From: Fidelibacterota bacterium
GTDB taxonomy: Bacteria; Fidelibacterota; UBA2242
Length of the DNA stretch: 33,568 nucleotides
Reading direction: 5' to 3'
Assembly: GCA_016783665.1 (NCBI GenBank)
Contig: JADHWC010000021.1
Location: 1-33,568 of the forward strand
Position 1 is the first letter of the stretch. Each line of letters begins with the position of its first letter. The translations under genes and the position numbers were made by a program. Of the stretch, positions 1-33,568 are shown one piece after another. The notes beneath the pieces were generated by a model. The model did not search any database. It worked only from the letters and a program-made list of their open reading frames with translations, and was not told where the DNA came from.

Positions 1-26
1 CAGCGTTAGCAATATAAAAGATGATA

Positions 27-55
27 TTGCGATAGACCATAATATAGACTATATT
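27..55 (+). promoter_or_regulatory. Predicted sigma70-type promoter of the toxin-antitoxin operon
   Basis: A TTGCGA box (27-32) and a TATATT box (50-55) are separated by exactly 17 bases, the standard spacing. The -35 box matches the consensus at 4 of 6 positions and the -10 box at 5 of 6. The antitoxin ATG follows at 82, behind GGAGA at 70-74. Promoter function is inferred from sequence only. Confidence 0.5.
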
Positions 56-60
56 TAGTC
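47..60. promoter_or_regulatory. Inverted repeat over the -10 box, candidate antitoxin operator
   Basis: GACTA-tatt-TAGTC is a perfect 5-base inverted repeat that contains the predicted -10 box. Phd/YefM antitoxins usually repress their own operon by binding short palindromes at the promoter, so this is the likely autoregulatory site. The family behaviour is known; binding here is inferred. Confidence 0.45.
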
Positions 61-81
61 GGTATATATGGAGATTGAAAA

Positions 82-363
82 ATGAAACCAAGTGAAGCCG
101 TAAAATCTATTAGCTACCTTAAAGCACACGCATCGGAAATTATAAGGGATATTACTAATACTCACAAAACTCTGATTATTACTCAGAACGGCGAAGCAAA
201 AGCTATTCTGCAAGATATTAAAAAATATGAACAGATCCAGGATAGTTTGGCGCTTCTAAAAATACTTGCCCTGAGTAGTAAAAGTCTAAAAGATAAAGAT
301 TATAAACCTGCCTCCGAATCCTTTAGTTCTATCCGTAATCGCATTAAGCAAAGCAACATCTGA
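82..363 (+). CDS. Type II antitoxin, Phd/YefM family
   Basis: A 93-residue protein with the Phd/YefM layout. The N-terminal part (roughly residues 1-55) has the 'lkahaseiirdi' helix followed by 'liiTqnGeakail', the DNA-binding fold of the family. The charged, flexible C-terminal tail is where such antitoxins wrap their toxin. It should neutralise the ParE-like toxin encoded next and repress the operon. GGAGA seven bases before the ATG supports this start. Its TGA stop overlaps the toxin ATG by one base, so the two are translationally coupled. Length and layout are normal for the family. Confidence 0.88.
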   Translation: MKPSEAVKSISYLKAHASEIIRDITNTHKTLIITQNGEAKAILQDIKKYEQIQDSLALLKILALSSKSLKDKDYKPASESFSSIRNRIKQSNI

Positions 364-686
364 TGAAATATAATGTTTATTTTATTTCAGATGCTGAAGA
401 AGATATTTTCAGTATCTATAAATATGTCGCAATTAATGATTCAGTACAAAAAGTAGATACATTACTCGAAAATATAGAAGAAAAAATATCCAATTTATCT
501 GATATGGCAAATCGCGGGCATACACCACCAGAATTGGAACGTATCGGTATTTACGAATATCGAGAGGTACATTATAAGCCCTACAGAATAATCTATCAGA
601 TAATCGAATCAGATGTATATGTTCATTGTGTTTTAGATGGACGCAGAGAATTAGAGGATTTGCTCCAGGAAAGATTGCTGCGCTAA
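363..686 (+). CDS. Type II toxin, RelE/ParE family
   Basis: A 107-residue protein with the ParE/RelE fold pattern: an N-terminal strand (KYNVYFISDAEEDI), two helices, then the strand block 'YEYREVHYKPYRIIYQI' and 'VYVHCVLDGRRELEDLL'. The 'R..Y....YRI.Y.I' signature and the C-terminal 'dGRRe' are typical. ParE members poison gyrase and RelE members cleave mRNA on the ribosome; sequence alone does not say which applies here. The ATG overlaps the antitoxin stop by one base, the usual order for this class. The reading frame is intact, so the module may be active. Confidence 0.88.
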   Translation: MKYNVYFISDAEEDIFSIYKYVAINDSVQKVDTLLENIEEKISNLSDMANRGHTPPELERIGIYEYREVHYKPYRIIYQIIESDVYVHCVLDGRRELEDLLQERLLR

Positions 687-722
687 TTAGTGCCCATTCA
701 AAAGGGTTTTTACATTTAACGC

Positions 723-751
723 CTGTCTGCGTCCTTTGCGACCTCTGCGTT
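723..751. repeat. Three-unit nonamer repeat (consensus nnCTyTGCG)
   Basis: Three consecutive 9-base units, CTGTCTGCG, TCCTTTGCG and ACCTCTGCG, lie just after the toxin gene and end in TT. On the other strand they read as CGCAGAG/CGCAAAG repeats. Short arrays of this kind occur between genes in many environmental bacterial genomes, but their role is unknown to me. The rest of 687-865 is T-rich and holds no gene; ATGAGCTCAT at 836-845 is a 10-base palindrome. Confidence 0.55.
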
Positions 752-865
752 TATATTTTTTTACCTTTTCGAGTTGGCTCTAATTATAAAACAACAGATT
801 CTCTTAGATTTTGTTGCTTTTGTTATTTTCTTGCAATGAGCTCATGAAGCATCCCGCTGGTAGGG

Positions 866-1495
866 TTAATCACTAAAAAGATCCAATTGATCCTTTTTGT
901 TCTCTCTTTTCTTTTTGGCAATCTCTCTGTTAATTTCAGTTCTTCGTTCTTTTCTCTTTTTTATTTTTTCCTCTTCTACTCTTCTCTTTTCATCAACAAA
1001 TTCCTGTATTTCTCGGGCTTCCACACCATCGACAAATTCAAAAATAAATTCTCGATTGTCTATCAACCTTTTGGGGATGATAAAACCTTCCGGCGTTTGA
1101 TAAAAAGTGAACGAATCAGATATTTCTTTACTGCAATATCCCTCTGCGCCGATGTTCAAGTTACAGGTTTTTTCGATTTGAGTTGCTTTAGTGCCGATAG
1201 TTGACTTCTTTGTTCCAAAATAATTACAAATTGTATCAACGGTAATATAATTTTCATTTTGCTTATCAAATAAAAAATTCAGGCGAGCAACAACATAAAT
1301 AATAGATGCGGCCCAAATCTCTTTTTTACCTCGAACAATATTTATTATTCTTTTTCTACCGAGTTTCTCACATAACTTGACAGCATACCCTTCCAACTCC
1401 TGTGTCAGATGCTCCCCACAAAAAGAATGTATCATTTCATTAATTTTAGCTACTCTTTCTGCTTTGTCATTTTTCTCTTTTGAAAATTTATTCAT
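866..1495 (-). CDS. DUF6398-like protein with charged C-terminal tail
   Basis: A 209-residue protein of unknown function. The block from about residue 15 to 115 ('cgeHLtqELegyavklceKLgRKR', 'kkeiWAAsIiYvvarLNFLFDkq', 'tvdtIcnyFgtkKsTIgtKA') matches my recollection of DUF6398. Two helical repeats resemble a cyclin/TFIIB-type helical domain, with a helix-turn-helix-like 'yFGtkKSTIgtKA'. The last 45 residues are almost all K, R and E, likely a coiled coil or nucleic-acid-binding tail. It is the last gene of the minus-strand operon, 21 bases after the TlpA gene. DNA or RNA binding is inference. Confidence 0.65.
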   Translation of the reverse strand: MNKFSKEKNDKAERVAKINEMIHSFCGEHLTQELEGYAVKLCEKLGRKRIINIVRGKKEIWAASIIYVVARLNFLFDKQNENYITVDTICNYFGTKKSTIGTKATQIEKTCNLNIGAEGYCSKEISDSFTFYQTPEGFIIPKRLIDNREFIFEFVDGVEAREIQEFVDEKRRVEEEKIKKRKERRTEINREIAKKKRENKKDQLDLFSD

Positions 1496-1516
1496 ACTAA
1501 TTTTATCACTTTTTAT

Positions 1517-2041
1517 TTAATCAGAAATATATTTATCAATCTCCTTCTTAAATATCCGCTCCGTCCGGGCACCGACCCATTTCTTCTGAATAACGCCTTG
1601 CCTGTCAATTAAAAAAGTTGTAGGAACTCCACGGATGCCGCCATATTTCCGGGTCAGATCCTGCAGATACTTTTCATCGCCGGTGAGTACGGTATAATTG
1701 ATCCCGAACTTTTCAGCGAATTGGCGGATATTGGCGGCGCTGCCGGAAGATACGGTAATACCGACTATTTCTAATCCGTCTTTTTGATGTTTATCGTACA
1801 TCTTAATGAAATCCGGAATTTCCGCTTTACAGGGACCGCACCAGGTTGCCCAGAAATTAAGCATGATAACCTTATCTTTGAATTGATTCAGCGTGACCTC
1901 TTCACCAATCAGGTTAATCAGTGAAAAATCCGCAGCTTTCGTGCCGATCTCTCCGGTAGGTTGTTTATTCTGAGCACAGGCAAAATTCCAGAACATCATG
2001 ACGATAAGCGCTGTGACAAGCGGGAAATATTTATTTCTCAT
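1517..2041 (-). CDS. Exported TlpA/ResA-like thiol-disulfide oxidoreductase
   Basis: A 174-residue thioredoxin-fold protein. An N-terminal hydrophobic signal (residues 4-22) ends at 'NFAC', a poor lipobox, so the mature protein may be periplasmic or membrane-tethered. The AhpC/TSA-Redoxin core follows, with the active site WATWCGPCKAEIP near residue 70 and the cis-Pro loop 'rGVPTTFLIDrqG'. Proteins of this type reduce disulfides in the periplasm, often for cytochrome c maturation, using electrons from DsbD. The dsbD gene lies directly upstream in the same operon, 27 bases away, so the two probably act as donor and acceptor. Confidence 0.88.
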   Translation of the reverse strand: MRNKYFPLVTALIVMMFWNFACAQNKQPTGEIGTKAADFSLINLIGEEVTLNQFKDKVIMLNFWATWCGPCKAEIPDFIKMYDKHQKDGLEIVGITVSSGSAANIRQFAEKFGINYTVLTGDEKYLQDLTRKYGGIRGVPTTFLIDRQGVIQKKWVGARTERIFKKEIDKYISD

Positions 2042-2068
2042 TTGTAACTCCTACTTTCTATCTTCAGA

Positions 2069-3841
2069 TTAGTTCCGAGATAACGTTTTATTCATTTTGA
2101 CGATGAAAGGTTCCGGCTTTTCTAAACCGAGAGTCCTTAGCGCGGTGATCTCCCGTCCCTTTCGATCAATAAATAAAATTGTCGGAACGCCTTTTATATC
2201 AAATTGATTTTTTAATTGAATAACTTCCGGTGATGCAGAGGATGTGAGATCGACTTTTAACAGATGAAATTGCCCGGCAAGACTGATGACTCCCGGATCG
2301 GTAAAGGTAAGTTTATCCATTTCTTTGCAGGGAATGCACCAGTCGGCATAAAAATCAATAATGACCGGCTTACCGGAAGTTACAGCTGATTCATAAACAT
2401 CTTGCTGATAGGGTTGCCATGCCATCTTTTCCGCCGGAGCGCTTTCCGGTTTGATCAGCCAGGTCCCCAGAATAATGGCGACTATCGTGACAATTTTTTT
2501 AAAAAATGTAAAACCTCTGGCATTTTCACCGGACTTATTAAACAGTAAAAGGTATATGCCGGAGCCAATCACATAGAGAGGGAAGAGAATGCCGTAAATC
2601 TTTTCGGTAATCAGCGGATGCACAAAATAGAGCGCCATACCGACGAGTATAAGACCAAAAATAATCCGCACGCCGACCATCCATTCGCCGGATCGCGGCA
2701 GGCTGTCGATCTTACTGGAAAAAAACGCCAGGAAAATAAACGGCAGCCCCAACCCCATGGAAAGCGTAAAGAACATGCTGAATCCTATGAACGGATTCCC
2801 CGTGCTGGCGATATAGGTCAGTAATCCGATCACAAATGGTCCGATGCAGGGCGCCGCTACAATTCCCATAGTTAAACCCATTACCAGGGCGCCGATATAA
2901 CCTGTCCGGCTGCCACCGCAGAGATTCATCAGGAATGACGGCACACCAAACTCATAGACACCAAACATACTCAGTGAAAGCGCGATAAGAATTCCGGCAA
3001 TGGCAATTAATACTAATGGGTTTGTCATGAAAGCGCCCAACAAACCACCTGCCAGCGCCGCCAGTGTTCCCAGCGCCGAATTAACGATGGCAATTCCAAG
3101 AACGTACAGAATTGCCATCAGAAGGCGCTTTCCCGATTTGCCGGCGGTTTGTCCGCCGAAATAACTCACGGTGACCGGAATCAACGGGTAAACACAGGGC
3201 GTCAGATTCAATCCAAGTCCACCAAGAAAGATCAATAAAAAAGTGATCAGAATTCCTTTGCGGGTAAATGAATCGGTAACGTCAAAGGTATCCGAGGATG
3301 CTTCCGCTGGAATATCAATATTTTCAAAATAAGGTTCATTCTGAAAAATTACCGGTTCAGAATCGGCTAATATCGGGATTTCCAGCGAAAACGCCGTTTC
3401 CCGAGGCGGCAGACAGAGCTGGTCATTACAACCCTGGTAAAAAAGAGCGCCGCTTAATTGAACTGAACCCGAAACACCTGAAGACAATTTTCCGGTTATG
3501 ACAATCACTATTTCGCCTTCATAAACCGCCAGGGCTTCGTCAAAAAAGGCAAAGGTTTTCATCGTATGGGAAGGGTAATAAATATCCATTATCTCCCACT
3601 GATCAGATTCAGGGAACCGTAATTGCGTCGCAATGGAAAATTCATCCGCCGGATTAGCGGAATTGATATGCCAGGGATCTTTCAGGGAAACGACTACAGC
3701 AGCCTGGAAGGAGCCGTCGGTGTAAACACCATTTGTCGAAAGATAGATTCGTATATCTAAAATAGCATCGCTCGTCTGACCCGATCCGACACTTATCAGA
3801 CCGATTACGAATAGTAAAACAAGGTATTTATTTGCTTTCAT
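2069..3841 (-). CDS. dsbD: Thiol:disulfide interchange protein DsbD
   Basis: Full three-part DsbD of 590 residues. After a signal peptide comes the periplasmic alpha domain with its cysteine pair in 'YQGCNDQLCLPP'. The multi-pass CcdA-like core has one cysteine in 'NLTPCVYPLIP' and its partner in 'VAAPCIGPF'. The C-terminal thioredoxin domain carries 'DWCIPCKEMD'. All six cysteines of the electron relay are present, so it should carry electrons from cytoplasmic thioredoxin to periplasmic acceptors such as the TlpA protein encoded next. An upstream ATG would overlap the patatin gene; I chose 3841 because it has AGGAG just before it and begins a proper signal peptide. Confidence 0.93.
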   Translation of the reverse strand: MKANKYLVLLFVIGLISVGSGQTSDAILDIRIYLSTNGVYTDGSFQAAVVVSLKDPWHINSANPADEFSIATQLRFPESDQWEIMDIYYPSHTMKTFAFFDEALAVYEGEIVIVITGKLSSGVSGSVQLSGALFYQGCNDQLCLPPRETAFSLEIPILADSEPVIFQNEPYFENIDIPAEASSDTFDVTDSFTRKGILITFLLIFLGGLGLNLTPCVYPLIPVTVSYFGGQTAGKSGKRLLMAILYVLGIAIVNSALGTLAALAGGLLGAFMTNPLVLIAIAGILIALSLSMFGVYEFGVPSFLMNLCGGSRTGYIGALVMGLTMGIVAAPCIGPFVIGLLTYIASTGNPFIGFSMFFTLSMGLGLPFIFLAFFSSKIDSLPRSGEWMVGVRIIFGLILVGMALYFVHPLITEKIYGILFPLYVIGSGIYLLLFNKSGENARGFTFFKKIVTIVAIILGTWLIKPESAPAEKMAWQPYQQDVYESAVTSGKPVIIDFYADWCIPCKEMDKLTFTDPGVISLAGQFHLLKVDLTSSASPEVIQLKNQFDIKGVPTILFIDRKGREITALRTLGLEKPEPFIVKMNKTLSRN

Positions 3842-3854
3842 GAATCTCCTGAAT

Positions 3855-4754
3855 TCATCTGAACAGATTTTTAAAAAAGGACTTCTTTTGGGCAATGATC
3901 ACACGGATTTGCGGTAATTTCTCACGGGTTTCTTGAATACCCGCTTCAATAAACTCCTGGTAGCGTAATAATTCACTCCAGTGAGCTTCTTCGATTTGCG
4001 GATGTATTTGGACGTCAGCAGTCGACATTTGAACCCTTGATAGATACTTGCCCTTGATTTGATCGGCGCGGGAAATAATATCCAACAGGTGTGGAGCATC
4101 CATAGGTTGCAGATGGCTAAGGGCAACATTTACACCAATTACTATATCTGCCCCCATCTGGCGTGCTTCCTCCACCGGAACCGGAGCGGTAACACTACCA
4201 TCGGTTAATAATTTTCCATCCCATTTATGCGGAGAAATGAATCCCGGAATACTGGAACTTATAATAACGGCTTCTCGTATATCACCCTCCTCGAACAGGA
4301 CAGTTTGACCGGAATTCAAGTCCGTAGTTGCTACCGCGAAAGGAATCTGAGTGTCTTCAATATTTCCCTCTTTAATCAATACTGAAATTGCATTGGTAAG
4401 CCGGTCGGTCTTAATTATTCCTATCCTTGACTGGGCAATATTCACTATTATACGTTTTGCAACCACCTGAGCCAGTTGGCTTAAAAAAGACGGGTTTTGA
4501 TCGTTCTTCGGCACTATATATTTTAACCCAAGCGAATCATAATCCTGGCTACTGAAAAAGGATTTCAAACGGTCAATCAGAGCATCAGCGCTGGGATTCT
4601 GAGCATACATCGCTCCAATGATAGCCCCCATGGACGTACCGGCAATATAGTCAACCTGGATTTGCTCTTCTTCCAGGACTTTCAAAACACCCACATGCGC
4701 CAGCCCCCTGGCGCCACCTCCACCTAACGCTAATCCGATTTTTATTATTTTCAT
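3855..4754 (-). CDS. Patatin-like phospholipase, RssA/YchK type
   Basis: About 299 residues with the full patatin signature: the glycine-rich oxyanion loop 'LALGGGGARGLAHVGVL' at the N-terminus, the nucleophile serine in 'GTSMGA' near residue 42, and the dyad aspartate in 'lltDGSvtapvPv'. Such proteins hydrolyse acyl chains of lipids; cellular substrates of the RssA type are poorly known. There is no signal peptide, so it is cytoplasmic or membrane-associated. Translation could start at the GTG at 4757, directly abutting the cyclophilin stop, or at the ATG three bases later. I prefer the ATG because of its better distance from an upstream AAAG. Confidence 0.85.
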   Translation of the reverse strand: MKIIKIGLALGGGGARGLAHVGVLKVLEEEQIQVDYIAGTSMGAIIGAMYAQNPSADALIDRLKSFFSSQDYDSLGLKYIVPKNDQNPSFLSQLAQVVAKRIIVNIAQSRIGIIKTDRLTNAISVLIKEGNIEDTQIPFAVATTDLNSGQTVLFEEGDIREAVIISSSIPGFISPHKWDGKLLTDGSVTAPVPVEEARQMGADIVIGVNVALSHLQPMDAPHLLDIISRADQIKGKYLSRVQMSTADVQIHPQIEEAHWSELLRYQEFIEAGIQETREKLPQIRVIIAQKKSFFKNLFR

Positions 4755-4757
4755 CAC

Positions 4758-5402
4758 TTACTTTAGATTTATTTTAGATCGATAAGTTACATACACCCGT
4801 TTCATAACAACGTCATTGATCGGTCGGTCTCTTTTATTACGCCGAACTTTTACGATTTTATCCACCACATTCATGCCTTTTATGACCTGACCAAACACCG
4901 TATAGCCTGCTTTATCCAAAAATGGTTGTTCCCTGATACAGATATAAAACTGACTGCCATTGGAACGTTTTTCGGGATTTATCTGATCCGCCATCCGGGC
5001 GGCGGCTATGGCGCCGCGGATATGTTTCTTACCAAACTCAGCCTGCAATGTGTAACCGGGTCCGCCGGTTCCGTCGTTATACATATTATCGTCGCGACTG
5101 AGAATATCTCCGCCCTGAATCATGAACCCGGGAATAACCCGGTGAAAGGTCGTGCTGTCAAAGTAACCCGCCTTCGTCAGTTTCTTGAAATTCATGGCAT
5201 GGATAGGCGCAACATATGGAAAAAATTCAAAAATGATCGTTCCGTAATTCGTTTCAATCACAGTCACTTCCGATGGAGATACCACTTCATCGGGCAGAGA
5301 TTTAACTCTATTCCGAAGTTGTTCAATCTGCCTGCCGGATAACGAACCAGCCCGGATCGTCACACTAATGCAAAGAATTAAAATAAAGGTGATAAGTTTC
5401 AT
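4758..5402 (-). CDS. Exported cyclophilin-type peptidyl-prolyl isomerase
   Basis: A 214-residue protein with a signal peptide (residues 1-18) and a complete cyclophilin domain from about residue 45. It has the catalytic arginine in 'STTFHRVIPGFMIQGGD', then 'GSQFYI', 'PFLDkagYTVFGQVIkGMnVVDkI'. It catalyses proline cis-trans isomerisation, here in the periplasm given the signal. Sitting between a lipase and an MBL hydrolase, with dsbD and a TlpA protein downstream, it adds to an envelope protein-folding group in the operon. The extra segment between signal and domain has no recognised motif. Confidence 0.9.
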   Translation of the reverse strand: MKLITFILILCISVTIRAGSLSGRQIEQLRNRVKSLPDEVVSPSEVTVIETNYGTIIFEFFPYVAPIHAMNFKKLTKAGYFDSTTFHRVIPGFMIQGGDILSRDDNMYNDGTGGPGYTLQAEFGKKHIRGAIAAARMADQINPEKRSNGSQFYICIREQPFLDKAGYTVFGQVIKGMNVVDKIVKVRRNKRDRPINDVVMKRVYVTYRSKINLK

Positions 5403-5409
5403 AATTTTC

Positions 5410-6183
5410 CTATAATTCGATTAAGGGACCTGCTTTATTCTGCAATGCAATACTCAATTGCACTTTCGAAGCTATTTTTTGCGCAGTTTTTTGAAAAAGC
5501 TTTTTTACAATCTTTGGATCATTATTCTTTTCGCTCAGATGCCCAAGGATCAAATGACGCAATTTTCCGTTTAAGGACAGCTGCTCGAACAGGGCTTTTG
5601 CCTGCTCGTTTGACAAATGCCCCACCCTGCTCTTGATCCGCTTGATCAGATGCAAAGGATATGGACCATTATCCAACATTTCCATATCATGATTGGATTC
5701 TAAAAATAGTAAATCCAGGTTTTTCAAATGTTGATGTAATAATTGGATTTCAGCGCCAACATCGGTGATTATTCCAATACGCTTATCATTGCCCAATACA
5801 ATTACTGCCACCGGATCTGCAGCATCGTGAGGAATATGAAAAGTCTTGACCTTCAGATCATGAAATATTAATTCGTCACCAGCCGTAAAATGCTGAACAT
5901 CTACATTCTTCAAAAGCGCCGGTGAAATTGCCTCATAAGTCGCAGCTGTTATAAAAACCGGAACATGAAATCGCCTGGCAAAAATACCAATTCCCCGTAA
6001 ATGATCGGAATGCTCGTGGGTCAGAAGAATTGCGCCGACTTCATCGGCACTCAATCCAACGGATTCCATACGAAGAAGCAGATTTTTTACGCTAAAACCC
6101 TGATCAATTAGTAAAGCCTGACCGCTGCCCTGTACGTATGTGCTGTTGCCCTTACTTCCGCTGCCCAGGTTGCAGAAGATCAT
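5410..6183 (-). CDS. MBL-fold metallo-hydrolase, WalJ/YycJ-like
   Basis: A 257-residue metallo-beta-lactamase-fold protein. The metal motif is HEHSDH at residues 56-61, preceded by 'GSGSKGNSTYV' at the N-terminus, which is typical of the WalJ/YycJ branch. Later ligands are 'FHIPHDAADP', 'ITDVG' and 'NHD', and a histidine-rich end 'LILGHLSEKNNDP'. Members are thought to be nucleases or phosphodiesterases acting in DNA repair or cell-wall regulation, but the function is not settled. Its ATG overlaps the pyrE stop by four bases (ATGA), so translation is coupled to pyrE. Confidence 0.88.
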   Translation of the reverse strand: MIFCNLGSGSKGNSTYVQGSGQALLIDQGFSVKNLLLRMESVGLSADEVGAILLTHEHSDHLRGIGIFARRFHVPVFITAATYEAISPALLKNVDVQHFTAGDELIFHDLKVKTFHIPHDAADPVAVIVLGNDKRIGIITDVGAEIQLLHQHLKNLDLLFLESNHDMEMLDNGPYPLHLIKRIKSRVGHLSNEQAKALFEQLSLNGKLRHLILGHLSEKNNDPKIVKKLFQKTAQKIASKVQLSIALQNKAGPLIEL

Positions 6184-6755
6184 TTTTTACCTGTTCTGCC
6201 CCGGGTGGTTATGGGAATGCCGTCAGTACATTGCGGACATTTTTCCGATTCGTAGGAAGGAATATCAAGTGATACTAGTGAATAGAAAGGAAATCCGAAA
6301 TCGATTTTTCCGCCACTGCGATCGATGAGCGCACCAATACCCATGATAACGCCGCCGTTTTTGACGACGAGATCAATCAATTCAATGATTGAACCGCCTG
6401 TTGTGATGATATCGTCAACAATTAAAACCCGTTCGCCTTTTTTAATGGCAAAACCACGGCGGAACACCAGACTGTTTTCTTCACGTTCGGCAAAGATACT
6501 GCGGGTGGTGAGAACCCGACCAACTCCGTGGCTGATGATGATTCCACCGGTTGCAGCGCCGACAATTACGTGAGGTTTAGTACTTTCAAAATGTTCGGCA
6601 ATGGATTTACAGAGTTTATCGGTTAAGAGCGGATATTGTAATAATTTAAATTTTTCCACATAGGTGTCGCTGTGACGACCGGAGGTCAATAAGAAATGAC
6701 CGTGCAAAATCGCGCCACAGTCCTTCAAAATATCGATATTGGATTCCTGTTTCAT
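6180..6755 (-). CDS. pyrE: Orotate phosphoribosyltransferase
   Basis: A 191-residue type I phosphoribosyltransferase. It has 'GhFlLtSGrHsdtYveKf' near the N-terminus, as in the compact OPRTases, and the PRPP-binding motif 'RVLIVDDIITTGGSI' in the middle. A C-terminal pair of cysteines (CPQC) is common in this subgroup. It makes OMP from orotate and PRPP, the step before PyrF. pyrF lies upstream in the same operon, ten bases away, so both last steps of UMP synthesis are made together. Confidence 0.93.
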   Translation of the reverse strand: MKQESNIDILKDCGAILHGHFLLTSGRHSDTYVEKFKLLQYPLLTDKLCKSIAEHFESTKPHVIVGAATGGIIISHGVGRVLTTRSIFAEREENSLVFRRGFAIKKGERVLIVDDIITTGGSIIELIDLVVKNGGVIMGIGALIDRSGGKIDFGFPFYSLVSLDIPSYESEKCPQCTDGIPITTRGRTGKK

Positions 6756-6764
6756 TCGTTACCC

Positions 6765-7553
6765 TTATTTTTTAAATAATTGATGATAATGTTGCGCCGC
6801 CGTCCGAACATTTTCCGGGAAGGTGCCTTCCGACGGATAAAGAATACTACGGGAAACATTTATCAGTCCCAGACCGTTCTCCCGGCATACCGCCAAAGCG
6901 GTATCAACGCCGCCACCCTGCTTTCCGACGCCTGGAATCAAAAAGGGTAGTTCAGGGAATTTTTTCCGGATGTCAATTAATTGTTCCGGCTTTGTGGCGC
7001 CCATTACCAATCCCAGGTTCTTCTTTTGATTCATGTTGCGGACGATTTCAGCGGTTTTGAGATATAACGGTGCTTCATCGCCATGTTCCTGAATTTCGCG
7101 ACCCGAGAGATTGGACGTCACACAAAGCACAAACGCCCCTTTGGATTCATCCTCAATAAACGGCAAAATGCTGTCTGATCCCAGGTAAGGGTTCAGCGTC
7201 ACCGAATGAAAGGGCATCGTCTCCAGCAGCGCTTTGGCATAAAACTTCGAGCTGTTCCCGATATCACCTCGTTTGGCGTCGGCGATCAGTAAAATATCAT
7301 CCGGCACTTCGCTGACCAGACGTTCGAGAACCTGGATTCCCCGCCAGCCCCACAATTCAAAAAATGCAAGATTGAATTTATAGGCGGGCGTCAGATCAGC
7401 AGTCGCCTGGATTACTTCCCGTACAAATTTATAAACACCCTGTACGTCTCTGGAAAATCCGGCGGGTAATCTCTCCGGGTCCGGGTCAATTCCCGTACAC
7501 AGAAACGACCCTTTTGTCTGAATGCAGTGGTTAAAATAATCGTCATATTTCAT
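6765..7553 (-). CDS. pyrF: Orotidine 5'-phosphate decarboxylase, type 2
   Basis: A 262-residue decarboxylase of the larger type 2 family, which has 'FLCTGIDPDPERLP' at the start and the catalytic K/D pair in 'LLIADAKRGDIGNSS'. The phosphate-binding end is 'PGVGKQGGGVD', followed by 'GLinvSRsIlyps'. It converts OMP to UMP in the cytoplasm. It is the first gene of the minus-strand operon. The 104-base gap to the divergent Mut7-C gene must hold its promoter, but I could not pick out convincing boxes there. Confidence 0.93.
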   Translation of the reverse strand: MKYDDYFNHCIQTKGSFLCTGIDPDPERLPAGFSRDVQGVYKFVREVIQATADLTPAYKFNLAFFELWGWRGIQVLERLVSEVPDDILLIADAKRGDIGNSSKFYAKALLETMPFHSVTLNPYLGSDSILPFIEDESKGAFVLCVTSNLSGREIQEHGDEAPLYLKTAEIVRNMNQKKNLGLVMGATKPEQLIDIRKKFPELPFLIPGVGKQGGGVDTALAVCRENGLGLINVSRSILYPSEGTFPENVRTAAQHYHQLFKK

Positions 7554-7657
7554 GGCACGGAAAGGTACAATTTTTTATGGATTTTTTCAATAAAGAATCG
7601 CCATTAAAAACATTTATCACATTTGCATATTTGATTGAATTTTCACATGTTTGCTAT

Positions 7658-8116
7658 ATGAAATTCATCGCCGATAATATGCTGGGAAAATTGGCGAAAT
7701 ACCTGCGAATGGCAGGGTATGACACGATCTATCCTCCCCGGAGAAATTCAGACAATCAACTTGAGCTGGATAGCCCCGACCGAATTCTACTGACCCGGAA
7801 TTCTCGTTATATCCGCCAACATAATCCACCGCAATACCTTCTTATTAAACCAAATCACTTTCGTGAACAACTTGCCTTTGTTATCAAAGAACTCGATCTT
7901 GAAATAAATCCAGAAAGATTTTTTTACAGATGCCTGAAATGCAATGAACCGGTTATATCTGTTTCTAAAAAAGAGGTGCAAGACATCGTACCCGAGAAGT
8001 CATGGAAATCTTACAACACCTTTTTTCGATGTGCGGTCTGCGGGAAGATCTACTGGCAGGGAAGCCATACCAGGCGGATGCTTTCAACTCTCAAAAATAT
8101 TTTATCAGAGCGTTGA
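7658..8116 (+). CDS. Mut7-C RNase-domain protein with zinc ribbon
   Basis: About 152 residues from this start. The first half is the Mut7-C (DUF82) PIN-like domain, beginning 'MKFIADNMLGKLAKYLRMAGYDT', with the usual 'iLLTRNsryi' strand. The second half is a zinc ribbon with CLKC and CAVC pairs. Related proteins are thought to be ribonucleases, but bacterial members are poorly characterised. A longer frame opens at 7577, but family members begin at 'MKF.AD.MLGKLA', so I chose 7658. No clear ribosome-binding site precedes it. Confidence 0.8.
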   Translation: MKFIADNMLGKLAKYLRMAGYDTIYPPRRNSDNQLELDSPDRILLTRNSRYIRQHNPPQYLLIKPNHFREQLAFVIKELDLEINPERFFYRCLKCNEPVISVSKKEVQDIVPEKSWKSYNTFFRCAVCGKIYWQGSHTRRMLSTLKNILSER

Positions 8117-8204
8117 TTTACCCGTAATTTATAATTGTTATCCAGTCTGTAATCTCATAACTTAGCATCGTTGTCAATAATCGCAGAGCAAAGACAGAAA
8201 TATT

Positions 8205-8879
8205 ATGAAGCGCAATCTTGATCTGATAATATTTGATTTAGATGGAACCCTGTATCCTGCTAATAAAGACATGGATATGGGTTATCCAAGAGCAGCGATT
8301 CAATTGCTGGCAAGGAAAACAGGTCGCGATCTTGCTGAAGTTGAGAAAGAATTTATGCACAGGAAGGAAGAATTGCGCTCGGTAATCAATGGTAAACCTA
8401 CAAGCACCCTGACCTTGTTATACTATTATGACATCAGTTTCGATGAATTTGAAAATGAGGTCGATCAGGTTCTAAATATCGATCATTATATTCAGCCCGA
8501 TCCGAAATGCGTCCGGGTTGTTCAGCGAATTCAGGCCGAATATCCCCTGTTTTTATACACCACAAATAACACAAAAGTCAGCCGGAGAATTCTGAAGCGG
8601 CTCGGTCTGGACACGCTTTTCCCCGAAGAAAAACGCTTTTCTTTTACAGATGCAGGAAAACTGGACCTGCCACAAAGAGAAAAATTGGAGTACATAAAAC
8701 CCGGCATAAAAGGATTTAAGCACATCCTGAATAAGCATAATGCCGAACCGGAAAGGACACTTATGATTGGCGATTCGGAAGTTTCCGATATCCTTCCCGC
8801 TCGAAAATTGGGACTTCAGATCTACCATATCACGAATAGAAACTCGTTTTACTCATTACCGGAATGGCTGGGTATCTGA
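8205..8879 (+). CDS. HAD hydrolase, pyrimidine 5'-nucleotidase-like
   Basis: A 224-residue HAD-superfamily phosphatase. Motif I is 'IIFDLDGTLYPA' near residue 10, motif II is 'LYTTNNTKVSRRILKRLGL', and motif IV is 'MIGDSEVSDILPARKLGL'. The DLDGTLYP variant with a helical cap of the 'mgyPraaiqllarktG' type resembles the SDT1/PHM8 pyrimidine 5'-nucleotidases. It may dephosphorylate UMP or a related sugar phosphate; the specific substrate is inference. It stands 88 bases after the Mut7-C gene on the same strand, close to pyrF and pyrE. Confidence 0.82.
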   Translation: MKRNLDLIIFDLDGTLYPANKDMDMGYPRAAIQLLARKTGRDLAEVEKEFMHRKEELRSVINGKPTSTLTLLYYYDISFDEFENEVDQVLNIDHYIQPDPKCVRVVQRIQAEYPLFLYTTNNTKVSRRILKRLGLDTLFPEEKRFSFTDAGKLDLPQREKLEYIKPGIKGFKHILNKHNAEPERTLMIGDSEVSDILPARKLGLQIYHITNRNSFYSLPEWLGI

Positions 8880-8948
8880 TGAATTTTTATCAGATAATAA
8901 AAAACCACTTCCTGAAAATGTCAAAATATCCCTATATTATCATCTGTG

Positions 8949-9524
8949 ATGGATAAAAACACACGTAACCTTTTCGAAGTAAGCCTATCCGAAACCCAGA
9001 GCAGAGTGCTGGCTTCGACGCCTGATGGAATTTCGATCGAACTCGTAGAACACCTAGGTGAAGCTGAATATGGAAAAATTGTGAAAATTTCGGAAACCCT
9101 CGTGGATAATTTCGGTAGTAATGCCCGCTTTAACCGCAGTTCCATTAAAAAATATTTCAACTATCCCAAGACTCTGCCCTTTGTCATTCGCTATAAAGAC
9201 GATATTGAAGGATTTATCGTTGGTTCGCCCATCGAAAATTTTGCCAAAGAAGACTGGGCGCACTATGACGATAATCTGGGGAAGGGCAACACGATCTACA
9301 CCTATGCTTATGTCGTCAAAAAGGATAAACGGAACATTGGCATCGCAAAAATGCTTAAGCGGGTATATCAGAATACACTAAGGCGCAAGGGGTATTTATA
9401 CATGTCCGGACATGTCATGGAAGGCGTCAGCCTGCATTTCACTAAAAAAAGTCATGTTGTCCGCAAATTCGATAACTGGAATAACACCGGCTATGCTTTC
9501 GAATATTACCGGTTTCCGCTTTAG
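8949..9524 (+). CDS. GNAT-family N-acetyltransferase
   Basis: About 191 residues with a GNAT core. 'LPFVIRYKDDIEGFIVGSPI' gives the beta2-beta3-beta4 strands. 'IYTYAYVVKKDKRNIGIAKMLKRVYQNTLRRKGYLYM' is the acetyl-CoA-binding strand-loop-helix, with K/R-x-x-G-I-A in place of the usual R/Q-x-x-G-x-G/A. The C-terminal 'fDNWNNTGYAFEYYRFPL' is characteristic of this subgroup but not known to me functionally. GTG at 8946 and ATG at 8949 are both possible starts; I take the ATG. The substrate is unknown. It converges with the GH9 gene, leaving only four bases between the stops. Confidence 0.75.
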   Translation: MDKNTRNLFEVSLSETQSRVLASTPDGISIELVEHLGEAEYGKIVKISETLVDNFGSNARFNRSSIKKYFNYPKTLPFVIRYKDDIEGFIVGSPIENFAKEDWAHYDDNLGKGNTIYTYAYVVKKDKRNIGIAKMLKRVYQNTLRRKGYLYMSGHVMEGVSLHFTKKSHVVRKFDNWNNTGYAFEYYRFPL

Positions 9525-9528
9525 ATTT

Positions 9529-11319
9529 TTATTTTGAACTTAATACACTGAAAAAATAAATAGCCTCGGCTGTACCATCCAGGGTCGGTTCGTTAGTGCT
9601 GTAGTCTCCTAAATCATCATGAAATACAATATAATCGGACTGGAACCAAGCATATTCATCATCTTCATGAAGACGAATACCTTTCAGACTGTTGTATATT
9701 GAGGCATAGACCGGTCCGTCATTCAATCCGCCAATCGGTAAGCGGTTCAGATGCGGAACCATAGGTGTGTGCGGATGAAGCGGTGTAACTCCATCTTTGG
9801 GAATGCCAACAAACTGACTCACGCCCCAGGGATTGCAACCCAACAGCCAGTCCCTATGCGTAGCCATCAATTCCCGGTATTGAATATCACCTGTCATTTT
9901 CTCGTATAGCAGGCACTGAGTCACAAATGCCGCCGCCAGATTATTGGAACACCAGATAAAGGGGATTCCAATCAGAAACGGATTCTCTTTTGCTCTCTTT
10001 TGAACCGCTTCGATTTGTTCTTTATAATATCCTATTAATGTATCTTTAAACGCTTCATCTGCCACTTCAAACAAGGCATAATGTCCCATGTTCATGAATG
10101 GATAGCACTCATAATGCCGGGCAGTATCTTTGCCCATCCAGGAAGAAGTGTTGATTAATTTCGCAAATCCTTTAGCCTCACGCAAATACGTCGAATCTTT
10201 TGTTCCTTTGTATAGTTCCGCAGCGCCCCACTCCATGTCATCCGCCCAGGTATTCTCATAGTAGCGATAAGGCGCCCGGCAGGGTGTTCCCTCCTGGCAG
10301 CCCGGCTGTTTGAGTCCCATTTCGTACACTTCCAGACCGGCTTTCAGACAACGGTTGGCAAAATCTTCATCACCAAGATCCTCTTTCCAGACCCGGTAAG
10401 CCATCGCCATAGCCGCTGCGTAACGTCCTGTAAGATTTGCAATTCCGGTCGATGTATTCTGGTATTTAAACAGTCCCTGGGGTTTTCCGTTGGCATAATA
10501 GACTACACGGTAATTGCCCGGTCCCCAGCCATAATCAGCGGTGTCCAGATGTGGCAGTTTAAAGCCCACATGATCGCGGTCATCGGCCACCTGATGAAAC
10601 AGCTGATCCGGCGCCGGATGCATTTTCAACATCCATTCAAGTCCCCATTTTATCTCATCCAGCACATCGGCAATTCCATTGGCTCCGGGTTGACCGAGAT
10701 CATTAAAATTATCCGCAAATACGTCTTTATTTTCCAGGTAAGCAAACAACATTCGGCAGATGGTGTTTCCCGAAGTCAGCATATAGCGCAGATGATCACC
10801 GGCATCGTGCCAGCCGCCACTTACATCGATATATGTGCTGTCGGGCATCGGACCGTACATGGTTCGCCCGTCTTTTTTGTGACAAACTTCATCAGTAAAG
10901 GGATTATACCCACACCGCTGCTGACGGATATACTGAAGAAGGTATTCGGAATAACCGTTATAAACATCATCTCCAATCGCAAATTCCTGGGACCGGGCTT
11001 CTTTTCCCTGGATTTTCAACCGATATTTACCGGGGTTTTGTACATTCGAAAAATCCAGGCGATAATGATATCTAAAATTTCCCCATTCGCCTACAGACGG
11101 TCCAATTTTATGTGACGTCCCGGTTACTTCACTCGTTGCAACATTGATAACCTGGAGTTTTTTACCATCAAGTTGCTTATTTGAAAAGACTACTGCAATT
11201 TTCATTTCCTGAGGGAAATATCCGATTTGGTTGACTCGCAAATAAACATTATCAGGTTTAGCCGTTAATAAAGTCAGGCATAAGAGAAACAGCCCAAAAA
11301 ATCTCACTATCTTGTTCAT
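9529..11319 (-). CDS. Glycoside hydrolase family 9 with N-terminal Ig-like domain
   Basis: A 596-residue exported enzyme. A signal peptide (residues 1-20) is followed by the Ig-like CelD-N domain ('VYLRVNQIGYFPQEMKIAVV', to about 115) and an (alpha/alpha)6 GH9 barrel. Catalytic aspartates lie in 'SGGWHDAGDH' (DAGD at 172-175) and the general acid in 'STNEPTLDGTAE' (Glu577). GH9 contains endoglucanases but also exo-beta-D-glucosaminidases from chitin-utilisation loci. The nearby deacetylases, NagA and ROK kinase make glucosaminidase activity on deacetylated chito-oligosaccharides a reasonable guess, but sequence alone does not settle it. No carbohydrate-binding module or sorting domain is present. 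It is the last gene of the receptor operon. Confidence 0.9.
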   Translation of the reverse strand: MNKIVRFFGLFLLCLTLLTAKPDNVYLRVNQIGYFPQEMKIAVVFSNKQLDGKKLQVINVATSEVTGTSHKIGPSVGEWGNFRYHYRLDFSNVQNPGKYRLKIQGKEARSQEFAIGDDVYNGYSEYLLQYIRQQRCGYNPFTDEVCHKKDGRTMYGPMPDSTYIDVSGGWHDAGDHLRYMLTSGNTICRMLFAYLENKDVFADNFNDLGQPGANGIADVLDEIKWGLEWMLKMHPAPDQLFHQVADDRDHVGFKLPHLDTADYGWGPGNYRVVYYANGKPQGLFKYQNTSTGIANLTGRYAAAMAMAYRVWKEDLGDEDFANRCLKAGLEVYEMGLKQPGCQEGTPCRAPYRYYENTWADDMEWGAAELYKGTKDSTYLREAKGFAKLINTSSWMGKDTARHYECYPFMNMGHYALFEVADEAFKDTLIGYYKEQIEAVQKRAKENPFLIGIPFIWCSNNLAAAFVTQCLLYEKMTGDIQYRELMATHRDWLLGCNPWGVSQFVGIPKDGVTPLHPHTPMVPHLNRLPIGGLNDGPVYASIYNSLKGIRLHEDDEYAWFQSDYIVFHDDLGDYSTNEPTLDGTAEAIYFFSVLSSK

Positions 11320-11353
11320 ATAAAGATCCTGTGTTTTTTAATTATCAACTATA

Positions 11354-12247
11354 TCAATATCCAGTTGCTTCAGGATTTTGCATGTTCTCTAATCCAACCC
11401 GGCTGATTAATTCCGTGTATGTTAATAATTTGATGTTATTGGCCGTAACGGCTTTGCGAAATTTTCCAGCACATAACGCAACGAGCTCCGCCTGACGGTG
11501 TTTACTCATTTCGGGAAGCCCGAAGGGATTTAGATCTTTCATTGCCTGCATTTCGGGAGTATCCTTGCCAATGTGAAACACCAGCAGATTGACACAATCT
11601 GAAGAAAGACGATCAACCCTCGCAACCAAACTGTCTATTTTATCAGAATAGGACACACTATAAATACTTTCGAAATCCATCTCGCTAAAATAACGACTAA
11701 TTCCCAGTTGGTATTCCGCTGCCAGGTTCTCAACCAGGGCGCAGAATTCCGGTGTACCGACTGCCGTTCCCATATGGTAATCCAGATAATCAATCTTTAG
11801 CCCGGTGTTAATAGCCCGGTCAATTTGCGCTCTCAATTCTTTTTCAACTTCGTTAATATCCGGCTGGCGCTCAAAAAATAATTTCCGCGATGGAAAAAAA
11901 TAACCGCAGCTATCTACCAGCGTTGGGGCACCTGCAGCTCCAATAACAGGTCCCCAGCGATAATTTTTCCATTCTGCATTCAAGGTCAGATGAACTCCAA
12001 TGGATACATTGGGATAATTCTTCAAAATATCCATAGCCTCCTGGTACCAGGGGCAGACAAACATCACCGACGCTGAAATCGGCAGTCCGGTCTCTAGCAC
12101 CTGTTTAGCCGCCATATTTACCGAATGACACATGCCGATATCGTCACAGCGAATCAATATTTCCGCGCCCCTCTTTTCCGGTGTCTTACCGCAATTCGAA
12201 AGAAAAACACCAGCAATAATAATAAAAATAAGAAGTAGGTTTTTCAT
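11354..12247 (-). CDS. YdjC/ChbG-family carbohydrate deacetylase, lipoprotein
   Basis: A 297-residue protein of the YdjC/ChbG fold. The metal site is visible as 'ILIRCDDIGMCHSVN' (Asp35, Asp36), 'IGVHLTLNAEW' (His86) and 'DYLDYHMGT' (His158). In E. coli, ChbG removes an acetyl group from chitobiose in the cytoplasm. This version instead starts with a lipoprotein signal, hydrophobic residues 3-15 and lipobox LSNC with Cys19, so it should act in the periplasm or on the cell surface. It sits 34 bases before the GH9 gene, which fits the order deacetylate, then cleave. Confidence 0.85.
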   Translation of the reverse strand: MKNLLLIFIIIAGVFLSNCGKTPEKRGAEILIRCDDIGMCHSVNMAAKQVLETGLPISASVMFVCPWYQEAMDILKNYPNVSIGVHLTLNAEWKNYRWGPVIGAAGAPTLVDSCGYFFPSRKLFFERQPDINEVEKELRAQIDRAINTGLKIDYLDYHMGTAVGTPEFCALVENLAAEYQLGISRYFSEMDFESIYSVSYSDKIDSLVARVDRLSSDCVNLLVFHIGKDTPEMQAMKDLNPFGLPEMSKHRQAELVALCAGKFRKAVTANNIKLLTYTELISRVGLENMQNPEATGY

Positions 12248-12268
12248 AATCTAAACAATTTAATTATT

Positions 12269-13270
12269 CTAATATGAAACGCCAATGGAAAATGTGTGGG
12301 TTGCATCGAAAATTCCATAATCCTGATAGGCATAGTCCAACCGAAGCTTTATACCGTCGATTTTTTTATGTACTCCCATACCGAAAGTCAATCCCCGTTC
12401 GTCATAATTGCCCATATATCCTGTTCTCAGAATCAGCATTTTCTGAAACGTATACTCAGTACCCACTTTAATTTTTTCCAGATAATCCCGTGGATGTGAA
12501 GACTCAAAACCGATGATCAGATGATGATTCTCGTTATCGAGTGATAAAATCGAAAGCGGATTCAGACTCAGGCTGAAACTGACTGCATAGGGCATGGGAA
12601 CTTTGTCCACTTCATACTTAATTTCTCTTGAAAAATTCTGTATCACCGCACCAAATCGAATTCCGTGATTTAAAAAATCATAAGTCGTGCCGACATCAAT
12701 TGCCGGTTCTCCATGATTATATTTTACAAGGCTAATGGTTGTATCACCAGCCAAAATTGTTCCCGTCCAGACACTTCCCAAATCCTGATATGCGTATTTT
12801 ATACGAATTCCATAGGAGAAACGGTTATTTACTTTTTGGCTGTAGGTAAATCCGATTGCGTAACTGCCGGGTTGAAAGAGTTCCGTTTTTACGTAACCCT
12901 GTTCGTTGTCCGCATACTGAGTTCCCTGAAATTCGCCATAATCCATTGTAAGAAAATCCAGCGCCAGAACTCCAAACTTGTCAAGCGCCACAGAACCTGC
13001 AAAAGAGCTGTAATTAATATCGGCAATTCCGCTGGTATAATTAGCATTAAAGTCAAACTTAGAATCCTGCCAGGCTAATCCTGAGGGGTTCCAGAAAACC
13101 GTATTTGAATTATAAAACAGCGTCAAACCAAGCCCGCCTCTGCCAATCGCTTCAGCAGAAACCGGATTATCCAGGAACCGGAAACCGGTTTGTCCACGTT
13201 TAACAATTTTGGCGAAGCCTGGTACAGCCAGTAAAATTGTGAATACGATGATTAAATATTTATACTTCAT
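12269..13270 (-). CDS. PorV/PorQ-family outer-membrane beta-barrel protein
   Basis: About 333 residues: signal peptide, then 'RFLDNPVSAEAIGRGGLGLTL' and 'NTVFWNPSGLAW', the N-terminal hallmark of PorV/PorQ proteins, then alternating barrel strands ending in aromatic 'HTFSIGVSY'. The family has a FadL-like barrel. PorV escorts T9SS cargo to the surface in Porphyromonas. Here the upstream gene encodes a protein with a T9SS-like sorting domain, so the barrel may be its anchor or shuttle; that is inference. A longer frame opens at 13456 inside the upstream gene. I chose 13270 because it has GGAG seven bases upstream and starts a signal peptide. Confidence 0.82.
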   Translation of the reverse strand: MKYKYLIIVFTILLAVPGFAKIVKRGQTGFRFLDNPVSAEAIGRGGLGLTLFYNSNTVFWNPSGLAWQDSKFDFNANYTSGIADINYSSFAGSVALDKFGVLALDFLTMDYGEFQGTQYADNEQGYVKTELFQPGSYAIGFTYSQKVNNRFSYGIRIKYAYQDLGSVWTGTILAGDTTISLVKYNHGEPAIDVGTTYDFLNHGIRFGAVIQNFSREIKYEVDKVPMPYAVSFSLSLNPLSILSLDNENHHLIIGFESSHPRDYLEKIKVGTEYTFQKMLILRTGYMGNYDERGLTFGMGVHKKIDGIKLRLDYAYQDYGIFDATHTFSIGVSY

Positions 13271-13280
13271 GATGTTCTCC

Positions 13281-15398
13281 TTAGCGTACCAATACAAACT
13301 TAACAAAATGATCCGGCAGTGATTTTCCCGAAAATGATTCTGATTCTGTAACAGCCAAAATATAGATACCACTGGATACAAACTGATTGTTTTTGGTTTT
13401 CTGTTCCCAGATTTCCTGATCGGTTCCGGCATGATCAATTGAATTAATGAAGTCACCGGTTTCCGTGTAGATTGTTAATAAACACCGATAAGGCAAATTA
13501 ACAAAACTTATCTGGTTCGGTTTATCCGGATAACCGAAAATCCCGGCAGCAGTACTTGCCGGATTTGGGACCACCAGAGCCCTGTCTGATTCCGCCAATC
13601 CCTCTTTAAAAGGTATCGCCGCAATGGCTGATCGATTGACATATCGACTGCTTTCCAGCATTTCACCGGGATTCAATCCATCCGTATTCTGAGAGCCATC
13701 ATCCACAGCAGTAACCGCATAATAATAGCTGACTCCTCGGATAACATCGGTATCAATATAGCTGAGTTCGTTGCGGCCGGTGGTTTCATAAATCATTTCC
13801 CAATAATTACTGCTCTGAATACCTGATGGGTCATTCACATATGCTGCTCCTATTTTTCGATAAATTCGCCAGGCATACCAATCATCAACTTTTGTGTCGG
13901 GATCCAAGTAATAATCCGGATCAGGATAACTCCATTCCACAATAACCCTGTCAGCATCACTGGTAATTTCAACATCCGGCGGAGGCGGCGGATCCGGAAT
14001 ATCAAAGCTCCTCTGCCAGGCCCATTTCGCTCGATCCAATGCGTGAAACAGCGAATCCCGTCCGCTTAGTAAAACGGAATCTTTTTCGGAATCCGAAATT
14101 TCGCCTTTCAACCACGCCCGGCCAACTGTATCAGCAACCGCCCGTGAAATAGAGCCGACTCCGATTGCATATACTGCACATATTGAATCATAGCTCGCTG
14201 CCTGAGAATTTTTAGTCAGTTCATATGGACCGACCGTAATAAACCGCATTGGCCCGTACTGACTCTGATTCGAACTCAACCATCCCTCCGTTATTGGATC
14301 CAGGGGAAACTTTCCCCTGTTATCGTGCCCAATATAAGTATCCCGTAATCCAAAGTCTCTCCTTCCCCAGAGGTCACCCGAGATTTCCGCATGAGGCATC
14401 GAATAAGGCTGAGATTGATCATCGTCATCTGGATTAAAACTGTTTTTAGCACAGTGTAATAATGTAAATCCGGGAATCTGAGTTGAAATCAGGTGTCCTG
14501 TACTGCGTTCCGGATCACCAATATCATCCGTACTGCCATTCTGATATACTCTTATACCCGGACGTTTATAATCCCAGTAATAAGCAACCTTCATACTATC
14601 CCGCAATTCGCCCTGGTTCAAAACTGACTTTCCGGCAAACCAGCTATCCAGATCATCAACCCCTTCGTAAGCAAATCCACCCATGGCAAAATATTCACCC
14701 GCCTTCGACGGCCCGAAGCTGAATGATAATGGCCACCATAACCGAATAGTCTGATCAGGGAAAAATCTACTCGAATCAGGGCTCTCAATCGGTCGCCTGG
14801 TCTCTCCGGTAAATTTATAGGAAGCCTTCCAGATCAGATAGTTCTCATGATTGTGATTACTGAAACCAATTAGTTCAATATGTGTTCGGATTCCCCAGTA
14901 TGGTATAATATCTTCCCAAACTGCTTTCATGTCCGGTTTTAAATCAGGATCGACCTGCCATGTATATTCCTGCTGCTGAGCAATTCCGTCAACGGTTACA
15001 TAGGGCGGCCGATACCGACGGATTTCCTGTGAGAAGTCATTGATACCATTGCTGACGAATGGGGTCGGAATGATTTTACGGTTTCCAAAGTTATCGATAA
15101 AACCGCTGTCGTCTGGCGCAATAGGATTAAATATTTGATACAGTAACCGGGAATGCCATTCATCCTGGGGATACTGAAATATCTCGGACTTGACATTTCC
15201 GTCCGTCAGCATCCAACTGTATTGGGTTGTAAACTGACCTTCACCATTGATCTTTTTCATATCCAGTTTAATGGCATTGACATTCAAGAACATCGGCGGG
15301 CCGGTATATTTTTTCTGTCCAGGTGCTGATGTTGTGACAGCAATTATTCCACTTAAAATAATAACACTTAATGATTTCATTGAAATTCTAATCCTCAT
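13281..15398 (-). CDS. Large exported FN3-like protein with T9SS-type sorting domain
   Basis: About 705 residues and not a family I can name. A signal peptide (about residues 1-28) is followed by a long N-terminal region rich in W, Y and D ('PYWGIRTHIELIGFSNHNHENY', 'LWWPLSFSFGPSKAGEYFAMGG'). A PPPPP linker comes next, then a fibronectin-III-like module ('ITSDADRVIVEWSYPDPD', 'YYYAVTAVDDGSQ') near residues 470-570. The C-terminal module ('VVPNPAS', 'ISFVNLP', 'LLTIYTETGDFINSI', 'SSGIYILAVTE', 'KFVLVR') has the T9SS type A sorting-domain pattern. It probably sits on the surface beside the receptor and barrel, possibly as a glycan-binding partner in place of SusD. GGGGTGAT before the ATG at 15398 supports the start. 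Confidence 0.8.
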   Translation of the reverse strand: MRIRISMKSLSVIILSGIIAVTTSAPGQKKYTGPPMFLNVNAIKLDMKKINGEGQFTTQYSWMLTDGNVKSEIFQYPQDEWHSRLLYQIFNPIAPDDSGFIDNFGNRKIIPTPFVSNGINDFSQEIRRYRPPYVTVDGIAQQQEYTWQVDPDLKPDMKAVWEDIIPYWGIRTHIELIGFSNHNHENYLIWKASYKFTGETRRPIESPDSSRFFPDQTIRLWWPLSFSFGPSKAGEYFAMGGFAYEGVDDLDSWFAGKSVLNQGELRDSMKVAYYWDYKRPGIRVYQNGSTDDIGDPERSTGHLISTQIPGFTLLHCAKNSFNPDDDDQSQPYSMPHAEISGDLWGRRDFGLRDTYIGHDNRGKFPLDPITEGWLSSNQSQYGPMRFITVGPYELTKNSQAASYDSICAVYAIGVGSISRAVADTVGRAWLKGEISDSEKDSVLLSGRDSLFHALDRAKWAWQRSFDIPDPPPPPDVEITSDADRVIVEWSYPDPDYYLDPDTKVDDWYAWRIYRKIGAAYVNDPSGIQSSNYWEMIYETTGRNELSYIDTDVIRGVSYYYAVTAVDDGSQNTDGLNPGEMLESSRYVNRSAIAAIPFKEGLAESDRALVVPNPASTAAGIFGYPDKPNQISFVNLPYRCLLTIYTETGDFINSIDHAGTDQEIWEQKTKNNQFVSSGIYILAVTESESFSGKSLPDHFVKFVLVR

Positions 15399-15411
15399 AA
15401 TATCACCCCTT

Positions 15412-18400
15412 TTAGAAATTAATCCGAAGACCAATTAAAACTCGCCTCGGATTCAGGAACAGTGGTGTTGTAAACCAACCCTGGTCAATATAAGCATTGG
15501 TCTCTCTCCGGCGATCATTTCGATTCATAATTTCCTCGTTTAATTGTGCAAATTCTTCCGGTGTGTAATTTGGATCATCAATTTCAATAAGTGCTTCCAG
15601 TGGATCATATTCAACACCTGCCGGGCGGTACTCACCCCATTTATCATTACCTTTGTGTTCACCCGATTCCCAGGGGAAACATAGGGATTCTTTATACCGG
15701 TTGTATTGGGTAGTACTCATACCATTGATATACAGACGTTTAATATTCAGAAAGTTTGTGACAGTCAATACCAATTCACAATTCACATTGGATACTTTAA
15801 ATCCCTTTGATGCCCGCAAATCGAGATTTGAGAAATCCATAACATTGGCTTTTCTCTGGACACCGGTCAGAGGATCGGACTGGATAACAATTTTACCACC
15901 GTCCCGCCAATCGTACAGCAGATTGACATATAATTTACAAAAAGGTTTGAATCCCAGCATACGTATCCCCCAGTCCGAAGGGGTATGTAAATTGATATTC
16001 ACATTCGCCCGCGGTTGCGGTTCCAGAAAATCCTGATCGGCATTGCGAAGTTCGTCCTGGGCCTCCACCTGGTTTTCGTAGACTGTCTTTAGCCCAACCT
16101 GTCCCCAACTTTTTAACATATATTCGTAATTTGCCCAAAATGTCAAAAAGCGTCCATAATTTCTCTCCAGCCGCAATTCCAGGCCACGAATATCGGCATA
16201 GGCATCGGGATAGTATCGGCTCACGTTGAACTCCTGGTTATAGTCCCAGAAAGTCCGGCTTAACGGTTCGTTTTTCAGATCCTTATAATAAAATGTGACA
16301 TTGAAAAGTAATGTCTCCAGAAACTGCTGTTCATATCCAAATTCATAGGCTACTGTGCGCCCCATTTCAAGGTCTGAGGACGGTAAGATTGCCGCACCTG
16401 TGGAAATTCCCAGATTATACAGGAAGGACATATTTGGTTTTTGATAAAAATGCCCGTAATTAAAATAGAGTTTACTCCTGGATGTTACCGGAAAGGAAAC
16501 GCCAAGCCGGGGTGACAATTTCAGTTGGGCTTTTGCCCGTTCACCATCCCAGCCGGGAGGACTATCCAGCATTTCGCGAAATACTTCCCAGCGCTCATAA
16601 CTTCCCCACTCACCAGGTAAGTACTGATAGATTTGATTATAGAAGTAGGCGTAGTCCTCATCCAGTGGAAAATATATCGGATAGACTTTATTTTGGGGAT
16701 CAAAATAATCCAATCGCAAACCGGCAGAAGCGATCATACCCTCAAACTCAAGCTTATCCTGAATATAAACGCCAGCTTCGATGGGACGGATTTTATAGTA
16801 TTGCCATGTATCGGGTATTCCGGGCGCATATAGTTTTTCCGATTGCATCCAGGCGCCGGCATAGACAAAGGAGTAGGAATATTGAAATACAAAACCGGTT
16901 TCAAACTGGTGGTTATGTCCCAGCTGGGCTGTTAAATCTCCTTTCATGCTTAAGGTCCAGGAATACGATGAGTCCACCTGTTGCAACCCACCATACATCT
17001 GAAACAAATCCGTAATATCGTATGACCAGTTTGTCGAACCATAAGGAGTTCCGACACTTGGATAGCGTACTATTTTCATGGTGGAATCAATTTCTACCCA
17101 GGCAGAAGCTAGGGATGTATCGGCACTATAGGGATTAATCTCATTATCCTGGTACGTGAACTGTGTCTCCAAGTTAAAAAATGCTTTTGATGACAGGGTG
17201 CGATTTAATTTTACGCCTCCCATAAACCAGCGCTGATCCAGATACTGTAACTGACTCTGATTGAACATATTGATAAAACCGTTACTGCTGCCGAGAATCC
17301 GGGCAAGTTGTTCAACGGAACTCTGCGAACTGCTCATAAAATTAAACTTACTTGAATAATCCAACAAAGCACCACCCAGACTGGAAGGTCGGCTGCCGGT
17401 ATTTGTCTCGACCTTGGCATAGAATGCATTCATTGACATTTTTGTATTCGGTGAAAGGTAAGAGGTTAATTTTATCTGACCGTTATAATCGGTATAAGAC
17501 TGTCTTGGACCGATCGGGAAAGCAAATTGTGTATTCTCATATTTGCCGGCTGCTAAAAATGTAAATCTTTCGATTGTACTACCGATCAAAGGCAAACCTT
17601 TTCCCGGTACCGGCCCGGTAAGAGTTCCCTCAATGTAGACATCCGGCTTTTTTGCAAATTCATATTCAGGATGCTGAACAAGCCAGATCGCGCGTTTCTG
17701 CTCGGGAGTAAGTTTTGCATTCGAAGGCAGCCCAATAACCTGATAATTCTTACGACCTTCCCGGCTACTGTTCCAGCCTTTAAATCCTTTCAGATCATTG
17801 GGAAATCCGAGAGGCAACAATTCATCATCAGGAACACCTTCCCAGCAATAAACATGGTACATACTATCCGAAGGATCAAAATAAGTGAAATTTGTATCCG
17901 TATAGACTTTTGCTATCCATGAATCATTACCCCATGGGTTACTGCCAAAGAACTTATAATCACTTTTCGATGTCATGTCAATTTTCAGTGAAAGGCTGTA
18001 TTTATCCCGTTTCCCCTCTTTGGTCACAACATTGACTAAACCGGATTTAAAACCGCCATATTTGGCCTCAAAGCCCCCAGTAAGTACCTGCAATTCCTCA
18101 ATTGACGTTGAGTTCAGGGATAAATAAGAGTTTCCCGAGCGGAGATCACGGGCAGAAATGCCGTCAATCCGGACATCGGTTTCACGAACGCTTCCCCCCC
18201 GGATACTCAGTCCGTGACCGTCATTATCCGTAACCAGGTCAACACCTTTGACTTTATTGACAAATTCATCCAGTCGTAAGATTGGCGCCTCTGTAATCCG
18301 CTCTGTTAAAATGATTTCCTGTGTGCCCGATACGTCAGCTTTGATTACTTCCCGATGGGCAGTTACTTCAACGGTTCCCAGCTCGAGTACCGTCGATTCA

Positions 18401-18741
18401 AGCGAAAAATCGAGATTTATCGTCCTATCTGTATTAACACGAACCTGCTCAATTACCATGGGTTTATAACCTATCATCATTGCTTTGACATTATAGGTTC
18501 CCGGCCGAACATTCAGGATAAAATAATAACCATCCTTGTCGCTGGCGGCCCCCTGTTTTATCGACAATTCAAAGGCCTGGTTGTTTTCCCAGTAGCTTTC
18601 CACGATAATATTGGTACCAATAATTGGTCCTCCGGTTTCATGATCACGGACCCTTCCGGCAATTTTTCCACCCAAAGCAAAAAGAGAACTTGCCAGAAAT
18701 AATGAAATCATGAAAAAAAATGATTTGCTCACTTGTTTCAC
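15412..18741 (-). CDS. TonB-dependent receptor with CarboxypepD-reg-like domain
   Basis: About 1109 residues. A signal peptide is followed by a carboxypeptidase-regulatory-like domain ('GKIAGRVRDHETGGPIIGTN', 'GYYFILNVRPGTYNVKAMMI'), a plug ('SIRGGSVRETDVRIDGIS', 'ELQVLTGGFEAKYGGFKSGLVNVVT') and a long barrel ending in 'RRVLIGLRINF'. It should import an oligosaccharide across the outer membrane using TonB energy. No SusD gene follows. The frame opens with a GTG at 18756, but the next codons are AGGAGGAGG, themselves the ribosome-binding site. I therefore place the start at the GTG at 18741, which gives a normal signal peptide. It is the first gene of a five-gene operon. Confidence 0.9.
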   Translation of the reverse strand: MKQVSKSFFFMISLFLASSLFALGGKIAGRVRDHETGGPIIGTNIIVESYWENNQAFELSIKQGAASDKDGYYFILNVRPGTYNVKAMMIGYKPMVIEQVRVNTDRTINLDFSLESTVLELGTVEVTAHREVIKADVSGTQEIILTERITEAPILRLDEFVNKVKGVDLVTDNDGHGLSIRGGSVRETDVRIDGISARDLRSGNSYLSLNSTSIEELQVLTGGFEAKYGGFKSGLVNVVTKEGKRDKYSLSLKIDMTSKSDYKFFGSNPWGNDSWIAKVYTDTNFTYFDPSDSMYHVYCWEGVPDDELLPLGFPNDLKGFKGWNSSREGRKNYQVIGLPSNAKLTPEQKRAIWLVQHPEYEFAKKPDVYIEGTLTGPVPGKGLPLIGSTIERFTFLAAGKYENTQFAFPIGPRQSYTDYNGQIKLTSYLSPNTKMSMNAFYAKVETNTGSRPSSLGGALLDYSSKFNFMSSSQSSVEQLARILGSSNGFINMFNQSQLQYLDQRWFMGGVKLNRTLSSKAFFNLETQFTYQDNEINPYSADTSLASAWVEIDSTMKIVRYPSVGTPYGSTNWSYDITDLFQMYGGLQQVDSSYSWTLSMKGDLTAQLGHNHQFETGFVFQYSYSFVYAGAWMQSEKLYAPGIPDTWQYYKIRPIEAGVYIQDKLEFEGMIASAGLRLDYFDPQNKVYPIYFPLDEDYAYFYNQIYQYLPGEWGSYERWEVFREMLDSPPGWDGERAKAQLKLSPRLGVSFPVTSRSKLYFNYGHFYQKPNMSFLYNLGISTGAAILPSSDLEMGRTVAYEFGYEQQFLETLLFNVTFYYKDLKNEPLSRTFWDYNQEFNVSRYYPDAYADIRGLELRLERNYGRFLTFWANYEYMLKSWGQVGLKTVYENQVEAQDELRNADQDFLEPQPRANVNINLHTPSDWGIRMLGFKPFCKLYVNLLYDWRDGGKIVIQSDPLTGVQRKANVMDFSNLDLRASKGFKVSNVNCELVLTVTNFLNIKRLYINGMSTTQYNRYKESLCFPWESGEHKGNDKWGEYRPAGVEYDPLEALIEIDDPNYTPEEFAQLNEEIMNRNDRRRETNAYIDQGWFTTPLFLNPRRVLIGLRINF

Positions 18742-18753
18742 TTTCCTCCTCCT
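18742..18753 (-). promoter_or_regulatory. Ribosome-binding site that decides the receptor start
   Basis: On the minus strand, AGGAGGAGG lies just before AAA and a GTG at 18741. The longer frame starting at 18756 would translate this site as three arginines, which is unlikely. The spacing of the first AGGAGG to the GTG is six bases. Confidence 0.6.
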
Positions 18754-18810
18754 CACCTTAATAAGTCTTCAATTTTGCATTTTTCGAGCAATAAAATCAT
18801 AAATACCATA

Positions 18811-19002
18811 TCAGGCAGATTCCCGTACAATCAGCTATAAATCTAAAAACTTCTGAATTGGCGGTTTACAACTGTGCTCAATCAATGCAATCAAACTTTC
18901 CGCCGCTAACTTACCAATCATTAACAACGGCTGTTTAATCGTCGTCAACGCCGGACGAACATATCTGGCTATATCGATGTTATTAAATCCGACCACGGCG
19001 AT
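18811..19002 (-). pseudogene. C-terminal remnant of a second LacI-family regulator
   Basis: The minus strand encodes 'IAVVGFNNIDIARYVRPALT', 'TIKQPLLMIGKLAAESLIAL' and then 'PPIQKFLDL', nearly the same as the last 60 residues of the intact LacI gene next door, at roughly 70% DNA identity by eye. A TAG at 18835-18837 replaces the CAG (Gln) of the intact gene. After it the homology goes on in frame ('LIVRESA') to the matching final stop at 18811. The DNA-binding domain and most of the sugar-binding domain are missing; homology stops near 19002. It is a diverged, decayed tandem paralogue rather than a recent copy. Confidence 0.85.
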
Positions 19003-19024
19003 ACCATGAAAAAAGCCGTTTGAT

Positions 19025-19042
19025 TGTCCTGATATAAGGACA
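19025..19042. repeat. Short inverted repeat TGTCCT-gatata-AGGACA
   Basis: Perfect six-base arms around a six-base loop, between the operator at 19072 and the lacI remnant. It could be a regulatory site in the leader of the receptor operon or chance. Nothing else in 18742-18810 stands out; that stretch is AT-rich leader. Confidence 0.3.
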
Positions 19043-19071
19043 TTGCATACTGAATTTTTTATCTCCCTTTG

Positions 19072-19085
19072 TGTTATCGATAACA
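19072..19085. promoter_or_regulatory. LacI-type operator, second copy (TGTTATCGATAACA)
   Basis: A 14-base perfect palindrome identical to the core of the site at 20258-20275. It lies between the intact lacI gene and the remnant, about 330 bases upstream of the receptor start. On the minus strand a weak TTGTTA-17-GATAAA pair overlaps it. It may let the LacI protein control the receptor operon. Even, CpG-centred palindromes of this kind are typical of LacI-family operators; binding is inferred. Confidence 0.6.
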
Positions 19086-19126
19086 ATCATGGTTAAAATA
19101 TTAATAGCGATCCCTCCTAAATAATT

Positions 19127-20167
19127 CTATGCTGATTCTCGTACAATTAGCTGTAAATCCAAAAATTTCTGAATCGGCGGCTCTTGAACATGCTCAATCA
19201 AATCAATCAGGTTTTCCGCAGCCAGTTTTCCAATCATCATTAAGGGCTGCTTGATGGTTGTTAAGGCTGGTCTTGTAAATTTTGCGATATCAATATTATT
19301 GAATCCAATGACGGCTATATCATCCGGCACTGATAACTCCCGCTCAATAATTCGCTCCATTACTGCAATTGCCATATAATCATCGGCACAAAAAATTGCA
19401 TCCGGGATTGTTTGACCGTTAAGTAAGTTATCCACCGCCTGATATGCTCGTCCGGCATCAAAATTGGCATCAATAACCCAGTTTGGATTCAACGTCAGTC
19501 CTAACCGGCTCATCGCCTCTTCGTAACCTTTTAGTCGGTCGATCCCGTTACTTTCTTCCTTGCTGCCCGATATGAAGGCAATATGCCGGCACCCTTTTTC
19601 AAACAGATAGTTTACGGCGATTTCGGCGCCCTCAACGTTTCTAGTATCGATAAAATTAACTCTCTGATCGGCAGTGCGGTGATTTATCAGGACAGCGGGA
19701 AATCCCGAATCAATCAGGGATTCCAGATTTAGGTCATTTATTTTCGGTTTTAACATGATGAGCCCGTCAAGCAGCTTACTTCGGGCTATATCGAGATAGA
19801 GATTGCTGGATTTTTCATGTTCTTCAACCGGGTAAATCATCAAACGGTAGTCCTGCTGCTTTACAACGGTCATGACGCCGCTAAGTATCTGGGCGATATA
19901 GTTGTCTAAAAAAACCTGCTTGGTTTTAGGAATGATGACACCGATTGTCATGGTCCGTTGACTGGATAAAATCCGGGCGATTAAATTGGGTATATAATCC
20001 ATCTGTTCGACGGCATTCAGGATTTTATTTCTGGTGGATTCGGCAACGATACCTTTTCCGCTGACGACCCTGGAAACGGTCATGGCTGATACCCCGGTTT
20101 TATCCGCGATATCGTTAAGAGTTATCTTATTAATTTTATTGGCAGCTATTGTATCAGAATTACCCAT
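19127..20167 (-). CDS. LacI-family transcriptional regulator
   Basis: About 346 residues. The N-terminal helix-turn-helix reads 'ITLNDIADKTGVSAMTVSRV' followed by the hinge helix 'NLIARILSSQRT'. A periplasmic-binding-protein-like sensor domain follows, ending in 'IAVIGFNNIDIAKFTRPALT'. It should be released from DNA by a sugar or sugar phosphate from this locus. It is divergent to the ROK-MFS-SIS operon, with the palindrome GTTATCGATAAC between them and again just downstream of its own stop. ATG at 20167 is preferred over a TTG two codons upstream. The regulated genes are inferred from operator positions. Confidence 0.92.
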   Translation of the reverse strand: MGNSDTIAANKINKITLNDIADKTGVSAMTVSRVVSGKGIVAESTRNKILNAVEQMDYIPNLIARILSSQRTMTIGVIIPKTKQVFLDNYIAQILSGVMTVVKQQDYRLMIYPVEEHEKSSNLYLDIARSKLLDGLIMLKPKINDLNLESLIDSGFPAVLINHRTADQRVNFIDTRNVEGAEIAVNYLFEKGCRHIAFISGSKEESNGIDRLKGYEEAMSRLGLTLNPNWVIDANFDAGRAYQAVDNLLNGQTIPDAIFCADDYMAIAVMERIIERELSVPDDIAVIGFNNIDIAKFTRPALTTIKQPLMMIGKLAAENLIDLIEHVQEPPIQKFLDLQLIVRESA

Positions 20168-20224
20168 ATTCAAAGGTCTGTTTTTGTTGTCGTTTCAATA
20201 ATTTCAATTAAATTTAAAATATAT

Positions 20225-20253
20225 TTGAATTCTCGTTTTTCCTTTTGTATATT
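20225..20253 (+). promoter_or_regulatory. Predicted promoter of the ROK-MFS-SIS operon
   Basis: TTGAAT (20225-20230) and TATATT (20248-20253) are exactly 17 bases apart. Transcription would start near 20260, inside the LacI palindrome at 20258-20275, so a bound repressor would block initiation. The remaining leader to 20389 contains no other clear signal except GGGAGG just before the ATG at 20390. Confidence 0.5.
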
Positions 20254-20257
20254 TCTC

Positions 20258-20275
20258 TATGTTATCGATAACATA
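20258..20275. promoter_or_regulatory. LacI-type operator, first copy (TATGTTATCGATAACATA)
   Basis: An 18-base perfect palindrome centred on CG, in the 222-base gap between lacI and the divergent ROK operon. Its 12-base core GTTATCGATAAC recurs exactly at 19073-19084. Position at the predicted transcription start fits repression of the catabolic operon. Confidence 0.75.
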
Positions 20276-20389
20276 CAAAGAAGGAATTAAAATTACAAGA
20301 CTTTCGTGAATTTCTTAAAAATATTTCTGCCTTTTTCTTTCCTTCTCTGCATTTTCTAAACAACCTAGCTTTAAGAATAGGGAGGATCT

Positions 20390-21346
20390 ATGGCTGTCAT
20401 TGCAATTGACTTGGGAGGTACGAAATCTTCAGCAGCGCTGGTCTCACCGGACGGGTCGGTTCTGATTCGGGACAAAGTGGAAATTACCCGCAAAAGCGGT
20501 ACGCTGGTCAGTAAAATCTTACAGAAACAGATTCAGACATTATACACAAAGGCCCTAAGAAGTGGGCAGGATGTCAGCGGCATCGGTGTTTCTGTTCCCG
20601 GTATTTATTATTCACAAACCGGTCATGTCTGGGCACCGAATATCCCCGGATGGAAGGATTATCCGCTCCAGCAGGAGTTGCAGAACACTATCCCGGATAT
20701 CCCGGTCAAGATTGACAGTGACCGCGCTGCCTATATCCTTGGAGAAACCTGGCTGGGTGCCGCCCGCGGCTGTCGGAACGCTGTTTTTATCGCTGTGGGC
20801 ACCGGAATTGGAGCGGGCATTATGGTGGATGGAACCATTCTGCGTGGGCATGCTGACATTGCCGGCGCCACCGGCTGGATGTCGCTTACGCCAACGTTTC
20901 GATCAGAATATACTCGCTTTGGCTGTTTTGAGTACCACGCGTCCGGAGATGGATTGGCCCGAGTAGCCCGGGATATGGTCAATGAGGATCAGGATTATTA
21001 TGGTCTTTTACGGAATCCCCTGCCGGAACATATTTCGTCCTATGACGTATTCGAAGCCTTTACTGCAGGTGACGCATTAGCCCAGGAAGTCATCAATCAG
21101 GCAATCAAATTCTGGGGAATGGTTACCGCAAATTTCATTAGTCTGTTTAATCCCGAAATCATTGTTTTTGGGGGAGGATTATTCGGACCGGCTATTCAGT
21201 TTATCCCCTTGATTATAAAGGAAGCCCAGCGATGGGCACAACCAATCGCCTTTAACCAGGTTCGAATCGAAGGTTCTAAAATCGGTGGCGAAGCAGGGCT
21301 CTACGGCGCTGCGAAAATTGCCCTGTCTGTGTTATCAGAGGAGTGA
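20390..21346 (+). CDS. ROK-family sugar kinase, atypical (zinc site lost)
   Basis: A 318-residue ROK protein without a helix-turn-helix, so a kinase rather than a repressor. ATP-binding 'IDLGGT' is at residues 6-11, 'IGVSVPG' near 65-71, catalytic Asp111 lies in 'SDRAAYILGE', and 'VGTGIGAGI' follows. Usual members have AGEIGH and a CxCGxxGCxE zinc motif. Here the matching places read 'AGATGW' and 'RFGCFEYHASG', so the sugar-contacting Glu, the zinc His and two cysteines are missing. It likely phosphorylates a sugar made by this locus (GlcNAc or a relative), but specificity may differ. It is the first gene of a three-gene operon opposite lacI. Confidence 0.85.
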   Translation: MAVIAIDLGGTKSSAALVSPDGSVLIRDKVEITRKSGTLVSKILQKQIQTLYTKALRSGQDVSGIGVSVPGIYYSQTGHVWAPNIPGWKDYPLQQELQNTIPDIPVKIDSDRAAYILGETWLGAARGCRNAVFIAVGTGIGAGIMVDGTILRGHADIAGATGWMSLTPTFRSEYTRFGCFEYHASGDGLARVARDMVNEDQDYYGLLRNPLPEHISSYDVFEAFTAGDALAQEVINQAIKFWGMVTANFISLFNPEIIVFGGGLFGPAIQFIPLIIKEAQRWAQPIAFNQVRIEGSKIGGEAGLYGAAKIALSVLSEE

Positions 21347-21348
21347 GT

Positions 21349-22509
21349 ATGTACAATAAACAACGTGTATTTTGGGCTGCCTGCATCGGTATGCTGCTGT
21401 TTGGTATCGTTATGATTTCACTGGGGACGATAAACACGTTTCTGGCAGCCAAACTCGCTCTGGATGAACTTACAATCGCATCCCTGGCAGCACTCTTGCC
21501 CTTCGGTATTCTGATCGGCTCATTGGTTTTTGGACCGATTGTCGATCGCTACGGATATAAGATTGTTTTGATTAGCTGTGCACTGTTAATCCTGATCGCT
21601 ATTGAAGGTATTGCGTTCGCTTCAAATTTCTTTTTTATCCAACTGTCTTTTTTTCTGATCGGTTTCGGTGGTGGTGCCATCAACGGCAGTACCAATGCGC
21701 TGGTGGCGGATATCAGCGCGGAAAATAAAGGCGCCCGGCTAAGTCTGCTGGGTGTTTTCTACGGTATCGGTGCACTCGGTATGCCGATGATTTTAGGCCT
21801 CATGTCCAAATATTTCAGTTACACCAGTGTGGTCAAGGTTATCGGTGGGCTTGTTCTGCTGCCGGCGATTTACTTCACCGCGATCAAATTCCCCGAGCCA
21901 AAACACAAACAGGGTTTCCCTCTTAAAGAAAGTATCGGCCTGCTGAAGGAAAAAACACTTGTCCTGATTGGTTTTGTGCTCTTCTTTGAAAGCGGAATTG
22001 AAGGCATTGTCAATAACTGGACAACAACTTATCTTCAAAAAAATATTCATGCCGATCCCAAAAATGCACTTTTTGCACTTTCCAGCTTAGTAATCGCCCT
22101 GTCATTGACCCGTTTAGTTCTGGGCGATCTACTCAAACGAATTCGCCCATATCTGGTCCTGTTCGGATGTCTTTCCTTTATTGTGATGGGATCGATTCTG
22201 ATGATGCTCAGTTCCACCTATATCCCCAGCGTTATTGGACTGATTTTCATGGGCATCGGTTTTGCCGCCGGTTTTCCGGTTATGCTGGGATATGTCAGCG
22301 ACCTTTATCCCGATTTTTCTGGAACGGCGTTCAGTATTGTTTTTGTAATTGCCCTGCTGGGTAATACGTTAATTAATTATCTGGTCGGAATAATTGCCCA
22401 TAATTTTGGAATCCACCATTACCTGACCGTTATATTAATCAGTGTAATGGCGATGTTTGTGCTATTATCTATTGTTCTCAAACAAATCAAAGAAACCGTA
22501 AAAATCTAA
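21349..22509 (+). CDS. MFS sugar transporter
   Basis: About 386 residues with twelve predicted membrane segments in two halves joined by a charged loop ('KFPEPKHKQGFPLKESIGLL'). The MFS loop 2-3 signature is 'GPIVDRYGYKIVL'. General style is close to FHS-type sugar:proton symporters. Placement between a ROK kinase and a SIS protein suggests inner-membrane uptake of the sugar released in the periplasm. GAGGAG at 21338-21343 overlaps the end of the kinase gene and serves the ATG at 21349, so translation is probably coupled. Confidence 0.88.
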   Translation: MYNKQRVFWAACIGMLLFGIVMISLGTINTFLAAKLALDELTIASLAALLPFGILIGSLVFGPIVDRYGYKIVLISCALLILIAIEGIAFASNFFFIQLSFFLIGFGGGAINGSTNALVADISAENKGARLSLLGVFYGIGALGMPMILGLMSKYFSYTSVVKVIGGLVLLPAIYFTAIKFPEPKHKQGFPLKESIGLLKEKTLVLIGFVLFFESGIEGIVNNWTTTYLQKNIHADPKNALFALSSLVIALSLTRLVLGDLLKRIRPYLVLFGCLSFIVMGSILMMLSSTYIPSVIGLIFMGIGFAAGFPVMLGYVSDLYPDFSGTAFSIVFVIALLGNTLINYLVGIIAHNFGIHHYLTVILISVMAMFVLLSIVLKQIKETVKI

Positions 22510-22522
22510 CTTAGGAGTTACA

Positions 22523-23287
22523 ATGTCACTGGCAAAAGAATGGTTAAACAACACCCGGAAAGTAATAGATACTATCGAAGCTACTCAAATGGAAAATATC
22601 CGTAAAGCTGCTGAAGTTATGGCTGATTCAATCGCCGCCTGCCGGTGGGTACATACCTTTGGATGCGGTCACGCTACCCTACCAATAGAAGAAATGTACC
22701 CCAGAATAGGCGGTTTTGTAGGCTTTCATCCCATGATTGAATTACCACTTTCATTTTTTACACATATTGTTGGTGAAATGGGTGTGCATCAATTTGTTTT
22801 CCTGGAACGGGTCGAAGGATACGGTCAGGAAATCATGAAAGGTTACAATTTTGATCCGCGGGATACCATGTGGATATTCTCCCATTCCGGTATCAATAAT
22901 GTAAATATTGACGTTGCCCTGGAATCAAAAAAACTCGGAATGAAAGTCATCGCCTATGGCTCCGCCACAGAAGCAAAGGGCAAAAAAACGCGGCATTCCT
23001 GCGGCAAAACCATTTTTGATATCGCTGATATTATCGTCGATAGCTGTACACCATTACAGGATGCCTCTGTGGATCTGAAAAATCATCAAGACAAAATCGG
23101 ACCGGTCTCCACAATGGCATTTATTACAACAGTCTGGACGACCATTACAACTGTGGCAGAAATTCTAGTGGAGCGCGGTGAAAAACTCTATATCCATCCC
23201 TCACACAATGTTCCGGGAGATACAACCGCCAGAGAAAGATTAACGGAAGCACTGGATATGTATAAAAAAAGGATTGCAGGGGTATAA
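22523..23287 (+). CDS. SIS-domain sugar-phosphate-binding protein (UPF0309-like)
   Basis: A 254-residue single SIS-domain protein. 'WVHTFGCGHATLPIEEMYPR' opens the domain, 'WIFSHSGINNVNIDVALESK' carries the phosphate-binding serine loop, and 'GMKVIAYGS' and 'DIADIIVDSCTPLQDA' complete the fold. It resembles the UPF0309 group, which often sits with sugar kinases and transporters. SIS domains bind phosphosugars and isomerise or deaminate them. No nagB gene is visible here, so this protein is a candidate to turn GlcN-6-P, or another amino-sugar phosphate, into a glycolytic intermediate. That role is inference. A clear AGGAG stands before the ATG. Confidence 0.82.
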   Translation: MSLAKEWLNNTRKVIDTIEATQMENIRKAAEVMADSIAACRWVHTFGCGHATLPIEEMYPRIGGFVGFHPMIELPLSFFTHIVGEMGVHQFVFLERVEGYGQEIMKGYNFDPRDTMWIFSHSGINNVNIDVALESKKLGMKVIAYGSATEAKGKKTRHSCGKTIFDIADIIVDSCTPLQDASVDLKNHQDKIGPVSTMAFITTVWTTITTVAEILVERGEKLYIHPSHNVPGDTTARERLTEALDMYKKRIAGV

Positions 23288-23322
23288 ATTCGACATAAAA
23301 TATTTATATTTAACTACAGAAG

Positions 23323-24486
23323 CTATTCTTCTTCTTTTCGAAAGACAACCCTACCATCTATAATGGTCGTATCGATAGAAAAATCCGGCTCCATAATCAC
23401 GAGATCAGCATCTTTTCCGATCTCGATAGTCCCTTTTCGATCAAACAATCCTAAAAGTTCAGCCGGATTTTTTGTGATTGTATCAATCGCTGTAGCTAAA
23501 TCGCACCCGGTATATTCTTGAAAACGGGCGGCAATATGTCCAACACTCAATGCCGTACCGATCAGAGTTCCATCATCATAGCGGGCGGAACCGTCTTTGG
23601 ATTCATATTCACGGTCATTATAAATATATTTTCCCTCAGGCAGACCGATTGCCTGAATGCCGTCAGTGATACAGATACAACGGTTTTTACCCAGAGTGTG
23701 ATATAAATAATTCACAATACGGGGATGTAAATGAACACCATCGCTAATAATTTGCGCTGTTATATTATCGGATTCAAAAATCGCCAGCAACGGTCCCGGG
23801 AACCGATGGTGCAACGGAGCCATAGCATTAAAAATATGGGTAACATGATTGATTCCAGCCTTAAAACCGGTAAGAACCTCTTCATATGTAGCATTGGAAT
23901 GACCAAATGCCGGAATACAGTTATTTTTAATTAGCCTGTCGATGATAGCCAAACTTCCATCCATTTCCGGAGCAATGGTCATCATTTTCAGACTGCTCCC
24001 CAGAATATCATTTATCTCATCAAAAGCATATTTTGAAGGCGGATAAACTCCACCGGGCAAAATACCACCTTTCTTTACCGGATTAATAAATGGTCCTTCG
24101 AGATGGATACCCAGAATTTTAGCTCCGCCCAAATCCTTCATCCGGTTTTCCGCCAAGACTCTCAGATGTCGATTATTGTTTTCTGGTTTCATGACAGTGG
24201 TTGCTAAAAATCCGGTCACGCCGAACCGGGCAAGGGTCGTTGATATAGTTTCAAGCGCTTCAACACTTCCATCCAGAACATCCGATCCTCCGGCGCCCTG
24301 AATATGTACATCAATAAAACCGGGAGCTATTATTTTCCCCTGAGCATCAAGAATAACAATATTATCTGGTATTGTTTTAATTAACCCAATTTTACTGATT
24401 TTACCATCCTGTATAAAAACATCAATGTAATCCGTATCTGTTTGATCAGCCATCCGGCAATTTTTTATTATCAGATTATTTCTCAT
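23323..24486 (-). CDS. nagA: N-acetylglucosamine-6-phosphate deacetylase
   Basis: A 387-residue amidohydrolase with the NagA motif set: 'APGFIDVHIQGAGGSDVLDG', metal-binding Glu130 in 'GIHLEGPFINPVKKG', 'AFGHSNATYEEV', 'HVTHIFNAMAPLHHR', and the catalytic aspartate in 'CITDGIQAIGLP'. It removes acetate from GlcNAc-6-P in the cytoplasm. It converges with the SIS gene, 35 bases apart, and is read with the upstream NodB-like gene (40-base gap). It identifies the locus as one for N-acetylated amino sugars. I found no copy of the GTTATCGATAAC operator next to it. Confidence 0.93.
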   Translation of the reverse strand: MRNNLIIKNCRMADQTDTDYIDVFIQDGKISKIGLIKTIPDNIVILDAQGKIIAPGFIDVHIQGAGGSDVLDGSVEALETISTTLARFGVTGFLATTVMKPENNNRHLRVLAENRMKDLGGAKILGIHLEGPFINPVKKGGILPGGVYPPSKYAFDEINDILGSSLKMMTIAPEMDGSLAIIDRLIKNNCIPAFGHSNATYEEVLTGFKAGINHVTHIFNAMAPLHHRFPGPLLAIFESDNITAQIISDGVHLHPRIVNYLYHTLGKNRCICITDGIQAIGLPEGKYIYNDREYESKDGSARYDDGTLIGTALSVGHIAARFQEYTGCDLATAIDTITKNPAELLGLFDRKGTIEIGKDADLVIMEPDFSIDTTIIDGRVVFRKEEE

Positions 24487-24526
24487 ACTTTATTCCTTAA
24501 TTCCAAATTCACCATAAATCCGTGCA

Positions 24527-25315
24527 TCAAGCAGTAATCATTTCATCAATGCGCCGAAAATGATATCTTCTTTCAATCAGATTTTCCAGCAATGGCTGAA
24601 GATATTGATATAACTTATCCGTGCGTTCCGGATGAGTCCCAATGTGAATTAGTAAGAAAAATCCATTCAGACCATTTGGATTGTTTTGTTCATAATCCAA
24701 TATATTTTGATAAATCGTTTTAGAATCACGATAATTATGCATCGTTGGAATAGTGTAATCCGTGTGCGAGATAGTTCCCGGGGTCATATTAATTAACGTC
24801 AATCCCATTTCATCAGACCAATGGGAAATTGTGTCATTGTACCATTCATAGGGCGGAATATAGAAACGGGCCTTCTCTTTTGCAATTTCAAACCGCTGAA
24901 GCTCTTTATAGTTATCCAGCATATCCCGCACAAATTCTTCCCTGGTTACCAACAGTGAGTCCCGGTTTTCCCAACTGCAATACAGAAGGTGTTTGTCCGA
25001 GTGTGGTCCCAGGTAATGCCCATCATCAATGAGTTGTTTGACCAATGCCTCGTTCTCCTTATTCCGGTAAAAATCTCCGGTAAAGAAAAAACTGGCTGTA
25101 ATCATTTTCTGTTCCAATACAAAGCGAATATGCCAGCCTCCGTCACTGTAATCACCACCCGTAAACACCAGCGCAATTTCTTTTTTCGTACTGTCACCAC
25201 GAATTATTCCACCATGTGAAATTGTATATTTTGGTATGGATTGCTGACCACAATTCATCAGCATGAAAAGAAAGCCGGTTACTACGATCACTTTAGTTTG
25301 TACACCCTTCGTCAT
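24527..25315 (-). CDS. NodB-like polysaccharide deacetylase, lipoprotein
   Basis: About 262 residues. A hydrophobic signal ends in LMNC (Cys22), so it should be a lipoprotein. The NodB domain starts at 'EIALVFTGGDYSDGG', where TGGDY replaces the usual T-F-D-D-G, leaving one of the two aspartates (Asp55). The zinc-binding 'GPHSDKH' (105-109), 'FYIPPYEWYN' and 'GFFLLIHIGTHPERTDKL' are present. It probably deacetylates a chitin-type or peptidoglycan-type glycan, with altered catalytic-base geometry. A longer frame to 25408 begins with TTG and lacks a signal at its start, so I use the ATG at 25315. Confidence 0.82.
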   Translation of the reverse strand: MTKGVQTKVIVVTGFLFMLMNCGQQSIPKYTISHGGIIRGDSTKKEIALVFTGGDYSDGGWHIRFVLEQKMITASFFFTGDFYRNKENEALVKQLIDDGHYLGPHSDKHLLYCSWENRDSLLVTREEFVRDMLDNYKELQRFEIAKEKARFYIPPYEWYNDTISHWSDEMGLTLINMTPGTISHTDYTIPTMHNYRDSKTIYQNILDYEQNNPNGLNGFFLLIHIGTHPERTDKLYQYLQPLLENLIERRYHFRRIDEMITA

Positions 25316-25519
25316 CTTGCAGCAAATCTTACATTTTTTATCATACTGAATCAATTTTATCCTAAAATAAGAAGTTTTCCAATTATATACTACTGACTTT
25401 ATGAGCAACCCGGAAAAAAGGCAAATATCAGGACAACTTTTTCATCATTTATAAAGTCTTACAAAATGTACTATTAAAAACCCGAGCAATTTTTGAAAAC
25501 AATTACAAACATAAGCATC

Positions 25520-25600
25520 TTAAAAGTTCTTCTGCTTCGTAACAACATCTTTACAAAACTCAGTTATTTGCTCAATATCTAAGACCCACACGCCCACCAT
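25520..25600 (-). CDS. Possible 26-codon leader or small protein
   Basis: On the minus strand GGAGGA-TTT-ATG opens a 26-codon frame beginning MVGVWVLDIEQITEF and ending TAA at 25520. The ribosome-binding site is strong, and a ten-base-stem hairpin sits immediately upstream of it. It precedes the NodB lipoprotein gene by about 200 bases on the same strand. It could be a small protein or leader peptide, or chance. I know of no homologue. Confidence 0.25.
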   Translation of the reverse strand: MVGVWVLDIEQITEFCKDVVTKQKNF

Positions 25601-25609
25601 AAATCCTCC

Positions 25610-25633
25610 GGGGTTGTTTAATAAAACAACCCC
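25610..25633. other. Strong hairpin GGGGTTGTTT-aata-AAACAACCCC
   Basis: A perfect ten-base inverted repeat with a four-base loop, followed on the plus strand by TTTCCTCTTTTT. It looks like an intrinsic terminator for plus-strand transcription, but no plus-strand gene ends nearby. On the minus strand it lies directly before a ribosome-binding site. Its role is open. Confidence 0.6.
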
Positions 25634-25758
25634 TTTCCTCTTTTTACAATTCTTAGCGGAATTTATCCTTTTTTATCCGTATTTTATCAGGTGTTACTTA
25701 ATTATCAATACACATGCGTTGCGATACTCTGATTTTTACCAGGATAAGGACAATACAA

Positions 25759-26994
25759 ATGATCGAAATACTTTCAAGACCGTTTTTACTGCACAACCCT
25801 ATTCAGCATTATAGCTGGGGATCAAAGAATCAGTACGCCTACATTCCCCAATTCCTTGGAATCACACCGAAACCGGGAAAACCGTACGCTGAATTATGGA
25901 TGGGAGCTCATCCTACAGCGCCCACCAAAATCGATGTTGACGGAAAGCTAATGGCGCTGGACGAATTGATCCACCGTTTCCCTGAAATTTTCCTCGGAAA
26001 AAACGTCGCTGACCGTTTCGCAAAGCAATTGCCCTTTCTTTTCAAAGTGCTGTCGGCAGCAGAGCCATTATCGATCCAAGCCCATCCAACCAAGCGTCAG
26101 GCGGAACTATTGCACAAAGCCGATCCGGTCCACTATCCAGATGACAATCACAAACCGGAAATCGCCATCGCGCTGGATTTTCTGACGGCTCTTGCGGGTT
26201 TCGCCACGTATTCAAACATCCGAAAGACTATTGAAAAATATCCAGAAATCGCACAATTTTTCGGTTCGGAAGCCCTGTCGGATATTTTCCCCGGGAACCG
26301 GCTTTCCAAAAAACAGCAGGTTGATAAGATCCGCCTGTTATATCAAACATTTATTCATTTGGCTCAAACCAAAACGGAACTATATCAGAAAAACGTCGAC
26401 GCACTGGCAATGCGTCTCCAATCTAAAAATTCAAAACACAGCGTCCACGAATCCCTCTTCCTGAAAGCCCGGAGTAAATATGGCAACCTGGATGTCGGAC
26501 TATTCTCGATCTTTTTCCTGAGACCGATACATCTTAAAGCAGGTGAAGCGCTGTGTATCAATCCCGGACTACCCCATACCTATATCAAAGGCAATATTAT
26601 CGAATGCATGGCAAACTCCGATAATGTCGTTCGCGCCGGACTGACGCCCAAGTATCAGGATATTCCGACGTTGATGACAATTCTCGATTATTCACCATAT
26701 TCCGCACGAATCATCAAGCCGGAAATGATCGGCAACGAGATTCAATATCCGACCTTTACACCGGAATTCGTCATCAGTCAAATCACATTCGGCTCCGCTT
26801 CCCGAAAATTCACTACCGGGAATAAAATCGAACTGCTATTGGCGGTCGAAGGCGGCGGATCGATACGCTGGAATAATCATGCAAAAAATCTGACCTTTAA
26901 AAAGGGACAATCCGTGATCATTCCTGCGGCAGTAAGCGACTATTATATAAAAACAGACGAATCCTTATCCATCTTCAAGATTCAGATTCCCTAA
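25759..26994 (+). CDS. manA: Mannose-6-phosphate isomerase, class I
   Basis: About 411 residues. Zinc ligands are visible in 'PLSIQAHPTKRQAE' (Gln and His), the Glu of 'DDNHKPEIAIAL', and the His of 'NPGLPHTYIKGNIIECMA'. The conserved 'NSDNVVRAGLTPKY' follows. It interconverts mannose-6-P and fructose-6-P in the cytoplasm. An upstream in-frame ATG at 25714 adds 15 residues without family similarity; 25759 has AAGGA eight bases before it. It lies beside the amino-sugar locus and may supply the fructose-6-P end of that pathway or GDP-mannose precursors. Confidence 0.92.
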   Translation: MIEILSRPFLLHNPIQHYSWGSKNQYAYIPQFLGITPKPGKPYAELWMGAHPTAPTKIDVDGKLMALDELIHRFPEIFLGKNVADRFAKQLPFLFKVLSAAEPLSIQAHPTKRQAELLHKADPVHYPDDNHKPEIAIALDFLTALAGFATYSNIRKTIEKYPEIAQFFGSEALSDIFPGNRLSKKQQVDKIRLLYQTFIHLAQTKTELYQKNVDALAMRLQSKNSKHSVHESLFLKARSKYGNLDVGLFSIFFLRPIHLKAGEALCINPGLPHTYIKGNIIECMANSDNVVRAGLTPKYQDIPTLMTILDYSPYSARIIKPEMIGNEIQYPTFTPEFVISQITFGSASRKFTTGNKIELLLAVEGGGSIRWNNHAKNLTFKKGQSVIIPAAVSDYYIKTDESLSIFKIQIP

Positions 26995-27079
26995 GCAAGC
27001 CTGATTTAAAAAACCGGCGATTATTTAATATTTTTAAAAACTATAACTGTTTCAAAAATATTCTACTACAGAAATTATA

Positions 27080-27649
27080 ATGAAAAGCTTAGAACAACGC
27101 ATAGCGGAAGTTATTCATGAAAAGGTTTCCATAGTTCCATACAATCCGGATTGGCTTAGATTATTTGATCAAGAGGCAAAATATCTTCGGAACAGGTTGC
27201 CAAAAACACTTGTTACCAGAATTGAACATTTTGGAAGCACTGCCATTCCGGGACTGGTATCAAAGCCAATTATCGATATTTTGGTAGAGGTTACAAGCCT
27301 TGAGAAAACTAAAAAGCAAATAGTCCATTTGCTGAAATCAGAAGGTTATGATTACTTTTGGCGCCCGGAATTCGATAAGCCGCCTATGTATGCCTGGTTC
27401 ATAAAACGCAATACCGATGGTATGCGCACATACCATATACATATGGTTGAAGCTGATTCAAAGCTTTGGGACAGACTATATTTTAGAGACTATCTGAGGG
27501 AGTTTCCTGAAGAAGCTAAACGTTATGGCGAATTGAAACTTTTTCTTTCTGAACAATATCCAGATGACAGAGTCGCATATACAAAGGGCAAAACCGGTTT
27601 TATTGTTACTATTACAGAAAAGGCTAAACTATACTATAATGCGACCTGA
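27080..27649 (+). CDS. GrpB-family protein (UPF0157)
   Basis: A 189-residue protein with the GrpB signature: 'VSIVPYNPDWLRLFDQEAKY', then 'IEHFGSTAIPGLVSKPIIDI' (nucleotidyltransferase-like GS...D motif), and 'YFRDYLREFPEEAKRYGELK'. The family has a nucleotidyltransferase fold. Some members are fused to dephospho-CoA kinase, but the cellular role is uncertain. It is the first of several unrelated one-gene units on the plus strand. AT-rich sequence (26995-27079) separates it from manA, without a clear terminator hairpin. Confidence 0.88.
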   Translation: MKSLEQRIAEVIHEKVSIVPYNPDWLRLFDQEAKYLRNRLPKTLVTRIEHFGSTAIPGLVSKPIIDILVEVTSLEKTKKQIVHLLKSEGYDYFWRPEFDKPPMYAWFIKRNTDGMRTYHIHMVEADSKLWDRLYFRDYLREFPEEAKRYGELKLFLSEQYPDDRVAYTKGKTGFIVTITEKAKLYYNAT

Positions 27650-27690
27650 TTTACTAAGACATAGCGCCCGATCGACAAAATCAACAGCCT

Positions 27691-27722
27691 GTCCCGACAC
27701 CACATCGGGATGGTTGAACAAC
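27691..27722. repeat. Paired small hairpins between GrpB and the first ICMT gene
   Basis: TCCCGA-caccaca-TCGGGA is followed at once by GGTT-gaac-AACC. They could be a terminator or a structured cassette boundary; there is no T-run. The 'TAGCGC' just before and after (27661 and 27725) adds to the boundary-like look. Confidence 0.35.
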
Positions 27723-27770
27723 CATTAGCGCGCATTTCAGTTAAAAAATAAAGACATGAAAGGACATAAC

Positions 27771-28292
27771 ATGACACATAAGCAGAAGCAGAAGAAAGCA
27801 TTACAAGAGCGGGACGATCTTACCGGCGAACATACCGTTGGCGATACCGGACAGATGATCATAGCATGCCTGTTTACGGCGATCTGGATATCCGACACAT
27901 TCTTTTTCAAGTACACGACTTTCCTTAACCAGTACGTGCCAAATAGATTCAGAACACCTTGTGGGATCATTCTTTTGGTTCTATCGGGCTACCTGGCAAA
28001 AACGGGACTATCTATTGTATTCGGCGAGGAACGGGAAAAACCCGGCGTGATCAGGAAGGGCGTATTCGGTGTCATTCGCCATCCGATATACCTGAGCGAG
28101 ATTCTGCTTTATCTTGGTTTTTTGATGCTGAGCATATCGCTGGCGGCTGCAGTAATGTGGATTATTGCGATTGTGTTCCTGCATTCCATCTCCCGTTACG
28201 AGGAAAGGCTGCTGCTTGCGCGCTTTGGCAAGGAGTATGAGCAGTATATGCGGGAAGTTCCAATGTGGATTCCGCGGCTTTGGAAAAAGTGA
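27771..28292 (+). CDS. Isoprenylcysteine carboxylmethyltransferase-like membrane protein
   Basis: About 173 residues with several predicted membrane segments. The ICMT/PEMT signature is 'GVFGVIRHPIYLSEILLYLG' followed by 'EERLLLARFGKEYEQYMREV'. Such bacterial proteins are S-adenosylmethionine-dependent methyltransferases of unknown substrate. An ATG at 27756 is also in frame, but AAAGGA sits six bases before the ATG at 27771. A second, different member of the family lies about 400 bases downstream. It is a typical cargo of gene cassettes. Confidence 0.82.
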   Translation: MTHKQKQKKALQERDDLTGEHTVGDTGQMIIACLFTAIWISDTFFFKYTTFLNQYVPNRFRTPCGIILLVLSGYLAKTGLSIVFGEEREKPGVIRKGVFGVIRHPIYLSEILLYLGFLMLSISLAAAVMWIIAIVFLHSISRYEERLLLARFGKEYEQYMREVPMWIPRLWKK

Positions 28293-28315
28293 ATGACGCC
28301 GCTGAGATTGCCCAA

Positions 28316-28334
28316 CCGGGATCATCAATCCCGG
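28316..28334. other. Hairpin CCGGGAT-catca-ATCCCGG
   Basis: A perfect seven-base stem with a five-base loop just after the first ICMT gene. There is no T-run on either side, so a classic terminator is doubtful. Confidence 0.4.
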
Positions 28335-28374
28335 ATATTTACAAATAATCTTACAAAGGTTCGTTTATTTCGAT

Positions 28375-28407
28375 GTTATATGAAATTGCCCTTCGCCCGC
28401 TAAAAGC
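28375..28407 (+). repeat. Intergenic repeat element, copy 1 (GTTATATGAAATTGC...)
   Basis: The first 15 bases, GTTATATGAAATTGC, match GTTATCGGAAATTGC at 29392-29406 at 13 of 15 positions. The following 'CCTTCGCCCGCTAAAAG', read on the other strand, resembles the 'TTTTAACGAGCGAGCGAAGG' of copy 2. It sits directly before the small membrane protein gene. Confidence 0.45.
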
Positions 28408-28435
28408 AAAAAATAAAAAAGGGAGGTAATAAACT

Positions 28436-28657
28436 ATGAAAAATTTCTTAAAAGAGATATTCTCAGGCACAGAATTAGTTGGAACAATGAATTTGATTGC
28501 AGGGACAATCATGGCTCTCCTATGGTCATATTTCGCATTACAATGGTGGTCCGTAGCCTTCGGATTTCTCGCATTATTTTTCTTGATAGAAGCAGTCTGG
28601 CACTATATACTCACTGATTATTTACGGTATATTCATAAAGACCAACAAGGGAAATGA
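28436..28657 (+). CDS. Small two-helix membrane protein, unknown function
   Basis: A 73-residue protein with two hydrophobic helices ('MNLIAGTIMALLWSYFAL', 'SVAFGFLALFFLIEAVW') and a basic, tyrosine-rich end. GGGAGG nine bases before the ATG supports expression. I do not recognise a family. It is the only gene between the two ICMT-like genes, and its stop is about 50 bases before the second, so they could be co-transcribed. Confidence 0.65.
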   Translation: MKNFLKEIFSGTELVGTMNLIAGTIMALLWSYFALQWWSVAFGFLALFFLIEAVWHYILTDYLRYIHKDQQGK

Positions 28658-28706
28658 TGAGTGTCCCATCTGATAATTTGAAAAATTAAAGAGGAGAATA
28701 TTGAAT

Positions 28707-29213
28707 ATGAAACAATGGATGAAGAGTGGTTTCCTATACTACGTTGCGGGTGCTTTGCTGGTTTTAGTTTACTCTTTACTCTGGTTTTTAAATACTCCTA
28801 CTGGTGTCCAACTGCTACGGTATGTTGGAGTGGCAATCTTGGCGGTCGGTCTTGTCTTAATCTTTCTGCCTATGTTTGTTTTTCGCAGTAAGGGCAAGGT
28901 GAAAAAGGAAAATGATTGGACCGAGACCTCAGTCCTTGTTGATACAGGAATCTATTCCGTTGTTCGGCACCCGCTCTATCTGGGTTGGTTACTCATGTAT
29001 GTTGCAATTATTTTCTGGAGTCAACATTGGTTGACAGCAATTATTGGAATCCCAGGTATGGTGTGTGTCTACTTAATTTCAAGACAGGAAGACCAGCGCC
29101 TCATTGAAAAGTTTGGCGACGACTACAAACGCTATATGCAAAAGGTGCCAAGAATGAATCTTTTAGCGGGGGTTGTTAGGTTGATACGACGTAGAAAGAG
29201 AGAGCGAAAATGA
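28707..29213 (+). CDS. Second isoprenylcysteine carboxylmethyltransferase-like protein
   Basis: About 168 residues with four to five membrane segments. The ICMT signature is 'GIYSVVRHPLYLGWLLMYVA' followed by 'EDQRLIEKFGDDYKRYMQKV'. It differs clearly from the first ICMT protein upstream, so the two are not a recent duplication. A TTG at 28701 is in frame, but GAGGAG at 28691-28696 fits the ATG at 28707. Substrate unknown. Confidence 0.82.
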   Translation: MKQWMKSGFLYYVAGALLVLVYSLLWFLNTPTGVQLLRYVGVAILAVGLVLIFLPMFVFRSKGKVKKENDWTETSVLVDTGIYSVVRHPLYLGWLLMYVAIIFWSQHWLTAIIGIPGMVCVYLISRQEDQRLIEKFGDDYKRYMQKVPRMNLLAGVVRLIRRRKRERK

Positions 29214-29240
29214 TAGATAACAGAATTCATAACATATTGA

Positions 29241-29292
29241 AAATTGCGATTTTAACGAGCGAGCGAAGGGCAACTCTGCGGCACTTCGTGCC
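29241..29292 (+). repeat. Intergenic repeat element, copy 2 with hairpin GGCAC-ttc-GTGCC
   Basis: AAATTGCGATTTTAACGAGC is echoed by AAATTGCGGTTTTTTAACGG at 29400. The end (29271-29292) matches 30271-30292 at 18 of 22 positions. In both copies a five-base-stem hairpin forms, and one base pair has switched from G-C to C-G, keeping the pairing. Confidence 0.6.
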
Positions 29293-29312
29293 TTGCTTCG
29301 CTTCACTCGGTC

Positions 29313-29396
29313 ATATAACAGCGGACATACGGCTATGCTTCGCTCCGCCCAAATCGTTCCCTTCGGGAATGACTTCGTATGTCCGCAAACCGTTAT
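29313..29396. repeat. attC-like palindromic element between ICMT and CPBP genes
   Basis: ATAAC (29315-29319) and GTTAT (29392-29396) are the outer arms. Inside are GCGGACATACG (29321-29331) and its perfect complement CGTATGTCCGC (29376-29386). At the centre is TTCCC-ttc-GGGAA (29357-29369). Total length (about 84 bases), AAC/GTT ends and nested arms recall integron attC sites, though the outer cores do not match RYYYAAC/GTTRRRY exactly. Confidence 0.5.
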
Positions 29397-29425
29397 CGGA
29401 AATTGCGGTTTTTTAACGGGCGGGC
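29392..29425 (+). repeat. Intergenic repeat element, copy 3 (GTTATCGGAAATTGC...)
   Basis: It shares its first 15 bases with copy 1 (13 identical) and 'AAATTGCG.TTTT..TAACG.GCG.GC' with copy 2. It lies just before the CPBP gene. GCGATTTCCGATA at 30586-30598 is an inverted, near-identical copy of its core. Confidence 0.5.
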
Positions 29426-29476
29426 AAAAATATTTAAATTCAAAATAGTTTACCTAAATTATAGGATGTGTAAATT

Positions 29477-30241
29477 ATGAAAATCAAAAACTCTCTTAAG
29501 CACTTGTTTCAATTGAGATGTCAACCAACAAAAGACACAGCAATAGCATTTATTTTAGGATTTTTATCAATTGCTGTAAGTTTCGGATTACTCCTATTTC
29601 ACGGAAACACAACTGCTGACGCGATTGGTTTTTTCATTTTGCGCGACCTTATCATGATATTTGCTCTCGGATTTGCATTTCCATTATATTATGTTTTGAT
29701 TATCAAAAAGGGAAAAATCAGTGAGTTCGGAATAACCAGGGAAAAGTGGATTGTCAGTTTAATTATCAGTATAATTCTTGCAATATTGTTATTATTTCAA
29801 TTCATGAGCGAAGCCGGTGAATTGGGACAGGAAATATTATTGAGTTCAAATGCAATCAGCCCGATTTTCTATTTGATGGTGGCAGGTATTTATGAGGTGA
29901 TATTCTTTTATGCTTTCTTGCGCCAACGACTTGAAAATGCATTTGGAATAATACCTGCAATTTTATTGGCTGCTTTATTTTGCAGTTTTAGCCATATTGG
30001 ATTTCAACCTGAATTTATGAAATTATTTTTTGTGCATGCTTTCTTTATGGTTGTTTTCAGGACTACAAAGAATATTCTTATTGTTTATCCATTTTTCTGG
30101 GGTGTTGGCGCATGCTGGGATGTACTGGTAAGTTTCGGAGCAATCGAGGAATTAGAAGGGGCTTGGATTAAAGGATTGATTACTTTGATTTTGATGATAA
30201 TCTTTACAGGTTACTTAAGGTGGAGAGTAAAGAAAGGATGA
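29477..30241 (+). CDS. CPBP-family membrane protein with degenerate protease motif
   Basis: A 254-residue membrane protein of about seven to eight helices. The block 'YEVIFFYAFLRQRLENAFG' lines up with the CPBP/Abi motif 1 (EExxxR...), and 'LFCSFSHIGF' with motif 2 (FxxxH). In motif 1 the second glutamate is Val and the arginine is Tyr, so proteolytic activity is doubtful. Members are CAAX-type proteases or bacteriocin-immunity proteins. It stands alone between two repeat elements, like a cassette gene. Confidence 0.72.
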   Translation: MKIKNSLKHLFQLRCQPTKDTAIAFILGFLSIAVSFGLLLFHGNTTADAIGFFILRDLIMIFALGFAFPLYYVLIIKKGKISEFGITREKWIVSLIISIILAILLLFQFMSEAGELGQEILLSSNAISPIFYLMVAGIYEVIFFYAFLRQRLENAFGIIPAILLAALFCSFSHIGFQPEFMKLFFVHAFFMVVFRTTKNILIVYPFFWGVGACWDVLVSFGAIEELEGAWIKGLITLILMIIFTGYLRWRVKKG

Positions 30242-30261
30242 AGGTTATTATTAAACCCGTC

Positions 30262-30306
30262 CTAAAACCGCAACTCTTCGCCACTTTGTGGCTCGCCTGT
30301 ATAAAG
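30262..30306 (+). repeat. Intergenic repeat element, copy 4 with hairpin GCCAC-ttt-GTGGC
   Basis: CAACTCTTCGCCACTTTGTG at 30271 corresponds to CAACTCTGCGGCACTTCGTG at 29271, exactly 1000 bases away. The hairpin is kept through a paired G-C to C-G change. It abuts the truncated trmO gene, so the break in that gene may lie at this element. Confidence 0.6.
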
Positions 30307-30316
30307 AGATGAAATT

Positions 30317-30580
30317 ATGGATGACCAATTACACGGAGTATTTGCAACACGGGCGCCGGCTCGTCCGAACCCAATTGGCATCTCAATAGTGCGCCTTGTC
30401 AGAGTTGAAGAAAATATACTTCATATTCAAGATGTAGATATTGTAGATGGAACACCCCTGTTGGATATCAAACCTTATGTACCGGAATTCGATCTGAGAG
30501 ATGTAGAGAAAATAGGATGGCTTGAGAAGAATCTGCATAAACTTTCTACATCAAAAGATGATGAGAGATTCGTAAAATGA
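30317..30580 (+). pseudogene. trmO: N-terminally truncated TrmO (TsaA/UPF0066) tRNA methyltransferase
   Basis: 87 residues matching the second half of the TrmO/TsaA domain: 'GVFATRAPARPNPIGISIVR' and 'DGTPLLDIKPYVPEFDLRDV'. Full proteins have about 60 more N-terminal residues, including the SAM-binding strand and 'fshi.ll..h' region, which are absent. TrmO methylates t6A37 of threonine tRNAs, and this fragment should not do so alone. Upstream there is only the repeat element at 30262-30306, so the gene was probably cut by recombination there. Confidence 0.85.
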
Positions 30581-30635
30581 TTTGGGCGATTTCCGATAGG
30601 TCGCAACTTCGCATACCCGCGAAACGATCAATATA

Positions 30636-30969
30636 TTAATGATCACATAAATTTACGCCGCTTTCCAGCGTTCCGGCAAGATAGGTCTTTACAATCTCAT
30701 CGGGTTCTGCAATGGTAACGCCGTAATACACGTCAATCTGGTTTTGGTGAAACAAAGCTTGAGCGCGATTACCCATCCCGCCTCCGATGACCACCTTCAC
30801 TCCCAATTCATGCAACCATTTAGGGAAAACACCGGGTTCATGAGGCGGGTGGCGTCTTTTTTTCGGATTTTACAACCTTCCCTTCTTCGACTTCATAGAT
30901 TCCAAATTCCTCTCAATGCCCTAAATGAGAAGATAATTGTCCACCGGTCAGGGGAATTGCAATTTTCAT
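30636..30969 (-). pseudogene. NifX/NafY-type dinitrogenase Fe-Mo cofactor protein, broken
   Basis: On the minus strand the family pattern can be read across two lesions: 'MKIAIPLTGGQLSSHLGH', a TGA (30913-30915) where relatives have Cys, then 'EEFGIYEVEEGKVV'. A one-base frameshift follows near 30844-30852 (an extra C in CCACCCGCC), then 'PHEPGVFPKWLHELGVKVVI', 'GGGMGNRAQALFHQNQIDVY' and 'ESGVNLCDH'. Such small proteins bind metal clusters; many are not involved in nitrogen fixation. AGGAA before the ATG and the intact C-terminal part indicate fairly recent decay. Confidence 0.85.
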
Positions 30970-30971
30970 TT

Positions 30972-31232
30972 TCAACGTTTCCTTTCATTTTTATCGGATT
31001 TTAAACTCAATACAAACGGGATCGAACCTATTGCCACAGCGGCCATAATTTTGTAACTAAAAATCAAACCGAATTTGTCAGCGGCCCAGCCAACCAGCAG
31101 TACCATAACAGAACTGAGTACAAAACTGATCGTCATGTAGATGCCATTAATAAAGGACATATGTTTTGTGTCATGATCGTGAACCAACGCCAACAACACC
31201 GGTCCGCTGGCAAACAGGAAAAATCCGGTCAC
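30972..31232 (-). pseudogene. C-terminal fragment of an MFS transporter
   Basis: 86 residues covering the last two to three helices of an MFS protein ('MTGFFLFASGPVLLALVHDH', 'FVLSSVMVLLVGWAADKFGL'), similar in style to fosmidomycin-resistance-type exporters. A stop codon lies in frame just upstream, and the TonB receptor gene ends 12 bases away, so about 300 N-terminal residues are gone. Its stop is three bases before the broken NifX-like gene, suggesting they once formed an operon with the receptor. Confidence 0.8.
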
Positions 31233-31243
31233 AAATTAAAATG

Positions 31244-33544
31244 TTAAAAAGAAGTTGTAATGGCAAAATACATCGTTCTTGGAATTCTAGGTCCGTAAGT
31301 ATAAGCCGGGTCGCGATTCGGCCCTCTATCAAGCTTATCCTGAAAAGCATTTGTTATGTTTTTTACTCCCAGAGATACTTTTCCTTTTAATCCCTGATAA
31401 AACGTATATCGATACGATAGCCCTAAATCTATTTCGATAAACGATCTGCTCTTTTCAAGAATTAAATCAGGATCTTCCTGACCTTCAACTAAAACCTCAT
31501 GGGGAATTAGGGCGCTACCGGTATAATTGGCGGCTGTAAAAATACTACATCTCGAATTAATATCATAAGAAACTCTAAAATTACCGTAAACATCCGGCGT
31601 TCTCAGGAATTCTTTGGTACCAAAGTCTTCCAGTATCTGATTATATCTGTTTCTTTTTAAAGTCAAACCGCTGCGCAATTCTAATTTTATAACAGGCCGA
31701 ATTCCAAGATCAAATTCAATACCTTTTACCACAGCTCCTTCACCGTTAACCCTTTCCCAGATTTCGATATTTCCCGACTTTTCAATATATTTAATCATAA
31801 ATACATTTGTCAAATCTGTTAAAAAACCGGTTGCCGCAAACATTAGCGGAATAGAACCCATATATCCGATAAAATCAAGTCCTCCGCTGTATGAAAGACT
31901 GCGTTCTTCCTTTAATTCTTCAAAGTTACGTGTGATCCTCTGATCTCCGCCAACTGCACAAAGATGTAAATCTTCATCATAGGTTTGTGGAGCTTTAAAT
32001 CCGGATGTGACAGAAGCTCTGAGATTAAAACCCCGTCCAAATTGATATTTCAGGTTAAAGCGCGGACTAAAAATAACATTTTTAACTTCTGAATGCTTAT
32101 CTACTCTGGCGCCGACTACCAATTCCAATTCTTCTTCAGGTCCGAAGTGCAGATTATCTTGAATAAAAAATCCTATGTCATCGTATACTTCATCAATATG
32201 ATAAGTCGGATTAGCCGCGGCTTCGTCTTTTAAGCCATCATTTGAATACTGAATACCAGCGCTAAATAATTGACTGCCAAGATTGAAATTTGCCTGCAGA
32301 CCTCCTATATGTAGCGGATTTTTAGTCACGCCATAAAAACTAAGCGCTTCCAGAGAATCAGCGCGCGTATAACCGCCCAGGCCACCATAATATGATTTGC
32401 GATCTTGAAATGCAAAGGCGTAATATACTCGGTAATCAAATAAAGGACCGGTTCGATGGCTCCAACGTAAAGTACCACCCGTTCGCCAATGTTCAAGAGC
32501 TTCGGCTATTTCGGCTTCATGACATGGCTTGTTAAATTTATTTCCGCCCCTGCGCGTTTCATGAATGCGATGCATTTGAACCGTTAGCTCACCGGTTTTA
32601 AGCGGCTGATAAAACCATGAAAAACCCAGAGATTCATTAAGCAATTCGCCCAGTTCGCTATAAGTATCGCCATTAACATCAACAGGCTTTCTCCTTCTTG
32701 ATGAGCCGAAAATAAATGCGCCTGTATTTCCATCATCATTTACTATTTCCGCCATCGCACCAACATGCATATCGGGCACTCCTAACGTGTAATTCGTCAT
32801 CAACTTAATCTGCGCCCGGTTCATCATAGGTCTCCGGGTAATTAAATTTACTACACCAGCAACTGCCCCGCCTCCATAGAGAGAAGAGCCGCCTCCCTTA
32901 ACAATTTCAATTTGACTGATCATTTCCTCCGGGAAATGCTCTAAACCATAAACTCCCGCAAGACTACTGACAACCGGATCGCCATCGACTAATATTTGCG
33001 AATATTTACCTTCCATGCCCAGTATTCGCACCTGGCTAAAATTACAGTTACTGCAATTATTTTCGACCCGGACACCGGTCTGAAAAGAAAGAGCATCTGC
33101 CAGATTCATTGAATTTTTCTGCTCGATGGCAACCCGCGTAATAACTTCAGTCCTGACCGGCATATCCTCAAAAATATGAGGAGTTCCGGTACCGGTTACT
33201 ACAACCGAACCCATTTCAAACATCGTCTGTTCGAGCTCGAAGTTTATGATATATTCTTTTTCCTGATTTGCTTCAATTTCTTTATGAACCATTTTATAAC
33301 CCATCATCGAAGCCACAATGTGAATATTTCCTTTCGGAACGGACCATAATAAATACTCCCCGTTCTGATTGGTTGCGGCTCCAAGCGTCGTGTGTTCGAT
33401 AAAAACATTGACGCCCAGCAGCGGTTCACCGTCGGAAACATCTGTTATTTGCCCCTTTATCGCTATTTTAGATAAAGGAGATTCTGCCCGCGTAGAATTT
33501 AACACCACAAGCAGAATAAACAATAATATCAATATTTTACGCAT
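31244..33544 (-). CDS. TonB-dependent receptor, CirA/metal-uptake type
   Basis: A 766-residue receptor. Signal peptide (1-20), carboxypeptidase-regulatory-like domain ('IKGQITDVSDGEPLLGVNVF', to about 105), plug ('SQVRILGMEGKYSQILVDGD', 'SQIEIVKGGGSSLYGGGAVA') and a 22-strand-type barrel ending 'PRIPRTMYFAITTSF'. A CxxC pair (Cys164, Cys167) in the plug, 'ENNCSNCNFSQ', is typical of a subgroup I associate with metal or metal-complex uptake; the substrate is inferred. It is shorter than, and unrelated in detail to, the first receptor in the window. A fragment of a transporter and a NifX-like pseudogene follow it. Confidence 0.9.
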   Translation of the reverse strand: MRKILILLFILLVVLNSTRAESPLSKIAIKGQITDVSDGEPLLGVNVFIEHTTLGAATNQNGEYLLWSVPKGNIHIVASMMGYKMVHKEIEANQEKEYIINFELEQTMFEMGSVVVTGTGTPHIFEDMPVRTEVITRVAIEQKNSMNLADALSFQTGVRVENNCSNCNFSQVRILGMEGKYSQILVDGDPVVSSLAGVYGLEHFPEEMISQIEIVKGGGSSLYGGGAVAGVVNLITRRPMMNRAQIKLMTNYTLGVPDMHVGAMAEIVNDDGNTGAFIFGSSRRRKPVDVNGDTYSELGELLNESLGFSWFYQPLKTGELTVQMHRIHETRRGGNKFNKPCHEAEIAEALEHWRTGGTLRWSHRTGPLFDYRVYYAFAFQDRKSYYGGLGGYTRADSLEALSFYGVTKNPLHIGGLQANFNLGSQLFSAGIQYSNDGLKDEAAANPTYHIDEVYDDIGFFIQDNLHFGPEEELELVVGARVDKHSEVKNVIFSPRFNLKYQFGRGFNLRASVTSGFKAPQTYDEDLHLCAVGGDQRITRNFEELKEERSLSYSGGLDFIGYMGSIPLMFAATGFLTDLTNVFMIKYIEKSGNIEIWERVNGEGAVVKGIEFDLGIRPVIKLELRSGLTLKRNRYNQILEDFGTKEFLRTPDVYGNFRVSYDINSRCSIFTAANYTGSALIPHEVLVEGQEDPDLILEKSRSFIEIDLGLSYRYTFYQGLKGKVSLGVKNITNAFQDKLDRGPNRDPAYTYGPRIPRTMYFAITTSF

Positions 33545-33568
33545 ATTTTGTCTCTCTTTTATTTTTTT

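What the first reader, a model, noticed from the sequence alone, without database searches (positions are those of the whole stretch)
9529..25315. SusD-less amino-sugar utilisation locus built from a TonB receptor, a T9SS surface protein and a PorV-like barrel
Classical Bacteroidota glycan loci pair SusC with SusD. Here the receptor is followed at once by a large FN3-like protein with a T9SS-type sorting domain, then a PorV-like barrel, then a deacetylase and a GH9 enzyme. With lacI, ROK, MFS, SIS, NagA and a second deacetylase around them, this looks like a complete system for a chitin-derived or similar glycan. The T9SS protein and barrel may replace SusD as the surface binding and anchoring partners.
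Basis: partly seen in the sequence, partly recalled or inferred. Interest (0 to 1): 0.68.

Follow-up and report, generated by a model that had tools for sequence, protein, structure and literature searches.

The report
SusD-less amino-sugar uptake locus
This is a sugar-scavenging gene cluster of an uncultured bacterium in which the usual surface sugar-catching partner of the outer-membrane importer is absent, and a different exported surface protein with its own helper barrel sits in its place; the same three-gene set recurs in many related bacteria, although how it works has not been tested.

Summary
The genes are there as described: LacI, ROK, MFS, SIS, NagA and a polysaccharide deacetylase around an operon TonB receptor – exported surface protein – PorV/PorQ-family barrel – YdjC deacetylase – GH9. 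The genome (closest named relatives mostly Ca. Neomarinimicrobiota) has no SusD (PF07980) but has the T9SS translocon SprA. The trio is a real, widespread module: in 78 relatives' loci (Marinimicrobia, KSB1, Calditrichota, Ignavibacteria) 102/107 surface-protein genes follow a TonB receptor and 106/108 share an operon with a PorV-like barrel. The window's own clade carries amino-sugar genes in 17 of 20 loci from this phylum, against 0 of 71 loci with other clades. Two perfect LacI-type operators (TGTTATCGATAACA) lie before the two halves of the locus. New here: the surface protein's first ~440 residues are predicted to be a beta-supersandwich with linker helices, as in GH94/GH65/GH15/GH116 enzymes, without their catalytic barrel. 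Best reading: a PUL-like amino-sugar uptake system whose T9SS-exported, barrel-tethered supersandwich protein does the surface job of SusD. Substrate and contact with the receptor are unproven. The GH9 is not of the Vibrio exo-glucosaminidase type. New variant of a known kind; interest 0.6.

The parts
15412..18756 (-). TonB-dependent receptor (1114 aa): CarboxypepD_reg + Plug; not recognised by the SusC/RagA model itself
13281..15434 (-). Surface protein ('T9 protein', likely ATG start 15398): signal peptide by eye, predicted beta-supersandwich + linker helices (res ~40-477), FN3-like (~485-600), T9SS type A-like C-terminal domain (~620-717)
12269..13270 (-). PorV/PorQ-family outer-membrane barrel; probable shuttle/anchor of the T9 protein (ORF open from GTG 13456, likely ATG 13270)
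11354..12247 (-). YdjC-like carbohydrate deacetylase, lipobox-like LSNC (by eye)
9529..11319 (-). GH9 with CelD_N Ig domain, signal peptide by eye, DAGD (D172/D175) and C-terminal NEP motif intact
19127..20173 (-). LacI-family regulator
19072..19085 (+). LacI-type palindrome TGTTATCGATAACA, upstream of the receptor operon
   Evidence: 0.12 matches expected at <=2 mismatches, 3 found, 2 of them exact
20260..20273 (+). LacI-type palindrome TGTTATCGATAACA in the lacI/ROK divergent promoter region; same palindrome in the orthologous L187
20390..21346 (+). ROK-family sugar kinase
21343..22509 (+). MFS transporter (inner membrane), presumed for the sugar
22523..23287 (+). SIS-domain sugar isomerase/phosphosugar protein (NF002805)
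23323..24486 (-). NagA, N-acetylglucosamine-6-phosphate deacetylase
   Evidence: TIGR00221 308 vs 226 bits
24527..25315 (-). Polysaccharide deacetylase (CE4-type), lipobox-like MNC (by eye)

Best explanation
A PUL-like uptake and catabolism locus for a GlcNAc/GlcN-containing glycan. Shown: gene content, phylum-wide synteny of the trio with NagA/ROK/SIS/MFS/GH9, absence of SusD (PF07980) from the assembly, presence of the T9SS translocon, two identical operator-like palindromes. Predicted: fold of the T9 protein. Inferred: the T9 protein is sent through SprA by the type IX system and kept on the cell surface by the PorV-family barrel encoded next to it; its supersandwich domain, derived from or convergent with the non-catalytic domain of sugar enzymes, binds oligosaccharide at or over the TonB receptor, doing SusD's job; the receptor imports the oligosaccharide; YdjC removes acetyl groups and GH9 cuts beta-1,4 bonds in the periplasm; MFS takes up the monosaccharide, ROK phosphorylates it, NagA deacetylates it and SIS/NagB feed it to glycolysis; LacI shuts both halves off without sugar.
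For: Amino-sugar genes in 17/20 phylum loci of this T9 clade and 0/71 loci of other T9 clades; trio adjacency 102/107 and 106/108; trio members diverge together: orthologous receptors 48-66%, T9 47-93%, barrels 43-63% identical to the window's, against 27-33%, 23-28% and 28-37% for the rest; SusD absent from own genome and from all 16 genomes of the family sampled, T9 protein in 15 of them; SprA over cut-off; T9 C-terminal domain family; supersandwich fold Z 17.1, rmsd 3.1 A over 230 residues and 4.0 A over 273; operators; NagB elsewhere in the genome. Precedent for T9SS cargo with the shuttle/anchor gene directly downstream: PMC12618676, PMC9143113.
Against: No experiment; no complex could be modelled, so contact between T9 protein and receptor rests on gene order. 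A shared fold does not show sugar binding; the domain is not the catalytic one in GH94 and GH15 enzymes. The window T9 protein itself misses curated T9SS-tail models. The adjacent-shuttle precedents concern PorP/SprF barrels and type B tails, whereas here the barrel is PorV-like and the tail type A-like. Elsewhere in FCB phyla the same module is with GHL10, TIG lipoproteins and propellers rather than amino-sugar genes, so the module is not amino-sugar-specific by itself.
Confidence: 0.52

Rival explanations
1. The T9 protein is a T9SS-exported, barrel-tethered structural or adhesive surface protein, and the receptor acts without a lid; adjacency reflects co-assembly in the outer membrane, not joint sugar binding.
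For: Trio is found with many different neighbours across phyla; shared fold is no proof of binding; PorP/SprF-paired T9SS proteins studied so far include adhesins (PMC12618676).
Against: The receptor gene is directly upstream in 102/107 cases, and one clade tracks amino-sugar genes 17/20 vs 0/71; the fold is that of sugar enzymes.
Confidence: 0.25
2. The locus works on peptidoglycan-derived sugars (GlcNAc/MurNAc) rather than chitin or chitosan.
For: The commonest FCB version of the module is followed by GHL10 (14/89 near vs 2/83 far proteins) and sometimes Amidase_3; no GH18 over cut-off in the own genome; NagA and SIS fit GlcNAc from either source.
Against: The window version has GH9 and YdjC, which by family act on beta-1,4 glucans or chito-oligosaccharides; no MurNAc-specific gene was recognised in the locus.
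Confidence: 0.25
3. The GH9 is a beta-glucanase and the locus takes up a mixed glucan/amino-sugar polymer.
For: Closest solved relatives are endo-type GH9 enzymes (3x17 1.5e-32, J30, BoGH9A); the Vibrio exo-glucosaminidase 6gdt matches only by the N-terminal Ig domain and first loop (7e-7); active-site spacing DAGD, not DASGD as in VC0615 (PMC6096475).
Against: In family f8 the same operon carries NagA directly after the barrel; NagA and deacetylases point to amino sugar.
Confidence: 0.2

Closest known systems
SusCD-type polysaccharide utilisation loci of Bacteroidota; nearest by substrate the F. johnsoniae chitin locus ChiUL (PMC5127042)
   Same: TonB receptor + surface protein + glycan enzymes + regulator in one locus; in ChiUL a T9SS-secreted protein is also part of the system
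   Different: ChiUL has two SusC/D pairs and its T9SS protein is the chitinase ChiA; here there is no SusD, the exported protein has no catalytic domain and has its own PorV-family barrel, and the regulator is LacI
T9SS type B cargo with cognate PorP/SprF shuttle (SprB-SprF, PG1035-PorP; PMC12618676, PMC9143113)
   Same: Exported surface protein that depends on its own outer-membrane barrel, whose gene commonly lies directly downstream
   Different: Barrel is PorV/PorQ-family, tail is type A-like, and both are locked to a TonB receptor
GH94/GH65/GH15/GH116 enzymes (N-terminal beta-supersandwich + linker helices)
   Same: Predicted fold of T9 residues ~40-477 (Z 14-17)
   Different: The catalytic (alpha/alpha)6 barrel is absent; FN3 and sorting tail instead; sequence identity 4-12%
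Vibrionaceae exo-acting GH9 glucosaminidases (VC0615, PBPRA0520; PMC6096475)
   Same: GH9 with N-terminal Ig/Fn3 domain in an amino-sugar locus
   Different: Sequence closer to endo-type GH9; DAGD rather than DASGD

Membership tests
SusCD polysaccharide utilisation locus | SusD-family partner (PF07980) | tested here: not met
   0 in own assembly; 0 of 16 family genomes sampled, 36/149 in phylum. Assembly 92% complete; other SusD Pfam models not run
SusCD polysaccharide utilisation locus | SusC/RagA TonB receptor (TIGR04056) | tested here: not met
   Window receptor has no match at E<=1; 34/44 of the receptor set match at E<=1e-3 (best 1.5e-24), so distantly related
SusCD polysaccharide utilisation locus | Glycan-active enzymes and sugar regulator in the same conserved locus | tested here: met
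Type IX secretion cargo | C-terminal sorting domain (TIGR04183 / Por_Secre_tail / type A-like) | tested here: inconclusive
   Window copy below thresholds; 15/63 relatives TIGR04183, 34/63 PorZ tail
Type IX secretion cargo | Translocon SprA in the genome | tested here: met
   over cut-off, one 2084-aa frame on C51
PorV/PorQ family | NF033709 over cut-off | tested here: met
   168.7 vs 90 bits
PorV proper (NF033710) | Equivalog cut-off | tested here: not met
   66.5 vs 250 bits
PorP/SprF shuttle | Pfam PorP_SprF match | tested here: not met
   Only PorV PF19572 listed at E<=0.001, itself below its cut-off
GH94/GH65/GH15/GH116 enzyme | beta-supersandwich + linker helices | tested here: met
   AlphaFold pTM 0.87, pLDDT 81; VIA Z up to 17.1; prediction only
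GH94/GH65/GH15/GH116 enzyme | catalytic (alpha/alpha)6 barrel | tested here: not met
   Only about 240 residues follow the linker helices and they are predicted as strands (FN3 and tail)
Vibrio-type exo-glucosaminidase GH9 | Sequence subgroup and DASGD active site | tested here: not met
   6gdt 7e-7 over residues 27-180 only; window has DAGD (PMC6096475)
SusD analogue (glycan-binding lid on the receptor) | Binds glycan and contacts the TonB receptor | not testable with these tools
   No complex modelling or binding data

The most novel reading that the evidence does not exclude
A general, SusD-independent class of TonB-dependent glycan importers in the FCB phyla outside Bacteroidia: the receptor's surface partner is a catalytically empty glycosidase supersandwich exported by the type IX system and held by a dedicated PorV-family barrel, with substrate changing from clade to clade.
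Probability: 0.4. Interest if true: 0.82.

Novelty: new variant of a known kind. Interest (0 to 1): 0.6.

Why it matters
If right, SusCD is not the only way FCB bacteria couple a surface glycan receptor to a TonB importer, and the type IX system supplies core uptake parts rather than only enzymes and adhesins. It would give testable functions to a large set of unannotated proteins in uncultured phyla, and extra markers besides SusD for finding their polysaccharide loci. I found no description of this module in the open-access papers searched, which is weak evidence since most subscription papers are not held.

Tried and rejected
Sequence search of the T9 protein against solved structures: only a weak FN3 hit. 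Foldseek on the full model gave mostly multi-domain FN3 matches with low TM, little use until the domain was aligned and folded alone; Foldseek also lists copper amine oxidases beside the sugar enzymes, and its TM-scores stay near 0.3, so the fold assignment rests on VIA-align. Promoter/terminator consensus scan: 53 vs 41 and 14 vs 15 expected, not informative. GH9 as Vibrio-type exo-glucosaminidase: rejected. Receptor-T9 complex: no tool. Papers on the Caldithrix and Latescibacteria genomes mention TonB receptors for vitamins and iron but not this trio. Other SusD models (PF14322, PF12771, PF12741) were not run.

Full report
What was checked. The window is one contig (C19) of a 2.38 Mb, 121-contig, 92% complete assembly. 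Closest named relatives of the T9 protein (93-53% identity) are labelled mostly Candidatus Neomarinimicrobiota, with one each labelled KSB1, Melioribacter and unclassified bacterium; I take the host to be of that phylum (inference). On the minus strand from 18756 to 9529: TonB receptor, T9 protein, PorV/PorQ-family barrel, YdjC deacetylase, GH9. Around them: LacI, ROK, MFS, SIS, NagA, CE4-type deacetylase, then a PMI-type isomerase.

SusD and the secretion machinery. PF07980 has no hit in the assembly, while the Bacteroides control rings. In 149 genomes of the phylum 36 have a PF07980 hit (E<=1e-3), against 102 with a T9 relative (E<=1e-20); in the 16 sampled genomes of the window's own family the numbers are 0 and 15. 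SprA, the T9SS translocon, is present over cut-off.

The trio is a module. The same genome holds two further trios of the same type in tandem on C69, and other trios with a different, longer T9SS-type protein on C20 (followed by GH16 with a sorting tail and GH3), C89 (near GH94), C38, C58 and C95. In 78 loci from named genomes of Marinimicrobia, KSB1, Calditrichota, Ignavibacteria/Melioribacter, 102 of 107 T9 genes with an upstream gene in view follow a receptor, and 106 of 108 decidable ones share a same-strand run with a PorV-like barrel. Loci were found through the T9 protein, so this is not biased toward receptor or barrel, though contig-edge cases were set aside.

This clade goes with amino sugar. 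T9 orthologues form one clade (25 leaves, support 1.0, long stem). Of 20 phylum loci fetched, 17 carry at least one of GH9, YdjC, ROK, SIS, NagA above 120 bits; the exceptions are one short contig and the two most divergent (47-48%) copies. Named genomes give 5 of 7, at least two of these being the same genomes as in the first set. Of 71 loci with other T9 clades none does. Typical order: SIS-MFS-ROK divergent from receptor-T9-barrel-(YdjC)-GH9, or receptor-T9-barrel-NagA in family f8. Receptor, T9 and barrel all fall into the same close and distant groups.

Regulation. TGTTATCGATAACA occurs exactly twice, between lacI and ROK (20260) and upstream of the receptor operon (19072); 0.12 matches with up to two mismatches are expected and three were found. 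The same palindrome lies between ROK and lacI of the orthologous L187. That LacI binds it is inferred.

The T9 protein. AlphaFold with 63 relatives gives pLDDT 79.5 for the whole and, for residues 40-480 alone with 82 sequences, pLDDT 81 and pTM 0.87. VIA-align puts that part on the N-terminal supersandwich plus linker helices of GH116, GH15, GH94 and GH65 enzymes: Z 17.1 with rmsd 3.1 A over 230 residues (1lf6) and 4.0 A over 273 (7w2s); all 50 listed rows are sugar-active enzymes. Foldseek alone is much less clear. In those enzymes a catalytic (alpha/alpha)6 barrel follows; here only an FN3-like stretch and the tail follow. I read this as a catalytically empty, possibly glycan-binding, surface protein; binding itself is not shown.

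Mechanism. T9SS cargoes with type B tails are secreted and anchored through a PorP/SprF barrel commonly encoded just downstream (PMC12618676, PMC9143113). Here a PorV-family barrel holds that place, so export and tethering of the T9 protein is the economical reading; 34/63 relatives hit the PorZ tail and 15/63 TIGR04183. Constant adjacency to a receptor makes a receptor-partner role likely but not shown. The catabolic half fits GlcNAc: ROK kinase, NagA, SIS, with NagB elsewhere. The GH9 is nearer to endo-type enzymes than to Vibrio exo-glucosaminidases, and has DAGD rather than DASGD (PMC6096475). No GH18 reaches the cut-off, so the polymer is probably cut by others or is not chitin.

Wider picture. 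The common FCB version is two trios in tandem followed by a TIG lipoprotein, an SGL-type propeller and GHL10: near-neighbour proteins 26, 14 and 14 of 89; far controls 2 (TIG) and 2 (GHL10) of 83, SGL not among the families shown. The module may thus serve several glycans.

Verdict. Observation confirmed; interpretation partly supported and strengthened in its core; new variant of a known kind.

Noticed in passing
window 18815-19007: A 194-bp, 74% identical copy of the lacI 3' end (19131-19323) lies between lacI and the receptor, with stops in all frames: remnant of a second lacI gene.
   Followed up: partly
L109, L117, L121, L132, L136, L144 and others: Widespread FCB operon: receptor-T9-(lipoprotein)-PorV twice in tandem, then TIG lipoprotein, SGL propeller, GHL10; enriched near the trio against far controls.
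   Followed up: partly
L071:3389-4780 and the near-identical gene L072:8761-10152 (own genome C58, C95): A protein with a SurA-like N-terminal chaperone domain (tested on L071) sits between the T9SS-tailed protein and the PorV barrel, as if a dedicated chaperone.
   Followed up: no
L064:14438-18814 and L065:3002-5774 (own genome C83, C71): T9 relatives (1458 aa; at least 924 aa, open at contig end) with long repeated inserts of the kind '..VSPDGNDNNDGLT..' in place of the simple tail.
   Followed up: no
L070:6862-10371, L066, L069, L071, L072: A second, longer (about 1100-1230 aa) T9SS-type protein family pairs with receptors and PorV barrels in the same genome; no Pfam match (tested on L070); one copy is beside GH16 and GH3, one near GH94.
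   Followed up: partly
window 31244-33568: A second TonB receptor with a full barrel model, without T9 or PorV partner in view.
   Followed up: no
L061:515-3019 (own genome C69): NAGPA phosphodiester glycosidase with a T9SS tail near the two tandem trios.
   Followed up: no
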